From contig NZ_CP011530.1 in assembly GCF_001605725.1 (NCBI RefSeq), positions 248,001-312,000 of the forward strand: a DNA stretch of 64,000 bases, in the 5' to 3' direction. Below the pieces are notes generated by a model. It worked only from the letters and a program-made list of their open reading frames with translations. It had not been told where the DNA came from and ran no database searches. Of the stretch, positions 1 through 64,000 are shown in pieces. Both the position numbers and the translations under genes were made by a program. How positions within the stretch are numbered: position 1 is the first letter of the stretch; the number at the start of each line of letters is the position of its first letter. This DNA comes from Mycobacteroides immunogenum (GTDB lineage: Bacteria; Actinomycetota; Actinomycetes; Mycobacteriales; Mycobacteriaceae).

Positions 1-535
1 CGCCCCGCTCACCGGCACGGGGCTGCCCGGGCCTGGCGTCCTTGGGGCCTTGGGTGAGGCCGACGAAGGTGCCGGTCACCTTGTCCGAGTGCGCGCTCAC
101 CTCGAGTCGCTGGCAATTGGGGCCCAGAACTTCGGAGAAGGGCGCCGAGACCACCGGCACGTTGCGCACGATCACCACGAGGTCGCCGCCGCTGCGCTGG
201 ATCAGCATGCCGCGGTCCACCGCGTTGGGCGCCTGCTTGGGCACGGTGGACAGCAGCACGTTGTTGTGCCCGTCGAGCCCCCTGGCCGCCGCGCAGGGCA
301 CCGTGATGGTCAGGTCGGTGGGTACGTATCCGATGAGTGGGGCATCGACGCTGGCGAGGGTGTTGTTCTGCGGCCAGTTCAGCTGCGCGATGTCCTGGCG
401 GACCGGTAGCAGCGGGGTCGCGACAGCCAGCAGTACGCCCAGGAAACCCGTGACGATAGCGATCAGTCGGGCCCTGCGGTAGTCGCCGTCGCCGTTCCCG
501 GCGACCTTTTCCGTCGCGTTGCCCTCAACCGTCAC
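1..535 (-). CDS. embC: Arabinosyltransferase EmbC, N-terminal part (cut by window edge)
   Basis: Polyprenyl-phosphoarabinose-dependent arabinosyltransferase that extends the arabinan of lipoarabinomannan in the plasma membrane; Emb proteins are the ethambutol targets. Reading leftwards from a GTG at 535 the frame is open to the window edge. After a short cytoplasmic N-terminus comes a first membrane helix (about residues 23-42), then periplasmic sequence with the Emb hallmarks QLNWPQ, APLIGYV and LSTVPKQAP. The match to EmbC rather than EmbA or EmbB rests on these motifs and on position just after aftA, as in M. tuberculosis. There is no clear Shine-Dalgarno before the GTG, but a stop lies in frame upstream and no better start is visible. 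Most of the protein lies outside the window. Confidence 0.9.
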   Translation of the reverse strand, partial: MTVEGNATEKVAGNGDGDYRRARLIAIVTGFLGVLLAVATPLLPVRQDIAQLNWPQNNTLASVDAPLIGYVPTDLTITVPCAAARGLDGHNNVLLSTVPKQAPNAVDRGMLIQRSGGDLVVIVRNVPVVSAPFSEVLGPNCQRLEVSAHSDKVTGTFVGLTQGPKDARPGQPRAGERG

Positions 536-583
536 GGAGGAAGATGTTAGTTGGCGTGCAAAGAGCCCCTTGCGCGACGAGCG

Positions 584-2476
584 CTAAGCGTGCGGTGGGA
601 CCCGCACCACGAGCACGAAGGGGCCGATGGTGCGGACGGTGAATCGGGGGTCAGCGAACAGCTGCTTGTTCAGCGTGACGGTGTACCGCTTGACGTTCGG
701 CTGGTTGGGATAGACGTCCTTGGCGAGCCGTAACGAGTAGTTGTCGCCGGATTGGCGCATCAGCAGAACAGTCGGGGCACGCCAGGGCAGCGTGTCGAGC
801 GCACGGACCATCTCATCGGCGGTGTGCAGGTTTTCCCAGCTTTTGATCGCGGCCGCGCGCTTGTCGAACTGTGCCAGCGGGTTCGCGTAATGCGGGGTGA
901 GTCCCTGGAAGCCGTAGTAGGGATAGAACGCCAGGAAGCTGTAATCGGCGGTCAGCACCACGGTCTCATCGCGCGGCTTACCGGTGAGCTCGGTGATCGC
1001 CTTGTCGATGGCGCCGTAGTGGCTTTCCGGGCCCGGCGGCCGGCGGTCGGCGCGTTGTCCGGTGCCGTCGGTGTCGGCATAGGCGATGACGATGTCATTG
1101 CGGAGCACGTTGGGGATGTCCTGGCTGAAGGCAAGGGCGCCGGCCAGGCCGACGACGGTGGCGACCAGCGTGGCGTGTCTGGTGCGTTTCGCCGCGACCG
1201 CCGCGACCTCCAAGAAGGCGAACACCCCGGCAGCGGCCAGCAGCACGGTGAGGGTGGGCACCAGCCGGAAGGAGAGCAAGGTGGTCTTGGCGAGGGTGGC
1301 CAGCATGGACAGCAGCGACCACAGGTACACCGAGGTCACCCCGATGGCGAGGGCACCGGCCCGCACCGAGGTACGCGCCCGTGCCACCAGCCACACGGTG
1401 CCGATCAGGCACAGACCGCCCAGCATGGTGGGCTGCAGCATCGGAAAGGACAGCTCGGCACCGTCATTGGGTAGGTAGTGCTGTGCTGAGGCGGCCTTCT
1501 CCAAAGACGCGTGGGATACCGCGAAGAGATACGGGCCCCAGAACACCAGGGCGATCGCGACAGCGATCCCCGCGATGGCGAGCCAGCGCAACAGCGGTTC
1601 CTTGAGCGCGGGCCACCAGCCGTCCCGCCGGATGCGGCCGAGCGCCACCACCGCTGCGGCCACGGTGACGGCCAGCGCGCCGAACGCGGTGAGCAGCGTG
1701 TAGAACAGTGCCGCGAATCCCAGGAACACACCCGTCCCGATGACGGCGCCCCATCCGTTACCCGCCGGCGCGCGCAGCGCGCTGTAGCCCAGCACCAGGA
1801 CCGGTGGCAGCAGCACCGTGACGATCGCGCCGTACGGCTCGGCGGACGCGTAGGCCAGCGTGACGGCGGCGGTCGCGGTGCTCACGATGAGTGCGTATTC
1901 GAAACGGATCATCTTGTTCCACAAGATGAATGCCGCGCAGGCCGCGATCGCCAGGGAGGTGACGGCCCACGGTTTGTACAGCTCCCAGCCGGCGGTGCCG
2001 GTGAGCGCCGCCAGGCGCCCGCCGATCCAGAACCAGCCGGCCGGATAGAACGGCGGCATATCCGGGTAGGTCATATCGTGCAGCGCGGGCGAGTCGGTGA
2101 AGCGCGTCAGGTATTCGGTGCGGAACTGCTGATCCACCGAGATGCCGAATAGGTAGAGCTTGGTGGCCCCCAGCGGCATACCGATGGTCACCACGGTGAA
2201 CAGCGATAAGCAGAGCAAGGAACACAGCTTCGCGACGAGTTGACGGCCAGTCCGCCAGAGCACTCCGGCTAGTACCAATCCGGCGATGGCGCCGAATTGG
2301 CCGACCGTGGTCAGTGCGTGCAGCTGATTGGACGACCCGAAGGCAGGCCACTCCACACGTGCGATCGCGAGCAGCCCGATGGCGCTGACCACGGCCGCCG
2401 TGACGACGGCGAGCGTCAGGTCCTTAGTGGTGTCCAGTACGTGCCGACGCGACTCCGAGGTCATCTGGGCTGTCAT
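584..2476 (-). CDS. aftA: Galactan 5-O-arabinofuranosyltransferase AftA
   Basis: GT-C family membrane enzyme (GT85) that adds the first arabinofuranose to the galactan chain of arabinogalactan, using decaprenyl-phosphoarabinose. The 630-residue product has about a dozen hydrophobic helices from residue 20 to 450 and a soluble periplasmic C-terminal domain of about 180 residues. An acidic first loop ([10 protein letters not shown]) fits the Asp-containing donor site of GT-C enzymes. It lies between dprE2 (10-bp gap) and embC (48-bp gap), the order seen in M. tuberculosis, so it is probably co-transcribed with them. The ATG at 2476 fits the family length. The function is inferred from family and synteny. 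Confidence 0.93.
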
Positions 2477-2486
2477 CTCGACGTGG

Positions 2487-3266
2487 TTACACGGGCAACT
2501 TGCGGAAAATGGGGCGCGGAACGTGACGCAGCACGGACATCACGAAGCGCCACTGACCCGGTGCCCAGATCAGCTCCTTGCCGGCGGCGGCCGAGGCCAC
2601 CACCAGCTCGGCGATCTCTTCCTTGTCCACCGTGAACGGTGCCTCCTTGGCGCCGGTGGCCTGCCAATGCTCGATGGTCGTGGTGGTGCGCACCTGGCCC
2701 GGGCGGACCACCAGCACGCGAACACCGAACTCGCGCAATGCTTCTCCCAGTCCGAGGTAGAAGCCGTCGAGGCCTGCCTTGGTGGATCCGTAGACAAAGT
2801 TGGAGCGGCGGACCCGCTCGCCGGCCACGGAGGACATCGCGATGACCTGGCCGAAACCTTGCGCCTTCATCTTCTGGCCGATCAACACGCCTACCGACAC
2901 GGCCGCGGTGTAGTTGACCTGAGCGCTCAGCACTGCCTTGGCCTGGTCCTGCCACAGTTCCTCGGCATCCCCGAGAATGCCGAAGGCGACAATGGCGACA
3001 TCCACATCGCCCTGGGCCCAAGCGGATTCGATCAGCGCCGGGTGGCTCTTGGTGTCGACGGCGTCGAAGTCCAGGTACTCGACGGACTTGGCGCCCGCGG
3101 CCTCGATCTGGGCGATGGCGGCTGCGCGCTTGGGGGCATTCGGCAGGTCGGCCAGGATGACGCGAGCCTTGGCGTTCTTGAGGTAGCGCTCGACGATGGC
3201 CAGGCCGATCTCCGAGGTGCCGCCGAGCAGCAGGATGGTCTGGGGGTTACCCGTGGCGTCAATCAT
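2487..3266 (-). CDS. dprE2: Decaprenylphosphoryl-2-keto-ribose reductase DprE2
   Basis: NADH-dependent short-chain dehydrogenase that completes epimerisation of decaprenylphosphoryl-ribose to decaprenylphosphoryl-arabinose, the only arabinose donor for the cell wall; it works with DprE1. The 259-residue product shows the Rossmann motif [10 protein letters not shown] near residue 12 and the SDR catalytic YxxxK in FVYGSTKAG. The chosen ATG at 3266 is preceded by an AAGGAAG ribosome site and gives a length close to the M. tuberculosis protein; an open extension to 3365 would overlap the end of dprE1 and lacks such a site. dprE1 lies 20 bp upstream. Confidence 0.94.
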
Positions 3267-3286
3267 GTTGTCTTCCTTGTGAATTC

Positions 3287-4696
3287 TTAAAGCAGTTCGA
3301 GTCGGCGGGCCATATCGGAGGCGAACACGCCATGTGGGTCGGCCTTGCGCCGGGTGGCAATCCACTCGTCGACCCGCGGGTACATCTTGTGGAATTTCTC
3401 CGCGCTCACCCGGGAATCCTTGGCGGTGTAGACCCGGCCGCCGAACTCCATGGCCCGGTTGTCGAGTTCGTTGAGGAACTCATTGACACCGGGCTTGTTT
3501 GGGAAGTCCATCGCGACGTTCCAGCCCTTCATCGGGAAGCTCAGCGGCGCTTTGTTTCCCGGACCGAACAGCTTGAAGACGTTGAGCGCCGAGTACTGGC
3601 CCTGGGTCTGGATCCAGCGGATGATGCCCTTGAACTCCTCGAGCGCGTCGGGCGGAACCAGGAACTGGTGCTGCGCGAAACCTGCTGGGCCGTAGGCATA
3701 TTGCCAGCCGGTGGTGATATCCAGCATGTGATAGAACTGCGTCAGGTTGACGATCTTGCCCTGGTAGTTCCCGCTCATCCGGTAGAACGCCTCACCGATC
3801 GCCATGAGCGACGGCTTGATCATGAAGTTGATCGGGAACAGGTCGGGGAACCCGGGCAGCTGCGGCGCGCTGAACTTCAGCGGGTCCTTGGCCAGCTTCG
3901 GCGGCAGTTGATCCAGCTTGGCCAGACTTCCCCGGCTGACGGCGGCGCGGCCCAGCTTGGGCGGCGGGTTGATCAGGTCGAACCACGCGCTCGAGTAGGT
4001 GTAGTTGTCCTCGGTGCCGTCCTGGTGCACGGCGATGGTCTCGTCCAGGTCGCGGGTGGCCACCCCGTCGGCGATGAAGTACGCCGTCTCGGTGCGGGTC
4101 ATCGCGATGCGGGCACGCACCACGATCCCGGTCAAGCCATTGCCGCCGACAGTGGCCCAGAACAGCTCGCTGTCGGGGCCGTCGGGGGTGATGGTGCGCA
4201 CGTCGCCGTCGGCCATCAACAGATCCAGGGACACGACGTGGTTGCCGAAGCTGCCCGCGCTGTGGTGGTTCTTGCCGTGGATGTCGGAGCCGATGGCACC
4301 GCCCACGGTGACCTGCCTGGTACCCGGCAGCACCGGCACCCACAGGCCGAAGGGCAGCGCGGCCTTCATCAGCTGATCAAGGCTCACACCGGCGTCCACG
4401 TCGGCGATCGCGGTTTCGGCGCTGATCGAATGCACCCGGTTCAGCGGCGTCATATCGACGACGATGCCGCCGCCGTTGCAGGCGTGATCGCCGTAGGAGC
4501 GGCCCAGGCCGCGCGCGACGATGCCGCGGCGCAAATGGGCGGGGCTGCTGGAGCTCGCGTCGGCAACCCGGCGCACGGCCTCGGCAATGACGTCGACGTC
4601 GGGGGTGGAGAGCACATGCGCCACGGTGGGCGCGGTGCGGCCGAACCCGGTCAGGGCGCGGGGCGTGAGAGGTAGCTCGGACTTCGGAGTTGTCAT
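3287..4696 (-). CDS. dprE1: Decaprenylphosphoryl-beta-D-ribose oxidase DprE1, with Ala at the benzothiazinone site
   Basis: FAD-dependent oxidase of the VAO/PCMH family that oxidises decaprenylphosphoryl-ribose at C2 in the periplasmic space; it is the target of benzothiazinones. The 469-residue product has the FAD-binding half ([12 protein letters not shown] near 63-74, the flavin-linked His in [10 protein letters not shown] near 140) and a substrate half ending in [12 protein letters not shown]. In M. tuberculosis the covalent drug site is the Cys of GWNICVDF; here the same segment reads GWNVAMDF, so the residue is Ala395. The ATG at 4696 gives the family length; a longer open frame would run into the GtrA-like gene. 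First of the paired epimerase genes in the minus-strand run. Confidence 0.95.
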
Positions 4697-4716
4697 CGGT
4701 AATTGAGCGTAGCGGC

Positions 4717-5130
4717 TCAGCGGATCCGGAAGATCACCGCGCGCTGGACGACGAAGTTGATGACAGTCGCGGTGCCCTGCGCGATGACGAAGGCCACGGG
4801 CACCCGCCACGGCTTGTCCTCGAACTGCATATAGAACAGGTAATTGATACCGACCTGAACGGCGTAGGTGAGGCCGTAGAGGGCCATCACCGCGATGAAC
4901 TTGGCACGGCTGGGTTCGGCTTGGAACGTCCAGCGCCGGTTGATCAGGTACGCGGTGGTGGTTCCCGCCACAAAACTAAGGGACTTGGCAACGTTGACCT
5001 GCAGCCCAAGGTGCAGGAACAGCACATACAGGCCGAAATCGACGATGGCAGAAAGTCCGCCGGTGATGACGAAACGGGCCGCCTGCGTGGTCAGCGGCAG
5101 CGGCGCCTGTTCGGCTGAGGCATCTGACAC
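4717..5130 (-). CDS. GtrA-like membrane protein (Rv3789-like)
   Basis: A 137-residue protein with four hydrophobic helices and the GtrA signatures [16 protein letters not shown] and YLINRRWTF. GtrA proteins are small polytopic membrane proteins associated with polyprenyl-phosphate sugar metabolism. The M. tuberculosis homologue Rv3789, in the same position before dprE1, has been linked to arabinan synthesis, either as a flippase candidate or as an anchor. It ends 20 bp before dprE1 and is probably the first gene of this operon. A role in decaprenylphosphoryl-arabinose handling is inferred from synteny. Confidence 0.85.
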
Positions 5131-5249
5131 GGGCCAGAGCCTATGCCAGGTTCCCGGTACCGGCGCTCATCGCGGAGCGCGGGCATGAACTTTCGCGCGC
5201 GGGTAGGGTCGCGAAGGATTGCTGGAACATCGACATATGAGGGGCAGCT

Positions 5250-5369
5250 ATGACGACTCCACAGCACGGACGGCACGAGCGGGCCGAGGGCGAAGGCGTC
5301 GATCCGTTGATTGACCTGTCACGCGATCCGAACCCGGGCGTCGCCGATCACGCCAAGGACGACGAGTAA
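5250..5369 (+). CDS. Small hypothetical protein, 39 residues
   Basis: Short, very polar and acidic open frame (MTTPQHGRHERAEGEG to HAKDDE) with an ATG at 5250 preceded by GAGGGGCAG. It contains no cysteine, no membrane segment and no recognised domain. It lies alone between the divergent GtrA-like gene and the dihydroxyacetone kinase gene, followed by a palindromic repeat. The good ribosome site and the biased composition support a real gene; function unknown. Confidence 0.5.
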   Translation: MTTPQHGRHERAEGEGVDPLIDLSRDPNPGVADHAKDDE

Positions 5370-5386
5370 GCCGCCCTGCCCCATCC

Positions 5387-5448
5387 GCCGAGTGTGAGCA
5401 CTAACGCGCACATTCGGCGTTTTCTCCGCACTGGCGCTCACACTCGGC
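5387..5448. repeat. Palindromic repeat cluster, copy 1
   Basis: A perfect 13-bp inverted repeat, GCCGAGTGTGAGC at 5387-5399 and its complement at 5436-5448, with a third degenerate inverted copy (GCGCACATTCGGC) at about 5406-5418. The same three-part arrangement occurs at 19250-19308. It lies between two plus-strand genes and could form a transcript hairpin. There is no U-tract, so it may be a REP-like dispersed element rather than a classical terminator. Confidence 0.6.
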
Positions 5449-5470
5449 GCCGGAGCCATACCGTTGCCGC

Positions 5471-7135
5471 ATGGTCCCTGCGCGGAACTTCCTGAACTCG
5501 CCGGACAGCTTCATCCCGGATTCGCTGCGTGGCCTGGTCGCGTCCACCGGCGACCTGCGGTGGAATCGTGAGCACGGGTACCTGATCAGAGATGCGCCGC
5601 TGCGGCCCGGCCAGGTAGCTGTCGTATCCGGCGGAGGCTCCGGGCACGAACCCTTGCACCCCGGATTCATCGGCCGTGGCATGCTCACCGCCGCCTGCCC
5701 TGGCCTGATCTTCACGTCTCCCAACGCCCTGCAGATCGCGGGTGCCACTGTCGCGGCGGATGCCGGTGGCGGCGTGCTGCATGTGGTGAAGAACTACACC
5801 GGCGACGTGATGAATTTCTCCATCGCGCGCCAGATCGCCGCGGAGTCGGCGGTGCGCACCGACGTGGTGCTGGTTGACGACGACGTCGCGACGGAGGCGT
5901 CCGATTCCGGCGGGCCCGGCCGCCGTGGCACGGCCGCCACCGTGGTGGTGGAAAAGCTTTGTGGTGCTGCAGCCGAACGTGGCGACGATTTGGCCGCGGT
6001 GGCCGCGCTTGGCCGCCGGGTGGTGGCGGCCGCGCGCAGCATGGCGGTGGCACTGGCGCCCGGTACGGTTCCGGGCTCGCCGGTCCCGTCCTTCGATCTG
6101 CCCGCCGGTCAGATGGAAATCGGGATCGGGATTCACGGGGAGCGCGGTGTCGGCCGTGCGCCGGTCGCGCGGGCAGCGGAGATTGTGGCGGCGCTGCTGG
6201 CCCGCATCCTGCCGGCGGCACGAGTGACCGGCGGAGACGAGGTGATCGTCGTCGTCAACGGGCTCGGGGCCACGCACCCGCTGGAGCTGAATCTGCTCTT
6301 CGGTGAGGCGGCGGCTCAGTTGGCGGCAGCGGGAATCGCGGTGGCCCGCAGCTTGGTCGGTAGCTTCGTGACGGCGCTGGACATGGCGGGTTTCTCGCTG
6401 ACCGTGGTGCGCGCGGACCGGGAGATGCTTGAGCTGTGGGACGCGCCCACCAGTGCGCCGGGCTGGCCGGTGGTGACCGGGCCACCCGTGGGCACGCTTA
6501 CCGACGGCACGATCATCGAACCTGATGACCGTGCCGACCAGGGGCCGGAAAACCCGTGGCTCTCCGCGTTCGTGGGACGGGTTCGCGAGTCGGTGGGTGC
6601 GCTCACCGACTTGGATCGGCGTGCCGGAGACGGCGATTTCGGCACCAACATGGCGGCGGCATTGCGGCACTACGAGTTACCGCTGCGCGGAACCGACGAC
6701 CAGGTGCTGCTGGCCCTGTCGACGTCGTACTTCGTGCGTGCGGGCGGTACCTCTGGCGCGGTGTTCGGAACCTTCTTCCGCGCGTTGTACGCCGGGCTCG
6801 GCAGCGAGCCCTGGTCCGTCGAGCGGGTGGCCCGCGCGGTGCGTCAGGCGCTGGAACAGATCCAGGCTCTCGGCGGGGCCCGGGTGGGAGACAAGACCGT
6901 CGTCGACGCGCTAGCCCCGGCCGCGGACGCACTCGATGAGGCGGTGAGAGCGGGCGCCGCACTGGCCGCGGCGCTGCGATCGGCGGCCGGGGCCGCCGCC
7001 GCAGGGGTGGAGGCCACCAAGAATTCGATGGCCGCCCGTGGCCGGGCCAGTTATGTGGGCGAGGCGGCCCGCGGCGTCGAAGATCCCGGCGCACTGGTCA
7101 TGTCCTGGTTCTTCGAGGCCACCGCCGGCCGCTGA
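5471..7135 (+). CDS. dhaK: Dihydroxyacetone kinase, single-chain DhaK-DhaL type
   Basis: ATP-dependent kinase that phosphorylates dihydroxyacetone to DHAP in the cytoplasm, feeding glycolysis; homologues also act on glyceraldehyde and some cyclise FAD to FMN. The 554-residue product fuses a DhaK domain (about 1-330; SGGGSGHEPLHPGF near 53-66; substrate-binding His222 in GIGIHGERG) to a DhaL nucleotide domain (about 360-554; the aspartates of DRRAGDGDFGTN near 382-392 bind magnesium). The full-length fusion corresponds to the ATP-dependent form, not the PTS-dependent three-subunit form. It stands alone, convergent with the hydrolase gene 7 bp away. Confidence 0.9.
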   Translation: MVPARNFLNSPDSFIPDSLRGLVASTGDLRWNREHGYLIRDAPLRPGQVAVVSGGGSGHEPLHPGFIGRGMLTAACPGLIFTSPNALQIAGATVAADAGGGVLHVVKNYTGDVMNFSIARQIAAESAVRTDVVLVDDDVATEASDSGGPGRRGTAATVVVEKLCGAAAERGDDLAAVAALGRRVVAAARSMAVALAPGTVPGSPVPSFDLPAGQMEIGIGIHGERGVGRAPVARAAEIVAALLARILPAARVTGGDEVIVVVNGLGATHPLELNLLFGEAAAQLAAAGIAVARSLVGSFVTALDMAGFSLTVVRADREMLELWDAPTSAPGWPVVTGPPVGTLTDGTIIEPDDRADQGPENPWLSAFVGRVRESVGALTDLDRRAGDGDFGTNMAAALRHYELPLRGTDDQVLLALSTSYFVRAGGTSGAVFGTFFRALYAGLGSEPWSVERVARAVRQALEQIQALGGARVGDKTVVDALAPAADALDEAVRAGAALAAALRSAAGAAAAGVEATKNSMAARGRASYVGEAARGVEDPGALVMSWFFEATAGR

Positions 7136-7142
7136 CGGGCAC

Positions 7143-7967
7143 CTATACGCGCTGCCCGACGAATGCCTCGATCTCGCGCACCATCAGCTCGGGCTGGTCC
7201 TCGCTGACAAAGGTGTAGCTGTCGGGTACCTCGACCAGTCTGGCGTTCGGCAGCAGGCTCACCCAGCGCTCGGCATGGGCGAACGGGAAGAACGGCAGCT
7301 TGCGTGGCCACAGCAGCAGCACGGGGCGCTCGAAGCCGCGCAGCGTCTCGGCGGCGGCCAGTGTGTCGCGGTTGTCGATGCCGCGCAGGAAGGCCCGCAC
7401 ATCGTTGCGGATGCCCTGTTGCGCCAGCAGAGGCGACACCCACTCGGCCAGCACATCGTCGGGAATCGAGTGCTTGGCAAGGGTATTGCCGAGTGCGCGC
7501 TGTGCCGCCCGCAGTTTGAATGGCCGCAGCACAAAGTCGGTGCCGGGAACGCGTGCCCAATATTGGAAGATGCGAATCGACTTCGGCAGGAAGTTATCGA
7601 AGGAGTCGCATGGTGTGAGCACCACGCGGCCGACTCTGTCGCAGCCGTCGGCAAGGAGTAGTTGGGTGATGGCCCCGCCGGTGTCGGTGGCGACGATGGT
7701 GACGTCCTCGAGGTCTAGGCTTTCGATGAGCTCACGGACCAGCCCGGCGACCGTGCGCGGGCTGAGTTCACTGCCGGGGTTCACAGGCGTCTTGTGCGCG
7801 CCGAGCGGAAGATCGGGTGCGATGCAGCGGAACCGCGCGCTCAGCGGCTCGATGATCTTGCGCCACATGGTTCCGGTGACGAAGAGCCCGTGCACAAAGA
7901 CGATCGGTGGGCCGTCTCCGCTCTCGTGGTAGTGGATGGGGCCTGCGGAGGACTCGAAGATGGGCAT
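7143..7967 (-). CDS. Alpha/beta hydrolase with Asp nucleophile and no canonical His
   Basis: Cytoplasmic alpha/beta-hydrolase fold protein of 274 residues. The oxyanion segment FVHGLF is near residue 24. The nucleophile elbow reads VATDTGGA, placing Asp95 where serine hydrolases have Ser, as in haloalkane dehalogenases and epoxide hydrolases. At the C-terminus, where those enzymes have a His just before FVxEDQP, this protein reads PDSYTFVSEDQP, so the usual catalytic base is not visible. The substrate cannot be named. It converges with dhaK and is followed upstream by the MocR gene in the same direction after a 77-bp gap. Confidence 0.7.
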   Translation of the reverse strand: MPIFESSAGPIHYHESGDGPPIVFVHGLFVTGTMWRKIIEPLSARFRCIAPDLPLGAHKTPVNPGSELSPRTVAGLVRELIESLDLEDVTIVATDTGGAITQLLLADGCDRVGRVVLTPCDSFDNFLPKSIRIFQYWARVPGTDFVLRPFKLRAAQRALGNTLAKHSIPDDVLAEWVSPLLAQQGIRNDVRAFLRGIDNRDTLAAAETLRGFERPVLLLWPRKLPFFPFAHAERWVSLLPNARLVEVPDSYTFVSEDQPELMVREIEAFVGQRV

Positions 7968-8044
7968 GCCTCAACCATCGCCCTGACCTGCTGCCATGAC
8001 GAGGCCTGGCACTGCCAGACAGTGCCATCCGGGCCGTCCGGGTC

Positions 8045-9478
8045 TCACAGGCCGCTGGCCGCGAGCACACCGCACAGCGCGTCGACGGCCGGGCCGAAAC
8101 CGTGGTCGGCCGGTGTGCCGAAACTGACCACCACGCCGTCCGGGTTAGGGACGTGTGGGCCGGCCAGGGGATGACGCAGCCGCGACAGCCCGGCCAGCGC
8201 CACCCCGGCCTCACCGGCCCGATACAGCACCTCGGATTCGGCGCCGTCGGGCAGGGTCAGCAGCAGGTGCAGGCCGGCGGACAATCCCCGGACACCGACG
8301 TCGTAGTCGGCGAGCCGTGCCACCAGCAGGTCGCGCCGCCGGCGGTATCGGCCGCGCATCCGGCGGATGTGCCGGTCGTAGTGGCCGCCCGCGATGAAGT
8401 CCGCCATGGTGAGCTGCGAGATCGCGTCGACGTACCACTGGCCGCCGCCCGCGGCCGCCACCGCGGCATCCACCAGTTCCGGCGGCAGCACCATCCAGCC
8501 CAGCCGCAGCACGGGTGCCAGGCTCTTGCTCGCCGAACCCAGATACACGACGTGGTCCGGATCGAGGCTCTGCAGTGCGCCAACCGGTTGACGGTCGTAC
8601 CGGAACTCGCCGTCGTAATCGTCTTCCAGAACGTACGAGTCGGTGCGGCGCGCCCAGTCCACCACCGCGGTGCGCCGTGTCGGGTGCAGCGGTAGCCCGT
8701 GTGGGAAGTGGTGCGCCGGAGTCACCAGCGCGGCCGAGGTGTCGAGGGTGTCCAAGTCGCTGACGACGGCGCCCTCGTCATCGAATCCGATGGGCGTGCT
8801 GGAGCCGCCCGTCGCCTCGATGCAATCGCGAAAGATGAACAGTCCGTAGGCCTCGACCGCGATCGGCCGGCTCAGGCCGTACATCCGGGTCAGGATCTCC
8901 ACGGCGTGACGGGTGCCCGCGCAGATCAGGACCGAGTCGGGTGTGGTGCGCACGCCGCGCACCCGCGACACGTATTCGGCGACCGCGGAACGCAATTCGT
9001 GACGTCCGCGCGGGTCGCCGGAGCGCAGGGCCTCGTGCGGCGCATTGCTCAGCGCGCGGCGCGCCGAGGCGAGCCAGTCGGTACGCGGAAAGGCGGTGAC
9101 GTCTCCGGAGCCGGGCATGAGGTTGTGCGGCGGGGGCGTGCCCGCTCCACGTGGGCGGGGCGGCAGTTGGTCCTGGCCGCGATTGACCACGCGGGTACCC
9201 GAGCCCTGCCGCGATTCGAGCCAGCCCTCGGCGACGAGTTCGGCGTAGGCCTCCGCGACGGTATTGCGTGCCAGGCCCAGGTCACCGGCCAGGGTTCGGG
9301 ACGGCGGCAGCATGGCCCCGACGGTGAGACGCCCGGACCTGACGGCATCCCGCAGTGCCGAAATCAGCAACTCGCGCACGCCCCGAGTTCCGGGGGTGAT
9401 GGTCTGGCGCAGGTCGAGATGCAGGTCGTGGCTGAGCGGGCGCGGTGCCCGCGCCGCCGAATTGGCCCACGAACTCAT
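8045..9478 (-). CDS. MocR/PdxR-type transcriptional regulator
   Basis: A 477-residue fusion of an N-terminal GntR winged helix (about 28-95; LPPSRTLAGDLGLARNTVAEAY is the recognition region) to a fold-type I aminotransferase-like domain (about 130-477). The PLP-binding lysine motif is conserved as GSASKSLAP, with the upstream DDYDGEFRYD block. MocR regulators sense PLP or amino-acid derivatives and often control a divergent neighbour. Here the divergent gene at 9528 encodes an AhpD-like protein and the 49-bp gap contains a palindrome, so control of that gene is a reasonable inference. Confidence 0.87.
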   Translation of the reverse strand: MSSWANSAARAPRPLSHDLHLDLRQTITPGTRGVRELLISALRDAVRSGRLTVGAMLPPSRTLAGDLGLARNTVAEAYAELVAEGWLESRQGSGTRVVNRGQDQLPPRPRGAGTPPPHNLMPGSGDVTAFPRTDWLASARRALSNAPHEALRSGDPRGRHELRSAVAEYVSRVRGVRTTPDSVLICAGTRHAVEILTRMYGLSRPIAVEAYGLFIFRDCIEATGGSSTPIGFDDEGAVVSDLDTLDTSAALVTPAHHFPHGLPLHPTRRTAVVDWARRTDSYVLEDDYDGEFRYDRQPVGALQSLDPDHVVYLGSASKSLAPVLRLGWMVLPPELVDAAVAAAGGGQWYVDAISQLTMADFIAGGHYDRHIRRMRGRYRRRRDLLVARLADYDVGVRGLSAGLHLLLTLPDGAESEVLYRAGEAGVALAGLSRLRHPLAGPHVPNPDGVVVSFGTPADHGFGPAVDALCGVLAASGL

Positions 9479-9487
9479 GCTGGAATT

Positions 9488-9521
9488 GAACCATGAAAGT
9501 GGGCCTTTACGGTTCTAGCGT
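9488..9521 (+). promoter_or_regulatory. Operator-like palindrome and leaderless promoter
   Basis: In the gap between the divergent mocR-like and AhpD-like genes, GAACCATGAAAG (9488-9499) faces its near-complement CTTTACGGTTC (9505-9515). Just after it is TAGCGT (9516-9521), a TANNNT -10 box placed six bases before the ATG at 9528, the geometry of a mycobacterial leaderless transcript. The palindrome sits directly upstream of the -10 box, where a MocR regulator could act. Confidence 0.5.
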
Positions 9522-9527
9522 TGAGGC

Positions 9528-10004
9528 ATGACAAGCACCCTGAACGTCCCGACCCACCAGCCGCGCATCCGCATGGACAAGGTCTCACCCGAGGTCTACG
9601 AGGCCATGATGGCGCTGAGTATCGCTTCGGCCAAGGATGTCGAGCCCAGCCTGGCCGAGCTCATCAAGATCCGCGCATCGCAGCTCAATCACTGTGCGTT
9701 TTGCCTCGATATGCACACCCACGACGCCCGCAAGCAGGGCGAGACCGAGCAGCGCATCTACCTGCTGAACGCCTGGGCCGAGGCCGGCGATATCTACACC
9801 GAGCGGGAGAAGGCCGCGCTGGCCCTCACCGAGGAGGCCACCGTGCTTTCCGCAGGTGAGCACGTATCCGATGCGACCTACGCGCGGGCCGCCGCCGAAT
9901 TCACCGAGCGCGAGCTGGGACAGATCATCGGGATGATCCTGACGATCAACGCCTGGAATCGCATCGCTGTCACTACCCGCAACGCACCTCCGCGTCGTGC
10001 ATAG
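9528..10004 (+). CDS. Carboxymuconolactone decarboxylase/AhpD-like protein
   Basis: A 158-residue all-helical CMD-family protein. The segment NHCAFCLDMHTHDAR carries the CxxC and downstream His of the AhpD peroxidase-like active site, suggesting thiol-based redox activity in the cytoplasm. No decarboxylase partners are nearby. It starts at an ATG probably transcribed without a leader from TAGCGT at 9516 and is divergent from the MocR-type regulator, its likely controller. The exact reaction is not established. Confidence 0.82.
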   Translation: MTSTLNVPTHQPRIRMDKVSPEVYEAMMALSIASAKDVEPSLAELIKIRASQLNHCAFCLDMHTHDARKQGETEQRIYLLNAWAEAGDIYTEREKAALALTEEATVLSAGEHVSDATYARAAAEFTERELGQIIGMILTINAWNRIAVTTRNAPPRRA

Positions 10005-10112
10005 ATTTGCCACAATCTTCGCCGTCGGCGTGACAGAAGCGTGATCGTTTCGTAATCTGACCAGGTGATCTTGGCGAGATGGCGTGCGAAGGACGGTGAG
10101 AAGAGGCCCGCG

Positions 10113-10694
10113 ATGGCGCTCTCGCGCGTCGCGGGCCTCGCGCTGTCACTCGTTGCCGGTGCCGCCGTGATGGGCGTCGTGAGCGAAGTCGAGAAGCCCC
10201 ACGTTCAGTTGTCGATCAAGGCTCCGCAGAATGCGATCGCCCTCATCGCCGAGCTGCCACGGGCGCAGCGGGACCGCCGCTACATCTCGGGTGAGGCGCT
10301 GGCCATGGAGGCCAGGGCCAGAGCCGTCACGCCGTGCTCAACGGTGCTGGCGGGTGCGCGGCCTGCGGTGGCGCAGGCGGGAAACTTCCTGAAGGGGATG
10401 TTCGGGATCGGTGATATCGGTGGTGCCAACGGCCGCGGCGGCGGCGGTGATCATGGCCGCGGACTGGCCCTGGACTTCATGACGAGCTCGTATTCGACCG
10501 GTACCGCACTCGCGAATTTCGTTCTGGCCAACCGTGATCGGTTGGGTGTCACCTACGTGATCTGGCAGCAGCGATACAACGACGGCAACGGCTGGTCGAT
10601 GATGGAGAACCGCGGCAGCCCGACCGCCAACCACATGGATCACGTGCACGTGTCCTTCCGTGCCGACGCGAAGCCTCCCGCCGTCAACTGCTGA
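10113..10694 (+). CDS. Secreted or membrane-anchored M15-like protein
   Basis: The protein begins with a hydrophobic segment (about residues 3-25) acting as a signal or anchor, and its C-terminal half resembles the zinc peptidase M15/ARB_07466 domain: GGDHGRGLALDFM supplies His and Asp ligands and NHMDHVHVSF the distal His pair. This suggests an extracytoplasmic peptidoglycan-related hydrolase. I chose the ATG at 10113 because AGAAGAGG precedes it; a GTG at 10065 in the same frame would add 16 residues but has no ribosome site. Substrate and activity are untested. Confidence 0.68.
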   Translation: MALSRVAGLALSLVAGAAVMGVVSEVEKPHVQLSIKAPQNAIALIAELPRAQRDRRYISGEALAMEARARAVTPCSTVLAGARPAVAQAGNFLKGMFGIGDIGGANGRGGGGDHGRGLALDFMTSSYSTGTALANFVLANRDRLGVTYVIWQQRYNDGNGWSMMENRGSPTANHMDHVHVSFRADAKPPAVNC

Positions 10695-10726
10695 CGGATC
10701 ACCGCCAGCCGCGGGCGAAGCGGGAT

Positions 10727-12232
10727 ATGTTGGGCTGCATGGGTTTCTTGCCGTCACGCAATTCTTTGAGGGGTCTGCGCCAGATTGGCGATGGGCTGGG
10801 CACACTGGACCGCGAGGTCTTCGAGGCCATCGCGGAGTCGCCGAGCCCGCTGCTGGATGCCGTCATGCCGCGGCTCACTCGCGCCGCCGACCACTCCAAG
10901 CTCTGGATCGGTATCGGGGCCGGACTGGTGATGTTCGGCAGGCCGGCCGCTCAGCGCGGCGCCGGCCGCGGGCTGGTGACCTTGGCGGTGACGAGCGCCG
11001 TCACCAACCAGGTGGCCAAGCGGCTGCGCCGGCGAGAGCGGCCGAACTATCTGTCGGTGCCGCTGATGCGGCGCAGCAGGCGGGTCCCCACGTCGTCGTC
11101 ACTGCCCTCGGGGCATTCGGCGAGTGCGGCGGCCTTCGCGGTGGGGGTGGGCCTGGAAAGTCCGCCGCTGGGTCTGGGGCTCTCGCTGCTGGCGGGCCTG
11201 GTAGGGCTGTCGCGGGTGGCCACCGGGGTGCACTATCCCGGTGATGTGTTCGCCGGGTTCGGAATCGGGGCGGGGCTGGCGGTACTGGGGGCGCGGGTGG
11301 TGCCGCCGATCGTGACGACGGCTGTTTCCGCGGGAGACCCGCTGCGGGTGGATACCGCCCCGCGGCCCGAGGGTGAGGGCGTGGTGCTGGTGGTCAACCC
11401 GGCGTCCGGGGATGGCACCGGTCAGCGGATTCTGGATCAGGTGCGCAAGGCGTTGCCCCGCACCGAAATTGTTGAGCTACACAAGGACGATGATGTCGTC
11501 GAGGTGATGCGCACGGCGGCGGGCCGGGCCGAAGTGCTGGCGGTCGGTGGCGGTGACGGCACCGTGGCATGCGCCGCCGGTGTTGCGGCAGAAACCGATA
11601 CGCCATTGGCGGTCTTTCCCGGCGGCACCTTCAATCATTTCGCCAAGGACATCGGCTGTGACAGTGTCGCCAAAACTGTCGATGCGATCCGCCGGGGAAG
11701 TGTCAGCCGAGTCGACTTGGTCTACCTGAATGAGGACCAGGTGGTGATCAATACCGCGAGCATCGGTTCATACCCCAAATTCGTCCAGGTCCGTGAGAAG
11801 CTTGAGCGGCGCATAGGTAAACCGCTGGCCGCTGTCTACGCCATGCTGCACATGCTGCGGCGCGACCATCCGGTGCGTATCCGATTCGATAACAAGACCA
11901 TTCAGACTTCGCTGTTCTTCCTGGGTAATTCGCTATATCTGCCTTCGGGTTTCGCGCCATCTCTGCGCGGCCGCATGGATGACGGCTTGATCGATGTGCG
12001 AATCCTGGAGACCGGTCGCAGGTTCAGTGGCGTGCGGATTCTTACCGCGCTGGTGCTGGGGCGGCTGCAACGCAGCCCGCTCTACCACGAGCTACAGGTG
12101 CCCGAATTCTCCTTCACCGCGGTGGACGGTCCCACGGTGCTCGCTCGTGACGGTGAGGCCGGCGACAAATACGCGCAAGCCCACTTCAAGGTGCGTTATC
12201 GGGCACTGGCGGTGTTTCGCCCGCTGCCCTGA
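10727..12232 (+). CDS. PAP2 phosphatase-diacylglycerol kinase fusion
   Basis: A 501-residue fusion of two lipid-active domains. The N-terminal PAP2 domain (about 60-200) has the three phosphatase motifs: KRLRRRERP, PSGHSAS and SRVATGVHYPGD. The C-terminal lipid kinase domain (about 220-501) has VVNPASG, the nucleotide motif GGGDGT and PGGTFNHFAKD. The pairing could interconvert phosphatidate and diacylglycerol or act on an isoprenoid or sphingoid lipid at the membrane; the sequence does not decide. A second ATG at 10739 is possible. Its 3' end overlaps the convergent PAP2 gene by 47 bp. Confidence 0.85.
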   Translation: MLGCMGFLPSRNSLRGLRQIGDGLGTLDREVFEAIAESPSPLLDAVMPRLTRAADHSKLWIGIGAGLVMFGRPAAQRGAGRGLVTLAVTSAVTNQVAKRLRRRERPNYLSVPLMRRSRRVPTSSSLPSGHSASAAAFAVGVGLESPPLGLGLSLLAGLVGLSRVATGVHYPGDVFAGFGIGAGLAVLGARVVPPIVTTAVSAGDPLRVDTAPRPEGEGVVLVVNPASGDGTGQRILDQVRKALPRTEIVELHKDDDVVEVMRTAAGRAEVLAVGGGDGTVACAAGVAAETDTPLAVFPGGTFNHFAKDIGCDSVAKTVDAIRRGSVSRVDLVYLNEDQVVINTASIGSYPKFVQVREKLERRIGKPLAAVYAMLHMLRRDHPVRIRFDNKTIQTSLFFLGNSLYLPSGFAPSLRGRMDDGLIDVRILETGRRFSGVRILTALVLGRLQRSPLYHELQVPEFSFTAVDGPTVLARDGEAGDKYAQAHFKVRYRALAVFRPLP

Positions 12233-12872
12233 TGGGTGGCAGCGCCAGCAGGCATCCGACGAAGTATGCGTAGCCAAGCACCCAACCCGCCAGCACATCG
12301 GAAGGGTGATGGACGTTGAGCACGACCCGGCCCACCCCTATCGCGACAATCAGTGCGGCACCGAGCGCCCAGAGCCAGGGCCGCAGCGCGGCATCGGCTT
12401 TCGGTAACGCCAAGGCCAGGAGCGCCAGCACGCAGACGACGATCCCCATGGCATGTCCTGATGGAAAGGACGACGAATACGCACTCACCAGTGCGGTTGC
12501 CGGACGGGGCCGATGCACCAGCGCCTTGGCCAGTTCGTTGATCAATCCGCTGAGTTCCACGGTCAGCACCAGAAACATGGCCGGGCGCAGTTGGCGCCGC
12601 CACAGCAGCACGACCACGAGCACCCCCACCGCGAGGCGGAAGGCGTTGGGGCCCAAGATTGTGCAGAACCAATCCCAGGCACCGACCCAGCCGGGATGGG
12701 CGGCGCCGTAACCGTGCGCACGGCTCAGCGCAGCGTCGTCGAGACGAGTCAACCACGCCCACTGCCGCACATAGCCGATCCACAACAGTGCATAGACGGT
12801 GAGGGCGCAACCGGCAGAGGCCGCCAGCCAACGGCGTCCCCGATGTGTGACATCAGGCATGACTAAACCCAA
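12186..12872 (-). CDS. PAP2-family membrane phosphatase
   Basis: A 228-residue polytopic protein of about six helices with the lipid phosphatase signature: KALVHRPRP, SFPSGHAMG and GVGRVVLNVHHPSDVLAG. Such enzymes dephosphorylate lipid phosphates or polyprenyl pyrophosphates on the outer face of the membrane. It lies directly downstream of wzm (overlapping its end if the first ATG is used; an ATG at 12860 would leave a gap of 2 bp), so it may belong to the galactan/lipid-linked operon and recycle a lipid carrier. That role is inferred from position only. Confidence 0.82.
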   Translation of the reverse strand: MGLVMPDVTHRGRRWLAASAGCALTVYALLWIGYVRQWAWLTRLDDAALSRAHGYGAAHPGWVGAWDWFCTILGPNAFRLAVGVLVVVLLWRRQLRPAMFLVLTVELSGLINELAKALVHRPRPATALVSAYSSSFPSGHAMGIVVCVLALLALALPKADAALRPWLWALGAALIVAIGVGRVVLNVHHPSDVLAGWVLGYAYFVGCLLALPPIRAAGETPPVPDNAP

Positions 12873-13696
12873 TACGGAACCCGGGCGCGGTACTGGCGCA
12901 TCACCACGATCGCGACGACCCAGCCAACCACCGTGATCGCCAGCGCGATGATCCAGTGGTGCAGCTGTTGGTCCAGGCCCAGCAGCGGGTCACGGATGAT
13001 GGCCAAGAAGTGCACGAACGGATTGAGCTGCACCACGGCGGCCAATTTTCCGGCCCGCTCATTGAGCATGCGCTCGTTCCAGATGATCGGCGTCATGAAG
13101 AACAGCAGCTGCACCAGGCTGCCCAGCAGTGGTGAGATATCCCGATAGCGGGTGGCCAGCACGCCGAATACCAGGGAAACCCATACACAATTCAGCGTGA
13201 TCAACACCAGTGCGGGGATGAAGCTGAGATCGGTGATGTGCCAGTGCGGTGTGTATACCGCGACCACGATCACAAAGATGATGATGTTGTGCGCGAACAA
13301 CAACAGCTGCCGCCACACCAGCCGATACACATGCACGCTCAGAGGCGTCGGCAGCTGTTTGATCAGGCCCTCGTTCGCGACGAAGACGTCAGAGCCCTCA
13401 AGAATGGCGGCGTTGAACAGGTTCCAGACGATCAAACCGATGGTCACATAGGGCAGGTGCTCGGCCAGCGGCAGTTTGAACAGCTGCGAGTACAAGATGC
13501 CCATCGCCAGCGCCGTGGATCCGGTGGCGATGGTGATCCAGAAAGGTCCCAGTACCGAGCGCCGGTAGCGCTGCTTGATGTCCTGCCAGCCCAGCTGCAG
13601 CCACAGCTGCCGGTGTTCGAAACCTTCCGACAGGTCACGCCATGCGCGCTTGAAAGTGCGGGAGTCCGAAGACAATTCCAGTAGTTCGTTGGTCAT
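12863..13696 (-). CDS. wzm: Galactan ABC exporter permease Wzm
   Basis: ABC-2 type permease of 277 residues with six predicted helices and the family block NPFVHFLAIIRDPLLG near the C-terminus. With Wzt it is expected to flip the lipid-linked galactan precursor across the inner membrane (Rv3783/RfbD in M. tuberculosis). The ATG at 13696 is favoured over a GTG two codons upstream because AGGAG lies eight bases before it. It follows glfT1 by 2 bp and wzt lies beyond, so the exporter and the galactosyltransferase are co-transcribed. Confidence 0.9.
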   Translation of the reverse strand: MTNELLELSSDSRTFKRAWRDLSEGFEHRQLWLQLGWQDIKQRYRRSVLGPFWITIATGSTALAMGILYSQLFKLPLAEHLPYVTIGLIVWNLFNAAILEGSDVFVANEGLIKQLPTPLSVHVYRLVWRQLLLFAHNIIIFVIVVAVYTPHWHITDLSFIPALVLITLNCVWVSLVFGVLATRYRDISPLLGSLVQLLFFMTPIIWNERMLNERAGKLAAVVQLNPFVHFLAIIRDPLLGLDQQLHHWIIALAITVVGWVVAIVVMRQYRARVPYWV

Positions 13697-13698
13697 TC

Positions 13699-14625
13699 TC
13701 ACTTCTCCTGTACGGAAGGAGTCGGATTGCCCGGCCTGCCGAACTGCTCGCGGCGGCCCAAGCGGCGCAGCGCGATCCAGTCACGCAGCCCGGCCGGGTC
13801 GCGCCGGGTGATCAAGAAGTACCACCCGAAACGCACCCATTCCTGGAGCAGCAACTTACGCATGCCGGGCTGCGACATCAGATAGCCGCGGTTGCGGTAG
13901 GTGAAGTACCGCTTGGTGGCATCATCGGGATACTGAGTGTGCATGCGCCCGCCCAGAATGGGTTTGAACTCCGCGGCGCCGTTGGGGTGCAGGTATGTCG
14001 CGTCGAGGCAGGTGCCGAATGGCAGGCCCGAGCGCACCAGTCGCCGGTGCACGTCCACCTCGTCGCCGCGAACGAACAGGCGCAGATCGGGAACACCCAC
14101 AGCCTCCAGGGTTTCCGCCCGGAACAGCGCGCCGTTGAACAGTGAGGCAATGCCCGGCAGTAGGTCCTGGCCGGCCTCGGTGCGCAGTTCCTCTGCCCTG
14201 CGGCGCCACACCAGCCCGCGCCGCAAGGGGAACGCCAACCGACCGGGATCGTCGATATCGCACACCATGGGCGATACCTCCGCGAGGCGATGCTTGTGGG
14301 CGCAAGCCAGCAGTGTTTCCAAGACATCGGTGCCGCCGGGCCGGCCGTCGTCGTCGGCAAGCCAGACCCAGTCGGCGCCCAGGGTGAGTGCGTGCAGCAT
14401 GCCGAGCGCGAATCCGCCTGCGCCGCCCAGGTTTCGGGTGGATCCCAAGTATGTGGCGGCGACCGGCTGCCCCTCGACGAGTGCCTTGACGGCGGGGTCG
14501 TTGTCGTTGTCCACTACGACAAGATGGTCCGGGGCGACGGTCTGCGCCGTCACGATCCGCAGGGATTGCGCCAGCTCCGCCGCACGCCGGTAGGTGACGA
14601 CGACGGCGACGACCTTGTCAGGCAT
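13699..14625 (-). CDS. glfT1: Galactofuranosyltransferase GlfT1
   Basis: GT2-family cytoplasmic glycosyltransferase that adds the first galactofuranose residues to the decaprenyl-linked GlcNAc-rhamnose primer of arabinogalactan. The 308-residue protein has the GT-A nucleotide-sugar fold with VVVTYRR at the start, the metal-binding WLADDDG motif near residue 100 and the downstream FVRGDEVDVHRR block. The ATG at 14625 overlaps the wzt stop by 8 bp, which indicates translational coupling, and gives the length of the M. tuberculosis protein (Rv3782). A longer frame starting at 14673 would overlap wzt further. Confidence 0.9.
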   Translation of the reverse strand: MPDKVVAVVVTYRRAAELAQSLRIVTAQTVAPDHLVVVDNDNDPAVKALVEGQPVAATYLGSTRNLGGAGGFALGMLHALTLGADWVWLADDDGRPGGTDVLETLLACAHKHRLAEVSPMVCDIDDPGRLAFPLRRGLVWRRRAEELRTEAGQDLLPGIASLFNGALFRAETLEAVGVPDLRLFVRGDEVDVHRRLVRSGLPFGTCLDATYLHPNGAAEFKPILGGRMHTQYPDDATKRYFTYRNRGYLMSQPGMRKLLLQEWVRFGWYFLITRRDPAGLRDWIALRRLGRREQFGRPGNPTPSVQEK

Positions 14626-15409
14626 GCCGGTCGTCTTCGGCCAGGATCTGGGCCACGTGATCGCCGGCCTCATTGCCTTCGTAGGCGCGGACCACGTCCT
14701 CGATGCCGCCGCTCATCTTGACGGTGCCATGGTCGATCCACATCGCCGTGTTGCACAGCCGGGCCAGGAATTCATTGGAGTGGCTGGCGAAGACGAGCAT
14801 GCCGGAGCGTTCTACCAACTGCTGCAACCGGATTCGTGCCTTCTTCATGAACTCGGCGTCGACGGCGCCGATGCCCTCGTCGAGTAGCAGGATCTCGGGG
14901 TCGATGCTGGTGACCACCCCCATGGCCAGACGTACGCGCATTCCGGTCGAATATGTGCGCAGGGGCATGGAGAGGTACTCGCCCAGCTCGGTGAAGTCGG
15001 CGATCTCATCAACCTTCGCCTGCATCTGCTTGCGGGTCTGCCCCAGGAACATGCCGCGGATGATGATGTTCTCGTACCCGGAGATTTCCGGGTCCATGCC
15101 CACGCCCAGGTCGAATACGGGCGCGACCCGGCCCTTGATGGAGGCGCTCCCCCGTGTGGGCTCATAGATTCCTGAAAGTAGCCGCAGCAGAGTCGATTTG
15201 CCCGCGCCGTTGTGGCCCACGAGCCCGACCCGGTCGCCCTCCTTGAGGGACAGCGTGATGTCACGAAGGGCTTCGATGACCACCACATTGGACTCGTTGC
15301 GCCCGATGGCGCCGCCGGCTTTGCCGAGGAAAGCCTTCTTGAGCGAGCGTGACTTGGCGTCGAATATCGGGAATTCCACCCACGCCTCGTGGGTCTGGAT
15401 ACTGACCAT
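14618..15409 (-). CDS. wzt: Galactan ABC exporter ATPase Wzt
   Basis: ATP-binding subunit (263 residues) of the galactan exporter, partner of Wzm (Rv3781/RfbE type). It shows Walker A GHNGAGKS, the ABC signature YSTGMRVRL, Walker B EILLLDEG and the switch His in FASHSN. It lacks the C-terminal carbohydrate-binding domain of some O-antigen Wzt proteins, consistent with the short mycobacterial form. It follows bpa by 11 bp and overlaps glfT1 by 8 bp. Confidence 0.92.
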   Translation of the reverse strand: MVSIQTHEAWVEFPIFDAKSRSLKKAFLGKAGGAIGRNESNVVVIEALRDITLSLKEGDRVGLVGHNGAGKSTLLRLLSGIYEPTRGSASIKGRVAPVFDLGVGMDPEISGYENIIIRGMFLGQTRKQMQAKVDEIADFTELGEYLSMPLRTYSTGMRVRLAMGVVTSIDPEILLLDEGIGAVDAEFMKKARIRLQQLVERSGMLVFASHSNEFLARLCNTAMWIDHGTVKMSGGIEDVVRAYEGNEAGDHVAQILAEDDRHA

Positions 15410-15420
15410 CGTCGCGCGGC

Positions 15421-15936
15421 CTACAGGTACTGGCCGGTGCCGCTGCCGCCGCCCTGCGCGGGTACCGAAAGGCCCGGAGGCAGCGCCCCCGTACGCATCT
15501 GCTGAAGCTGCGCGCGCGCCGCCATCTGCTGGGCGAAGAGCGCGGTCTGGATGCCGTGGAACAGCCCCTCTAGCCAGCCCACCAGCTGCGCCTGTGCGAT
15601 GCGCAGCTCGGCATCGGAGGGAATGGTGTCCTCGTTGAACGGCAACGCCAGGCGCTCCAGCTCCTCGCGCAGCTCGGGGGCCAGCCCCTCTTCGAGTTCG
15701 CGGATGGAGGTGGCGTGGATCTCGCGCAGCCGGGAGCGGCTGGCGTCATCGAGCGGAGCCGCGCGCACTTCCTCCAGCAGCTGCTTGATCATCGTGCCGA
15801 TGCGCATCACCTTGGCGGGCTGTTCGACGAGATCGGTGACCGACAGGTCATCATCGGCGGCGCTGTCCGCGTCGCGTTCCTGTGCGCCCAGGATGATCAC
15901 CTGGTCGTCGTCCTCGTCATGACCTGGATGGGTCAT
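15421..15936 (-). CDS. bpa: Bacterial proteasome activator Bpa (PafE)
   Basis: ATP-independent ring activator that opens the gate of the 20S proteasome and feeds it unfolded proteins. The 171-residue product is acidic at the N-terminus, helical in the middle, and ends in GQYL, the C-terminal motif that docks into the proteasome alpha ring. Length and position next to wzt match Rv3780. Its ATG overlaps the stop of the upstream membrane protein gene (ATGA), so the two are coupled. Why a proteasome activator lies among galactan export genes is not apparent from sequence. Confidence 0.9.
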   Translation of the reverse strand: MTHPGHDEDDDQVIILGAQERDADSAADDDLSVTDLVEQPAKVMRIGTMIKQLLEEVRAAPLDDASRSRLREIHATSIRELEEGLAPELREELERLALPFNEDTIPSDAELRIAQAQLVGWLEGLFHGIQTALFAQQMAARAQLQQMRTGALPPGLSVPAQGGGSGTGQYL

Positions 15937-17921
15937 TTGTCACCTTCCGCATCTGGTTTTCGGTCGCCAACCCATTCGTAGATCTGGGCGGCGCCGTTGT
16001 CGTACAGCTTTCTCCATGATCGGGATATGTCCAACGACCTTAGTCCGTCGGGAACTGTGAACCCCTGGACTACGGGAGTGCTGGTCATGACGTAGCGAAT
16101 GTTCAGCGCATGCACAGCTTCGGTCACGCGCCTGTCGGTATCGGCGTCGTCCGCGTAGGCCCAGAAGATGTAGCGGTGATAACCCGGCCCCTGCTGCTGC
16201 GGGAAGTCGTAGTGCGTCCACAGCGGGTGCAGGCCCGCGACCGCGTACATCCAGCCCGAGCCGTCCACGTTTCCGTCGCCGATGGTGGTGTTCTTGGCGC
16301 CGGGCAGGGTCGCCAGGTACGCGAAGGCGTCGAGTTTCTTGGGCCCGACCATCACCTGGTCGTATTTGGCGCCCACGAGGTACTTGTGCGGCAGGAAGTA
16401 GTGCCGGGCCGAGAAACCGCAGACCACCGCCAACACGACAGCGGTGGCCACCAGTGCCCAGCGCGCGTCGGCCCGCGCGGCGCGTGCCCTGCGCAGCCCG
16501 GCCAGCGCGGCGGCGGCCAGGGCGAATAGGCCGATCCCCGCGGCCGGCGCCAGTAGCAGGCAGACGATGGCGGACAAGCGACGCGGGTCGCTGTAGAAGG
16601 CGTCGGAGAAGAGCGCCACCGCGTGGCCGATGAATCCGCCAAAAGGTTTGGAGGAGTGGACAATCGCCACTACCAGCAGCAGCCAGACGGCAATCGGCCA
16701 GTACACACGTTTGACGATCAGCACCAGCGCGCCCAGCAGCGCCAGCCCCAGCAGTGCGGACTGCACGGGGTAGTCGGCAAGGTGGCGGGTGTGCTGGGTG
16801 AGGGCATCCAGCAAGGCACGCTTCTTGCCCCATGGCGTGGTGAATTGGTGCCCGGCGATGATCTCGGACAACAGCAGCAGCGTGCGCAGCTGCGGATAGA
16901 GCAGAAGCAGTGATCCCACGCCCGCGAGGGCCAGCGGTATGAAACCGCTTCCCAAGCGGCGCTTATCTTTTGGCTTCTCGCCGCGACGCCGGGACAGGGG
17001 GGCGAACAGCCACCAGGCGGCCACGAAGACAACGGCCACGATGGCGCCCGAGGTGTGTACCGAGGCGATACCCACGAACGCGAGGATGGCCACCGGAATG
17101 CGGCTGCGGTCGGCGACGACGCTGGTGATAGCGATCATCGCCGGACCCACCAGGGCGAAGGACATCAGGTTGGGGATGGCCGAGACGTAGAACTCGACAT
17201 AGGGCAGCGCGCTGAATGAGGCCGACAGCGCCGCCGCGGTGGCTGCGGAGCCGGCCTGGAAGGTGCGGGTGGTCCGGCCGCGTAGCAGCTGCCAGGCCAG
17301 TGCCGCGGCGCAGAGCGGGAAGAGCAGCGAGCCGGCGACGGAGTAGAGCGTGTAGCTCGTGGTGGGGGCGGCCCCGGTCAGCTGGCAGAGCACCGCGGCC
17401 AGCCCGTGGAAGGCCGACGGGTAGTACAGGGTGGCGTGTGTCTCCACATTGCGGAGGTCGCCCATGCGGGTCGACGATGCTTGCCCGGTATCGAGGATGT
17501 AGCGGATGGTGTTGCCGTGCCACATCGAGTCCCAGGTGCTGGGAATCGATTGCCAGTTGGTCAGTCCACGCAGGAATGCGTAGAAGATGAGAGCCGCCCC
17601 GAGCGCGACGCCGAACGTGACGGCGGCGAGCGCCGCACGATTTTGTGACGTTGATTGTGCAGCGTGGTTTTTTGGCCGCAGCCAGCGCCACAGCAGCCGT
17701 GCGATGACGATCGCGCCCAGCAGCGCAAACCCGGCGGAAAGTGAGTTCCACGGTATGCCAATTGAGCCGAAGGTGACGATACAGAGTCCAACTAGCCCGT
17801 AGGTCAATGCAGGTGCGGTGACGGCGGCCGAATGTGTTGGTAGCCCAAAGGCTCGGCCAATCAGCCAGCCTGGGATGAACAGCAACAGCAGTGCCGCAGC
17901 CACCCCGAAAGCAAACGACAT
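15933..17921 (-). CDS. Polytopic membrane transferase-like protein (Rv3779-like)
   Basis: A 662-residue membrane protein with about 12 helices and a C-terminal soluble domain, the layout of GT-C glycosyltransferases. The segment SIPSTWDSMWHGNTIRYI in the first large loop carries the acidic residue usual in GT-C active sites. Size and synteny (before bpa, after the divergent Rv3778c-like gene) match Rv3779, which has been implicated in polyprenyl-phospho-mannose synthesis; that assignment is known for the homologue and only inferred here. It starts the minus-strand operon that runs through bpa, wzt, glfT1 and wzm. Confidence 0.75.
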   Translation of the reverse strand: MSFAFGVAAALLLLFIPGWLIGRAFGLPTHSAAVTAPALTYGLVGLCIVTFGSIGIPWNSLSAGFALLGAIVIARLLWRWLRPKNHAAQSTSQNRAALAAVTFGVALGAALIFYAFLRGLTNWQSIPSTWDSMWHGNTIRYILDTGQASSTRMGDLRNVETHATLYYPSAFHGLAAVLCQLTGAAPTTSYTLYSVAGSLLFPLCAAALAWQLLRGRTTRTFQAGSAATAAALSASFSALPYVEFYVSAIPNLMSFALVGPAMIAITSVVADRSRIPVAILAFVGIASVHTSGAIVAVVFVAAWWLFAPLSRRRGEKPKDKRRLGSGFIPLALAGVGSLLLLYPQLRTLLLLSEIIAGHQFTTPWGKKRALLDALTQHTRHLADYPVQSALLGLALLGALVLIVKRVYWPIAVWLLLVVAIVHSSKPFGGFIGHAVALFSDAFYSDPRRLSAIVCLLLAPAAGIGLFALAAAALAGLRRARAARADARWALVATAVVLAVVCGFSARHYFLPHKYLVGAKYDQVMVGPKKLDAFAYLATLPGAKNTTIGDGNVDGSGWMYAVAGLHPLWTHYDFPQQQGPGYHRYIFWAYADDADTDRRVTEAVHALNIRYVMTSTPVVQGFTVPDGLRSLDISRSWRKLYDNGAAQIYEWVGDRKPDAEGDK

Positions 17922-18030
17922 TGTCCTAGTATGACTACACGAGACGGCGCGGTTAACCGTCGTCCGTCGGGGCGTCGTGCAACGACGGGTTCAGCGCCGT
18001 GACCTGTGATGAGCATCTAAGGTGTCTGGC

Positions 18031-19227
18031 ATGGCATATGACGTCGCCCGGGTGCGTGGTTTGCACCCGTCCCTCGGCGACGGGTGGGTACATTTCGATA
18101 CCCAGGCAGGGATGTTGATCCCTGATGCGGTTGCTACGACTGTATCCACAGCTTTCCGGGGATCCTTTTCCGACACGCGGGGCCCGCACCCCAGTGCGCG
18201 GCGCAGCGCCGCAGTTCTGGAGGCCGCCCGGCACGCCGCCGCCGACCTGGTGGGCGCCGACCCGGGCGGGGTGGTGCTGGGCAGCGATCGCGCGATCCTG
18301 CTGAACTCCCTCGCGGAGGGGTCGTCGTCCAAGGCGGGTCTCGGCTATGAGCTGGTGGTGTCCCGGCTCGACGAAGAGGCCAACGTGCAGCCCTGGTTGC
18401 GGTCAGCCAACAGGTACGGCGCCAAGGTCAAATGGGCCGAGGTGGATATCGAGTCCGGCGACCTGCCGTCGTGGCAGTGGGAGTCGTTGATTACCAAGCC
18501 GACTCGCCTGGTGGCGGTGACGGCGGCGTCGTCGACGCTGGGCACGGTGCCGGATCTGCAGCAGGCCACCAAGCTCGCACATGCGGTCGGTGGGCTCGTG
18601 GTGATGGATTGTTCGAGCCTGGTGCCGTATCGCGGCTTCGATATCGAGGACCTGGATGCCGATGTCGTCGCGTTCAATGCGACGGCGTGGGGTGGACCGC
18701 CGGTGGGCGCGCTGGTGTTCCGGGACCCGGCGCTGCTGGATTCGATCAGTTCGATCTCACTCAATCCGTTGGCCACTGGTCCGGCGCGGCTGGAGCTGGG
18801 CGGGCATCAGTTCGCGATGCTGGCCGGTCTGGTCGCCAGCGTCGAGTACCTGGCCGGTCTGGACGAGTCCGCGTCGGGTACCCGGCGGGAGCGGCTGCTG
18901 ACGTCCCTGAACTCCGCGGGCGCCTATCTGGACTGGCTGTTCCGGTACCTGGTGAGCGCGCTACGGACGTTGCCGCGTGTCATGGTCATCGGGGCGCCCG
19001 AGGACCGGATTCCGGCGCTCAGCTTCACGGTGATCGGTGTTCCGGCGGACCGTGTGGTGCAGCGCCTGGCCGACAACGGGGTGTGTGCGATCGCCAACAC
19101 CAGCTCGCGGGTGCTCGACGCCATCGGTGTCAACGAGATCGGCGGCGCGATCACGGTCGGTTTGGGCCACTATTCGACGGCCGCCGAGGTCGACCAGCTG
19201 GTGCGCGCGGTCGCCTCGCTGGGCTGA
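18031..19227 (+). CDS. Cysteine-desulfurase-like protein lacking the PLP lysine (Rv3778c-like)
   Basis: A 398-residue class V aminotransferase-fold protein related to NifS/SufS. The Asp that holds the PLP ring nitrogen is retained (VVMDCSS), but where active enzymes have SGHK before GP this protein has NATAWGGP, so the Schiff-base lysine is replaced by Ala219. The GHHC/GSAC-type cysteine loop is also not seen. It may be a non-catalytic member or use another chemistry. The ATG at 18031 has AAGGTG upstream; a GTG three codons earlier is possible. It is divergent from the Rv3779-like gene. Confidence 0.72.
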
Positions 19228-19249
19228 CCCTGGCTGGCCCCACTCCTCA

Positions 19250-19308
19250 CCGAGTGTGAGCGCTGGGGCTCACACTCGGGGATATTCGCGCCCTGACGCT
19301 CACACTCG
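19250..19308. repeat. Palindromic repeat cluster, copy 2
   Basis: CCGAGTGTGAGC at 19250-19261 is followed by its inverted copies GCTCACACTCGG at 19268-19279 and GCTCACACTCG at 19298-19308. This repeats the arrangement at 5387-5448. Here it fills the short gap between two convergent genes, where a hairpin could act as a bidirectional terminator. Confidence 0.6.
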
Positions 19309-19313
19309 ACGGC

Positions 19314-20300
19314 TCAGCGGGTCAGCAGCACCTTTCCTAGGACCTCGCCGTTCTCCAGCAGCCGGTGTGCCTCGGCAGCCTGGCTCAGCGGAATCTCGGC
19401 GCCCACGATGGGACGGACCTTGTCCGCCTCGACCAGCGGCCATAGGTTCTGCAGGACCGATTCGACGATCGCCGCCTTCCCGGAGGGACCGTCGTTGGGG
19501 CGGGCGCGCAGCGTGGTGGCGGTGAGCGAGCCGCGTTTGGCGATCAGCCTGGCGATGTTCAGTTCGGCGGCTATGCCCCCTTGCATGCCGATGATGATCA
19601 GGTGTCCGTCGTTGCCGAGGGCGTCGATGTTCCGGCCCAGATACTTCGCTCCCATGATGTCGAGAATTCGATCGACGCCGGCGCCGTCGGTAAAACTGTG
19701 AACGGCCTGTACAAAATCTGTGTCGCGGTAGTTGATGGTGAGGTCTGCGCCAAGATCACGACAGGCGTCGAGCTTGGCGGGAGTGCCGGCGGTGACGGCG
19801 ACCCGCAGGCCCAGTGCCTTGGCTACCTGAATGGCGTGGGTGCCGATGCCACTGGCGCCACCATGGATCAGGATTGATTGTCCCGCTGACATTTTCGTGA
19901 CCATCATCATGTTGGACCACACCGTGCACGCGACCTCGGGAAGTGCGGCCGCGACGTCGATGGGGACGTTGGCCGGTATCGGTAGCAACTGGCTAGCGGG
20001 CGCAACCACTTTTTCCGCGTAGCCGCCGCCGGAAAGCAGCGCGCAAACGGGTTGTCCCACAGACCATTGCGTAACGCCCGTGCCAAGAGCGGCGATGGTG
20101 CCGGAACATTCCAAGCCCAGAATGGAGCTTGCTCCAGGTGGTGGGTTGTATAACCCCTGACGTTGCAGCAGATCGGCACGATTAGCTGCCGCGGCGGTCA
20201 CGTCGATCAAGATCTCGCCGGGACCTGGGATTGGATCGGGAACTTCCGTCCAGCACAGCGCTTCTGGCCCACCCGGATTGTCAACGGTGATAGCGTGCAT
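19314..20300 (-). CDS. NAD(P)H:quinone oxidoreductase, zeta-crystallin type (Rv3777-like)
   Basis: A 328-residue medium-chain dehydrogenase/reductase of the zinc-free quinone reductase branch. It has the N-terminal GroES-like fold (AANRADLLQRQGLY, PGASSILGLECSG) and the Rossmann segment ILIHGGASGIGTHAIQVAKALG near residues 143-164, without the structural zinc cysteines. It probably reduces quinones or enals with NADPH in the cytoplasm. It is convergent with the Rv3778c-like gene and divergent from the MarR gene at 20403, which may regulate it. Confidence 0.85.
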   Translation of the reverse strand: MHAITVDNPGGPEALCWTEVPDPIPGPGEILIDVTAAAANRADLLQRQGLYNPPPGASSILGLECSGTIAALGTGVTQWSVGQPVCALLSGGGYAEKVVAPASQLLPIPANVPIDVAAALPEVACTVWSNMMMVTKMSAGQSILIHGGASGIGTHAIQVAKALGLRVAVTAGTPAKLDACRDLGADLTINYRDTDFVQAVHSFTDGAGVDRILDIMGAKYLGRNIDALGNDGHLIIIGMQGGIAAELNIARLIAKRGSLTATTLRARPNDGPSGKAAIVESVLQNLWPLVEADKVRPIVGAEIPLSQAAEAHRLLENGEVLGKVLLTR

Positions 20301-20402
20301 GTCATCCAGACTATGCCGAGCTATCGGCCACTGGGTTATTAGACGCAGCGGACGGAGGCGCGGTCTAGGCCACAGCGTGGTCGGCGGGAAGGGGGATGGC
20401 GT

Positions 20403-20906
20403 ATGAGTACGCGTTCGGAGAGTGAAGTTCCGGGACTTGATCTCGCGGAATTTCGTTCATGGCAAAACTTTTGGGTGGCAACAAACCGGCTAAATTTTCT
20501 ATTGAATCGCAAGATGGTTGCATCGCACAGCATTTCGCTCACCGATTTTCATGTGCTGCAGCAGTTGTTGCGATCTGCCAACGGCAGTTGCCGCATGGGG
20601 GATATTGCGAGCAGTCTGCTGGCCTCGCGTAGCCGGATCACCCACCAGGTGCGCCGCCTGGAGGAACAGGGCCTGGTGAAGCGGGGGTCGATGCCGCAGG
20701 ATCGCCGCGCGGTGCTGGCGGCGCTGACCGAGCAGGGGCGCACGCTGGGCGAGGCGGCCATGCGGACGTACTCCGAATGCGTGCGGGAGCACTATCTGAT
20801 GCGCCTGACCCGGCCCCAGCAGGCGGCCATCGCCGAGAGTTTCCGGCGGGTGGGTGAGGGGGCCGAAGAGGCGCTGCACGACGCCGACGGACGCGGCGGG
20901 GAGTAA
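20403..20906 (+). CDS. MarR-family transcriptional regulator
   Basis: A 167-residue winged-helix protein. The DNA-binding core reads MGDIASSLLASRSRITHQVRRLEEQGLVKR followed by the MarR wing PQDRRAVLAALTEQG. MarR proteins are dimeric repressors released by phenolic or oxidative ligands. It is divergent from the quinone reductase gene over a 102-bp gap, an arrangement typical of a repressor and its target; that link is inferred. Confidence 0.87.
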   Translation: MSTRSESEVPGLDLAEFRSWQNFWVATNRLNFLLNRKMVASHSISLTDFHVLQQLLRSANGSCRMGDIASSLLASRSRITHQVRRLEEQGLVKRGSMPQDRRAVLAALTEQGRTLGEAAMRTYSECVREHYLMRLTRPQQAAIAESFRRVGEGAEEALHDADGRGGE

Positions 20907-20937
20907 GCCGCCACGCGGAGCCGCTAGGCTTGCCGAC

Positions 20938-21024
20938 GGTGGCGTGGCAGAGCGGCCTAATGCACTCGCCTTGAAAGCGAGAGACGGCTAACACCGTCCG
21001 GGGGTTCAAATCCCTCCGCCACCG
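20938..21024 (+). tRNA. tRNA-Ser (anticodon TGA)
   Basis: An 87-base class II tRNA: acceptor GGTGGCG pairs with CGCCACC before discriminator G; anticodon stem CTCGC/GCGAG holds loop CTTGAAA (anticodon TGA); a long variable arm and T-loop GTTCAAATC follow. No CCA is encoded. Confidence 0.95.
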
Positions 21025-21078
21025 CTCTTAGGGGCAGTTCGGGCGGGCGATTCACGACCGGCCGCTTGATCGCCCGTG

Positions 21079-21990
21079 TTACTGCTTGTCAGCCGTCACC
21101 ATGTTGGTGTACCTCAGGGTGTCCCAGCCCAGGCTGCCAAATACCGGGAGCTCGAAGCCAGAGGTATTCATGTAGTCCAGCAGCGCGGTCCGTTCGGCAG
21201 ACCACCCACGGCCGCGCAGCCAGGTCGCTGCTTCGCTCCGGGGCTCGTTGTAGATCAGTGCGAGAAAATCGGCCAGCGGCGAGCCGCCGGGCCCCGCGGA
21301 GTCCTCCGCCTGCGCCCGGCGCAACGCGAATTCGACATCGGGGTAGGTGTCACGCTGTTCCACTGCGATGTGGCTGCCCGGCGCGGCCAGGCTGTTGATG
21401 GTTTCCAGGAGTAGGTCCTGGGCCGAGGACTTGAGGAAGAACAGCAGGCCCTCGACCAGCCATGCCGAGGGCTCCGCCGGATCGAACCCGCTTTCTTGTA
21501 AGACCGTCGACCAATCCTGTCGCAGGTCAACCGAGATGGGATGGCGGATGGCGCCGGGAGCCGCATTGTGGGCGTCCAGAGTTTCCTGCTTGAACTGTTG
21601 GACCAGCGGCTGATCCAGCTCGTAGATCCGTGTTCCGGTAGGCCAGGGCAAGCGGTATGCGCGGCAATCCAGCCCAGATGCCAGCAGCACGATTTGGCGC
21701 ACTCCCGCACCGCCGGTCCTCGAGAAGAAGCTGTCGAAGAACGTTGTACGTGCGGCCTGGAAATTGGCGAAGCTGCGCCCGAAATCTTCACTGGACAACG
21801 CGTGGTCCGACTCCTTGCGCTGCACCAAATCGCTCCACTGACCTCCCGCTGCGCGGCAGAAGAGTTCGGCATAAGGGTCGATCGGCGTTCCGCTGACAGG
21901 GTGGCGCGCGAGTGCCCGGCCGGCGGCCACAGCCAATGCCGTCGAACCCACGCTCGTTTGAATATCCCAGGCGTCTGTGTCGGTGCGCAT
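21079..21990 (-). CDS. SAM-dependent methyltransferase, leucine carboxyl methyltransferase-like
   Basis: A 303-residue member of the large mycobacterial methyltransferase family resembling eukaryotic leucine carboxyl methyltransferases. The SAM site is IVLLASGLDCRAYRL near residues 99-113, followed by the acidic ribose-binding block YELDQP and SVDLRQDW. Family members occur in many copies in mycobacteria and their substrates are mostly unknown. It is transcribed towards tRNA-Ser. The 228 bp upstream to the OsmC gene are less GC-rich and hold no further feature I can support. Confidence 0.8.
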   Translation of the reverse strand: MRTDTDAWDIQTSVGSTALAVAAGRALARHPVSGTPIDPYAELFCRAAGGQWSDLVQRKESDHALSSEDFGRSFANFQAARTTFFDSFFSRTGGAGVRQIVLLASGLDCRAYRLPWPTGTRIYELDQPLVQQFKQETLDAHNAAPGAIRHPISVDLRQDWSTVLQESGFDPAEPSAWLVEGLLFFLKSSAQDLLLETINSLAAPGSHIAVEQRDTYPDVEFALRRAQAEDSAGPGGSPLADFLALIYNEPRSEAATWLRGRGWSAERTALLDYMNTSGFELPVFGSLGWDTLRYTNMVTADKQ

Positions 21991-22217
21991 ACTTCGATGC
22001 TACGGATTAAAAAGCGCTCTACCGCTGCGAGTCTGCTGTGAAGTATTTGCCGGGATTCATGCGTCGCACACCTAGGTCCGACGCTGGAGTCGTTAATTAG
22101 CTTGCTACTGTGCTGATTTAGCGGGCATGGCTACTAATAAGTGCATGTCACCTGCATATGTTGCGGGTTGCGGACGCGTGTGTCTGGTTCTTTGCTGGCT
22201 CAGGCAGGCCGGGGCGC

Positions 22218-22742
22218 CTACGCGCCGGAGCCCTGGGTGATCAGCGTGGTGTGTACCGGTGTGGACCCTGTGGTCAGATCCAGCACCGGGCAGTGGGCGT
22301 CGACGGCCTCTTGCAGCTCGCGGTAGCGCTCGTCGGTGTCTGGCCCGGAGACCGTCACGGTAACGCGGATCTGTTGAAAGCCGGGCCGGACGGTGTTGTC
22401 CAGGCCGAAGAAGCCGCGCACATCGAGATCGCCCTCCGCGCTGGCGCTGAGCGAATCCACTTGGATGCCAAGCCTTTCAGCCCAGAACCGGTAGGTGACC
22501 ACTTGGCAGGACAGCAGTGAGGCGAGGTAGTACTCGACGGGGTTGGGCGCCGTGTTCTGCCCGCCGAGGCTCGGCGGTTCATCGACATGCACGCGGTACT
22601 TGCCCAGGGCGATCTCGCTACCGACAGTGCCCTCTGGTTGGGCGGAGGCCTTGAATACCACCTGCGCCGCGGCGGGATTGCCGGCCACGGCGGCCCGAGT
22701 CGCGTCGGTGATGGCGTTGAGAGAGGTTGTCGAGGCAGTCAC
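22218..22742 (-). CDS. OsmC-family protein
   Basis: An OsmC/Ohr-fold protein that may act as a thiol-dependent peroxidase in the cytoplasm. The helix with the first cysteine is visible in YYLASLLSCQVVTYRF, and the second conserved Cys in DAHCPVLDLTTG, so the two redox cysteines are retained. The start is uncertain: I give the GTG at 22742 (174 residues); an ATG at 22763 or an extension to 22814 are in frame, and none has a clear ribosome site. It is divergent from the methyltransferase gene at 22857. Confidence 0.78.
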   Translation of the reverse strand: MTASTTSLNAITDATRAAVAGNPAAAQVVFKASAQPEGTVGSEIALGKYRVHVDEPPSLGGQNTAPNPVEYYLASLLSCQVVTYRFWAERLGIQVDSLSASAEGDLDVRGFFGLDNTVRPGFQQIRVTVTVSGPDTDERYRELQEAVDAHCPVLDLTTGSTPVHTTLITQGSGA

Positions 22743-22823
22743 GTGGGGCCACGCTAGCGGCATCGGGCGCGCATGTGCAGGGTTGCGCCCGTGATGAATC
22801 CAACGGGGAGACACGTAGCCCTA

Positions 22824-22850
22824 TTTAAAAGGAGAAATTTCCTCTAAATT
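22824..22850 (+). promoter_or_regulatory. AT-rich palindrome over a leaderless -10 box
   Basis: An imperfect palindrome with AAATTT at its centre (22824-22847) is followed by TAAATT at 22845-22850, a TANNNT -10 box six bases before the GTG at 22857. The overlap of palindrome and -10 box suggests an operator for the methyltransferase/HTH/cupin operon, possibly bound by its own HTH product. Confidence 0.4.
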
Positions 22851-22856
22851 TGAAGT

Positions 22857-23657
22857 GTGGCGGAGAACGAAAAGCTGCCCCTGGCGGGGCGGCGAGATGA
22901 AGACCTTCCCGGGCACTGGCTGCTCGCGCGGCTGGGCAAGCGGGTCCTGCGTCCAGGCGGTCTGGAACTGACCACTCGGCTTCTGGCCGCCGGGAAGGTG
23001 ACCGGTGCGGATGTGGTCGAGCTGGGTCCGGGGCTGGGCCGGACCGCGCGGGACATCGTGGCATTGCGGCCGCGGTCCTACGTCGGTGTCGACGACACCG
23101 CTGCCGCCACGCAGTCGGTACGCGACGTCGTCGCACCGTGCGGCGGGCGGGTGATCGTCGCCGATGCGGCCAGCACCGGTCTCGCCGACGCCAGTGCCGA
23201 TGTCGTGGTGGGCGAGGCGATGCTGACCATGCAGACCGACAAGGCCAAACGTGCCATCGTTGACGAGGCGTATCGGGTGCTGCGGCCGGGCGGCCGTTAC
23301 GCGATCCACGAACTGGGGCTCACGCCTGATTCTGTGGACGCCGAAGCTAAGGACGACATTCGCCGCGCCCTTGCCCGCTCGATCAAGGTCAACGCCAGAC
23401 CACTGACCGTGGCCGAATGGACGGAGCTGCTCAGTGCTTCGGGATTCGAGGTGGTGAGCACCGACAGGGCGCCCATGGCCCTGCTCAACCCACGGCGCGT
23501 GGTCGCCGACGAGGGCGTTGTCGGGGCCCTGCGACTGGTGAAAAACGTTCTCCTGAATGGGGCGGCGCGTAAACGTGTGCTCGCCATGCGGCGCACCTTC
23601 GACGAGCACAAGGATGCCTTGACGGCGGTCGCGATTGTCGGTGTCCGTCCGGAATGA
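22857..23657 (+). CDS. Class I SAM-dependent methyltransferase
   Basis: A 266-residue Rossmann-type methyltransferase. Motif I is DVVELGPGLGRTARD near residues 52-66; the post-motif VGVDDTAAA and motif VLRPGGRYAIHEL resemble UbiE-type enzymes acting on small molecules or lipids. The GTG at 22857 is probably the first base of the transcript. It overlaps the HTH regulator gene by 4 bp, which in turn overlaps a cupin gene, giving a three-gene operon. The substrate is unknown. Confidence 0.8.
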   Translation: MAENEKLPLAGRRDEDLPGHWLLARLGKRVLRPGGLELTTRLLAAGKVTGADVVELGPGLGRTARDIVALRPRSYVGVDDTAAATQSVRDVVAPCGGRVIVADAASTGLADASADVVVGEAMLTMQTDKAKRAIVDEAYRVLRPGGRYAIHELGLTPDSVDAEAKDDIRRALARSIKVNARPLTVAEWTELLSASGFEVVSTDRAPMALLNPRRVVADEGVVGALRLVKNVLLNGAARKRVLAMRRTFDEHKDALTAVAIVGVRPE

Positions 23658-24331
23658 CCGTCAACCGTAGAGCGGGCCAACAGCGCGAGCGCGTCCTGGA
23701 CGTGCTGCGCCAGGCGTCACGGCCGGTGGGCGCTCAACACATCGCCGACAGTCTGCGGATACACATCACCACGGTGCGGTTCCATCTCAAGACCCTCGAA
23801 GAGCAGGGGCATATTGTCCGGCGTGGTGGTGCCGCCGAGCAGAAGGCGGGCAGGCCCAGCCTGTCGTACGCGATCGCGCCCCGCCTCGACTACGCCGACG
23901 TGGTGGCGTTGTTCGCGGTACATCTCGGTGGCAGCGCCGCCGAGCGTGAATCGCGTGCCGCGCTGGTCGGGGCCGACCTAGCGCACCGCGTGAATGTGGC
24001 GCGGCGCCGGGACCCGTTGCCTGCCGCGGACTTGGTCGTGGAAACCCTTGGTGAACTTGGCTTTACGGTGCACTCGACGTTGATGTCGTTCGGGCGAGTC
24101 ACCGTGCAGATCTGTTCGTGCCCACTTGCCGAGATCGCCACGACGGCACCGGAGGTGGTCCGGGGCATCCAGCGGGGCCTGATCCAGGAAGTGCTCGACG
24201 TCAACGCCGAGGCAATTGGCGGGCGGTTTCAGGTCACCGTGTCACCCGACGCCGCTCACGGTGACTGCACGGTCAGCATGGTGCTGGAGCCACACACGAA
24301 AGAGAGGCAGGCATGGACGTCATCTCGATAA
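23654..24331 (+). CDS. HTH transcriptional regulator with C-terminal cysteines (SufR/ArsR-like)
   Basis: A 225-residue regulator with an N-terminal winged helix (about 8-70; GAQHIADSLRIHITTVRFHLKTLEEQGHI). The C-terminal ligand domain has ICSCPLAEIA and a later Cys in HGDCTV. SufR-type repressors bind an Fe-S cluster through cysteines in this region, but the full cysteine set is not present, so cluster binding is doubtful. It is cotranscribed with an upstream methyltransferase and a downstream cupin and probably controls the operon. Confidence 0.75.
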   Translation: MTVNRRAGQQRERVLDVLRQASRPVGAQHIADSLRIHITTVRFHLKTLEEQGHIVRRGGAAEQKAGRPSLSYAIAPRLDYADVVALFAVHLGGSAAERESRAALVGADLAHRVNVARRRDPLPAADLVVETLGELGFTVHSTLMSFGRVTVQICSCPLAEIATTAPEVVRGIQRGLIQEVLDVNAEAIGGRFQVTVSPDAAHGDCTVSMVLEPHTKERQAWTSSR

Positions 24332-24648
24332 CGGCCCTAGGCGACGAGCACGTCGAAACGGCGCGAAGTGCGCACAGCGGCCGGTCGGCACACACCGTGC
24401 ACGGGGGTAGTGGCCACGCGCTACGCCAGGTGGTCATGGCTCTGGCGGCGGGCGCGAAGCTTGCCGAGCATGAAAACCCCGGCGAGGCAACCCTATTGGT
24501 GCTCAAGGGGCGGGTTGAGCTGGCCACCTCCAACGCCAGGGCGGCCGCCGCGGCTGGGCAGTATGTGGTCATTCCGCAAGAGCGCCACGACCTTACGGCG
24601 CTGGAAGATTCGGCAGTGTTGCTGACGGTGGTGGGCCGGGCGGGGTGA
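24313..24648 (+). CDS. Small cupin-domain protein
   Basis: A 111-residue single cupin. The second-half motif (GEATLLVLKGRVEL, then GQYVVIPQERHDL) is visible, and AEHENPGEATLLVL supplies His and Glu candidates for metal binding. Small cupins of this kind bind metals or small ligands. Its start lies within the end of the HTH gene (19-bp overlap), so it is translationally coupled. Function unknown. Confidence 0.75.
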   Translation: MDVISITALGDEHVETARSAHSGRSAHTVHGGSGHALRQVVMALAAGAKLAEHENPGEATLLVLKGRVELATSNARAAAAAGQYVVIPQERHDLTALEDSAVLLTVVGRAG

Positions 24649-24669
24649 GCCGCCCGGCCGCTGGTCCCG

Positions 24670-26541
24670 TTAGGCCTTGGGGCCGCCGCTTTCCGCCAGT
24701 CGCCGTACGGCGTCGATGAAGACGTCGATCTCGTCGAAGGTGTTGTAGAACGCGAACGATGGCCGCACCGTCTGCTCCAGCCCCAGCCGGCGCAGGATCG
24801 GTTGCGCGCAGTGATGACCGGCGCGCACCGCGATGCCGTCGGCGTTCAGCGCCTTACCTACCTCCACCGGATCATGTCCGTCGAGCACGAACGACAGCAC
24901 CGAGGCCTTGTGATCGGCCGTCCCGACCAGAGTCACGCCGGGAATCGCCGCCAACCGCGGTGTCGCGTACTCCAACAGCGCGTGCTCGTATTCGGCGATT
25001 CTGTCGATGCCGATGCGCTCGACGTACCGCAGTGCCTCACCCAGCCCGACGGCATCGGCGATGTTCCCGGTGCCCGCCTCGAACTTGTTCGGCGGACCCT
25101 GGAACACCGCACGCTGCAGGGTTACGTCGGCGATCATGTTGCCGCCGCCCTGCCACGGCGGCGTCTCCGCCAGCGCGTCCTCGCTGCCGTAGAGCACGCC
25201 GATTCCGGTGGGGCCGTAGATCTTATGACCCGAGAAGACGAAGAAGTCCGCGCCGAGTTCCTGCAGGTTCACCGCCAGGTGTGGCACCGACTGCGCACCG
25301 TCGATGAGCACGCGCGCGCCGTAGCGGTGCGCGATCTCGACGATCTGCTTGGCTGGGGTCACCGTGCCCAAGGCGTTGGAAACTTGGGTGGCCGCAACCA
25401 ATTTGGTGCGCGGACCGACCAGATCCTCCAGCTCGGCCAACAGCAGGTTGCCGGCATCGTCCACCGGGGCCACCTTGATGATGGCACCCGTCTTCTGTGC
25501 GATCAGTTGCCACGGAACGATATTGGCGTGGTGCTCCAGATGGGTGATGACAATTTCATCGCCGTGCCCCAGATTTTTGCCACCCCAGGCGTGGGCCACC
25601 AGATTGATGGCCTCGGTGGCGCCGCGCACGAAGATGATGTTCTCGTCCGCCTCGGCGCCCAGGAACTTGCGCGCGGCACCGCGTGCGTCCTCGTACGCGT
25701 CGGTGGCCCGTGCCGCCAATTCATGTGCGGCACGGTGGATGTTCGAGTTCTCGTGCTGATAGAAGTGCACCAGCCGATCGATCACCGACTGTGGCTTCTG
25801 GGTGGTGGCGGCGTTGTCGAACCAGATCAGCGGCTTGCCGTTGACGGTTTCGGACAGGATCGGGAAATCGGCCCGAATCGAGGCGACGTCGAAGGCGCGC
25901 GCGTCTTCATGGATCGGTGCGGCAGTGGGCGCCCCGCCCAGGAAGTAGTAGTTCGCCTCGTCGCCTCCCGTCGGTGCCACGGGGGGCGACCAACCCAGAT
26001 CTGGCACCGAAAGCGCCTCTGAGTGCGGGGCCACCCGAGGTGAAGCGACGGCCGGGGCCACCACAGGGGTGGCGAGCACACCCGGAATCGTCGGCACCAG
26101 CCCCGAGGGGACCGCGAAGTCGGCCAGTCCGGTCGTCGGATAGCCCGTTGCGGCGGTATGTGCCGCCGAGCTGCCCGAGGTCAGGTCACCGCCGCCACCG
26201 CGTGGAGCCACCGGCACGGCACCGGGAACACCGTCGGGCGTGGCCGAACTGAAGGCCGCGACGGGCGGGGCCACCGTGGCCGTCGCCAGCGCGTCGGCCA
26301 CCGGAGCCGGTGCGTATGGGCTGGCCAACGAACCGGCGGTGGCCGCCGCGGAGGACCCCGCCGTCGCGTCCGGCACGGTGCCCCGGGGCGCGACGGGAAC
26401 CGCCGGTCCCGGGGTATCGATACCAGGCGCGCCGGAAGGTGTTGCCTCCCAGAACAGTTGAGTGGCCAGTGCGGCCAGCTCGGCCGACGACGGGAATCCC
26501 GGCGGGCTGTCCGCTACTGGAATCTCATCACTTGTAGGCAT
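24670..26541 (-). CDS. Cysteine desulfurase, encapsulin cargo type, with long disordered N-terminus
   Basis: SufS-type PLP enzyme that removes sulfur from cysteine, giving alanine and enzyme persulfide. The 623-residue protein has a 200-residue Ala/Pro-rich N-terminal region, then a complete desulfurase domain (about 215-623). PLP Lys440 sits in FSGHKIYGPTG and the persulfide Cys578 in RAGHHCAQP. Family 2A encapsulins load desulfurases through such disordered N-termini; FWEATPSG near the start and YYFLGGAPTA near 203 are candidate targeting blocks. The region contains an internal duplication around PVAPRG...GSSAA. The ATG at 26541 overlaps the encapsulin gene by 14 bp, so shell and cargo are coupled. 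Confidence 0.9.
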   Translation of the reverse strand: MPTSDEIPVADSPPGFPSSAELAALATQLFWEATPSGAPGIDTPGPAVPVAPRGTVPDATAGSSAAATAGSLASPYAPAPVADALATATVAPPVAAFSSATPDGVPGAVPVAPRGGGGDLTSGSSAAHTAATGYPTTGLADFAVPSGLVPTIPGVLATPVVAPAVASPRVAPHSEALSVPDLGWSPPVAPTGGDEANYYFLGGAPTAAPIHEDARAFDVASIRADFPILSETVNGKPLIWFDNAATTQKPQSVIDRLVHFYQHENSNIHRAAHELAARATDAYEDARGAARKFLGAEADENIIFVRGATEAINLVAHAWGGKNLGHGDEIVITHLEHHANIVPWQLIAQKTGAIIKVAPVDDAGNLLLAELEDLVGPRTKLVAATQVSNALGTVTPAKQIVEIAHRYGARVLIDGAQSVPHLAVNLQELGADFFVFSGHKIYGPTGIGVLYGSEDALAETPPWQGGGNMIADVTLQRAVFQGPPNKFEAGTGNIADAVGLGEALRYVERIGIDRIAEYEHALLEYATPRLAAIPGVTLVGTADHKASVLSFVLDGHDPVEVGKALNADGIAVRAGHHCAQPILRRLGLEQTVRPSFAFYNTFDEIDVFIDAVRRLAESGGPKA

Positions 26542-27451
26542 GGAACTTGTCCACCTGCACGTCGTCGAGAACGGCCAGTGCGTCATCGGTCAGCACAGCC
26601 AGCGACGAATACAGGGTGACGAGGTACGAGGCGATGGCCGACCGGTTGATGCCGGTGAAGCGCACCGACAGGCCCGGGGCCTGCTCGCCGACCAGACCGG
26701 GCTGGAACAGGCCGACAACGCCCTGACGTTCCTCGCCGGTGCGCACCAGCAGGAACTTGGTCTTGGCGTCCTTCACCGGAACCTTGTCCGACGGGATGAT
26801 CGGGATGCCGCGCCAGGTGATGAACTGTGCGCCGAACAGGCTGACGACCACCGGCGGCACGCCGCGGCGGGTGGCTTCGCGGCCGAACGCCGCCACACCC
26901 AGCGGGTGCGTCAGGAAGAAACCGGGGGTCTTCCAGACCTTGGTGATCAGGGCGTCCAGATCATCCGGGGTGGGAGGGCCGCCGAGGGTCTTGATGGTCT
27001 GCTCCGGGGTGGCCTGGGCCAGCAGACCGTACTCGGCGTTGTTGATGAGCTCGCTTTCCTGCCGTTCCTTGATGGACTCGATGGTCAGGCGCAGCTGCTG
27101 GGCGATCTGGTCGTGCGGGCTGGAGTACAGGTCAGAGACCCGGGTGTTGATGTCCAGCAGGGTCGAGATGGTCCGCAGCGTGTACTCGCGCGGGTTGGTC
27201 TCGTAGTCGACGTAGGTCTGCGGCAGCGGTGCCTCGCCCTCGCCCTGCTCCTCGCTGTGGATCGCGACCTTATCGGGGTTGACCACGCGGTTGACGCGGT
27301 AGATGCCCGCTTCGACGGGAACCCAGTTCAGCAGGTGCAGCAGCCACCGCGGGGTGATCGTGGACAGCTGGGGAACTGTCTTGGTGGCATTGGCTAGCTG
27401 CCGTGCGGCAAGATTGCCGAGGGCCTGAGATTCGTTCTGGGCAGCGGGCAC
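26528..27451 (-). CDS. Family 2A encapsulin shell protein
   Basis: HK97-fold protein (307 residues) that self-assembles into a protein nanocompartment in the cytoplasm; family 2A shells enclose a cysteine desulfurase. Recognisable blocks are LLNWVPVEAGIYRVNRV, YTLRTISTLLDINTRVSDLYSSP (rearranged E-loop/P-domain) and the C-terminal SSLAVLTDDALAVLDDVQVDKFHAYK. I chose the GTG at 27451 because GAGGAGG lies eight bases upstream; an upstream extension to 27688 has unrelated, shadow-like composition. The cargo desulfurase follows directly. There is no inserted cyclic-nucleotide-binding domain, consistent with 2A rather than 2B. Confidence 0.9.
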   Translation of the reverse strand: MPAAQNESQALGNLAARQLANATKTVPQLSTITPRWLLHLLNWVPVEAGIYRVNRVVNPDKVAIHSEEQGEGEAPLPQTYVDYETNPREYTLRTISTLLDINTRVSDLYSSPHDQIAQQLRLTIESIKERQESELINNAEYGLLAQATPEQTIKTLGGPPTPDDLDALITKVWKTPGFFLTHPLGVAAFGREATRRGVPPVVVSLFGAQFITWRGIPIIPSDKVPVKDAKTKFLLVRTGEERQGVVGLFQPGLVGEQAPGLSVRFTGINRSAIASYLVTLYSSLAVLTDDALAVLDDVQVDKFHAYK

Positions 27452-27659
27452 AGCGGTTTCCTCCTCAGCGATGGGATCAAGACGTGATGTCTGAAATCCT
27501 AATCGCGATTGGGGCGCCGCATCAGGTAACGAACACCCGTGCGCCGAACTCGCCCGCGCCGGATTTCTCCGACACGCCGGAGCCTGGCGGAGCCGGATCG
27601 GACGCGCCCGCCAGCGGGCGGGGTGCCGAAGCAAACAGTGCCGAGCGCTCAGACATACG

Positions 27660-27665
27660 TAGACT
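27660..27665 (+). promoter_or_regulatory. -10 box for leaderless polycysteine ORF
   Basis: TAGACT (27660-27665) matches TANNNT and lies seven bases before the ATG at 27673, the spacing expected if transcription starts on the A of the start codon. No ribosome site is present, as expected for a leaderless mRNA. Confidence 0.6.
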
Positions 27666-27672
27666 GAATGGC

Positions 27673-27774
27673 ATGCAGCACGTCGCACTGTCGCACCGAC
27701 TCCGGGCGATCATCGCGCTGCGCGCCGACAGCACCGGGGCGCGCAGCGCTTCCGTGTGTTGCTGTTGTTGTTGA
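27673..27774 (+). CDS. Polycysteine leader peptide (33 residues, ends in five Cys)
   Basis: The ORF starts at ATG 27673 (MQHVALSHRLRAII) and ends SASVCCCCC before TGA. Leaderless short ORFs ending in consecutive cysteine codons are known in mycobacteria as cysteine-responsive attenuators of downstream genes: ribosome stalling at the Cys codons when cysteine is scarce raises expression. Here the -10 box fits leaderless initiation, a hairpin-capable segment follows (27801-27831), and the next gene begins 94 bp downstream. The peptide itself probably has no other role. The desulfurase/encapsulin operon diverges from the same intergenic region. Confidence 0.82.
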   Translation: MQHVALSHRLRAIIALRADSTGARSASVCCCCC

Positions 27775-27800
27775 TTCCCTAACCCCGCCCCTGGCATCCC

Positions 27801-27831
27801 GGGTCCCCGTCTCTCGACGTCATCGAGACCC
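27801..27831 (+). promoter_or_regulatory. Candidate attenuator stem-loop
   Basis: Between the polycysteine ORF and the next gene, GGGTC (27801-27805) can pair with GACCC (27827-27831), or alternatively TCTCGA (27812-27817) with TCGAGA (27823-27828). These mutually exclusive stems could form the switch expected of a translation-dependent attenuator. There is no U-tract. Confidence 0.4.
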
Positions 27832-27868
27832 TGGGCTGCATTCCGCCGGCACAAGGATCAACCAAACC

Positions 27869-29137
27869 ATGACCGCTCAATCTTTGCTAACACTTGTCGA
27901 ATGGCCGTCTGCCCGCATCACGGGCCGCCGCCGTCGTTCCAACGCGGAGGCGCTTCCGCAGCGTCTGACGAGGTACCGCGGAGGCACTTACTCGTCCACC
28001 GTGGACGAGGTTGTGTTCACTGACGGAACTTCTGCTCGCACAGATTTAATTCGCCTTAACCCCACCATCGCGGCCTATTCGCTCGATATCGCCGGTATCG
28101 CCCCGAACCTGCCGTCCGGCTATGCCGTGGCGGACTGGCTGTCGGTGGCCAACCTGCGCGCTCGCACCCGCGAATCGCAGGTGGCCTGGATTTTGGCGAA
28201 CTCCTTTCCGGCGCTCTCGACGGCGCGGCTGAGCCGCCGGTTGCGTGAGGCCGGGTATCTGGGCGAAGCCAATATCAAGGATCACGAGGCCATCGCCGGA
28301 ACGCAGGCGGCCATCTGGTTCCTCACCAACGGGGTGGAACTGGATACGGCGGCGCGCAACGTGCCCGCGGCAACGCGAAAGTCGCCGTCGTTCATCGAGT
28401 TTGAATTCCAGGAACGGCCCCAGCTGGGCGGTTTGACGGTACGGACCGGCGTGGGTCAGCAGCCCGCCGAGGTACGCCTGCACGCTTCTGTGGACGGGGC
28501 GGTATGGCGTGAGGTCTCGTCGTCGGAACTGCGCTTCACCGCAGGCGCGGCGCACTACGCCAAGGTGTTGGGAGTAGGCGCGACGGTTGCCGAAACTCGC
28601 CATGGCGCACCGGATCTCGGATACCGTTTCTATCGTCTTTATGTACAGGGCGGCACGGCCGAGATCGAGGACGTCGAATTCTGGCTGCATGACGCGCGCA
28701 ACCATCGCAACGCCGACCGTGTTGTGCAGTTGTACCGGTATCTGCTGGAGCAGTCCCTGCGCGCGGCCGGCCAGGTGGAGCATGTTCCCACCGTCGATGA
28801 TTCGCAGGCGGTGATGGCGGCGGGTCTTATGGGGCCCTTCGTGGTGGATTCCACCCGTCCCGTTCTGGTTTCGATCTCCGAGGGCGCCAAGGCCATGGAT
28901 ATTTCCGGCGCCGAGCTCACCGGGCCGGTGGAATCGGGGACACGTTTCTACGTGCGTCCCGCCGAACACGTTGCGACGGTGACGGTCTCGGTAGTGGACC
29001 CGGCCGCGACAGCGAGGGTGTTCACGGGGGTGGCCGAAGGACCGTTGACCCCGCTGGCTCTCGTGCATCCGGGCGCGCGGGACGTCCACGAACTGACTGT
29101 CGAATGGGCCGCCGCCGAGCTCTCACGGGTTAGCTAA
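27869..29137 (+). CDS. Thioester-domain (TQXA)-like protein lacking the thioester Cys
   Basis: A 422-residue protein with no signal peptide and no cysteine at all. Residues about 60-165 match thioester (TQXA) domains: the Gln motif GTQAAIWFLTNG is intact (Gln146), but the partner that is normally Cys in YCxD is Ser71 (AYSLDI), so the Cys-Gln thioester cannot form. Residues about 175-285 resemble a discoidin/F5-8C beta-sandwich, and the rest is beta-rich. The ATG at 27869 has AAGGA upstream; an open extension back to 27668 overlaps the leader peptide and is unlikely. It lies under the polycysteine leader. Function unknown. Confidence 0.6.
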   Translation: MTAQSLLTLVEWPSARITGRRRRSNAEALPQRLTRYRGGTYSSTVDEVVFTDGTSARTDLIRLNPTIAAYSLDIAGIAPNLPSGYAVADWLSVANLRARTRESQVAWILANSFPALSTARLSRRLREAGYLGEANIKDHEAIAGTQAAIWFLTNGVELDTAARNVPAATRKSPSFIEFEFQERPQLGGLTVRTGVGQQPAEVRLHASVDGAVWREVSSSELRFTAGAAHYAKVLGVGATVAETRHGAPDLGYRFYRLYVQGGTAEIEDVEFWLHDARNHRNADRVVQLYRYLLEQSLRAAGQVEHVPTVDDSQAVMAAGLMGPFVVDSTRPVLVSISEGAKAMDISGAELTGPVESGTRFYVRPAEHVATVTVSVVDPAATARVFTGVAEGPLTPLALVHPGARDVHELTVEWAAAELSRVS

Positions 29138-30177
29138 CGCCAGGCGCGCGCGAACCTCAGGAAGGCGTCATTCTCGTCCGGAGCCCCGATGGTGACCCGG
29201 ACGCCATCGACTCCAAAGGGGCGCACGATGATTCGCGCCTCGGCGGAGGCCTGGGCGAATTCGGTGGAGCGCTCACCCAGCGGTAACCACACGAAGTTGG
29301 CTTGCGACGGCGGGACGTCGTACCCAGCCGTACGCAGCGCGTCGGTTACCCGGGAACGTTCGGCGACAACGTCGTTGGTGCGGGTAAGTAGTTCCTCTGC
29401 CGCGCCCAGAGAGGCTACCGCGGCCGCCTGTGCGAGACTCGACGCGCTGAACGGCACATACACCTTGCCCAGGGTGGTGATCACGTCAGGATCGCCCACC
29501 GCGTAGCCGACACGTAGTCCGGCAAGGCCGTACGCCTTCGAGAAGGTGCGTAACACAATCACATTGGCGTGTTCGCGCGCCAGCGCAAGGCTGTCGGTGA
29601 AGTCTTCGCGGACATACTCGATATAGGCCTCGTCGATCGCGATGAGGATGTGGGGCGGTACCGACTCGATGAACTTGCGCAACTCGGCAGGACGTACCAC
29701 GGTGCCGGTGGGATTGTTCGGGTTGCACACGAAGATCAGCCGGGTGAGATCGGTCACCGCGGCCGCCATGGCATCCAGGTCGTAGGTGTGCTGGACCAGT
29801 GGCACCTGGACCGGGGTGGCGCCGGCGACCCGCACCACCAAGGGGTAGGTCTCAAAGGAACGCCAGCCGAACAGCACCTCGTCGCCCACCGTCGCGGTGA
29901 TCTGGACCAGCTGCTGGCACAGGCTCACCGATCCACACCCCACCGCGATGTGCTCGGGCGGCATGTCCACGTGCTTGGCCAGGTGCGAGCGCAGCTCGGC
30001 GTACCCGTTGTCGGGGTATCGGTTGATCAGCGAGGTGGCGTCGTCGATGGCGGCGCGCACGCTCGGCAGCGGTCCCTGCACGGTCTCGTTACTAGCGAGT
30101 TTGATGGCGCCGGGGACACTGCGGCCCGGTGTGTAGGCCGGTAGTTCGGTCAGCTCGGGGCGAAGTCGTGCGGGCAC
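29134..30177 (-). CDS. pat: Aromatic/histidinol-phosphate aminotransferase (Pat/HisC2 type)
   Basis: Fold-type I PLP aminotransferase of 347 residues, homologous to HisC. The pyridine-nitrogen Asp is in IAIDEAYIEY, the Schiff-base Lys in RTFSKAYGLAGLRVGY, and CNPNNPTGT binds the cofactor phosphate region. Mycobacterial Pat (Rv3772 type) transaminates aromatic amino acids, while HisC proper sits in the his operon; with no his genes nearby, the Pat assignment is preferred. It is convergent with the thioester-like gene, overlapping it by 4 bp. Confidence 0.85.
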   Translation of the reverse strand: MPARLRPELTELPAYTPGRSVPGAIKLASNETVQGPLPSVRAAIDDATSLINRYPDNGYAELRSHLAKHVDMPPEHIAVGCGSVSLCQQLVQITATVGDEVLFGWRSFETYPLVVRVAGATPVQVPLVQHTYDLDAMAAAVTDLTRLIFVCNPNNPTGTVVRPAELRKFIESVPPHILIAIDEAYIEYVREDFTDSLALAREHANVIVLRTFSKAYGLAGLRVGYAVGDPDVITTLGKVYVPFSASSLAQAAAVASLGAAEELLTRTNDVVAERSRVTDALRTAGYDVPPSQANFVWLPLGERSTEFAQASAEARIIVRPFGVDGVRVTIGAPDENDAFLRFARAWR

Positions 30178-30313
30178 CTCATCAGCCTATCGGGGCACGT
30201 GAAGCCGGATGACGACCAACGGCTTTGCCTTTCGGGCGCGCGGGCCTGTACTCTGTGCCCTCGGCGGTTCGGGATCCATTTTCAAGGGTTCGCAGTACCG
30301 CTCGGGAAGTTCA

Positions 30314-30402
30314 GGAGGCGTGCCAGAGCGGCCGAATGGGACTCACTGCTAATGAGTTGTCCCCTTTACGGGGGACCGGAGGTTCAAATCCTCTCGCCTC
30401 CG
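30314..30402 (+). tRNA. tRNA-Ser (anticodon GCT)
   Basis: An 89-base class II tRNA: acceptor GGAGGCG pairs with CGCCTCC before discriminator G; anticodon stem ACTCA/TGAGT holds CTGCTAA (anticodon GCT); the long variable arm CCCCTTTACGGGGG and T-loop GTTCAAATC are present. Confidence 0.95.
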
Positions 30403-30450
30403 CGTCGGTCTGCAGGCCAAACCTGTTGACCTGCAACAATTGAATAGCAC

Positions 30451-30526
30451 GCGCCCGTAGCTCAACGGATAGAGCATCTGACTACGGATCAGAAGGTTAG
30501 GGGTTCGAATCCCTTCGGGCGCACCA
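30451..30526 (+). tRNA. tRNA-Arg (anticodon ACG), integration target
   Basis: A 76-base tRNA including an encoded CCA: acceptor GCGCCCG pairs with CGGGCGC, discriminator A; anticodon stem TCTGA/TCAGA holds CTACGGA (anticodon ACG); T-loop GTTCGAATC. Its 3' part from 30490 is the element's attachment core, so the gene is kept intact by the integrated element. Only a 3' fragment is left at the other junction (57129). Confidence 0.95.
30490..30524 (+). repeat. attL core, 35 bp
   Basis: Identical over 35 bases to 57129-57163. It covers the anticodon-stem 3' side, variable loop, T arm and acceptor 3' strand of tRNA-Arg. Bases just outside differ (T at 30489 against A at 57128; C at 30525 against T at 57164), which sets the limits of the core. 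Confidence 0.93.
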
Positions 30527-30546
30527 TCAATGCAGGTCAGAGCGTT

Positions 30547-31794
30547 TTAGTTCTCGCCCACCACTCTCAAATTCGGCTTGGATGGGCGCTTATTGGGCGC
30601 AAATGGATTGAAGGCGTCCAGGGCGGCGGTGTTGTCCGGGGCGGAAATAGCGCGGTCGATGTAGTGCTTGCGGGTGATGTCCGGTGAGGAATGACCGAGC
30701 TGGGCGGCGGCGGCTTCGGCCCCGAACTCACGCTCGATGGCCGTGCCAGCCGTCTTGCGGAAGGTGCGTGGTGTGACCCAGGAGTAGTCGTCGCCTCTGA
30801 TCTCGCGCCAGCTCCGGTTGACGTTGTTCTTCCACCGCGCGGTGCCATTGCGACTCGGGAACACCAACTCGAACGGCAGACCCCGCCCGCGCTGGGCGAG
30901 GAGTGCCTGCCGCCCGTATTCGGGGAGGAGCAGGCGGCGGTAGCCGTGTTCGGACTTCGGTAGCGGTTGGCGTTGGCCCTTCTTATCGATAGTTCCTGCG
31001 ATGGTCACCGCTACTGGTTGCGTCTCGTCGTCCAGGTGTTCGATGTCGGCCCACTGGACGGCCAGAATCTCCCCGGTGCGCTCGCCGGTCGCCATGAGCA
31101 GGGCGACGATCTCCACCATGTCCACGCCGCGCTGCGGCCCGCCCTTGCCGGGTTTGCGTGCCTGCCATGACTGGGTGCGTGTCATCAGCTCCCGCACGTC
31201 TTCCGGAGTGAGCGTGCGCTTGTCGGACGGCGAACGTGGCGGCGTCTCCGTCTCGCGAACTGGGTTGTACTCCATGAGCCCCCAACGGACGCCGAGAGCA
31301 CAGGACTGCATCAGCACTGTCCGCACGTGCCGCTTGCGAGCAACGACCCCGGACAAATACCCGTCTGCGCGTTGGGTGCTCATCTCACGAAGACGAACAG
31401 CACCAATACCGGGGATGAGCACCTTCCGCGCCACGTCTATGTAAGTGTCCACGGTGTCGTCAGCGAGACTTCCTGCGCGTGTGTCCGTGACGCTGCGCCG
31501 TTTCGGCTCCAGGGTCTCCAGCCACTTCGCCACAAGGGCACTCAGCGGGGACTCGACGGTCAGCTCGTCGGCGGTACCAGCGCGCTTGCGGTTGAGAATC
31601 TTCTCCCGAAGTGCCGCTTTGGCTTTCGCCTCCGTCGCGCCATTGGCACGGACTTTTCGGGTCGTCCCGTCTTTGTCTCGGAACCGAGTTTCGGCTTGGT
31701 ACACACCGGAACGGAGGGGCATCGTGTAGATGTCTCCGTGACTTCCTATGGGCAATGGTGGACGCCCGGCCACTATTTCTTCCTCCACGTCCAT
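30547..31794 (-). CDS. int: Tyrosine recombinase (integrase)
   Basis: Site-specific integrase of 415 residues that should catalyse insertion at tRNA-Arg. It has an N-terminal arm-binding region (about 20-75), a SAM-like core-binding domain (about 82-180) and the catalytic domain (about 195-385). Catalytic residues visible are Arg239 (ATGERTGEIL), Arg346 (TPRTFRKTAGT; the usual His of HxxR is Arg343, a substitution I believe occurs in other actinobacterial integrases), His368 (QLGHSS) and nucleophile Tyr378 (RKHYIDR). It ends 23 bp from attL, the classic position. The ATG at 31794 overlaps the end of the repressor gene, suggesting co-expression. Confidence 0.93.
   Translation of the reverse strand: MDVEEEIVAGRPPLPIGSHGDIYTMPLRSGVYQAETRFRDKDGTTRKVRANGATEAKAKAALREKILNRKRAGTADELTVESPLSALVAKWLETLEPKRRSVTDTRAGSLADDTVDTYIDVARKVLIPGIGAVRLREMSTQRADGYLSGVVARKRHVRTVLMQSCALGVRWGLMEYNPVRETETPPRSPSDKRTLTPEDVRELMTRTQSWQARKPGKGGPQRGVDMVEIVALLMATGERTGEILAVQWADIEHLDDETQPVAVTIAGTIDKKGQRQPLPKSEHGYRRLLLPEYGRQALLAQRGRGLPFELVFPSRNGTARWKNNVNRSWREIRGDDYSWVTPRTFRKTAGTAIEREFGAEAAAAQLGHSSPDITRKHYIDRAISAPDNTAALDAFNPFAPNKRPSKPNLRVVGEN
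30583..30605 (+). repeat. Candidate integrase arm-type site, left end
   Basis: A 23-bp stretch holding two TGGGCGC units 11 bp apart, followed by AAATG. The same stretch with one mismatch lies at 56993-57015 near attR, in the same orientation. Here it falls inside the 3' end of the integrase gene. Confidence 0.55.
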
Positions 31795-32195
31795 GGCGGG
31801 TTTACTTGCCGACGGAAGGCTTCCCGCTCGAAGTCATCGAGCAGTTCGTCAGTCAGTGATCTGTCGCCGCGCAGCCAGAGATAGATGTCTTCTGCGCGCT
31901 CGGGGCTCGTGCCCGACAGCATCGCCTCCGCACCGGGGTCAGGATCCGCATCGCCATCCGCGACCCAGGGGGTCAGGAGTGTGATGGGCGAGACGCCGAG
32001 AGCTGCTGCGATGCAAGTCAACTGGTCAACGCTGACTCCACGCCTGCCAGACTCGATGTCAGTGATTCCCGAGCTGGACATGGGAGCGCCAAGTTCGTTC
32101 ATGCTCTGAGCCAGCGACCGCGACGAGACGCCCAAGACAGTCCGCAACCTCTTGAGATTCGCGCTGACCACTGCCGCCGTGTGCCGTTCATGCAT
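31773..32195 (-). CDS. XRE-family repressor
   Basis: A 140-residue protein with an N-terminal helix-turn-helix (about 10-70; SSRSLAQSMNELGAPMSSSGITDIESGRRG) and an acidic C-terminal half (about 85-140). By position, between integrase and a divergent excisionase-like gene, it is the likely maintenance repressor of the element. The start ATG at 32195 lies seven bases after TACTGT on the minus strand (32208-32203), so the mRNA is probably leaderless. Its 3' end overlaps the integrase start by 22 bp. Confidence 0.8.
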   Translation of the reverse strand: MHERHTAAVVSANLKRLRTVLGVSSRSLAQSMNELGAPMSSSGITDIESGRRGVSVDQLTCIAAALGVSPITLLTPWVADGDADPDPGAEAMLSGTSPERAEDIYLWLRGDRSLTDELLDDFEREAFRRQVNPPWTWRKK

Positions 32196-32202
32196 GCAGA
32201 AG

Positions 32203-32208
32203 ACAGTA
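32203..32208 (-). promoter_or_regulatory. -10 box of leaderless repressor transcript
   Basis: TACTGT read on the minus strand, seven bases upstream of the ATG at 32195. The remaining 115 bp to the divergent gene at 32324 are AT-richer than the surroundings and contain ATAC (32253-32256) facing GTAT (32263-32266), a possible operator half-site pair. Confidence 0.45.
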
Positions 32209-32323
32209 CCAGTCGCTCCGGAAAATTCCATGTCGTTGAGTGTGCATCAGCCATACTGACGTGTATAAATTGCGGTATGCTCTGAAATACAGTTCACGAA
32301 TTTGAGCGGAAAGGGAGTAGAAG

Positions 32324-32569
32324 ATGAAGCAAGGGAAGGTGAAAGCGCTGGTCAAGCACCCCACAGTCGAGGACGCGACAGCGCGAGTCATCGGACAGCC
32401 AGCGATTGACCTCGCTGACCTGGCGGTGCTGACGGGTGTGCATGTGTCCACCCTGCAACGCGCTGCGACCCGGGGTGACCTGCCCGTGCCGAGCGCACGG
32501 ATCGGGCAGCGCTGGATTATCCCGAGCGCCCCGGTGCGTGAGCTGCTGCACCTTGGGGAGGCGGCGTGA
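32324..32569 (+). CDS. xis: Excisionase-like HTH_17 DNA-binding protein
   Basis: An 81-residue protein whose central region (IDLADLAVLTGVHVSTLQRAATRGDLPVPSARIGQRWIIPS) is a MerR-like winged helix of the HTH_17/Xis type. Such proteins bend DNA at att sites to direct excision, or act as small regulators. AAAGGGAG lies 5-12 bases before the ATG. It is divergent from the repressor gene and overlaps the next gene, fitting a repressor-controlled early operon. The excisionase role is inferred from position; a second HTH_17 protein exists at 43577. Confidence 0.75.
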   Translation: MKQGKVKALVKHPTVEDATARVIGQPAIDLADLAVLTGVHVSTLQRAATRGDLPVPSARIGQRWIIPSAPVRELLHLGEAA

Positions 32570-33138
32570 TGGCGCTTGCGATGACCCGCGTGGAGAAGTT
32601 GCTGACGGTCGGGCCATGCGTCGGTGATGAGGAGCTGCTCGCGGAACTCACCCCAGAGCACCTGCGAGCGGCCCTGCGGCACAAGCGCACGCGCACGCGC
32701 TACGGGTGGGCGCTGGGGGAACCGCTGCGGTGGTGGGCGCAGCACGAGGCCACGCTCACCCTCGTCCGGCTGGACACTCTTGCGGCGATGGTCGTGCTCG
32801 CGGACTCGCTGACCTACCTTCCGTGTGACGATCGGGCCTTCAGAACGGATGTCCAGGAACTTGTGGACGACGCGGTGGCGACAGTCACTCGCGTGGAGGA
32901 GCTGCTGCGGCGTGGGTACCCGGCGCAGTGGGCGACCAAGATGGCACGCAGCGTGGCCGGAATCGAACTGCCCGAACTGGTGGTGTCGGAGATGGTGCGG
33001 CGCGTGACTCCATCCACGATAGGACAAAACAGTTGGCACGCGACCCCATCCATGAGGGAACAAAGCGTTTGGTATGCACACAGATTGGAGGACGACGACG
33101 AGTACGTGGGGTGGACTTGCGGCCGTCTTTGCGATTGA
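32569..33138 (+). CDS. Hypothetical protein with short tandem duplication
   Basis: About 189 residues, helical, with no recognised domain. The ATG at 32569 overlaps the stop of the excisionase-like gene, so it is coupled to it. Near the C-terminus the DNA carries two 36-bp imperfect tandem units (33003-33038, 33039-33074), giving TPSTIGQNSW and TPSMREQSVW in the protein. The acidic end (EDDDEYVGWTCGRLCD) has two cysteines. Probably an element maintenance or regulation protein; function unknown. Confidence 0.6.
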   Translation: MALAMTRVEKLLTVGPCVGDEELLAELTPEHLRAALRHKRTRTRYGWALGEPLRWWAQHEATLTLVRLDTLAAMVVLADSLTYLPCDDRAFRTDVQELVDDAVATVTRVEELLRRGYPAQWATKMARSVAGIELPELVVSEMVRRVTPSTIGQNSWHATPSMREQSVWYAHRLEDDDEYVGWTCGRLCD

Positions 33139-33203
33139 GGACGGGGTGTTGCCGACTCGTCACAGAGTGCGGCACACGGGGCTCGCGACCTCGGCACCCA
33201 CGA

Positions 33204-33257
33204 TGCGCCGAAAAATGTTGGCGCACAAGAGAAAACCCCGCCGTTGCAGCGGCGGGG
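33204..33257. promoter_or_regulatory. Two consecutive stem-loops
   Basis: TGCGCC (33204-33209) pairs with GGCGCA (33220-33225), and CCCCGCCG (33236-33243) pairs with CGGCGGGG (33250-33257) around a six-base loop. On the minus strand the second stem is followed by TTTT. They lie between two plus-strand genes and directly before the ribosome site at 33268, so they may terminate upstream transcription or mask translation. Confidence 0.5.
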
Positions 33258-33277
33258 CTCAGCGAGAAAGGAACGAG

Positions 33278-33469
33278 ATGACCGAGAAAGATGATAACAC
33301 GTGCGAGGTGTGTGGGAAGCCGCTCGACGCGGAGGACTGGTACCCCACCGCGCCATGGGTACCCAAGCGCCTAGGCGGCGCTGGACGACCTGCCTGTGCC
33401 GATAAGCGCGGCAAGCTGACCGAGGTGCTCGATGAGATGGGAGTCGAGTACAGCATTCAGCCCCTGTAA
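33278..33469 (+). CDS. Small CxxC protein, 63 residues
   Basis: Begins MTEKDDNTCEVCGKPLDAEDW, with one CxxC pair and one further Cys (RPACADK), suggesting half of a zinc ribbon. AAAGGAACGAG precedes the ATG at 33278. It ends just before a strong terminator at 33483. No family is recognised. The WCS-type half of the ribbon found in the two methyltransferases of this element is absent. Confidence 0.6.
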   Translation: MTEKDDNTCEVCGKPLDAEDWYPTAPWVPKRLGGAGRPACADKRGKLTEVLDEMGVEYSIQPL

Positions 33470-33482
33470 GTCCGTCCATTAG

Positions 33483-33516
33483 AAACCCCGGAGCCCACTT
33501 TTCTCCGGGGGTTTCT
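33483..33516 (+). terminator. Bidirectional intrinsic terminator
   Basis: AAACCCCGGAG (33483-33493) and CTCCGGGG plus GTTT (33503-33514) form an 8-bp GC stem with A-run and T-run on the two sides, so it can work on both strands. It ends the operon from 32324. Confidence 0.75.
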
Positions 33517-33546
33517 TCATGTCTGGGGGACGTGCGCCCATCGCGA

Positions 33547-33575
33547 TTGCCCATGTCTCCCAGTGCCTCTAGCGT
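33547..33575 (+). promoter_or_regulatory. Sigma-A type promoter, leaderless
   Basis: TTGCCC (33547-33552), 17-bp spacer, TAGCGT (33570-33575), then six bases to the ATG at 33582, so transcription should begin at the start codon. Confidence 0.6.
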
Positions 33576-33581
33576 CGAGTC

Positions 33582-33899
33582 ATGTCCGAAAACCCAACGC
33601 TTCGAAGTCATCTGATGGCTCTCGCCGAGCTGTTCGATGAACCGCAACACGCCCGTGGCCCCGATGCCCAGCGGTGCTCGGCCAGCGACCATCCCGCGCA
33701 GTGGGCGGAACTGAGCCTCGGGTGGTCTCGTGTAGTTGGTGCTGCCAAGGTCATCCAGTCCCGTCACACCACCGACAGCAGGGATCCCGTGCTGGGCATG
33801 TGTGCCGACGCCGTACGGGAAGCTGCTACGGGCGAGTTGCGCTGGGTGTGGGCGAGGCTCGTGAACAAGTTTATTGAGGAGACGACCAATGACGAGTGA
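33582..33899 (+). CDS. Hypothetical helical protein, 105 residues
   Basis: Soluble, mostly helical protein (MSENPTLRSHLMALAELFDE to NKFIEETTNDE) without a recognised domain. It starts on the predicted transcript start of the promoter at 33547 and its end overlaps the next ATG (33889). First gene of a short operon leading to the serine recombinase. Function unknown. Confidence 0.6.
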   Translation: MSENPTLRSHLMALAELFDEPQHARGPDAQRCSASDHPAQWAELSLGWSRVVGAAKVIQSRHTTDSRDPVLGMCADAVREAATGELRWVWARLVNKFIEETTNDE

Positions 33900-34155
33900 C
33901 ATCGAGGCTCCCCTGACCTCTATCGAGCGCCTGGTCATCGTCAGCTTGTACGCCAGTCTCGCCCTGTCTCAAAACCGAACACCTTTGGGACGACTCGGAT
34001 TCGAGAGGTCGTGTTACGCCGACCATGACATTCACGGTCTCGAAACTTTGTCCCACAGAGTGATTCCCATAAGTCGGGGTTCGGAGGGTTCAGAGACGGG
34101 AGCCGAGCCGCAGGCGAGGCGAGCGAGTGCGGAGCATACGGAGCAGACATGTTAA
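33889..34155 (+). CDS. Hypothetical protein, 88 residues
   Basis: A helical first part (TSIERLVIVSLYASLALSQN) is followed by a polar, Glu/Arg-rich tail. GAGGAG lies about eight bases before the ATG at 33889. Its stop overlaps the serine recombinase start (ATGTTAA), suggesting translational coupling. No domain recognised. Confidence 0.55.
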   Translation: MTSDIEAPLTSIERLVIVSLYASLALSQNRTPLGRLGFERSCYADHDIHGLETLSHRVIPISRGSEGSETGAEPQARRASAEHTEQTC

Positions 34156-34703
34156 TTGGTTACGCACGGGTTTCCACCGCCGAGCAGTCCACAGGGCTCC
34201 AGCTCGATGCTCTACAGTCCGCTGGCGTCGAGAAGGTATTCACCGACGAGGGGATCAGCGGCTCCGTGTCCTCCCGTCCCGAACTCGACAGGTGTCTGGC
34301 GATGTTGCGTTCGGGTGACACTCTTGTCGTCTGGCGGCTTGACCGTCTAGCCAGGTCGCTCAAGAACCTCCTGGAACTTGTGGAGAGCCTGTCCACCAGG
34401 GGGATTCACCTCCGCTCGCTCACCGAGAGCATCGACACCTCCTCGGCTAGCGGGCGGCTCATCTTGAGCGTGTTCGGGGCGCTGGCGGAGTTCGAGCGGA
34501 GTCTGATTATCGAGCGCACGCAAGCGGGGCTGGCGGCAGCTCGCCTGCGGGGAGCCAAGATTGGGCGACCAGCGGCGATGTCAGCGGGACAGGTCGAGCA
34601 GGCGAAAACCCTTGTCGGGGCGGGTCATCGGGTCGGTGACGTGGCTCGGACGCTGGGTGTAGGGCGGAGCACACTGTATCGGATGCTCGGGGAGACGGGT
34701 TGA
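34149..34703 (+). CDS. Serine recombinase, resolvase/invertase type
   Basis: A 184-residue small serine recombinase. The catalytic domain (about 1-125) has the nucleophile Ser9 in GYARVSTAEQ and the arginine-rich VVWRLDRLARS and LIIERTQAG; the C-terminal HTH (about 145-184) reads VGDVARTLGVGRSTLYRML. It could resolve element dimers, invert a segment or act with the tyrosine integrase. No obvious res or inversion sites were identified. It is embedded in a coupled gene string, so it is probably a resident gene and not a separate insertion. Confidence 0.88.
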   Translation: MLIGYARVSTAEQSTGLQLDALQSAGVEKVFTDEGISGSVSSRPELDRCLAMLRSGDTLVVWRLDRLARSLKNLLELVESLSTRGIHLRSLTESIDTSSASGRLILSVFGALAEFERSLIIERTQAGLAAARLRGAKIGRPAAMSAGQVEQAKTLVGAGHRVGDVARTLGVGRSTLYRMLGETG

Positions 34704-35011
34704 TGAATAGACCAGATACTCACGCCGCCGACGAACTCGATGACCGACCGGAATTCAGCCTGCGAGACCTGTACCGTGTGTTATTGATTCACGCGGGTTA
34801 CCTGGAGCAGCAGGTGCGATTCACCGTTGTTGGTGACGGTCGTCGTGCATTTAGCAAGGCTGAACTGCGGCGCGAACTCGCGCGCTTTGACGGGATGCGC
34901 AACATCGTGCTGGCAGTCGTGCGTGACAAGTATCCGGGCGCTGGGATACCCGAACACGTTCGCCGACAGTGGGACTCAGTGGTGTCCGAGGGTGAACGAC
35001 GGGCCAGGTGA
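34703..35011 (+). CDS. Hypothetical protein, 102 residues
   Basis: A helical, charged protein (DELDDRPEFSLRDLYRVLLIHAGYLEQQVRF). The ATG at 34703 overlaps the TGA of the recombinase gene. No recognised domain; it may be a partner or regulator of the recombinase because of the coupling. Confidence 0.55.
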   Translation: MNRPDTHAADELDDRPEFSLRDLYRVLLIHAGYLEQQVRFTVVGDGRRAFSKAELRRELARFDGMRNIVLAVVRDKYPGAGIPEHVRRQWDSVVSEGERRAR

Positions 35012-35050
35012 GCCCGTGTGCGCGCAGATCAGGGTGTTCCGCGCGAGGGC

Positions 35051-35126
35051 GGCTCCGAGGGCGGAGCCCTTGGGGTCGTCCGAGCAGAGCGGGATGCTGG
35101 GAGAGTGCGGGGACGGGAAAACCCGT
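35051..35126 (+). other. Hairpin-rich gap
   Basis: The 185 bp between 35011 and 35197 hold GGCTCC/GGAGCC (35051-35068) and ACGGG/CCCGT around AAAA (35113-35126). They could end or attenuate transcription before the next gene. No U-tract is present. Confidence 0.35.
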
Positions 35127-35196
35127 TACAGGGTGTGCTGGAAACCCGTCACACGGTGGCGAGTTTCCGTACGTTTTCGACCGGAAACGGTGACCC

Positions 35197-35565
35197 ATGG
35201 ATGACCTGATTTCCCGCATCGACGCGGTGCTTGATGAGCCCGATGACGAGGGCACGGACGATTGGCAGTACCCGTGGACGGACTCGATGCGGTGGGCACC
35301 GCCGGGTGTCGAGCTTCCCGAGGGGTGCTGGGAGGACGAGCCCGAGGGGGAGCTGGACTCTGGTTGGGAATACCACCCTGATTGCCAAATTCATGTGATT
35401 CCTGTTGAGCAGGTGGCCGAGTGGGAGCGGTGCCTGGAGATCATGCCACGGGTCGAGCGCGAGGATGTGCAGTGGTTCGTGGTGTGTCATCGACACAAGA
35501 CGGCTGGTGAGCGTGAGGTGGACTGCGACTGCGGAAATCCCAGTAACACCAGCACTTCCCGGTAA
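35197..35565 (+). CDS. Acidic hypothetical protein with Cys/His tail
   Basis: A 122-residue, strongly acidic protein (about 30 Asp/Glu; WEDEPEGELDSGWEY). The C-terminal part has CHRHKTAGEREVDCDCG, a possible zinc site. Highly acidic small proteins on mobile elements sometimes mimic DNA to block restriction, but no known family is recognised here. It precedes the adenine methyltransferase gene by 10 bp and is probably co-transcribed. Confidence 0.55.
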   Translation: MDDLISRIDAVLDEPDDEGTDDWQYPWTDSMRWAPPGVELPEGCWEDEPEGELDSGWEYHPDCQIHVIPVEQVAEWERCLEIMPRVEREDVQWFVVCHRHKTAGEREVDCDCGNPSNTSTSR

Positions 35566-35575
35566 CATCGGCCAG

Positions 35576-36574
35576 GTGACGCGCTCCCCAGTGCCCTATT
35601 TCGGAGGGAAAGCCTGGCTGTCCCCGCGCCTGGCGTCGGTGTTACCCGCGCATAAACACTATGTGGAGGTCTGTGGTGGTTCCCTGGCTCTCCTGCTGGC
35701 TAAGAAGCCGAGCAGGCAGGAGACCGTGAACGACCTGGACGGCCACCTGATGACCTTTTGGCGGGTGTTGCGTGACCGTCCTGACGACCTGGAGAGAGTG
35801 TGTTCCCTGACTCCGCACAGTCGGTCGGAACGGACACTGGCACAAGAGATTACGAGCGAATTGGATGAGTTGGAGATTGCGCGGCTGGTGTTCGTGGCGC
35901 TAACTCAGGGGCGCTCGGGAAGTTTGACACGTACGGGGTGGCGGCATGATTTGCGGCCCGTGTCCACTCCGATGCCCGTGGTGTTGCAGAGGTACGCTGG
36001 TCGAATTAGTAAGGCTGCCAAGAGGATTCAGCGAGTGAGCTTGGAGTGCCGTCCTGCTGTCGAGATGGTCGAGGCGTACGGGAGCAGCAGGGAGAACTTG
36101 CTCTACGTTGACCCGCCTTACGTGGTGGACAGGGGGATTCGGCGCGGCGGGGAGTACAGAGTTGAGATGAGAAGTGATAGGGCTCATCGCGAGTTGTTGG
36201 AGGCGTGCTTGTCGTGTGATGCGAGTGTTGTCGTGAGCGGGTACAGCTCGGCGCTGTACGACTCGATGCTCGGGGATTGGTATCGGTGGAAAATTCCGAT
36301 GATCACGTCGCAAGGGTCGGGGGACGGTCGGCGGACGGAAATCGTGTGGAGCAACAGGCCGCTGGAAGGACTGGGCGAGGAGTCTATTTCGTGTCACGAG
36401 GAGGGTATGCGACACGAAATGGACAGTCGGTGTCCTGGCTGTTTGAGCATCATTCGACAGCCCAAAAGGGGACGGCGGAAGACGTGGTGTTCGGATGGGT
36501 GCAAGTCGCGCGGCTGGCGTGCTCGACGTGATGTCGAGGGTGCGCCGGTCGAGGACGACGAAGCCACTGGCTAG
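35576..36574 (+). CDS. D12-class DNA N6-adenine methyltransferase (Dam-like) with zinc-ribbon tail
   Basis: A 332-residue Dam-family enzyme. The SAM motif PYFGGK is at residues 7-12 and the catalytic DPPY at 179-182, in the D12 order; VNDLDGHLMTFWRVLRD is the usual helper block. After the catalytic core comes a C-terminal extension (about 290-325) with CPGC and WCSDGCKSRGWRARR, a probable zinc ribbon. The start is the GTG at 35576; an upstream frame to 35405 is a shadow of the preceding gene. No cognate nuclease is nearby, so it looks like an orphan protective or regulatory methyltransferase. Confidence 0.85.
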   Translation: MTRSPVPYFGGKAWLSPRLASVLPAHKHYVEVCGGSLALLLAKKPSRQETVNDLDGHLMTFWRVLRDRPDDLERVCSLTPHSRSERTLAQEITSELDELEIARLVFVALTQGRSGSLTRTGWRHDLRPVSTPMPVVLQRYAGRISKAAKRIQRVSLECRPAVEMVEAYGSSRENLLYVDPPYVVDRGIRRGGEYRVEMRSDRAHRELLEACLSCDASVVVSGYSSALYDSMLGDWYRWKIPMITSQGSGDGRRTEIVWSNRPLEGLGEESISCHEEGMRHEMDSRCPGCLSIIRQPKRGRRKTWCSDGCKSRGWRARRDVEGAPVEDDEATG

Positions 36575-37314
36575 TGCGGAACTTCGTCGAGTCCGTTTTC
36601 GCGCAGAGTCGCTGTCACGGACTCCACGACGCGCGTGGCGGGCCAGTCGTCCGGGGCGGAAATCAGCGTGCCACCCGCCAGCTCGGTGGCGGTCAAAGTG
36701 TCCACGAGGTGCGTCACCGTGCCCACCTCGGCGCTGATCCACGTGCGATACCCAACACCGATTTTCCAGTTGCCACGACGTGCTAGCTGCCGCACGGGGT
36801 CATCCGAGAACACCGCTGTCGCGGGTTCCCACGAACGAATCACCGCCGCGCAGAGGTCATCGCACATCTCGGTAGTGAGAAGTGCTGGTGCAATGTCCCG
36901 TAGCCGTATCCAGAGAGTGTGCATGGGCAGACGGGATCCAAGTGCCTTGGAGCCCGCTGAGACTCGCACGTCCAGTTGTATGCCTTGCCCAACACCCGAG
37001 ATGATGAACGAGTAGCCGCTTTCGGGTATTGCTTCACCGTCAGGATCGTCGGCGGTGGGACGGTCGCGCACGATAAAACGACGCACGATGTCAGCGAGCG
37101 TCTCGGGTGAGCCTTCCCAGCTGTCACCTTTGTAGGTCTGCCACGAATTGACTCCGAAGACGTGGCTAAGAGCGTTTAGCAGCGCATCTGTGCGAGCAGC
37201 AATCCATTCCGGAGACTCGCTCGTAGCGAGCCAGACTGAATGCAGCGAGGGGCTGTCAGACCAAGCCGTACGAACCTCAGAACTCACGCTCATATCTCCA
37301 ACCGTAGTCATCAT
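36571..37314 (-). CDS. Immunity protein, Imm52-like
   Basis: A 247-residue soluble protein encoded directly after the toxin gene (4-bp overlap). Layout and motifs (VGQGIQLDVRVSAG, GNWKIGVGYRTWISAEVG) are consistent with Imm52-type immunity proteins, which accompany Tox-REase-5 toxins. Its role would be to neutralise the nuclease domain in the producing cell. The family assignment is by recollection of the partner rule and gross features, so moderate. It is convergent with the Dam-like gene, overlapping by 4 bp. Confidence 0.6.
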   Translation of the reverse strand: MMTTVGDMSVSSEVRTAWSDSPSLHSVWLATSESPEWIAARTDALLNALSHVFGVNSWQTYKGDSWEGSPETLADIVRRFIVRDRPTADDPDGEAIPESGYSFIISGVGQGIQLDVRVSAGSKALGSRLPMHTLWIRLRDIAPALLTTEMCDDLCAAVIRSWEPATAVFSDDPVRQLARRGNWKIGVGYRTWISAEVGTVTHLVDTLTATELAGGTLISAPDDWPATRVVESVTATLRENGLDEVPH

Positions 37315-39356
37315 GGTGCCTTCGGTGTGTAGATGACCTGGGCTCCGTAAATGAAGTTGTCACTGAGCAGCTTTCGGATTGCCGCCGCGCCCGTGGGGTC
37401 TGAGACATGTATCTCCAGGCGGGCACCGTCAGGTAAGGCTCCAAGTTGGCTTTCGACTTCTTTGAGCAGTCCGTCAGTCATCCCGTTCGTCCATGGCTTG
37501 CCCGGTTCGGTGGCTAGCTTGGCGTAGCCGTCTTTGGCGTCGAGGAAGACTTCTTGGTCGCCACGGTAGGTGTGCCCGTCGAAGTTGACCATCTTGCCGG
37601 TGTCGGGGTTGAGTTGGGCGTATTCGGGGATTCGCCCGTCAGGGAGCCGTTCGGCTCCAGAAATCTGTTCTTGGTAGGGCATCCAAGGGCGTTCGCCTCG
37701 GTTGATGTGATGCCAGCCAGGGTCGGTGTCTCCCTTCGCCCAGGTCGATTCCGGTGTGCCCGGTGGCCAGCCCCCTGGATAGTGCGGGTCACCCGAGGTG
37801 TAGTGCCGTCCCTGGTGTGGGTCGAAGGTGTCCGCTGGATGCTCGACAACTGAAGGCGGTGATGGAGACGGGCTGTGGTCAACATGAGGCGCTGAGTGCT
37901 CGACTGCGGGTGGAGCGTGGTGTCCTGGCGCGTCCTCACCCACATGTCCACCGCCGCTTGGCGGTTCGGCGTGCGATACCGCTGGTTCCTCGACATGTGG
38001 TGCTGTGGGAATCTCAGCGCGTGGCACCGCCGGTGTCTCGATGTGGGGTGCTGCTGGGGTTTCGGGGTGTAGGGCGTCGTTGAGGAAGCCTTTGACGGTG
38101 TTGTGCAGTGTGTTGTCGAGGGTGGGTATGCCCTCGTGCAGGGCGGCTCGCCCCTCGGCCCCAAGCGCACCCTCGACCACCCCGCGTTCCAGGAAGCGTC
38201 CAGTGCCGCCCGTGGCGATTGCCGCCGTGGCTTCGGCGCTTTTGGCCTGTATGTCGAAGAGTCCCGCTCCGGCTAAAGAGGCCGCTGAGCCGCCGTGCGT
38301 TTTGGCGTACTCGGCCTTGTTGTAGGCGTCGATGGTTTGGTCGAGTGCTGAGGGGACGTGTCCGGGGTTACCGGTGGCTTCGTCAAGCGCGTCTTTGGCT
38401 AGGCCGATGCCGGTGTCAATCCAGGCGTCCTTGAACTTCTCGCTGCCGTGCAGGCCGATCATGTCGCCCGCATGGTCAACGATGCCTTCGGCCTTCTGTT
38501 TAGCGGCGTCAACCCAGCCGTCCAGGAAGCCTTTCTTCGGTGGTTCGGGCTTCGACGGGGCTGGGGGCGTTGCATTCTTGTTGAGGTAATCGACCGTGCC
38601 ACCGATGCTGCCCAACTTGCTCGGGTCAACGGATTTCTCCGGTGTGGGTGGCCCCAGGACCGGGGCGTTCGGATTGACTGGGGCGGTCGCGGCAGCAGCC
38701 TCGGTGCTGGCGGGGGTGGCTTTGGGGTACCAGTCCTTGTAGAAGTTGTCGTCCGGCGTCGCGGCGGGAACGTCTTTGGGTTTGGTGTCTGCGACGGCCT
38801 TGTTGACGTTGAACATCGCAGCGGCCAGGTTGAATTGACCAGCGACCGTGTTCCCGGCTGCGTCGGCCTGGCCTTTGAGCTTCTCGACGCCCGCCCACCA
38901 CTTGGTGGCTGAGTCCTTCAACTCGCGGGAAGCGTCCGCGACGATCTTGGCGTTCTTGTCGGCCAGTTCCTTGCTCATCCCCTCGGGCGCGGTGTAGCTG
39001 AGCGTGCATTCGGCGTCGTTGACTGTCACGCCGGGTTGGCCGTGGACGTTGTTCAGGATCGCTTTGGCGTTGTTGAGGGGCGGGATGATGTCGTAGTCGA
39101 TGGTGTTGAGCATCGCCCGAGCCGATTCGTCCATCGCGTCGCGGGCGTGCACGACAGTGCGCCACGCACCGTCCGCTTTCTCCTGTGAGGCGCTCGCCCA
39201 TAGGCCGCTCCACGTTGAGCCGCCCGGACGCTCTACATAGCCCTTGAAGTCGTGGGTGCGGTCTTCGAGCTGCGCCATCAGCTTGGCGGCGGGGTCGAGT
39301 GCTTCCCGGTATGAGTTCACATCGGTCGCGAGCATCCGCGACGCAGTAGGCCCCAC
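37311..39356 (-). CDS. Polymorphic toxin, type VII-exported, Tox-REase-5-like nuclease end
   Basis: A 681-residue modular toxin. The N-terminal 200 residues are helical with a WxGxW segment (STWSGLWASASQEKADGAW), typical of LXG/WXG100-like export domains. A Pro/Ala/His-rich linker follows (about 430-540). The C-terminal domain (about 560-681) has FDGHTYRGDQEVFLDAKDGYA, resembling Tox-REase-5, a restriction-endonuclease-fold toxin whose Asp...AK pattern is catalytic. The start is a GTG at 39356, 15 bp after an EspC-like gene; the immunity gene follows. Likely an interbacterial antagonism or competition-control system of the element. Confidence 0.78.
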   Translation of the reverse strand: MGPTASRMLATDVNSYREALDPAAKLMAQLEDRTHDFKGYVERPGGSTWSGLWASASQEKADGAWRTVVHARDAMDESARAMLNTIDYDIIPPLNNAKAILNNVHGQPGVTVNDAECTLSYTAPEGMSKELADKNAKIVADASRELKDSATKWWAGVEKLKGQADAAGNTVAGQFNLAAAMFNVNKAVADTKPKDVPAATPDDNFYKDWYPKATPASTEAAAATAPVNPNAPVLGPPTPEKSVDPSKLGSIGGTVDYLNKNATPPAPSKPEPPKKGFLDGWVDAAKQKAEGIVDHAGDMIGLHGSEKFKDAWIDTGIGLAKDALDEATGNPGHVPSALDQTIDAYNKAEYAKTHGGSAASLAGAGLFDIQAKSAEATAAIATGGTGRFLERGVVEGALGAEGRAALHEGIPTLDNTLHNTVKGFLNDALHPETPAAPHIETPAVPRAEIPTAPHVEEPAVSHAEPPSGGGHVGEDAPGHHAPPAVEHSAPHVDHSPSPSPPSVVEHPADTFDPHQGRHYTSGDPHYPGGWPPGTPESTWAKGDTDPGWHHINRGERPWMPYQEQISGAERLPDGRIPEYAQLNPDTGKMVNFDGHTYRGDQEVFLDAKDGYAKLATEPGKPWTNGMTDGLLKEVESQLGALPDGARLEIHVSDPTGAAAIRKLLSDNFIYGAQVIYTPKAP

Positions 39357-39371
39357 CCCGGTAACCCCTGC

Positions 39372-39674
39372 CTATGCCTGGCGGTGCAGGTCAGGCATGA
39401 CGCGAAACAGTGCCGCGCCGTGCTCCTCGGTGGCGATGAATCCGCGCCGACCCGCTTCCTCGACCTCGGCGAAGTTGCCCATGAACCCGGTCACGATCTT
39501 TTGCACGTTCGGCAGGGCGCGGCCCGTCAGATCCTGCAAAGCGGCCAACGCTGGGTCAGCGCCCGCGCTCGAACTCGCTGTGGGGGTTTCGGACTTGATT
39601 CTGTCCACCAGCGATTCGATTTGAGGCCGCAAACGGCCCAGCGCCTCCAAATCGAGCTTGATCGGATCACCCAC
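39372..39674 (-). CDS. EspC/WXG100-like type VII secretion partner
   Basis: A 100-residue helical-hairpin protein of the size of WXG100/EspC-type proteins. The midpoint (DPALAALQDLTGRALPNVQKIVTGF) and the C-terminal polar helix fit the family. The GTG at 39674 is chosen because AGGGGA lies about six bases upstream; an earlier GTG at 39689 is possible. It precedes the toxin gene by 15 bp and probably forms the export-competent heterodimer with the toxin N-terminus for an ESX system of the host. Confidence 0.68.
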   Translation of the reverse strand: MGDPIKLDLEALGRLRPQIESLVDRIKSETPTASSSAGADPALAALQDLTGRALPNVQKIVTGFMGNFAEVEEAGRRGFIATEEHGAALFRVMPDLHRQA

Positions 39675-39774
39675 CCAAAGTCCCCTCACGTGTTAGCTAC
39701 GGGACGTGACATTACCCTGAGCTGGGAGGGGACACCACTCCGAGCGTGTCCTGCTCACCGGCGGGATTACCCCG

Positions 39775-40506
39775 GTGAAAACTGGTCAGATGGACCTTCC
39801 CGAGACCTCTGGTGGCTTCCGGTGTGTGGTGGCTGATCCTCCGTGGCATTTCGATTACACGAAATCGCGTGGTGCCGCCGAGAACCATTACAGCACAATG
39901 ACTGTGGAGCAGTTGTGTGAGCTTTCGGTGGTTCGGGATAGCGCTGCCCGCGACGCACATCTGTATCTGTGGTCCACCAATGCGCACCTGCGGGAAGCGT
40001 TCGAGGTGATGGAAGCATGGGGCTTTGAGTACAAAACGCTGCTCACGTGGGTGAAACCGCAAATGGGCCTGGGTCATTATGTGCGCAACGCCACCGAAGC
40101 AGCGCTCTTCGGTGTACGTGGCTCCCTGCCGACGCTGAGTCGCAGTGTGCGCGGGCATTTCACGGCCCCGCGACGTGCCCACTCGCAGAAGCCGCCTGAA
40201 TTCCTTGATCTTGTGCAGCGCCTGTCTCCCGGGCCGTACCTGGAGGTGTTCTCGCGATGCCTGAAAACGAAGGGCCTGCAGGAATGCACTTGCTCGAAAT
40301 GTCGGCTCGGATGGGATGTCTGGGGTAACCAATCAGGGGTGTTTTGTGACGAGTTTTCCAATGGTTTCGTGACGGGTTTTGGAGTGCTCTGCGGGCGCTG
40401 TGGGAAGAGTGTTCCCAAGCCGCGCAGAGGACCGGTCGGTACCTGGTGCAGCCCCGCCTGCCGAACAGCGGCATGGCGGGAACGCCAGATGGCCGAGGGG
40501 CACTGA
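39775..40506 (+). CDS. MT-A70-type adenine methyltransferase with zinc-ribbon tail
   Basis: A 243-residue MT-A70-family protein. DPPW (residues 21-24) is the catalytic motif, followed by YSTMTVEQLCEL and the late PYLEVFSR...GWDVWGN blocks of the family. Between the last two blocks is a Cys-rich insert (CTCSKC). The C-terminus adds CGRC and WCSPACRTAAWRERQ, the same ribbon as in the Dam-like protein at 35576. It should methylate adenine in DNA. It is divergent from the toxin cassette. Start GTG 39775; an ATG at 39790 is possible. Confidence 0.82.
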   Translation: MKTGQMDLPETSGGFRCVVADPPWHFDYTKSRGAAENHYSTMTVEQLCELSVVRDSAARDAHLYLWSTNAHLREAFEVMEAWGFEYKTLLTWVKPQMGLGHYVRNATEAALFGVRGSLPTLSRSVRGHFTAPRRAHSQKPPEFLDLVQRLSPGPYLEVFSRCLKTKGLQECTCSKCRLGWDVWGNQSGVFCDEFSNGFVTGFGVLCGRCGKSVPKPRRGPVGTWCSPACRTAAWRERQMAEGH

Positions 40507-40511
40507 AAGGT

Positions 40512-40742
40512 ATGAGTGCACTGTTGGGGGAGCTGAGGGGACTCGACAAGGCTGGTAGCAGCCTCGCGTCTCGTCATCGAGAGTCCGGGGCATCCCCGGA
40601 CACCCGTCCCGCCAAGAGCCCCGCTGACCAGCACTTTTGCCCCGTGGGGACTCGACAATGCCTGCTCAGCGGGCTCTTCGTGCTCGGTGAGCAGCACCCG
40701 GACGCCGGACACCGTGTGCGCCGTGGGGGAAATGGGGTGTGA
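40512..40742 (+). CDS. Possible small protein, 76 residues
   Basis: Open frame from ATG 40512 (MSALLGELRGLDKAGSS) with AAAGG close before it, directly after the MT-A70 gene. The frame spans strong inverted repeats (40583-40677), so the region may instead be a structured RNA or DNA site. No domain recognised. Confidence 0.3.
   Translation: MSALLGELRGLDKAGSSLASRHRESGASPDTRPAKSPADQHFCPVGTRQCLLSGLFVLGEQHPDAGHRVRRGGNGV
40583..40677. repeat. Nested inverted repeats
   Basis: GTCCGGGG (40583-40590) and CCCCGGAC (40594-40601) form an 8-bp perfect stem with a 3-base loop. AAGAGCCCCGCTGA (40614-40627) faces TCAGCGGGCTCTT (40666-40678), 13 pairs with one bulge, enclosing CCCC/GGGG. The 12-mer GGGGACTCGACA occurs at 40537-40548 and 40646-40657, and again at 42687-42698. 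Confidence 0.5.
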
Positions 40743-40858
40743 CCTGGTGTTTTAGAGGGTGGTTGTACGGGGATGTCCGGGGTTGGGCGTGTGGATCGGG
40801 TTGTCGGGAGTGCTGGTTAGGCTCCTAGCCAAGCTGAGCGAGGAGTCGGACAGGGCGC

Positions 40859-42088
40859 ATGTCAGAGGATGGAATAGGGGATTCAGGCAAAGAGGCCGTA
40901 CCAGTCTTCAGTGGTGGGGCTTTGCGCGATGACGTGGTGGGATTCCGTCGTGCACTTGAAGAGTGGGGTTGGGGGCGACGCCCTTGGCATCGCTTGAAGT
41001 TTATGGTGGGCGCTGTCGTTCCGTCGTTGTTGGTACTCAGAGTCTGTTCAGTGGCGCATTGGAGGATAGATGACTCGTGGTTGATAGTCACACATCTGGA
41101 TTTGGGTAATTGGCTTCATGTGGTGGTGGGCTCGTTTTATGGGTGGCTTCCGTATAGCGGCTATGTAGTGGCCTTTTCCATGGTGTTCTTTATCCCATCA
41201 TCATGTCGGTTTTTCTATGCCTCCAGTCGAGCTGAGCGCGAACGTGGTAGGCGTTTCTTACTTCATACTGTCGACGATATGGGTGCTTTGTTGTCGCTGT
41301 TCGTTCCATTTATTCTGGTAGCTGTTATAGGTATTGCCTACGTGGCAGTCAGGGATCTTGATGGAGTTGTTGTTGCGGGCGGAACACTCTTCACTGGACT
41401 GCTCTTGGGATGGTTGAAGAATAAATCTGATGGGGTTTCAGGGGTTGCGCTGTGGAAGTTCGCGCTCGAAGCTGGTTACCCTGAGCTGCCAGTGGTGGAC
41501 TCCTCGTATCGGGTTGATAATTTGGTCTCAGCTACTGCCTATTCCCCTATTCCGTACGTGCTGATGCGCTCCGATAATATAAGCGGTTACAGGTATATAG
41601 ATACCTTTGAACTTTCCATGCAAATCGCCTTGGAGCGGGTGAAACTTTCGGACGAAATTGGTAGTGCAGGACGCCGTGTTCCTCTGCTGCCTAACTATCG
41701 GCTGATGTCGGAGGTAGCGGAAGAATACGAAACGGAGAATAGCGCTAATGTGCTTGCTGTAAGGGTAGGCGGAAAAATACGCATTGTATACGCTTGGGAT
41801 GGCGCTGCGTCCGTGGAAGACAATTCCAACTTTCGGCATTTGAGCGATGCAATCCTTCTTGCACTCTCCTGTGTTGTTCTTTTCGTTGTCATCGCGGCTG
41901 CTGTCAGCTCGACGCCTTGGGTTTCGCATCAGTGCCTGAAAATCGGTGAATCAGCCCCAGCGCGGGGGTACGTGCTCGTTGACGGCGAAGGGGAGCAGAT
42001 CGTGCGAACCGACAGCGTTCACAGTGTTGCGGATATGAAGACAGTGCCGATGCAGGAATGTCCGCAAGAATCCGTGTCCGACAAATGA
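40859..42088 (+). CDS. Membrane protein of unknown function, low GC
   Basis: A 409-residue protein with about five hydrophobic helices: four in the first 190 residues (for example VVAFSMVFFIPSSC, LLSLFVPFILVAVIGIAYVAV) and one near 330-355 (AILLALSCVVLFVVIAAAV), with soluble domains between and after. AT-rich codons (TTT, AAT, ATA) set it apart from the rest of the element and suggest recent acquisition. AGGG precedes the ATG. Accessory position between a methyltransferase and the replication region makes exclusion or defence possible, but nothing in the sequence proves it. Confidence 0.6.
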   Translation: MSEDGIGDSGKEAVPVFSGGALRDDVVGFRRALEEWGWGRRPWHRLKFMVGAVVPSLLVLRVCSVAHWRIDDSWLIVTHLDLGNWLHVVVGSFYGWLPYSGYVVAFSMVFFIPSSCRFFYASSRAERERGRRFLLHTVDDMGALLSLFVPFILVAVIGIAYVAVRDLDGVVVAGGTLFTGLLLGWLKNKSDGVSGVALWKFALEAGYPELPVVDSSYRVDNLVSATAYSPIPYVLMRSDNISGYRYIDTFELSMQIALERVKLSDEIGSAGRRVPLLPNYRLMSEVAEEYETENSANVLAVRVGGKIRIVYAWDGAASVEDNSNFRHLSDAILLALSCVVLFVVIAAAVSSTPWVSHQCLKIGESAPARGYVLVDGEGEQIVRTDSVHSVADMKTVPMQECPQESVSDK

Positions 42089-42196
42089 GCGCTCTCGGCG
42101 CGCCGAGAGCGATGACGCACACCTGGGGTGGTCTGGTCGGTAGCGTCCTGTGCAGGCGGGGACGTGACAAGAGTCCCTGGAATCGGGAGGGATCTG

Positions 42197-42667
42197 ATGT
42201 TGGATATGCGCGTTACGGCGCGGACGGTGGCTGGAATAACCGCGCTTGTGCTGGTCGGGTTGGGAAGCGTGGCGTGTGATTCCGGGAAAGACCCGTCATA
42301 TGTCGATTTCAAAGATCCCTTCTGGTCGAGTCCTCCATTGGTCGATTACATGGCGCAGGACTATCAGGACAAGGTGGACTTGGACAGCAGGAAGAGCGGT
42401 GGATACACCTGGGAGCAGGCAGTTTCACGCTGCTTCGCCAGCGTGGTCGAGCGCAATCTCGCCGCTGTGCGCGTCCAATCGGCTATTGACCGCGACGATC
42501 AAGCACGCAAACTCAAGCAACTGCCGTCGCAGACAGTTGCCGAGGTTCCCATTCCGACACCGAGTCTGCACGCTGCCATCGATAGTGACTCTGGTGTGAC
42601 CGGTCACGATCTCAACCTGTGCTTCACGGTGGTCTACACGAACAAGTCACTCCCCAGCCCCCGATAG
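42197..42667 (+). CDS. Putative lipoprotein
   Basis: A 156-residue protein with an N-terminal signal (VAGITALVLVGLGSVAC) ending in a lipobox Cys near residue 27, then a polar extracytoplasmic domain with two further cysteines. The ATG at 42197 has GGGAGG upstream. It follows the membrane protein gene by 108 bp and precedes the candidate origin. A surface-exclusion or envelope role is conceivable by analogy with conjugative elements; no family recognised. Confidence 0.65.
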   Translation: MLDMRVTARTVAGITALVLVGLGSVACDSGKDPSYVDFKDPFWSSPPLVDYMAQDYQDKVDLDSRKSGGYTWEQAVSRCFASVVERNLAAVRVQSAIDRDDQARKLKQLPSQTVAEVPIPTPSLHAAIDSDSGVTGHDLNLCFTVVYTNKSLPSPR

Positions 42668-43576
42668 CGTCCAATCCAAGGACATGGGGGACTCGACATC
42701 CCCAGCTCAGAGAGCATCGTGGGCGGAAACTGACAAACCTGACAGTTCTGCGGGGACTTGAGCTGACCCCTGGAACACATACGGGCGTGTGCGGTGAATC
42801 CGCAGGTCGCGGAGCTTTGTGCTCGCAGTCCCCGCGATGATCAGCGGCCGGGTGACCAGAGCTGACAACCTTGCTGCGCCCCCCACCCCACCACGGTGCC
42901 CTGTTTCCGCAGGTCAGCGGGCAGTCTGACAAAACTGACAGTTTTGGGTCGGGTTACACACACTGTGGAAATTCCCTCTCTCGAATGCGACACGCCGTAC
43001 GACACGCCGTGAATCGAAAAGAGGGAATTTCCAGACCACATGTAAATCAGAGAAAAAGTGTCAGTTTTGTCAGTTTTTTGGTCTGGCTGGCGCACGGGCA
43101 GGTCTGACCAGCCTCGGGTTTCGATTTCCGTGATGCGTGGCTGCTCCAGGGCTCGGTCGTCCGGGGACGGGACTGCCGTGCGCCCACGAACGCGCGGCGG
43201 GTTTCGACCCGTAATACCCATGTGTGACCGGAATCACATTCGATTATCTTGCATCGCAAGGCGTTAACACTCGGCACACCTGCGCAGAGCCTCGGTTTTG
43301 GTGTCTTTCAAGGGGTTCCCGTGGCATTCGACCTCGCTTACCTCGTTGACCTGCGTATTTGCCGCTGGGGACACCACTTCTTGCCGTGTGCCGACGTGAG
43401 ATGTCGTATAGTTTAGCAAACTCGAACAGGGGGAGTGTTCGGGTCGTGAAGAATACGCCAATATGGGTGTATTCCAATGCGTAACAGTTGATTTCGTGAG
43501 GATATCGAGTCACAGTGTGGTTACGTGAAGCGTGCGAAATCCGTGCGACTAGCAACCTGTAGAAGGGAGATGTCCG
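42668..43576. other. Non-coding, iteron-rich region: candidate replication origin
   Basis: About 900 bp without a convincing gene. Iterons of the form CTGACAAAMCTGACAGTT lie at 42730-42747 and 42926-42943, with an inverted copy (TGTCAGTTTTGTCAG) at 43059-43073 followed by a T-run. Between them GGAAATTCCCTC (42967-42978) faces GAGGGAATTTCC (43021-43032), enclosing two GACACGCCGT units (42989-42998, 43001-43010). TTTCCGCAGGTCA is at 42904-42916. The primase-helicase gene lies 1 kb downstream. These features fit an origin used when the element is excised; this is inference. Confidence 0.55.
43407..43474 (+). promoter_or_regulatory. Promoter/operator region before the replication operon
   Basis: TATAGT (43407-43412) is a good -10 box; GTTT-AGC-AAAC (43411-43421) is a short palindrome overlapping it. 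GAATAC (43451-43456) faces GTATTC (43469-43474) around a further AT-rich core. The nearest gene starts at 43577. Confidence 0.4.
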
Positions 43577-43762
43577 ATGACCGAAGTGCTGGCTCTGCGA
43601 GACCGCGAGCGTGCCGCCCGATACCTAGATATGACCGTGCGGAGGCTGGACGACCTGCGGCGTGCGGGCGCAATCCGAGCCGTTCGCGATGGCAATCGCT
43701 GGAAGTACACGACAGCGGCACTGGATGAGTACGTGGACAGCCTGCCCACTAACGCCGCTTAG
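43577..43762 (+). CDS. HTH_17/Xis-like DNA-binding protein
   Basis: A 61-residue protein almost entirely made of one winged-helix domain: RAARYLDMTVRRLDDLRRAGAIRAVRDGNRWKYTTAALDEYV. AGAAGGGAG lies about seven bases before the ATG. It opens the replication operon beside the candidate origin, so it may be an operon regulator or origin-binding protein; excisionase activity is the alternative, the other candidate being at 32324. Confidence 0.75.
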   Translation: MTEVLALRDRERAARYLDMTVRRLDDLRRAGAIRAVRDGNRWKYTTAALDEYVDSLPTNAA

Positions 43763-43775
43763 ACCGACAAAAACA

Positions 43776-43818
43776 GCAGTCCCGACCTCACCCGCCTGGA
43801 AACGGAAGTCGGGACTGC
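43776..43818 (+). promoter_or_regulatory. Intercistronic stem-loop
   Basis: GCAGTCCCGAC (43776-43786) and GTCGGGACTGC (43808-43818) form a perfect 11-bp stem with a 21-base loop, between the HTH gene and the ribosome site (AAGGAG) of the next gene. No U-tract follows, so it may be a processing, attenuation or translation-control element. Confidence 0.5.
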
Positions 43819-43836
43819 CATCGAAAAGGAGTAACC

Positions 43837-44511
43837 ATGTTCGACTCTTCAAGCGTAACAGTTGAATCGGCGGGAATCAGCCCCTTGGCGACGCTCGCGT
43901 TCGCGCCCCGCCCAGAGCTGCGCAGCCTTGCCCTGGAGCTGCCGGTACTGCCAATGGCACTCGCCCCGGAGTCGCGAACAAGCTGGGGACGTTTGGCTTT
44001 CGACATCCTCGCGGATGTCCATGAGTGGCTTCGCCCACTGCACCAACTCATCCAGACTTCCGGGACGCTCGAACCCATCACCGGGTACCTGGATGAGCAC
44101 CCACGCACGGGTCGTTCGTCCCGGCAACTCGCTGCTGACATCCAGCGCGTCATTGGCTCCATCGACCCTGCTGACCCGTACTTGCGCGAGACCCTGACCA
44201 CTCTGGTTCAGGATGCGTGGAGCGCTGCGGTGGACCGTTTCGAGAGCGACCACCTTCCTGCTTTCCGCCCGCCGGACGCCGAGCAGCAGCTCACGGATTT
44301 GGCTGCGGCTATCGCCCAAATCCGCGTGATGGCGTTGAGCTTGCGCGCCGACGAGCATCGCGGCTTCGCCGACGCCCTCTCGGCCATGCTGACCGAAATC
44401 GGCTTCCCGGTAGGGCAGCGCGACCTCGTGCTGGAGTCCGTCGCTTCGGGTGAGCCGATCGACTTGACACCGCTTTCGACCCCACCCGCCGACATCGAGA
44501 GTGAGGACTGA
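43837..44511 (+). CDS. Hypothetical protein upstream of the primase-helicase
   Basis: A 224-residue acidic, mostly helical protein with no recognised domain (FDILADVHEWLRPLHQLI, EQQLTDLAAAIAQIRVMAL). AAAAGGAG precedes the ATG. Its TGA overlaps the primase-helicase ATG, so the two are translationally coupled and it probably has an accessory role in replication. Confidence 0.6.
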   Translation: MFDSSSVTVESAGISPLATLAFAPRPELRSLALELPVLPMALAPESRTSWGRLAFDILADVHEWLRPLHQLIQTSGTLEPITGYLDEHPRTGRSSRQLAADIQRVIGSIDPADPYLRETLTTLVQDAWSAAVDRFESDHLPAFRPPDAEQQLTDLAAAIAQIRVMALSLRADEHRGFADALSAMLTEIGFPVGQRDLVLESVASGEPIDLTPLSTPPADIESED

Positions 44512-46964
44512 TGAACGAGACCATCGAGCTTCCCGGCCAGCCGTTGACCGCAGCGCACCGTGAGTACCTGCACAGCGCTGGGCTCACCGATGAGTATCTC
44601 GACCGCGAGGACACCCTCATCCGCAGCGTCACCGAACAGCTTGACCTCGACATGATGCCTCGGCAGCCGTTCGCGTACGTCACCGACTTCGAGGAGGTCT
44701 CCGCGCGTGGAATCCTGTTCGGTTGGCGTGACCTCCAGGGCACGGTGCGCTGGCAGCTCCGCTTGGACGACCCAGGGGAGCTGCCGAAATACCTTGCGGA
44801 AAAGGGTTGGGCACCCACCTACGGTGTGCGCGCTGACGCCGGGGATGACTCACCAGTCATCATCGTGGAGGGCACCAAGCAGTCCCATGCCACCGCGTGT
44901 GCGGTAGGCGAAACTCACACGGTCATCGGTGTTCCGGGGTGCACCGCCTGGTCCACGGGCGGATGGGTGATCGCCCCCGAGCTGCGCAGGCTGGTCACGC
45001 GCCGCGAGGTCTACATCCTGTTGGACGCGGACGCCAATGAGAATCGGCTGGTCTACGACGCCGGCGTGTGGCTCAAGAAATCTCTTGGGCCACTCGCCAA
45101 GACGCGGTTCTTGCTGTGCCCAGGTGGGGCCAAGGAGGGAATTGATGATTATCTGGCGACTCTCGATGTCGAGGATCGTGCGGATGCCATCGAGGCCCTG
45201 ATTTCGGAGTCTGCGGCCAAGCCCGCGACACGTCGCCCGGACAAGCAGAAGCACGTTCCGGACGCACAGGACGTTGCACGCCGCCGCGCTGCCATCGCTG
45301 AGAAGGCGTGTGACGGTCTGGACTTGGACAACTTGGATGTGGACGAAAACACTGGGCTGCCCAAGATTCAGGGTGAGCCGCTGGACGGGTCGGTGTGGTT
45401 CGATGCCGTGTCCGGGCAGTTCCAGCCCGAGACGCTCGCCCGATACATTCTGGGCTCTACGACCCCGGTGGCGCTGGCGGCGGGCGATGAGCTGCTCGCC
45501 GTGTACGGCAACGGCTATTACCACACCGAGCGGCTGGCATTCGATTCCGTCGTCGGTCGCTACTTGGGTGACCGATTGACCCAGACTCACGTGGCGAATG
45601 TGAGGTTGCAAGCCATCCGCTTGTGCCAGGAGCTGAATCGTCGGCTGCCGGACAGGACTCCGTACAAGGGATTCGTGAACCTCCGAGACGGCATGCTCGA
45701 CCTGTCCACGTTGACGCTGCATCCACATTCCCCGAAGTACATGTCGTTGCGTCAGCTCCCTGTCCGGTGGAACCCGGACGCAACGTGCCTCCGCTACGAA
45801 CAGTGGCTGACCGACCGGGTGGGCGATTTCCAGGTCGGTGTTATCGAGGAGTCCATTTCTCAGTTCCTCGACGAGGGCCGCACCCCGAGCAAGGCGCTGT
45901 TCGTGTTCGGGCCGAACCGTACTGGTAAGTCCACCGTTCTCCGCATCGCCAAGGAGATGGTCGGCGGTGACACGAAGGTGAGTGGAGTGAGCCTGCAACA
46001 GCTCTCCGGTGAGGGATTCGCCGCCGCCGAGGTGTTCGGGAAGCCGATCAACATATGCCCTGACATGCCATCCGACTATGTGCAAGACCTGTCCGTGTTC
46101 AAGCGTGTGACTGGCGATGACACGATCACCGCGTCGAAAAAGTACGGCGTGATGATGACTTTTCGGGCCAACTCTCTGTTCTTGATGAGTGGCAACAACT
46201 TGCCGACGGTCGCGGCCTCGGAGGGCACAAGCTACCTGAGTCGTGTAGTGCCAGCGGCTTTCCTCAAGTCCTACCTTGGCTTTGAGAATCCGAACGTCGA
46301 GGACGAATTGCTTACTGAGCTTCCGGGGATTCTTGTCCGCTGGGCACGCGCTCGGCAGGCGCACATCGCACGGGAATTCAAGTGGCTCCCAGTGCACCCG
46401 TCCATCACGACGCACTTCGCCGCCGAGTCCGACAGGGTGGCGCGATTCATCTCGTCCTGCTGCGTCGTCGGCGTCAAGACAGCCACCAAGGCAGCCAAGG
46501 AAGCCGCCACGGGAACCGACGCCGCAGCCCGACGCTTCGGCCCGACCGTCGTGAACATCTCGATGCCGACGTGGCCGAGTTTTCCAGTCGCCGCCACGAA
46601 GACAAATCTTTTCGATGCATTCCAGACTTGGACTACGGACGAACAAGGAAAGGGCATGAGTAAGTCGCTGTTCTTCAAGCGGCTGGAGCAGATTCCCGGT
46701 GCGCGGCTCGACCGCAAGGACGCCGGAGGCAAGGACGTAACGAACATTGCCGTTCGTCCGCAGTCGGAATGGTCGAGTGGCGACAGCGCGGCGTCTCTGC
46801 GTGAAATCTTGTTCCCCGGATGGACGCCACCGGGAACCGAGCCTGCAGAGCCCTTGACGGGCGCGGTGGCCGAGACCGCCACCGGGAACGTGAGGCCGTT
46901 GGCCGACGCGCGACGGAAGTACGTCGGCAAGACCGCGACGACGAACAAGTATTGGAGGAGCTGA
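44511..46964 (+). CDS. TOPRIM primase-SF3 helicase (P4/D5 type)
   Basis: An 817-residue replication protein. The N-terminal part has a TOPRIM-like domain (VIIVEGTKQS near 116-125, ILLDADAN near 170-177). The D5-type linker (YKGFVNLRDGMLDL) leads to an SF3 helicase with Walker A FGPNRTGKST (about 466-475), Walker B-like PINICPDMP and sensor LFLMSGNNLP. The C-terminus is polar. Such proteins prime and unwind plasmid or satellite-phage DNA at an origin. It probably replicates the excised circle. The last bases overlap no gene; the next starts 2 bp later. Confidence 0.87.
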   Translation: MNETIELPGQPLTAAHREYLHSAGLTDEYLDREDTLIRSVTEQLDLDMMPRQPFAYVTDFEEVSARGILFGWRDLQGTVRWQLRLDDPGELPKYLAEKGWAPTYGVRADAGDDSPVIIVEGTKQSHATACAVGETHTVIGVPGCTAWSTGGWVIAPELRRLVTRREVYILLDADANENRLVYDAGVWLKKSLGPLAKTRFLLCPGGAKEGIDDYLATLDVEDRADAIEALISESAAKPATRRPDKQKHVPDAQDVARRRAAIAEKACDGLDLDNLDVDENTGLPKIQGEPLDGSVWFDAVSGQFQPETLARYILGSTTPVALAAGDELLAVYGNGYYHTERLAFDSVVGRYLGDRLTQTHVANVRLQAIRLCQELNRRLPDRTPYKGFVNLRDGMLDLSTLTLHPHSPKYMSLRQLPVRWNPDATCLRYEQWLTDRVGDFQVGVIEESISQFLDEGRTPSKALFVFGPNRTGKSTVLRIAKEMVGGDTKVSGVSLQQLSGEGFAAAEVFGKPINICPDMPSDYVQDLSVFKRVTGDDTITASKKYGVMMTFRANSLFLMSGNNLPTVAASEGTSYLSRVVPAAFLKSYLGFENPNVEDELLTELPGILVRWARARQAHIAREFKWLPVHPSITTHFAAESDRVARFISSCCVVGVKTATKAAKEAATGTDAAARRFGPTVVNISMPTWPSFPVAATKTNLFDAFQTWTTDEQGKGMSKSLFFKRLEQIPGARLDRKDAGGKDVTNIAVRPQSEWSSGDSAASLREILFPGWTPPGTEPAEPLTGAVAETATGNVRPLADARRKYVGKTATTNKYWRS

Positions 46965-46966
46965 TC

Positions 46967-47239
46967 ATGCCGACCGACGACTACCCGCAGCTTCCACCGC
47001 TTTCCCTCAATACTCGATTGATGTTCAGCGCCATCGAGCCTGAGCACTTCGAACTCACCCCGGAGATGCTCGAAGAGAGCCAGGCGGTCGGTCGCACCGT
47101 ACGCGCCCTGGTCACTCGGTACACCTGTCAGCACGGTGATCGCGTGGTGGACATCGTGACTCACGCGGCGCTGCTCGCGGTGCGCGAGGTCATCGAGCAG
47201 GCCGCGCGCCGACAGTGGGACGTGACACCAAGTGACTAG
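46967..47239 (+). CDS. Hypothetical protein, 90 residues
   Basis: Small helical protein (MPTDDYPQLPPLSLNTRLMF, then VGRTVRALVTRYTCQHGDRVVDIV). GGAGGAG precedes the ATG at 46967. Encoded between the primase-helicase and the SpdB-like gene with overlaps or tiny gaps on both sides, so part of the same operon. Function unknown. Confidence 0.6.
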   Translation: MPTDDYPQLPPLSLNTRLMFSAIEPEHFELTPEMLEESQAVGRTVRALVTRYTCQHGDRVVDIVTHAALLAVREVIEQAARRQWDVTPSD

Positions 47240-48152
47240 CCAATTCCCTTCAGCACCAACCACACTGGCTCCTATGAGCATCCTCACCCGCCGCGAAGCC
47301 GAGGCAGCCGAGGCCCAGGCGAGCACCGCTACGCTCAGGTCAGACCGACGATTCTTGTGGGCATGGCTCACCATCTCCACACTCTTGAGTGTTTGCGGAA
47401 ACATCGGGCATGCCTGGCTTACCGTCCCGCCGGGGACAGCCCAACTCCTCGCAATCGCCTGGGCTGCCGCACCTCCCACTTTGTTGATGTTGGCGGTTCA
47501 CGGCCTCCCCACGCTGAGCAGGATGCTCGGCAGCGAGACCTCCGACAAGCTCCTGTCCGTCGTGGTCTGGGGAGTCACCGTGGGTGCTTTTGGATGGTCG
47601 GCCTACGGCATCTTCTCCTTCACCGAGGCGCTCGGAGTGCCCGCGCCGCTCGCCGCACTCGCGCCCATCGTCATTGACTTGAGCGTGTTCGGAGCGACAC
47701 GCGGCCTCGTGCTCACATCCCCGCTCGCGGCCCGAATGAAAGTCGGCGCGCAACCCCAACGCGCCGCATCACCCCAGCTCAGCAACCGTCCCGCGCCCAC
47801 CACCGCGCCGCGCCCGACCACCCCAACCACATCCACCGCCGCGCCAACCGCGCCGCGCCCCACCACCTCGGACGCGCCCGTTACTCCGCGCACCGCGCCA
47901 CCCAACGCGCCGCAGGTGACTCCTGACGCGGCGGCTCCCGCGCCCGAAGTGACCGCGCTGGCCGAGAAAATCGTGGGGTCCAAGGCTGTGAGGCAGCCCG
48001 TGGCCACGGTGGTGAGGATCCTCGAACTCTCGGCAGAAGAGAGCCGCAAGAACGTCATCTCGGAGCGGCTGGGTGTCCACCATTCGGTCGTGAGCAAGGT
48101 GCTGGCAGAGGCCGAGACTCAGCGCCGTAGCCAGCTCGCCGTGGCTTCCTAA
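47232..48152 (+). CDS. DUF2637/SpdB-like membrane protein
   Basis: A 306-residue protein with four hydrophobic helices in the first 165 residues (RRFLWAWLTISTLLSVCGNIGHAWL, LAPIVIDLSVFGATRG), a Thr/Pro-rich linker, and a C-terminal HTH-like segment (NVISERLGVHHSVVSKVLAEAE). DUF2637 proteins occur in actinomycete plasmids and integrative elements near transfer genes, where Spd proteins aid spread between mycelial compartments. The GTG at 47232 overlaps the preceding gene; an ATG at 47274 is possible. Reading past the stop, the same frame continues into Lys/Arg repeats (see 48195). Confidence 0.65.
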   Translation: MTSQFPSAPTTLAPMSILTRREAEAAEAQASTATLRSDRRFLWAWLTISTLLSVCGNIGHAWLTVPPGTAQLLAIAWAAAPPTLLMLAVHGLPTLSRMLGSETSDKLLSVVVWGVTVGAFGWSAYGIFSFTEALGVPAPLAALAPIVIDLSVFGATRGLVLTSPLAARMKVGAQPQRAASPQLSNRPAPTTAPRPTTPTTSTAAPTAPRPTTSDAPVTPRTAPPNAPQVTPDAAAPAPEVTALAEKIVGSKAVRQPVATVVRILELSAEESRKNVISERLGVHHSVVSKVLAEAETQRRSQLAVAS

Positions 48153-48768
48153 CCCCTTCTACCCGCCCGCTCGAACCCTCGGAACCCCCGATTCCGTAAG
48201 GCCGCGCGTAAGAAGGGGCGTAAGACGAGCTGGAAGATGGCCCGTAAGACGGGCCGTAAGATTTCTCGGACCCTTGATTCTCGGCACGAGTGTGTCTCTA
48301 TATGCCCTGCTAGGGAACCCCTTTTCCACACATTCGAGTCCCACCCGCACGCCCGCTCCCGAGCCCTCTTGGAAGCCCGCCCGTAAGCACCCCTGACCGC
48401 CCAATCCTGAAGCCCCATAACGGGACTCGGCGGCTCGCATCCCCGTGCCGTAAGCCGCACTCCATCTCCAGTCCCCGCCGAGCCTCCCCGACGACGACAG
48501 GCTCCGCCCGCCGCCGCCGACTCGCGGCAACACTCTGGTCACCGAGAACCCCCGCTGACCTGGACTTTTCCGTCGGATTTACTCCCACCCTCATTGCCAT
48601 CTAGGGTATCTGACCTGCGGAAACACCACATTCTTGCGCCCTCTCGTGTCACCCGTCATCCCTGAAACCCCAGCTCACGGGCACTTTATGTACCGATAGC
48701 AAACGGTGGTGTTAATGTCAGAGTAACGGAACAAGCTGGTGGACACCGGAATAAGTGAAACATTGGGT
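48153..48768. other. Non-coding region upstream of the transfer operon
   Basis: About 620 bp without a gene I can support. It holds the 12-bp repeat array (48195-48266), two further isolated CGTAAG copies (48382, 48449), an inverted copy of TTTCCGCAGGTCA at 48611-48623, and an AT-rich last 150 bp leading into a promoter at 48769. Confidence 0.5.
48195..48266 (+). repeat. Six tandem 12-bp units, consensus CGTAAGACGGGC
   Basis: CGTAAG begins at 48195, 48207, 48219, 48243 and 48255, with a degenerate unit (TGGAAG) at 48231, an exact 12-bp period. The array starts 43 bp after the SpdB-like gene and about 0.9 kb before the FtsK/TraB-like gene. TraB translocases of Streptomyces plasmids recognise short direct repeats (the clt locus), so this is a candidate loading site. 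Confidence 0.7.
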
Positions 48769-48798
48769 TGACAGGGCAAAGTTTCTGGAGTTAGAATT
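48769..48798 (+). promoter_or_regulatory. Strong promoter of the transfer operon
   Basis: TTGACA (48769-48774), 18-bp spacer, TAGAAT (48793-48798). A perfect -35 and near-perfect -10 are unusual in mycobacteria and suggest either high expression or a promoter held by a repressor. Confidence 0.65.
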
Positions 48799-48876
48799 CT
48801 AATAGCTCACGGAACTGCTCGCGCAAGCGCTCCCAGCCCGTGAGCATGGCTTTTGGAGGGTGGGTGGTGAGACCGA

Positions 48877-49209
48877 GTGGGCAAGTGGATTTTGGTTGGG
48901 CTGCTGGGTCTTTCGGGGCTGTCGCTCCTTTCCGAGTACCCCCTGTGGGGTGCGGTCATGCTCGCCGCCGCTGGGCTCATCGCCTTCTTCTCCGTTCGGA
49001 GTTCGGGTGGTTCCCGTTCGTACTCGATGCCCACCCGCCCCGGACAGCTCTCGGCGGCACGCTATGACTCCCGCGAGGAAATCTCTAACGCCGAGCGCGA
49101 CGCGGCGCGCATGGTTCGCGCCGCCCAGGAGGGTGCGGAGGAGCAGGGTCAGTCCGCGCTCCGCGCCGCGATGACGTTCTTGAGCCAGGAAACGCGGTGG
49201 CTCGCATGA
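48877..49209 (+). CDS. Small membrane protein, first gene of the transfer operon
   Basis: A 110-residue protein with two adjacent hydrophobic helices (WILVGLLGLSGLSLL; LWGAVMLAAAGLIAFFSV), then a polar, helical cytoplasmic tail (DSREEISNAERDAARMVRAAQ). The start is a GTG at 48877 with only a weak ribosome site. Its end overlaps the translocase ATG. It may anchor or dock the translocase at the membrane; inferred from position. Confidence 0.6.
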   Translation: MGKWILVGLLGLSGLSLLSEYPLWGAVMLAAAGLIAFFSVRSSGGSRSYSMPTRPGQLSAARYDSREEISNAERDAARMVRAAQEGAEEQGQSALRAAMTFLSQETRWLA

Positions 49210-51530
49210 GCGGCTCGAACCGTGCTGCGCGCCGAGCCGCGCTCGCGCGCCAGCAAAGTGCCCGTGACGAATTTATGTGGCGTCAAGACCAGCGCAGGGT
49301 CGAGCAGCAGCACCGTGACCTGTTGCGCGATTCGGACGCCGCCGACAGCGAGCGTGAGCGCACCGCCGAGCGTGTTCGGACGGTCATGGCGCGGGCACAA
49401 GCCGACGCCGAGCGCGCGGCGGGCGAGGTCTCCAAGCGCTACGGCGCGGAAGAGCGCAGGCTGCTCGGTCAGCCCGTAACTCGCTACACCGGGGCGACGC
49501 GCAACCTGGCCGGCGGGCTGGTCGTGTGGCATTGGCGTGCCGCGTGCTCACCGTCGTTGGCGGCGCGGCTCGGTGTTCAGCGCTTGGATGCTGGCCCGCT
49601 CGCGGTGCTGCGCCCTGGTGGTGGGATCACTGAAACCGATTCGGCTCCTGATGTCTTTGCTTCGCTGGATGCCTCCCTACTCGATGACCCCGAGTTCCTG
49701 TCGTGGGCGGGAACAGTGGCTGAGCTGTGGCACGGGGACGTGACCGCCAGGTACGGAATTCTCGGCAAGTTGAGGGATGACGACTGGTTCGCGAGGTTGG
49801 CCGAGTCTGCGGGGATCGCTGACTCGCAAGCGAGCACGGAGAGCTTGCAAGGTCGGTACGGAGCGGTCGAACGGAAAGTCATGACGACCTACGTTCCCTC
49901 TATTTCTGGCGTCGAAGTGACCCAGGACGGGTTGGAAATCGAGTTTGCGCACAGCCCCAAGGCTTCTGCGAAGTCTTGGTCTTCACACCTCGACCTTCTC
50001 CGAAACGGTTTCGCCGCAGTAGGCATGGACTCCATCCATTTACGTCTGACCGACCGCGACGGTCGTGTTCGGATGATGTTCGATGACGCGCCGTCATCGT
50101 TTCCCGCAGCGGTCTGCATTGAGCCTCCGTCCACCGTGGCGTCGAGTAACGCCGATGCCATTCGTCGGTACGAGGGCGCGGCGTGGACTTTGGGTGTGGA
50201 TGCGCGTGGCAAGACGATCAAGTTCCCTGTCGAAGACTTCCCTCATGTGCTTGTGGTCGGTGGCACGGGCGCGGGCAAGAGTGTCTGGGCGCGCAGCATC
50301 ATCGAGATGTTCCGCACGGGGTACCGCGACCCGAACACCGGCAAGGACACGGCGGGCGGGTTCACGTGCTACGTCTCGTCGGGCAAGGTCACGGACTTCG
50401 TGACCCTTTCCCGCCTTCCCGGGGTGGCGATGGTCGCGGGTGATGCCGCCCAGACCGCCGTGATGGTGCGGGCGGTCAAGGACGAGGCCGTGCGCCGTTA
50501 CGACGAAGCCGCCGCCGCCAAACTGCGCGGTGAAACACGAGCTTTCGACTATCCGCCCATTGTCTTGTTTCTTGATGAGTGGGGCGCGACCTGGCTGGCT
50601 CTGTCGAGCATGTACAAGTCCACCAGCGACTTCGAGACGGACATCGACTGGATTCTCCGAGTGGGCCGCGAAGCCCGTGTGCACGTGGTGCTGCTATCCC
50701 AGACGATCAGGAAGACGGGCGCGGGAGCGGTGCCAGGTAGTTGGCAGGCGAACCTCGGATTGACCATCAGCCTGGGTAAGCCCGAAGCCGAGACCTACAA
50801 CAATCCCGCCGTTTTTCCTGGTGGTTCGCGCGAGCGTGCCGAGTTGGTGGGCAACAGGATCGCTGGGAAGCGCGGGCGCGGCATGGCAGTGCTCGAAGGC
50901 ACCGTGACTGAGTTCCAGAGTTATTACGTGTGGTCTCCGGGGACGACTTCTCTTGCGCCCGACGCGGATAAGAAGGTCGCCCCGCCCACCCCCGAAGTCC
51001 GAGCACTGTGGGAACGCTGGGAGCCCGTCTCGGCGTCCGTTCCGTGGCTTTCCCCGCGACTCGGACTGCGTGTGGACGGACCCGATTGGGCTGGAACACC
51101 TGGGGAGAAGACCGACCTCAAGGAGATTCTCGCCACCCCCATCGTGGCGCTGACCGACCGCGCCGGGAACGTGAAACGGGGCATGGAGCGCTTCGACCCG
51201 TGGAGCCCAGAGTGGGCAGGGAAGCGCGAGAACAGCTCGCGCCGCACGGCGCTGTCGTTCGATGACGAGGGCGATTCAGGGCAGAACGTGGGTTCGGCGC
51301 ACGACGCCAAAAGCCGTGTCACGCCCCCAACTCGCGCTCCCGCCGACATCACCACCATGTCCGACGACGAGCGCCGTGCGGCTGTCCGGCAAGAGGCGAT
51401 TCGACTCGGATTGTTGCCCGATGCCGAGTCGGTCGAGACCGACGAGCAGGTCGAGGAAACGGAAATGGTCGAGGAGACCGAGACCGACGAGAAGCCGAAG
51501 CGACCGTCAACAGGAGGAATTTCCCTATGA
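49206..51530 (+). CDS. FtsK/SpoIIIE-type DNA translocase (TraB-like)
   Basis: A 774-residue motor ATPase. The N-terminal third is coiled/helical (RRVEQQHRDLLRDSDAADSERER), followed by the RecA-like motor: Walker A VGGTGAGKS near 350-358 and Walker B VLFLDEWGA near 452-460. The C-terminal 120 residues are acidic and repetitive (ETDEQVEETEMVEETETDEK). In AICEs one FtsK-like protein moves double-stranded DNA between cells. The start ATG at 49206 overlaps the preceding stop; a GTG at 49197 is alternative. It is the key transfer protein of the element. Confidence 0.87.
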   Translation: MSGSNRAARRAALARQQSARDEFMWRQDQRRVEQQHRDLLRDSDAADSERERTAERVRTVMARAQADAERAAGEVSKRYGAEERRLLGQPVTRYTGATRNLAGGLVVWHWRAACSPSLAARLGVQRLDAGPLAVLRPGGGITETDSAPDVFASLDASLLDDPEFLSWAGTVAELWHGDVTARYGILGKLRDDDWFARLAESAGIADSQASTESLQGRYGAVERKVMTTYVPSISGVEVTQDGLEIEFAHSPKASAKSWSSHLDLLRNGFAAVGMDSIHLRLTDRDGRVRMMFDDAPSSFPAAVCIEPPSTVASSNADAIRRYEGAAWTLGVDARGKTIKFPVEDFPHVLVVGGTGAGKSVWARSIIEMFRTGYRDPNTGKDTAGGFTCYVSSGKVTDFVTLSRLPGVAMVAGDAAQTAVMVRAVKDEAVRRYDEAAAAKLRGETRAFDYPPIVLFLDEWGATWLALSSMYKSTSDFETDIDWILRVGREARVHVVLLSQTIRKTGAGAVPGSWQANLGLTISLGKPEAETYNNPAVFPGGSRERAELVGNRIAGKRGRGMAVLEGTVTEFQSYYVWSPGTTSLAPDADKKVAPPTPEVRALWERWEPVSASVPWLSPRLGLRVDGPDWAGTPGEKTDLKEILATPIVALTDRAGNVKRGMERFDPWSPEWAGKRENSSRRTALSFDDEGDSGQNVGSAHDAKSRVTPPTRAPADITTMSDDERRAAVRQEAIRLGLLPDAESVETDEQVEETEMVEETETDEKPKRPSTGGISL

Positions 51531-52168
51531 CCCGATACGTGATTGCACTCGACCCAGTGACGAGTGGTTGCTCTATCGCCTTGATCGTCGAGGGCGAGCC
51601 GACTCCCGCCGTCATGTGGCTTCCCGCGCCCTCGGCGAACAGTAACCGTAGCGTCGCGGCCACTGTCCACCGCACCGTAAAGACTGCGGAGGGCGTGCTG
51701 GATTCAGTGTTGAGGGGTGGTCTCCCCACCCTGGTGGTGATGATGAAACCGCTCTGCGGCACCATCCACGAAGACCCGTCCGGCCCGCGCAGAATGATGC
51801 TTTCGGGCGAGATCATGAGACGCCTCGTGGACACCGACGTGCGAGTGGCCGAGGTGCCGCCGATGACTTTGAACAAGTGGATTCTCGGAGATTTCCAGGC
51901 GGGGAAGAAGGGGCAAGAGGCGGTCGAGCGCGCCGTGCGAGACCTATTCCCTGGCATCGACGCCGAAGGTCTGAACGACAAATTCCGTTGGTCAACAGTG
52001 GGTCTCGCCGCCGCCGGGTGCCTGGCTGCGGGCATCGAGACGCGGCTCGACGTGACGGATGCTCGGCTCAAGAACCTGCGTCCGATGGTTCTCCCGTCCA
52101 CGTGGACACTGCCCGTCTCAGCTGCCGAGTGGCACCAGAAGCACTCTCTTCAGGAGGTATCAGCATGA
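51527..52168 (+). CDS. RNase H-fold protein, RuvC-like but degenerate
   Basis: A 213-residue protein. The start RYVIALDPVTSGCSIALI resembles the first strand of RuvC-type resolvases with its Asp, but later acidic catalytic positions are not evident (PTLVVMMKPLCG where an acidic residue is expected; TVGLAAAGCLAAG where Asp-Ala is usual). It may bind DNA branch structures without cutting, or the resemblance may be only of fold. It overlaps the translocase gene by 4 bp and is presumably involved in processing transferred DNA. Confidence 0.4.
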   Translation: MTRYVIALDPVTSGCSIALIVEGEPTPAVMWLPAPSANSNRSVAATVHRTVKTAEGVLDSVLRGGLPTLVVMMKPLCGTIHEDPSGPRRMMLSGEIMRRLVDTDVRVAEVPPMTLNKWILGDFQAGKKGQEAVERAVRDLFPGIDAEGLNDKFRWSTVGLAAAGCLAAGIETRLDVTDARLKNLRPMVLPSTWTLPVSAAEWHQKHSLQEVSA

Positions 52169-52737
52169 TGACTATCAAAAGGTTTGGCGCGACGGTCGGT
52201 GTCGCCGCAGTTCTGGTCGCCATCCCACTGGGGATACTCGGAACCGAGCAGTCCACGGGGTCGAGCGTCGCTGTGGCGCAAGCCGAACCCACGACGTATT
52301 ACCCAGGCGACCCTGGCTACGACGTGATTCAGGACTGGGAGCAGGACTTGCCGAGCTACACACCGCCGGCGACTGCCACGCACACCGTGACCGTCACACC
52401 GACAACCACGACCAAGCCCAGTCCCGCGACCAAGAACGAGGGAGGCGGAATCCCGTGGTGGGTTTGGATTCTCGGAACTCTTGGAGCCATCGGTGGATTG
52501 CTTTGGTGGGGCACGACACTCGACGACGGCAGCAGCGCCCGCGCAGCACTGCGCACTGCCGACGACGATGACGATGACGACTGGGATGACGACGAGGACG
52601 ACGCGCCTTCGCTGACTTATCCCGCGATCACGACAACTCCTGTTTCCGAGCCCATTCCGTATCCCGAGCCGACTCCGAGCGTTCCCGTGCAGCCCGCCCC
52701 GAGCACGAGCTTGATGGACAGGCTCGGCGGGAAGTAG
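52165..52737 (+). CDS. Membrane-anchored protein with poly-Asp stretch
   Basis: A 190-residue protein: an N-terminal signal-like helix (about 8-28), a Thr-rich outside segment (ATHTVTVTPTTTTKPS), one transmembrane helix (IPWWVWILGTLGAIGGLLWWG), then an intracellular tail with a run of acidic residues (DDDDDDDWDDDEDD) and a Pro-rich end. AGGAGG lies about seven bases before the ATG at 52165. A bitopic protein in the transfer operon; it could bind a basic partner or calcium. No family recognised. Confidence 0.6.
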   Translation: MMTIKRFGATVGVAAVLVAIPLGILGTEQSTGSSVAVAQAEPTTYYPGDPGYDVIQDWEQDLPSYTPPATATHTVTVTPTTTTKPSPATKNEGGGIPWWVWILGTLGAIGGLLWWGTTLDDGSSARAALRTADDDDDDDWDDDEDDAPSLTYPAITTTPVSEPIPYPEPTPSVPVQPAPSTSLMDRLGGK

Positions 52738-52793
52738 ACCCGTCAACCCAGACAAATACAACATCTGACCGACCAGTCGAAGAAAGGAAAAAC

Positions 52794-53276
52794 ATGAAGA
52801 AGAACAGGATCCTCGCAGCCGTGGCAGCGAGCGCAGCGGTGGTCGGTCTGGCCGCGTGCGGGCACGCCAGCACGCCCGAGGCTCAGCCCGGGGCGCAGCC
52901 ATTCCCCATTGAGCGGGCTTGTGCGGACATCCCTCGTCCCAGCGACCCCCACAACCTGATCGGGGACAACTGGCTCAAGGACAACGCTTGCGCTGTCTTC
53001 AACATGAACCGTCCGGGTGTGGACGGCGACCAGGCCGCGAAAATCGTTTACGACGCGCGCATGAAAGCCTTCATGGGAAAGCGCGACATCGCTCTTTTGG
53101 TCCGCCAGGGCAACGCGCAGATCAGCACTCCGAGTGGCGTGGAGACCGATTTCAAGGGTGCCATCGCCCAGCGCCGCGCATCGCTCAAGCAGGAGCTGAC
53201 TGACTCTGGTCTGGCTCTCCAGGGCAAGGCCCCCGAGGGATTTCGCATTTCTTACTTGAAGGGTGAGGGACGATGA
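52794..53276 (+). CDS. Lipoprotein 1 of transfer operon
   Basis: A 160-residue lipoprotein: signal MKKNRILAAVAASAAVVG and lipobox LAAC (Cys near 24), then a small extracytoplasmic domain with two further cysteines (ERACADIP, DNACAVF) that may form a disulfide. GAAAGGAAAAAC precedes the ATG. The stop overlaps the next ATG. No known family. Confidence 0.75.
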   Translation: MKKNRILAAVAASAAVVGLAACGHASTPEAQPGAQPFPIERACADIPRPSDPHNLIGDNWLKDNACAVFNMNRPGVDGDQAAKIVYDARMKAFMGKRDIALLVRQGNAQISTPSGVETDFKGAIAQRRASLKQELTDSGLALQGKAPEGFRISYLKGEGR

Positions 53277-53680
53277 AACTCCAGTTGGCTGTGGGAATCA
53301 CGGCTGTTGCTCTGCTCGGTTCCGCGTGCTCCGCGCAGCATGAGCCGCCTGCGCAGAGTCCGAGTCCCAGTAGTCATTCGGCGAGCCCTGGGCTCGCTCC
53401 CCGGGAACACACGCGGTCTGTTCCTGACGATTGCGCCACCGAAGCAGCCAAGGCACCTACGCGGTACGCGGACATGAAAGATGTCGTGCTGGCTGCCATC
53501 CGTGAGGGAGTTCCCGCGCACGTTCCAGGAGCTGCGTACAGCCGCATCCCGACCGACCAGCCCTGGAGCCGCGCGTTCATGGCGCTCTCGACCGAGAACG
53601 TGTGCGTTGTGGATGCCCTCTCGGCGGCATGGGGTGTCGATGTTCGAGGGTGGATTTACACGAAGGAGAGCGGAAAGTGA
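53273..53680 (+). CDS. Lipoprotein 2 of transfer operon
   Basis: A 135-residue lipoprotein: signal KLQLAVGITAVALLGSAC with lipobox LGSAC (Cys near 19), a Ser/Pro linker, and a small globular domain with two cysteines (VPDDCATE, ENVCVVD). Coupled to its neighbours by ATGA-type overlaps. Unknown family. Confidence 0.75.
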   Translation: MKLQLAVGITAVALLGSACSAQHEPPAQSPSPSSHSASPGLAPREHTRSVPDDCATEAAKAPTRYADMKDVVLAAIREGVPAHVPGAAYSRIPTDQPWSRAFMALSTENVCVVDALSAAWGVDVRGWIYTKESGK

Positions 53681-54159
53681 TGAAATCCCTGGCGGTGCTT
53701 GCCCTCACGTTCGGCGTGGGAGCAAGCACCATCGGGTGCTCGGGAGCGAGCACCCCCACAGCCCCATTGTCGAGCACGATCAGCACCTCGGCGGCTCACG
53801 AGATGGTGGACGTGAGCGCTGTGTGGCAGACCGAGCCGCTGCCTGACTGCCCGAAGCCCCCAATTGTTTTCAACGGCTCTGTCCCGCCTGGGCTCTCACT
53901 GCCCGACAAGGCGAGCGTCGCTCGGCAGCTTGCGGGTGTGAAGAGCCCCGCGAGCGAGGAATGGGTGCGGACGAAACTCGGCTGGGTGACTCAGGAACTC
54001 GCCGCGACGCGCGCCGACCTCATCTCCGACCCTGGTGTTGGTGCCAAGGAGCAGTCGGAGATGTTTGTGGAGTGGGTAACTCACGTTCGTGAGGAGCTGC
54101 GCGACGGGCACGACATCGCGTCGGACCTGGATGGAGCTTTCCCGGAAGGTTGTGCGTAA
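53680..54159 (+). CDS. Lipoprotein 3 of transfer operon
   Basis: A 159-residue lipoprotein: signal KSLAVLALTFGVGASTIGC with the lipobox Cys near 20, a Thr/Ser linker, and a helical domain with cysteines in LPDCPKPP and FPEGCA. The ATG at 53680 shares bases with the preceding TGA (TGATG). The run of three lipoproteins of similar size, each with a Cys pair after the lipid Cys, suggests paralogy or a joint envelope complex. Confidence 0.75.
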   Translation: MKSLAVLALTFGVGASTIGCSGASTPTAPLSSTISTSAAHEMVDVSAVWQTEPLPDCPKPPIVFNGSVPPGLSLPDKASVARQLAGVKSPASEEWVRTKLGWVTQELAATRADLISDPGVGAKEQSEMFVEWVTHVREELRDGHDIASDLDGAFPEGCA

Positions 54160-56123
54160 TGCCTCCCATGCCTGATGTTCAGAAACCGCAGGATGACCCG
54201 TACGATCTTCTCCAGCAGAGCTGGCCCCCCGAGAGCGAGTCTGCTTACCGCACAGCGGAGGTGGACGCTGATGCGCTCTCGACCACTGCGGGTGCTCAAG
54301 CTGAATCGGCTGGTGAGGCTTCTCGTCAAACCGAAACGGGAATGCAGGGGCAGACAGCGGATTCCGTTTCCGGTGCCTACGCACACCTTGCAACACAACT
54401 GCTCGGTCAGAGCCGCGACTGGACGGCAATCAGCGGTTGGATGACCGATGCCGCTAGTGAGATTCGGAAAGCGAAGAAACGGATAGTATCCCTCGTGTTG
54501 GTGGGAACATCCGAAATCCGCGACGCCTTGGACTCTGAACTCCAAGGTACTCCCGCAACTCCGTCATCGAGTGACCTCATCGACAAGTATCGTGGCGACA
54601 TCGGTACTGCCGCAAGCAATCTCGGCGTAGACCTCGACAGTATCGGTCATTCCCTTCACGGCGACCCAGGCTCTTCCCACACGCCGACTTATGTCCGCGC
54701 GGCTTCGACGCCGATGACGCCCACCGTCGAGCAGGCAGCGGTTCATCAGGGCATCACGGGTGACCAGCCCCAGGTCGCCCCTCACCAGCTCCCCGAGATG
54801 CCCCGCGCCACGACCACTCATCCCACCGAATCGGTAAGTGCCACAAGTATTCCAAGCACACCGACGCACAGCGTGAACCCCACGCTCGCCAATCTCATCG
54901 GCGGTCAGGGGAGCACCCCCACGGGCACCCCGACCACCAGTGCCCCGCACACCTCCTCCCCGAACACGACCACGCCGAGCTCGCAAGCACACCAGCCCAC
55001 CGAGCAGCACCAGCCCCCGAGACCCGCTGGTCTTCCGCGCATCCCATCCATCCCACTCGATGGGCTCCCCGCTGCCGCCGCCGAGTCGGTCGCCACCGCC
55101 GTGTCCAGTGCCGCCGCCCACCAACTCCCCACGGCTCCGAGCACGATCACACCGAGCGTTCCCGTGAGCACGGGGCTCACGCCAGGTGTCAGCGGCACCA
55201 CTGCACCCGTGACTCCCGTGGCTCCAGGGCTCAGTCCAATCGGCGGAGGGGGTCTCGGCACGCCCACTGCCACGCAGCCCGTAACACCCGCACCCCAGGG
55301 GACACCAGCCCCATCGCCCGCTGCCCCTCAGCAGACCGCCCCACCTCGTAGCCCCGCCGCCGACCTCGGGTGGATTCAACGGACGTACGGCTTGTCTCCT
55401 GGCGTGGAAGTCCCGAAGCCCGAGACCCCCGTTATGTCAGCACTATTCATCGCTGACCTGCCCGAGTCCGAGGCGCACCTGCATCGCGTGCTCGCCACGC
55501 TGCGCCAGGAGTTCGAGTCGTCGGGCTGGTCCCAACCCCTCGCCGTGGCGACCATTCGGCGGGGCTTCGAGACCAAGCTGGTGTACGTCACCTCGGATGG
55601 GGTATCCATTCACCCCTCGGGCGTCTCCCTGCCCGATGCGGTGACCCCGCTATCCGATATGCCAGGTGCGCCAACCCATCCCGACCTGTCGGGCTCTCTC
55701 ATGGTCTCGGAGAAACTCAAAGCTCGCATCCCACGAGCTTGGGATGTAGAGGCTCTGTTGAGCACCGTTCCCGCCGACGAGAACAGCCAGTCGGTCGAGC
55801 AGTTCCAGGAGTTGGTCGAGTCGGAAGAGCTGTTGCCCTGCAAGGTGTTTCGCGGTCGTGGTGACGTGGAGGCGGATGAGGCTCTGCGGATGTTCGCACG
55901 GGCAGCGATTGGCTCGGCGGGATGCTCTGACCTCGATGTGGAGAGCGCTCGGCTCCGTGCTGGCAGGTGGGTCGGTGTCCAGCCCTCGGGGTACGGGGAG
56001 GTGTTGAGCCGTTGGTATCTCGCGGATGCCGCCGAGGCTATGAGCGAGGGACGCTGGGGAGAAGCCGTGTACGCCAGCGAGAAGTACCTGTCCATTTCGG
56101 ACATGAAAAGGCAAGCAGCATAG
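54159..56123 (+). CDS. Large Thr/Pro-rich protein, type VII substrate-like
   Basis: A 654-residue protein. Residues about 1-130 are helical and WXG100/EspE-like (SWPPESESAYRTAE at the start). A long Thr/Pro/Ser-rich region follows (about 170-420). The C-terminal 230 residues form a folded domain (LVYVTSDGVSIHPSGVSLPDAV, then RWYLADAAEAMSEGRWGEAVYASEKYL) that resembles the DUF5632/DUF5631 pair of mycobacterial proteins linked to ESX loci; this is a resemblance, not a proven match. The ATG overlaps the preceding TAA. It may be exported through a host ESX system or act at the cell surface during transfer. Confidence 0.55.
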   Translation: MPPMPDVQKPQDDPYDLLQQSWPPESESAYRTAEVDADALSTTAGAQAESAGEASRQTETGMQGQTADSVSGAYAHLATQLLGQSRDWTAISGWMTDAASEIRKAKKRIVSLVLVGTSEIRDALDSELQGTPATPSSSDLIDKYRGDIGTAASNLGVDLDSIGHSLHGDPGSSHTPTYVRAASTPMTPTVEQAAVHQGITGDQPQVAPHQLPEMPRATTTHPTESVSATSIPSTPTHSVNPTLANLIGGQGSTPTGTPTTSAPHTSSPNTTTPSSQAHQPTEQHQPPRPAGLPRIPSIPLDGLPAAAAESVATAVSSAAAHQLPTAPSTITPSVPVSTGLTPGVSGTTAPVTPVAPGLSPIGGGGLGTPTATQPVTPAPQGTPAPSPAAPQQTAPPRSPAADLGWIQRTYGLSPGVEVPKPETPVMSALFIADLPESEAHLHRVLATLRQEFESSGWSQPLAVATIRRGFETKLVYVTSDGVSIHPSGVSLPDAVTPLSDMPGAPTHPDLSGSLMVSEKLKARIPRAWDVEALLSTVPADENSQSVEQFQELVESEELLPCKVFRGRGDVEADEALRMFARAAIGSAGCSDLDVESARLRAGRWVGVQPSGYGEVLSRWYLADAAEAMSEGRWGEAVYASEKYLSISDMKRQAA

Positions 56124-56131
56124 GAGGAATG

Positions 56132-56383
56132 ATGTATGCACCGAAGCAGAGTGCGGCTATCCAGGCGGCGTACGCCCGCGCGGCGGAACGTCGCGTGGCT
56201 ATCGACGCCGATTTCATGTGCATCGAGGCGATGGATTGGGTTAACCGTCCCACAGCGCACGTGGAGTTCCTGGAGGCGATGGACGAGCATCGCCGAATGC
56301 GGGATGCGTCCAGCGCGCTGCTCGATTTCGAGCTGGACCTCGCCCTCGGCATGTACGACAACCTGCTGAGCGGGCGTCAATGA
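56132..56383 (+). CDS. Small hypothetical protein, 83 residues
   Basis: Helical protein (MYAPKQSAAIQAAYARAAERR to LGMYDNLLSGRQ) with AGGAGG just upstream. It overlaps the next ORF by 4 bp (ATGA). No domain recognised; the size and helical pattern are compatible with a small type VII-associated protein, but no WXG motif is present. Confidence 0.6.
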   Translation: MYAPKQSAAIQAAYARAAERRVAIDADFMCIEAMDWVNRPTAHVEFLEAMDEHRRMRDASSALLDFELDLALGMYDNLLSGRQ

Positions 56384-56523
56384 GAGCCCAGGAAGCGCTC
56401 GGACTGCGCGCCGCCGAGCTGGTCGAACAGTCCCGCACCAAGAGTGCCCTGGCTGTCGAAGCCCTGCGAGACCAGTGGCTTCGGGTGCCCAATCAAACAC
56501 ATGTCATGGAAGGAAAGAAGTGA
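56380..56523 (+). CDS. Very small hypothetical protein, 47 residues
   Basis: A single predicted helix (AQEALGLRAAELVEQSRTKSALAVEALRD) encoded between two coupled ORFs: its ATG overlaps the preceding TGA, and its TGA overlaps the following ATG. This tight arrangement supports translation. Function unknown. Confidence 0.5.
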   Translation: MRAQEALGLRAAELVEQSRTKSALAVEALRDQWLRVPNQTHVMEGKK

Positions 56524-56843
56524 TGTCATCAACAATCGCAACGACGGGCGACCCCATCATCCAAGTCCACAGGGGCGTCGCGCAGTCGGCGCGGGAGGCG
56601 GCTGCGGGGCTGCCCGTCGTGAACTCGGCAGGCATGCGGACGGGTCATGCGGAGCTGCTGGAGAACGCGCTGGGGGAGACACGGAAAGTGCTGACGGAGC
56701 TGGCTCGGGTGGCTGACATCGGTGCTCGGGGTGCGGGAGCGCTCGCAGATCAGGACTGTGAGAACGCCGAGCGATTCGAGGGCTGGGAGTCGGGGGAGTT
56801 GCAGCGCAGGGGAGTGCCGACAGGCGAGGTGCGGGTGATTTAG
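56523..56843 (+). CDS. EspC/WXG100-like protein, last gene of transfer operon
   Basis: A 106-residue helical-hairpin protein (NSAGMRTGHAELLENALGETRKVLTELARVADIGARGAGAL), the length and pattern of type VII secretion targets. GGAAAGAAG precedes the ATG at 56523. It could pair with the 654-residue protein encoded upstream. A strong terminator follows at 56864, closing the operon. Confidence 0.55.
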   Translation: MSSTIATTGDPIIQVHRGVAQSAREAAAGLPVVNSAGMRTGHAELLENALGETRKVLTELARVADIGARGAGALADQDCENAERFEGWESGELQRRGVPTGEVRVI

Positions 56844-56863
56844 CCCTCTGGTATCCCCGAGAG

Positions 56864-56893
56864 CCCCCGACCGTCAGCGGTCGGGGGTTTCTT
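56864..56893 (+). terminator. Intrinsic terminator of the transfer operon
   Basis: CCCCCGACCG (56864-56873), loop TCAG, CGGTCGGGGG (56878-56887), then TTTCTT. A 10-bp GC stem, 21 bp after the last gene. Confidence 0.85.
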
Positions 56894-57128
56894 CGTGTGA
56901 GGGGCGATTCTCGGGGATTCGAGGGGGTTGGGTGGCTCGGCGCTCGTGGAGGGGCGCGCTGGTGAGTTCATTTCCGCCCATCGGTTGTCAGGTGGGCGCT
57001 TAGTGGGCGCAAATGCGCCGACCACTCGCACATTTGTGCGGCGGTTCATTAACACTTTCCGCAGGTCAAGCGCGATTCAAGCGTGCTGATGCTATGGTGT
57101 GCGACCAGGCACTTTGGGTGACCACTAA
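56894..57128. other. Right-end non-coding region
   Basis: No gene seen. It holds the right arm-type site candidate (56993-57015), two short stem-loops (GGCGCA/TGCGCC at 57006-57019; CGCACA/TGTGCG at 57027-57040), and TTTCCGCAGGTCA at 57056-57068, then 60 bp to the core. Confidence 0.5.
56993..57015 (+). repeat. Candidate integrase arm-type site, right end
   Basis: Matches 30583-30605 in 22 of 23 bases, same orientation, with two TGGGCGC units 11 bp apart. A matching pair placed inside both ends of an integrated element is expected of arm-type sites bound by the integrase N-terminus. Confidence 0.55.
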
Positions 57129-57163
57129 CAGAAGGTTAGGGGTTCGAATCCCTTCGGGCGCAC
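57129..57163 (+). repeat. attR core, 35 bp
   Basis: Perfect copy of 30490-30524. It is the displaced 3' fragment of the chromosomal tRNA-Arg gene; the base after the core is T, so the original chromosomal gene probably did not encode CCA. Confidence 0.93.
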
Positions 57164-57183
57164 TTATCCGCAGGACGGGGTAG

Positions 57184-57612
57184 ATGACTCGGGTTGAACG
57201 GTATTTCCCGCATCCGCCCCAGGCCGTCTGGGACGCGATCCTCAACCCGAGCAGTTGGTGGGAATCACCCGAGAAAGCTGCCGAGATCGCCGTCGGCACC
57301 ACCTTCGAACTGAAGACGATCCCCGTCATGGGAACCCGCTTCAGCGGCACCTTCCACATCGAGATCCTGGACGTGGTGCCCTGCGCGCGGTTGGTGACGA
57401 GTCTGGTGGCACTGGCGCAGCAGGGGGAGCCGGCCCGGTGGGAGCGCCATACGACGTTCCGTGAGCACGAGGGCGGCACCCTGGTGACCGTCGTGAACGC
57501 GGGGGTGGACACCAGTGATCCGGGGGAGCGGCTGCTGCTGCGTGCGGTCAAGGACCTCCAGGAATGGGAGTTGCACGGAGTGGCCGAGCTCCTGAACCGG
57601 CCGCGGCCCTAG
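57184..57612 (+). CDS. SRPBCC (START/Bet v1-like) protein
   Basis: A 142-residue helix-grip protein beginning MTRVERYFPHPPQAVWDAI, the usual start of polyketide cyclase/dehydrase-like SRPBCC proteins, with GTRFSGTFHIEILDV as the central sheet. These bind lipids or aromatics in a cavity. First chromosomal gene after attR, 20 bp from the core; it is convergent with the GNAT gene, overlapping by 4 bp. Ligand unknown. Confidence 0.75.
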   Translation: MTRVERYFPHPPQAVWDAILNPSSWWESPEKAAEIAVGTTFELKTIPVMGTRFSGTFHIEILDVVPCARLVTSLVALAQQGEPARWERHTTFREHEGGTLVTVVNAGVDTSDPGERLLLRAVKDLQEWELHGVAELLNRPRP

Positions 57613-58160
57613 CCCCTGCCCAGGCTGTGCAGCGATGCGGTGGCCAATATCTGCTCGGCGTCGAATTGAACAAACGTCGACACCGGTTCGAACCCCAACC
57701 GCCGCAACAGGTTGACGGATCGCGCATTGGCGCTTTGGGTCGCGACGAGTACCGGTTGGTCGGGGAGTGCGGCGGCAGCGGCGCTGAGCAGCGCGGTGGC
57801 GGCCTGATATGCCCAACCTCTGCCCCAGCAGTCCCGCCGGAATACGTAGGACAGCTCCAGCTCGTCTGCGGCGGCGCTCACGTGGCCGGGAAGCTCTGAA
57901 TGTCTGCGGTCGAGTGTGATGGTCCCGGCGAAGCTGTCGTCGGACTTGTCAGCCACCACGAAGGCCCCGGCTGCCGCGGTCGCCGCATGCGGACCGCGCT
58001 CGTCGAGGAACCTCTCCACATCGGTCCGGGGCCGTGGCCCGCCGAGGTACGCGCGTACCCCGGCATCCGTCATGATCTCGATCAGTCCGTCGCGATCGGC
58101 GTCACACGCCTTGCGCAGCACCACCGCACCGGCGTCGATCCGCTGGGCGCGCACCGTCAT
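57609..58160 (-). CDS. GNAT-family N-acetyltransferase
   Basis: A 183-residue acetyltransferase of the RimJ/RimL-like type. The acetyl-CoA loop is seen in RRDCWGRGWAYQAATALL (R/Q-x-x-G-x-G/A pattern), with LVATQSANARSVNLLRRLGFEPV as the C-terminal motif B. It acetylates an amino group on a small molecule or protein N-terminus; the substrate is unknown. It overlaps the TetR gene by 4 bp and is likely under its control. Confidence 0.82.
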   Translation of the reverse strand: MTVRAQRIDAGAVVLRKACDADRDGLIEIMTDAGVRAYLGGPRPRTDVERFLDERGPHAATAAAGAFVVADKSDDSFAGTITLDRRHSELPGHVSAAADELELSYVFRRDCWGRGWAYQAATALLSAAAAALPDQPVLVATQSANARSVNLLRRLGFEPVSTFVQFDAEQILATASLHSLGRG

Positions 58161-58750
58161 GCCAGTCCGTCACGCAGTCGCTGAAAACCCTGAGTGACAA
58201 GCGCTCCGGGGTCTTTGGAGAGCGCGGAATCGGATACCGCGAGCTGGATGACCGTCGCCAGGACCGCGTAAGAGGCATTGCAGACCAGGCGGGGATACAG
58301 GTCCACATCGGGGTCCAGCCCGGTACGCCGGCTGACTTCTGTGAGTACAACGGTCCCCACGTCGTCGGAGCGGGCGGCGTCATGTGCTGCCAGGCCTGGA
58401 TTCTGCGCGGATAACCGGGTGACGGCCACGGTGGTGCTGAACGCCTCGGAGGTGGCCAGATCCAGCATGACGGCCTCCAGTGAGTCGACGACATGCTCAT
58501 CGTCGGGGCGCTGCCGCAGCAGTGTGACGGCGTGGTCCTCGATGCCGCGCAGCGAGAACAGCACGGCGTCTTCCTTGCTGGTGAAGTAGTTGCGAAAGGT
58601 GCGTGCCGAGACGCGCACCGCGTCGGCGATGTCGTCGACCGTCACCGCCGCCAGGTCTCCCCGGTCCAGCGCCAGCTCGAGGGCGGCCCGGCTCAAGGCC
58701 AGCTTGGTCTCTGACTTCTTCTGTTCGCGCAGGCCGCTGGTCGATGGCAT
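58157..58750 (-). CDS. TetR-family regulator
   Basis: A 197-residue repressor with the TetR N-terminal helix-turn-helix (about 15-60; VDDIADAVRVSARTFRNYFTSKEDAV) and a helical ligand domain. The ATG at 58750 (MPSTSGLREQKK) fits the family; an upstream extension to 58858 runs through the promoter region. It is coupled to the GNAT gene and divergent from a small secreted protein gene; the intergenic palindromes are likely operators. Confidence 0.85.
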   Translation of the reverse strand: MPSTSGLREQKKSETKLALSRAALELALDRGDLAAVTVDDIADAVRVSARTFRNYFTSKEDAVLFSLRGIEDHAVTLLRQRPDDEHVVDSLEAVMLDLATSEAFSTTVAVTRLSAQNPGLAAHDAARSDDVGTVVLTEVSRRTGLDPDVDLYPRLVCNASYAVLATVIQLAVSDSALSKDPGALVTQGFQRLRDGLA

Positions 58751-58769
58751 GTGGCCATGGTAACAAACC

Positions 58770-58791
58770 TTCCAATTGAGGAAACTTTTCC
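58770..58791. promoter_or_regulatory. Overlapping palindromes, TetR operator candidate
   Basis: TTCC-AATTGA-GGAA (58770-58783) overlaps GGAAA-CT-TTTCC (58780-58791), immediately upstream of the TetR start, followed by CAAAAGCGGAAG. Short palindromes in this position commonly serve autoregulation by TetR proteins. Confidence 0.45.
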
Positions 58792-58863
58792 AAAAGCGGA
58801 AGCGTTCTAGGTGTATATCCGGCATCGAGGTGAGGCCGGGAGCATCAAGAAGAGGCAACTGAC

Positions 58864-59088
58864 ATGCGGAAACTTCTAGCCACTGTGGGTGTCGCTGCGG
58901 TTTTGGCAGCTGGAAGCGTCGCGTTGGCCGGCCCCGCCTCCGCGGCGCCGTGCGGCAAGGTCGTGGTGTGGGGAAACGGCGGCGGTACCTGCGAGTCTGA
59001 CTTCGGGTCCGACGGCAGCTTTACGCGCTGTGACACCGTGTACGTGCTGGGCATCGGTGGGACCAACTGCTACCGGGTGTACCCGTAG
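58864..59088 (+). CDS. Small secreted cysteine-containing protein
   Basis: A 74-residue precursor: signal peptide (LLATVGVAAVLAAGSVALA) with a likely cleavage after ASA, leaving about 46 residues, Gly-rich with four cysteines (APCGK, GTCES, TRCDT, TNCYR) that could form two disulfides. GAGGCAACTGAC precedes the ATG. It may be a surface or signalling peptide; it is divergent from TetR. No family recognised. Confidence 0.7.
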   Translation: MRKLLATVGVAAVLAAGSVALAGPASAAPCGKVVVWGNGGGTCESDFGSDGSFTRCDTVYVLGIGGTNCYRVYP

Positions 59089-59187
59089 ACGCAGGGGACC
59101 GCGGTGAGACGGCCGTGGCCGCCACAAGTGGGACGCCACGTACCAGAAGCTGTCCCACATGGTGTCCAGTCCGCTACCGTCCCCATC

Positions 59188-60777
59188 ATGGTTGAGGACC
59201 TGGCTGCTGACTTTGTCATTGTGGGCGCGGGATCGGCGGGAGCACCGCTGGCCACCCGGCTCTCCGAACGCACCGACGACCAGGTGCTGGTGCTGGAGGC
59301 AGGACCCAAGGACAAGGACATGGGAATCCATATTCCCGCCGCGTTTTCCAAGCTCTTCCGCAGCGACGTCGACTGGGACTACCTCACCGAGCCCCAGCCC
59401 CAGCTGAACAACCGCCAAATCTATTGGCCCCGAGGAAAGACGCTCGGCGGCTCGTCGTCCATGAACGCGATGATGTGGGTAAGAGGCTTTGCGGCCGACT
59501 ATGACGACTGGGCCGCCGTCGCCGGTGAGCAATGGTCGTTCGCGAATATCGCGCCCTACTTCAAGCGCATCGAAGCGGTGGAAGGTGCGACTGAGAGCGA
59601 CGAGGGCACCGACGGCGCGCTGAAGATCTCCAAGCAGCGCAGCCCGCGATCCAGCACCGCCGCCTGGCTGGAGGCGGTCCAGGAAGCCGGGTTTGATGTT
59701 GAACGGGCCAATACTCCTGAACCCAAGGGATTCTCGGAGACCATGGTGTGTCAGAGCGGTGGCCGTCGATGGAGCACCGCGGACGGCTATCTGAAGCCGG
59801 GTCTGCGGCGGCGCAACCTGAACGTTGTCACCGATGCTCAGGTACGCCGGGTCCTGTTCGACGGCACGCGCGCCGTCGGAGTCGAGTACGTGCGCGACGG
59901 CATCACGCACACCGTGCATGCGCGTCGCGAGGTCATCCTGTCCGGAGGCGCTATCAATTCGCCTCAACTGCTGATGCTTTCGGGAATCGGCGATGCCAAA
60001 CGTCTTGGCGAGCTGGGAATACCGGTCATTCATGATGCCCCGCAGGTGGGCCAGAATCTGCTCGATCATCTGTGCTGTCCGGTGGGGTACGCGGTGGAGG
60101 CGGACTCGCTGTACGGTGCGGAGAAGCCGATGCAGCTGGCCAACTACTTCCTGCGGCACCGCGGCATGCTCACCTCGAATGTCGGTGAAGCGTATGGGTT
60201 CTTACGCAGTCATCCCAACCTCGCCCTGCCGGATCTGGAGCTGATTTTCGCGCCCGCACCATTTTTCGATGAGGGTCTCGGCGAGGCCACGGAGCACGCC
60301 ATTGTCATGGGTCCCATCCTGCTCAAGCCGGAAAGCGTCGGCGAGATCACCCTGACCTCAGCCGATCCGCTGGCCAAGCCGCGCATCGACCCGCGTTACC
60401 TGAGCGACCCCGCCGGACGGGACCGCGCCGCCATGATGTTCGGGCTGCGGACCACCGCACGCATTGCCGAGACCCCGTCGATGCGTGCGGTACTGGGCAA
60501 GATCCTGCGGCCGCGCAATCCCAGTGCTGATCTGGAAGCGACACTGGTGGCCGCCTTGGAGAACAATTCGCACACGCTGTATCACCCGGTGGGAACCTGC
60601 CGGATGGGTGCCGACGAGGCCAGCGTGGTGACCCCGGAACTCGCCGTCCGCGGTGTGCAGGGGTTACGAGTAGTCGACGCATCGGTGATCCCCAGCCTTA
60701 TCCGCGGGCACACCCACGCTCCGTCGGTGTTGCTTGGTGAGAAGGCGGCAGATCTCATACTTTCTCCACAACGGTGA
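59188..60777 (+). CDS. GMC-family FAD oxidoreductase (choline dehydrogenase-like)
   Basis: A 529-residue flavoenzyme. FAD binding: [18 protein letters not shown] (near 7-24), LVLEAG, and the GMC signature [14 protein letters not shown] near residues 88-101. The C-terminal catalytic His region reads [13 protein letters not shown] and the end [18 protein letters not shown]. It oxidises an alcohol substrate that the sequence does not identify. The ATG at 59188 lies seven bases after TACCGT (59175-59180), a leaderless arrangement; a longer frame to 59104 would overlap this promoter. Confidence 0.87.
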
Positions 60778-60843
60778 AACCGAATCTCGTCCGCGAACGT
60801 CTAACTCGATAAAGTTGCAGCTAGGAGTTAGCGGAGGGGAACG

Positions 60844-61137
60844 ATGACCGATCCGTTCGGTGTGCGCACCGAGGAGCTTGCGGCCATTTCCAAGACATGG
60901 CTGGGCGAGACCCTGCACATCAACGACATGCCCTGGTCGGCATTCGAGGATGCCTCAGGAGCGGGCAGCGAGGTGCTCGCGGCAATCCGCGATACCGCCT
61001 CGCCCGGCATCAAGGCGATGTCGTCGATTGCCCGCAGGTTCTCCGATATGGCTGGTCTGGTCGATACCTTCTCGGCCAACGTGACGACCCAGGACGTGAC
61101 GACGGCAAGTTCCTTCGACGCGCTCAAGCCACGCTGA
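60844..61137 (+). CDS. EspC/WXG100-like protein (chromosomal)
   Basis: A 97-residue helical-hairpin protein (MTDPFGVRTEELAAISKTWLGE, then AGSEVLAAIRDTASPGIKAM) typical of type VII secretion targets. GCGGAGGGGAACG precedes the ATG. It overlaps the next gene by one base and probably forms a secreted pair with it. Confidence 0.7.
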   Translation: MTDPFGVRTEELAAISKTWLGETLHINDMPWSAFEDASGAGSEVLAAIRDTASPGIKAMSSIARRFSDMAGLVDTFSANVTTQDVTTASSFDALKPR

Positions 61138-63008
61138 TGCGCCCGACCATCAGCCAACTGCGCGGTTGGAATCTCGACGCGCTCGGCAAGGCCGCCGACG
61201 CGGCACGCGACAACGCGCGGACTCTGGACGCGTCGCTGGACTCCTGCGACCGGGTGTTCAACGATGCCTCGGGCTGGTACGGCAAGACGCATGATGCGGC
61301 GAAGATCAAGGTCGATCAGGAACTCGATCACGGCCGTGAGGTCCGAAATGTGTTGAATCGCATTTCCGATGACGCTGAGGACGCCGCGCGGACCCTCAAA
61401 CACGCCAAGGACTTCACCCTGCAGGACGTGGATGGCGCGATCGCCGAGGGATTCACGGTGACCGATACCGGCGAGGTCAGTCATCCCGATGCCAAGAAGG
61501 CTCAGGCCGCCGCCGATCACCAGCGCCGGATCCAGTCCGGTCTCGACGAGCTCGCGCGCCTGGACGACATGTACGGCAAGAAGCTTCGGGAAGCCGCCGA
61601 CGACCTGGACAAGATGCGCGACGGGCAACCCGACGTCACGCTCCCGTCGGGAGAACGGGTCGATCCCGACGCGTTGGTGGACCGTGTCGCGAAGATGAGT
61701 CCCGACGAGCGTGCGGCCTTTTTGGCGACGCTGTCCCCGGACGTTGTGGACGCCATGGTGATCGCCAACCCCGAGGTGATGGGCAACAGCGACGGGGTTC
61801 CCTTCGACACCAGGATCGCGGCGAACGAGATCAACATCCGCAACGCGCTCAGCGACGAACTACAGAAACAACCACCCGATCAGGCCAGGGTGAACCAGCT
61901 GCAAGACATGCTCAAACCGATGGAAGATCCGTTGGTCACCCGGCCCGCCGATGCCGGTCCAGGGGACTACCTGGTGGACCGCAAGTACGTCATGTTCTCC
62001 ACCCAGGGCAACGGCCGCATGATCGAAATGATCGGCGATATCAAGCCGGGCATCAACGGCGTCGGAGTGATCGTCCCCGGTACCAACACCAACCTCAATG
62101 GGAGCGGTTCCAACCACGAGTCGGCGGTCAAGCTGGCCAAGGAGAGCGGATCGCCGATCTTCTTGTATCTGGGCGGCGATTTCCCCCAGGGGCTCGACAA
62201 GGCGGCCGATCCCTCCTACGCGGCGGCGATGGCGCCGAAGCTGGTCGACTTCGGTCATGAGGTGGACCGGGCGGTGGGGCAGAACGCGCCGGGAACACCG
62301 GTGACATACGTGGGGCATTCGTACGGTGGCGCCATCGTGGGAACGGCCGAGCAGATGGGGCTGCGTGCCGACCGCATTCTGCACGCGTCGTCGGCGGGTA
62401 CGGGCATTCTGCCCGGTGGGTACACGGACCCGAATCCCAATGTGCAGCGCTACTCCATGACGGCACCTGGCGATCCGATCGCGCTCGTGCAGTCCCTGCC
62501 GCGTGATGTGCGGCTCTCCGATATCCCTGGTGTGGACCAGATCCCGGGGATACCGCACAACGTGGAAGGACGGGTCGGCAACCCGCTGGGCGGACTGCCG
62601 TCGGCGACCGACCCGGACAAGATCCCCGGTGTGACGCGGCTCGACACCGGCTATTACGGGGAATTCGGCAAGCATCCGAATCAGGTCATCGTGGGCCCCG
62701 ATGGTCACGGAAGCTATTGGGATGACCCGAATTCGGATGCCTTCCACAACATCGCCGCAGTGATCGGCGGCGGTGAGGCGACGGCGTATGTGGAGCGGGG
62801 CATCCAGACGAATTACGTGGACATCAATGTCGGCGATGACGGAAACTTCCGGGCCGAGGCGTGGGACCAATCACGTGCGGCGGCAGGCGCCAAGGTGCCC
62901 AATCTCCCATGGGACGATCCGGGAACCGTTGACCGGCGCCAGCACCCCTGGGACAACCCGAGAGTGACCGATCATCCGGAACACGGCCAGAGAATTCAGG
63001 TGAAATGA
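61137..63008 (+). CDS. Alpha/beta hydrolase (DUF1023-like) with helical N-terminus
   Basis: A 623-residue protein: an N-terminal helical region (about 1-170; SQLRGWNLDALGKAADAARD) resembling type VII substrate leader domains, then a hydrolase domain with the nucleophile Ser in VTYVGHSYGGAIVG near residue 396 and a late His in VGPDGHGSYW. DUF1023 proteins of this layout are frequent in actinobacteria next to EspC-like genes. Probably a secreted esterase or lipase; the substrate is unknown. Confidence 0.77.
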   Translation: MRPTISQLRGWNLDALGKAADAARDNARTLDASLDSCDRVFNDASGWYGKTHDAAKIKVDQELDHGREVRNVLNRISDDAEDAARTLKHAKDFTLQDVDGAIAEGFTVTDTGEVSHPDAKKAQAAADHQRRIQSGLDELARLDDMYGKKLREAADDLDKMRDGQPDVTLPSGERVDPDALVDRVAKMSPDERAAFLATLSPDVVDAMVIANPEVMGNSDGVPFDTRIAANEINIRNALSDELQKQPPDQARVNQLQDMLKPMEDPLVTRPADAGPGDYLVDRKYVMFSTQGNGRMIEMIGDIKPGINGVGVIVPGTNTNLNGSGSNHESAVKLAKESGSPIFLYLGGDFPQGLDKAADPSYAAAMAPKLVDFGHEVDRAVGQNAPGTPVTYVGHSYGGAIVGTAEQMGLRADRILHASSAGTGILPGGYTDPNPNVQRYSMTAPGDPIALVQSLPRDVRLSDIPGVDQIPGIPHNVEGRVGNPLGGLPSATDPDKIPGVTRLDTGYYGEFGKHPNQVIVGPDGHGSYWDDPNSDAFHNIAAVIGGGEATAYVERGIQTNYVDINVGDDGNFRAEAWDQSRAAAGAKVPNLPWDDPGTVDRRQHPWDNPRVTDHPEHGQRIQVK

Positions 63009-63517
63009 GGCCTCTGACAACGATTGTGGCTCTGCTGGCGCTCGCGTCGGCAACCGCGTGCGAAGGACCGGGCACCGGGTCGACGAAAACGACAAGTGAG
63101 GACACGATGCAACCCATCACGTTGACGGTCACCGAAGCCGCGCGGATCACCGCCGGTTACGTTTCGCTCGTCTCCGGGCAGGAGGTGGATCCCAGCCCGG
63201 ATCGCGTGGAGAAGGTCGGTTGCCTGACCAACAAGGAATCGTTGATGAGCGATGGGCCGCCGTGGAAGGTGCGCCGCCAGTGGTGGGTGGACAACCCTGG
63301 GCAAGAGTTGATCAATGGTGCCATGGGACGATTGGATTCGCTTGCGGCTCAGGGATTTGAGCGCCAGCCATGGACCCGGCCCGACCCGGAACCGTCGAAC
63401 ACCAAGACGTACCACGACGCGCGCGGCTATGTGGTGGGCGCCCGGGCCTACACCACAGCGGGCGGGCGAGATCTGTTCGAGGTCACCGTGATGTCGCCCT
63501 GCGCCAACGAAGGCTAG
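63005..63517 (+). CDS. Lipoprotein
   Basis: A 170-residue lipoprotein: signal TTIVALLALASATAC with lipobox Cys near 19, a Thr/Ser-rich linker, then a domain with two cysteines (KVGCLTNK, MSPCANEG) at its ends. It overlaps the hydrolase gene by 4 bp and completes the EspC-like/hydrolase/lipoprotein operon. Its 3' end overlaps the convergent phosphatase gene by 4 bp. Function unknown. Confidence 0.75.
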   Translation: MRPLTTIVALLALASATACEGPGTGSTKTTSEDTMQPITLTVTEAARITAGYVSLVSGQEVDPSPDRVEKVGCLTNKESLMSDGPPWKVRRQWWVDNPGQELINGAMGRLDSLAAQGFERQPWTRPDPEPSNTKTYHDARGYVVGARAYTTAGGRDLFEVTVMSPCANEG

Positions 63518-64000
63518 CGGTAGGTCACCAGATCGCGATTGCCGCCATCACCGATCAGGTGGGTGTGGTCGTTGAAGGCGAGCAGGCTCACCCCACGCTT
63601 ACCGTTGACCAGTGAGGTGATCGAGGAATTGATTACTACACGTTGTGCGGTAAGCCAATTCGAGACGTCTCCGCTCCACAGGTCCGCGACGATCATGCCG
63701 ATGACACCGGCCGAGGTGGCCACCACGGTGTCGCCGTCGAGTGCGGTGGCGTCGGCCATGGCGGCCAATACTCGCTGTTGGAATCGGGTGTAGCTCTCGG
63801 CGTATTCGCCGGACGAATCGGTGCTTGCCCACTGTGCCAGGCCATCCTCCAGGATGGCCTGGGTGTTTCCCTTAGCGAGGCTCTTGACGGTGCTGACCGA
63901 TGCCAGCCGGCGCATCCGTGCGTTGCCGACGATCTCCTTGTAGTCGTATTCGTCCCAGCGGTCGTCCTGCTGCGGCGCACTCCCCAATGCCAGCGCGATC
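63514..64000 (-). CDS. Histidine phosphatase family protein, C-terminal part (cut by window edge)
   Basis: The frame is open to the window edge; at least 162 residues of the C-terminal part are present. GDTVVATSAGVIGMIVADLW corresponds to the second catalytic block of phosphoglycerate-mutase-like phosphatases, where many have His-Gly-Gly; here Ser-Ala-Gly occurs. The first RHG motif would lie outside. A TTG at 63987 is not needed as a start. The substrate is unknown. Confidence 0.6.
   Translation of the reverse strand, partial: IALALGSAPQQDDRWDEYDYKEIVGNARMRRLASVSTVKSLAKGNTQAILEDGLAQWASTDSSGEYAESYTRFQQRVLAAMADATALDGDTVVATSAGVIGMIVADLWSGDVSNWLTAQRVVINSSITSLVNGKRGVSLLAFNDHTHLIGDGGNRDLVTYR

What the first reader, a model, noticed from the sequence alone, without database searches (positions are those of the whole stretch)
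48877..56843. Transfer operon that adds lipoproteins and ESX-substrate-like proteins to an FtsK-type motor
Downstream of the translocase, and tightly coupled, are a bitopic acidic protein, three lipoproteins with Cys pairs, a 654-residue Thr/Pro-rich protein with WXG/EspE-like start, and an EspC-like protein, all under one strong promoter and one terminator. Streptomyces AICEs do not need such envelope parts. This may be a mycobacterial adaptation that couples TraB-type double-stranded DNA transfer to the mycomembrane and to type VII secretion.
Basis: inference. Interest (0 to 1): 0.8.

Follow-up and report, generated by a model that had tools for sequence, protein, structure and literature searches.

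The report
Mycobacterial mobile elements with envelope-spanning DNA pump
A family of integrated mobile DNA elements in the Mycobacterium abscessus group, six of them in this one genome, couples an FtsK-like DNA motor to a RuvC-like protein, a conserved lipoprotein and a secreted-type (ESX-like) protein, and may be an unrecognised way in which these bacteria pass DNA to each other.

The parts
30490..30524 (+). attL, 35-bp repeat in the 3' part of tRNA-Arg(acg) (30451-30526)
   Evidence: empty site in two relatives
57129..57163 (+). attR, identical 35-bp repeat
30547..31794 (-). tyrosine integrase
   Evidence: Pfam PF00589 35 bits against cut-off 27.1; phrog_1 E 2e-36
44511..46964 (+). replication primase-helicase, P4/D5 type
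   Evidence: TIGR01613 119 bits over cut-off 108.7; D5_N, DUF5906; found in 8 of the 9 copies with enough upstream DNA, not in L012
47232..48152 (+). DUF2637-type membrane protein with C-terminal helix-turn-helix-like segment
   Evidence: homologues L009 and L012 pass the DUF2637 cut-off (32.4 and 33.8 against 22.8); the window copy itself has no Pfam match at E 0.01 but phrog_2342 E 7e-20; alignment
48195..48454 (+). 12-bp-phased CGTAAG array plus two outlying sites (+127, +67): candidate cis site (clt or origin)
48768..48797 (+). promoter-like site TTGACA-18-TAGAAT
   Evidence: first hexamer kept in 9 of 10 copies, one base off in the tenth
48877..49209 (+). small membrane protein, likely anchor of the motor (which has no hydrophobic segment of its own)
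   Evidence: present in 12 of 12 copies; hydropathy
49197..51530 (+). FtsK/SpoIIIE-type motor with family-specific ~300-aa N-terminal domain
   Evidence: PF01580 25.2 against 24 bits; PDB profile hits 4nh0 (cell division FtsK/SpoIIIE), 6o1w (DNA translocase coupling protein), 2iuu FtsK, 7np7 EccC5
51527..52168 (+). RuvC-fold protein, probably not a canonical nuclease
52165..52737 (+). signal peptide-like start, extracytoplasmic stretch, second apolar segment, acidic tail
   Evidence: homologues in 6 of 12 copies, other small membrane proteins in the slot in some others
52794..53276 (+). lipoprotein LP1 (variable, 7 of 12 copies)
53273..53680 (+). lipoprotein LP2 (variable, 3 of 12 copies, one of them weak)
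53680..54159 (+). lipoprotein LP3, invariant lipobox Cys and Cys pair
   Evidence: 12 of 12 copies; 10 of 10 aligned
54159..56123 (+). 654-aa protein: WXG100_2-like start, Thr/Pro-rich linker, conserved C-terminal part
   Evidence: 223 homologues at E <= 0.001
56132..56383 (+). 83-aa protein of the operon tail
   Evidence: 6 of 12 copies
56380..56523 (+). 47-aa protein of the operon tail
   Evidence: 6 of 12 copies
56523..56843 (+).
   Evidence: 11 of 12 copies, the twelfth contig ends first; no Pfam match
56864..56887 (+). terminator-like hairpin

Best explanation
An integrative element that excises from tRNA-Arg, replicates with its own primase-helicase, and moves as double-stranded DNA from cell to cell through an FtsK/TraB-like motor without a relaxase. 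Shown by sequence: integration, the conserved operon, the array, the RuvC fold. Inferred: the phased CGTAAG array is where DNA is loaded (by the motor's shared N-terminal domain or by the membrane-bound DUF2637 protein with its helix-turn-helix-like end); the 48877 membrane protein anchors the motor; the RuvC-fold protein, which seems to have lost most catalytic acids, clamps or guides DNA rather than cutting it; the lipoproteins and the WXG-like protein form or regulate the outer part of the path, or mark cells for compatibility or exclusion, the WXG-like and 106-aa proteins perhaps leaving through the host's ESX systems.
For: Element borders and empty site. Six copies in one genome; other copies lie, at the operon end, within about 1 kb of different tRNA genes: Leu, Ser(cga), Ser(gga), His, Pro (none was found in the fetched stretches of L010 and L011). 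Conserved operon. Motor profile matches FtsK, EccC and a DNA translocase coupling protein; the second motor type matches NCBIfam plasmid TraB (E 1.2e-8, 34 bits, far below its cut-off of 800). DUF2637 membrane protein beside the array. Array: 20 of 20 phased pairs in the genome lie in the elements, reversed-pattern control 2; the triple is in 3 of 396 genomes, all three with the WXG-like gene. In L025 two adjoining blocks from the second half of the DUF2637 gene through array and motor to the WXG-like gene are 92% and 97% identical in DNA to L008, whereas its Rep is 45% identical to L008's, so there the array travels with the transfer operon. A second lineage has an EspB-like protein and a lipoprotein in the same slot.
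Against: No transfer was observed; nothing here measures DNA movement. Pfam shows no winged-helix domain at the motor's C-terminus, the part that reads the repeats in Streptomyces TraB (PMC3583192 passages), and both motor types share one array motif. Short direct repeats next to rep genes are equally typical of origins. Four of seven distant loci seem to lack envelope genes, and five of seven lack a clear array, with a sixth (L091) no more than a hint. ESX dependence is a guess from weak domain matches.
Confidence: 0.55

Rival explanations
1. The CGTAAG array is the element's replication origin bound by the P4-type Rep, and the motor serves segregation or multimer handling of the excised circle, not transfer between cells.
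For: The array lies about 1.2 kb downstream of rep; iterons next to rep genes are known in actinomycete plasmids (PMC3583192 passages); motor is FtsK-like.
Against: Does not explain a lipoprotein and an ESX-substrate-like protein in one operon with the motor in every copy; L012 keeps the array although this Rep family was not found in its 6.4 kb upstream; in L025 the array goes with the operon, not with rep.
Confidence: 0.2
2. The operon is a secretion or cell-surface module: an EccC-like ATPase works with host ESX systems to export the WXG-like protein, with lipoproteins as surface partners, for competition or kin recognition.
For: Motor profile's best solved match is 4nh0 (deposited as cell division FtsK/SpoIIIE; I recall it as an EccC), and entries named EccC and EccC5 also match; WXG100_2-like and EspB-like domains; a toxin-immunity-like pair sits in the same element; six co-resident WXG-like copies are all 58-67% identical, with the N-terminal 110 residues the most variable part over 84 sequences, as expected of recognition proteins.
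Against: EccC proteins carry several ATPase domains and work with EccB, D and E (recalled); the genome's two EccB genes are elsewhere; the RuvC-fold partner and the array point to DNA.
Confidence: 0.15
3. A phage satellite or decayed prophage whose envelope genes change the host surface.
For: tRNA integration, repressor-like HTH, primase; one copy lies in an IMG/VR contig; M. abscessus carries many prophages and candidate PICIs (PMC10654092 passages).
Against: No capsid, tail or portal family among 30 ORFs of the element scanned against PHROGs (the single packaging hit, E 0.012 to a terminase, is the motor's ATPase part); 44 of 50,697 phage records match the motor weakly and none over 80% of its length.
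Confidence: 0.08

Closest known systems
AICEs (pSAM2 type) and Streptomyces TraB plasmids
   Same: Integrase, tRNA site, own replication gene, FtsK-type Tra, direct-repeat cis locus, no relaxase among the ORFs scanned; DUF2637 membrane proteins also occur in such plasmids (recalled)
   Different: P4/D5-type Rep instead of RepSA/RepAM/Prim-Pol; motor without own membrane segment or recognisable winged helix; RuvC-fold partner; lipoproteins and WXG-like protein. The main text of PMC3218068 has 0 occurrences of lipoprotein
Mycobacterial ESX-P/T4SS conjugative plasmids (pRAW type)
   Same: Conjugation combined with ESX proteins in mycobacteria (PMC4756508, PMC8190616 passages)
   Different: Those carry relaxase, VirB4/TcpC and an ESX locus; none showed up in the Pfam scans here
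M. abscessus prophages and PICIs with ESX-secreted toxin (PEST) systems
   Same: tRNA sites, tyrosine integrase, polymorphic toxin-immunity-like cassette
   Different: No virion genes found; FtsK has 0 occurrences in each of the three papers searched
RuvC resolvases and the RuvC-fold protein TEFM
   Different: Only one acid of the recalled RuvC tetrad (Asp9) is kept; Lys74 and Arg154 sit where acids are expected from the sequence pattern

Membership tests
[quoted passage not shown]
   PF00589 over cut-off
[quoted passage not shown]
   Window motor 25.2 against 24 bits; the other motor type in L012 stays below (10.6 bits)
[quoted passage not shown]
   Pfam at E 0.01 lists D5_N, DUF5906, DUF3854 only; NCBIfam P4-family primase
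[quoted passage not shown]
   Phased direct repeats found; binding not testable
[quoted passage not shown]
   needs a mating experiment
Streptomyces TraB | N-terminal membrane segments in the motor | tested here: not met
   Hydropathy scan: none in 12 of 12 motors; separate small membrane protein upstream in 12 of 12
Streptomyces TraB | C-terminal winged-helix reading 8-bp repeats | tested here: inconclusive
   No Pfam match at the C-terminus; no structure of the motor was made
Streptomyces TraB | NCBIfam plasmid_TraB model | tested here: not met
   L012 motor 34 bits against cut-off 800; window and L009 motors not listed
RuvC nuclease | RuvC fold | tested here: met
RuvC nuclease | four catalytic acids (recalled) | tested here: not met
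   Over 80 sequences Asp9 and Lys74 are nearly invariant and Arg154 invariant; the two latter stand where acids are expected from the sequence pattern, not checked residue by residue in a structural alignment
ESX/WXG100 substrates | WXG100-type helical hairpin domain | tested here: inconclusive
   PF25547 19.8 against 27 bits; 2 of 6 copies
ESX/WXG100 substrates | Export through an ESX system | not testable with these tools
   no experiment; own genome has two EccB genes outside the elements
Phage satellite / prophage | capsid, tail or portal genes | tested here: not met
   none among 30 ORFs against PHROGs; some small ORFs of the left half were not scanned

The most novel reading that the evidence does not exclude
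A distinct, relaxase-less DNA transfer machine of the M. abscessus group, in which an FtsK-type motor, a non-cleaving RuvC-fold clamp and an envelope module with an ESX-exported recognition protein pass double-stranded DNA across two mycobacterial envelopes, also carrying chromosomal DNA, and so cause the genome mosaicism of a species that lacks ESX-1.
Probability: 0.15. Interest if true: 0.92.

Novelty: new variant of a known kind. Interest (0 to 1): 0.65.

Why it matters
M. abscessus shows genome-wide mosaicism but has no ESX-1, which M. smegmatis needs for distributive conjugal transfer; a 2016 study states that the elements involved 'remain unresolved' (PMC4756508, passages). The elements described here have many homologues in database M. 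abscessus, occur six times in one chromosome and carry what may be a self-contained DNA-moving operon that databases call hypothetical proteins and 'cell division protein FtsK'. They give named genes and a defined candidate cis site with which that open question can be tested, and a case in which envelope proteins seem to have been added to a TraB-like motor more than once.

Tried and rejected
Plasmid origin: no match of the 654-aa protein in 72,556 plasmid records. Phage origin: weak motor hits only, in 44 of 50,697 phage records. Defence system: the motor's PADLOC hits are generic ATPase matches (SspH, mads_8, HerA). RNA element in the intergenic region: only the tRNA was found in 30400-57300. 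Hexamer counts against mononucleotide shuffles were too weak by themselves (the highest single shuffle reached 6 to 11), so I used phasing and the whole-genome count. Phasing: 0 of 300 block shuffles reach the 12-bp score in each of 10 copies; in the stricter hexamer test the window and L008 are reached by 0 of 60, but L050 by 11 of 60. Seven distant loci: L093 has GTTACG (reverse complement CGTAAC) at 12 bp, 0 of 60 and 0 of 300; L091 has three phased GTTACG, reached by 24 of 60 shuffles, no more than a hint; the other five show none of note (12-bp scores for L091, L094, L096 and L105 are reached by 4 to 8 of 300 shuffles, but 12 bp is the top period only in L094 and the units there look unrelated to the motif). 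Sequence profiles of the 654-aa and RuvC-like families found no solved relative at a useful E-value. G239 was first counted as an empty site and dropped: its match covers only 38 bases. G266 has a second exact 35-bp copy of the att core on contig C24 with no tRNA gene found near it, not followed up. An LP1 hit in L048 was dropped because it overlaps the WXG-like gene; the broken DUF2637 gene of L011 and the cut WXG-like gene of L048 were dropped before the identity counts. One search scored only 3 candidates per genome and only 7, so absences there are lower bounds. L008 and L024 are nearly identical, and L025 shares most of that operon, so the 12 copies are about 10 independent ones. The distant loci (L091-L096, L105) were read with a crude same-strand ORF survey over 8.5 kb, without a gene finder; in L105 the lipobox was seen by eye (SAAC), the script's pattern did not flag it.
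Full report
What is there. The window lies in a 5.57-Mb single-contig genome. The operon named in the finding is the right end of an integrated element. A 35-bp repeat at 30490-30524 and 57129-57163 duplicates the 3' end of tRNA-Arg(acg). In G266 and G214 tRNA-Arg(acg) is intact and runs straight into sequence homologous to the window's right flank (503 bases at 82% and 363 bases at 67%), so the site is empty there; in G239 the tRNA pair is intact but the match covers only 38 bases and says nothing about the flank. The element (~26.6 kb) holds a tyrosine integrase, a repressor-like HTH gene, a DNA-invertase-type recombinase, two methyltransferases, a toxin and immunity-like pair, a P4/D5-type primase-helicase, a DUF2637-type membrane protein and then the operon.

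Copies. The genome has six full-length copies of the 654-aa gene (60 of 60 candidates scored), each in an element of the same plan. In the protein collection 223 homologues of the 654-aa protein and 195 of the RuvC-like protein reach E 0.001 (only the 8000 best candidates were scored); among the 120 listed for each, those that carry a name are nearly all Mycobacteroides, mostly M. abscessus, named hypothetical or uncharacterised; the motor's relatives are named FtsK, P-loop NTPase or type IV conjugative DNA transfer family protein. In 396 genus genomes the 654-aa family is full length in three and split in a fourth; five further genomes have weak matches.

Conservation of the operon. In twelve copies including the window: membrane protein 48877, motor, RuvC-like gene, LP3 and WXG-like gene 12 of 12 (in L048 the WXG-like gene runs off the contig); the 106-aa gene 11 of 12 (contig end in L048); LP1 7; LP2 3; the bitopic protein by homology 6, with other small membrane proteins in that slot in L010, L011 and L012. 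LP3 keeps its lipobox Cys and a Cys pair in all. The 48877 gene overlaps the motor gene (by 4 to 13 bases) in all twelve; the motor gene overlaps the RuvC-like gene by 4 bases in ten and is 5 bases short of it in L009 and L026. Copies lie near different tRNA genes at the operon end.

Two motor types, one array. The motors share a ~300-aa N-terminal domain; the ATPase part falls into at least two types (22% identical between window and L010, N-terminal part 42%). In spite of this the ~700-bp non-coding stretch before the operon (longer in L050) has the same array in all ten aligned copies: CGTAAG units at 12-bp steps, then single sites 127 and 67 bp on in most, all on the operon's strand; some units are degenerate. 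The phasing score was reached by 0 of 300 shuffles in each of the ten; a stricter exact-hexamer test was run on three of them and is not significant for L050 (11 of 60). All 20 phased pairs in the whole genome lie in the six elements, against 2 for the reversed pattern; the triple occurs in 3 of 396 genomes, three of the four with the 654-aa gene. This is inference. Published clt loci and origins both consist of short direct repeats (PMC3583192, passages; PMC4170104, passages), so the array's role stays open. L025 favours linkage with the operon: from the second half of the DUF2637 gene to the WXG-like gene it is 92-97% identical in DNA to L008, its Rep only 45% in protein.

Beyond the group. 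RuvC-like homologues at E 0.001 occur in 25 of 396 genomes. Of 16 further loci fetched, seven have the motor directly before the RuvC-like gene (L091-L096, L105), with a DUF2637 homologue in four of the seven by the same test, one of them weak; the other nine have no motor beside it (L097 has one 8 kb away on the other strand). None of the seven has an LP3 or WXG-like homologue. Three (L091, L092, L105) have, downstream on the same strand, a lipobox protein and a ~400-aa protein that looks helical to the eye; that of L092 matches Pfam EspB_PPE (E 7e-5, 23.4 against cut-off 27.7), those of L091 and L105 match nothing. Four (L093-L096) showed no such genes in a crude survey. L093 has its own 12-bp-phased array with another motif. 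So the core is motor and RuvC-like protein, often with a DUF2637 protein, and envelope genes seem to have been added more than once, in one case with an EspB-like member.

How it may work, and how sure. See Best explanation. Shown: anatomy, conservation, array, fold, integration. Inferred: transfer, array as loading site, clamp role, export of the WXG-like protein. The six co-resident 654-aa proteins are 58-67% identical in all 15 pairs, and over 84 family members the first 110 residues are the most variable (median 56%, against 59-69% elsewhere); this fits a recognition or exclusion role, comparable in kind to the polymorphic self-identity protein Msmeg0070 of M. smegmatis (PMC9040860, passages), but no homology was tested.

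Known or not. Papers were seen as passages only. AICE criteria come from PMC3218068; [quoted passage not shown] M. abscessus mobilome papers PMC8092301, PMC9934374 and PMC10654092 do not contain the word FtsK in the main text held, nor does PMC8767326. Eight literature searches were made, five of them on mobile elements of mycobacteria; no listing named this element family. Subscription papers and supplements were not searched.

Noticed in passing
36571-39356 (-): Toxin with C-terminal Tox-REase-5-like domain (just below the Pfam cut-off) and an Imm52-like neighbour; also match PADLOC candidates PDC-M17A and PDC-M17B.
   Followed up: partly
L010:16262-17662: A 466-aa ORF just after the L010 element operon carries a domain 37% identical to residues 84-297 of the motor: the motor's N-terminal domain on its own.
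   Followed up: no
L011, DUF2637 gene (about 12596-13428, -): The gene is split in this copy, with a short stretch also matching on the other strand, so one of the six elements may be damaged.
   Followed up: no
34149-34703 (+): DNA-invertase-type serine recombinase inside the element (phrog_125 E 4.5e-70), besides the tyrosine integrase.
   Followed up: no
35405-36574 and 39775-40506 (+): Two DNA methyltransferase genes in the element (phrog_56 E 4e-47, phrog_359 E 2e-57; MT-A70).
   Followed up: no
L105: A distant motor plus RuvC-like locus lies about 8 kb from the same tRNA-Arg(acg)/tRNA-Ser(gct) pair that hosts the window element.
   Followed up: no
G266:C24:18450-18484 (L079): Second exact copy of the 35-bp att core in M. 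franklinii CV002 without a tRNA gene found near it; perhaps the far end of another element.
   Followed up: no
L012:15478-15837: Extra ORF after the 106-aa gene with an EspC match just over cut-off and a C-terminal GWESGEL motif like that of the window's 106-aa protein.
   Followed up: partly
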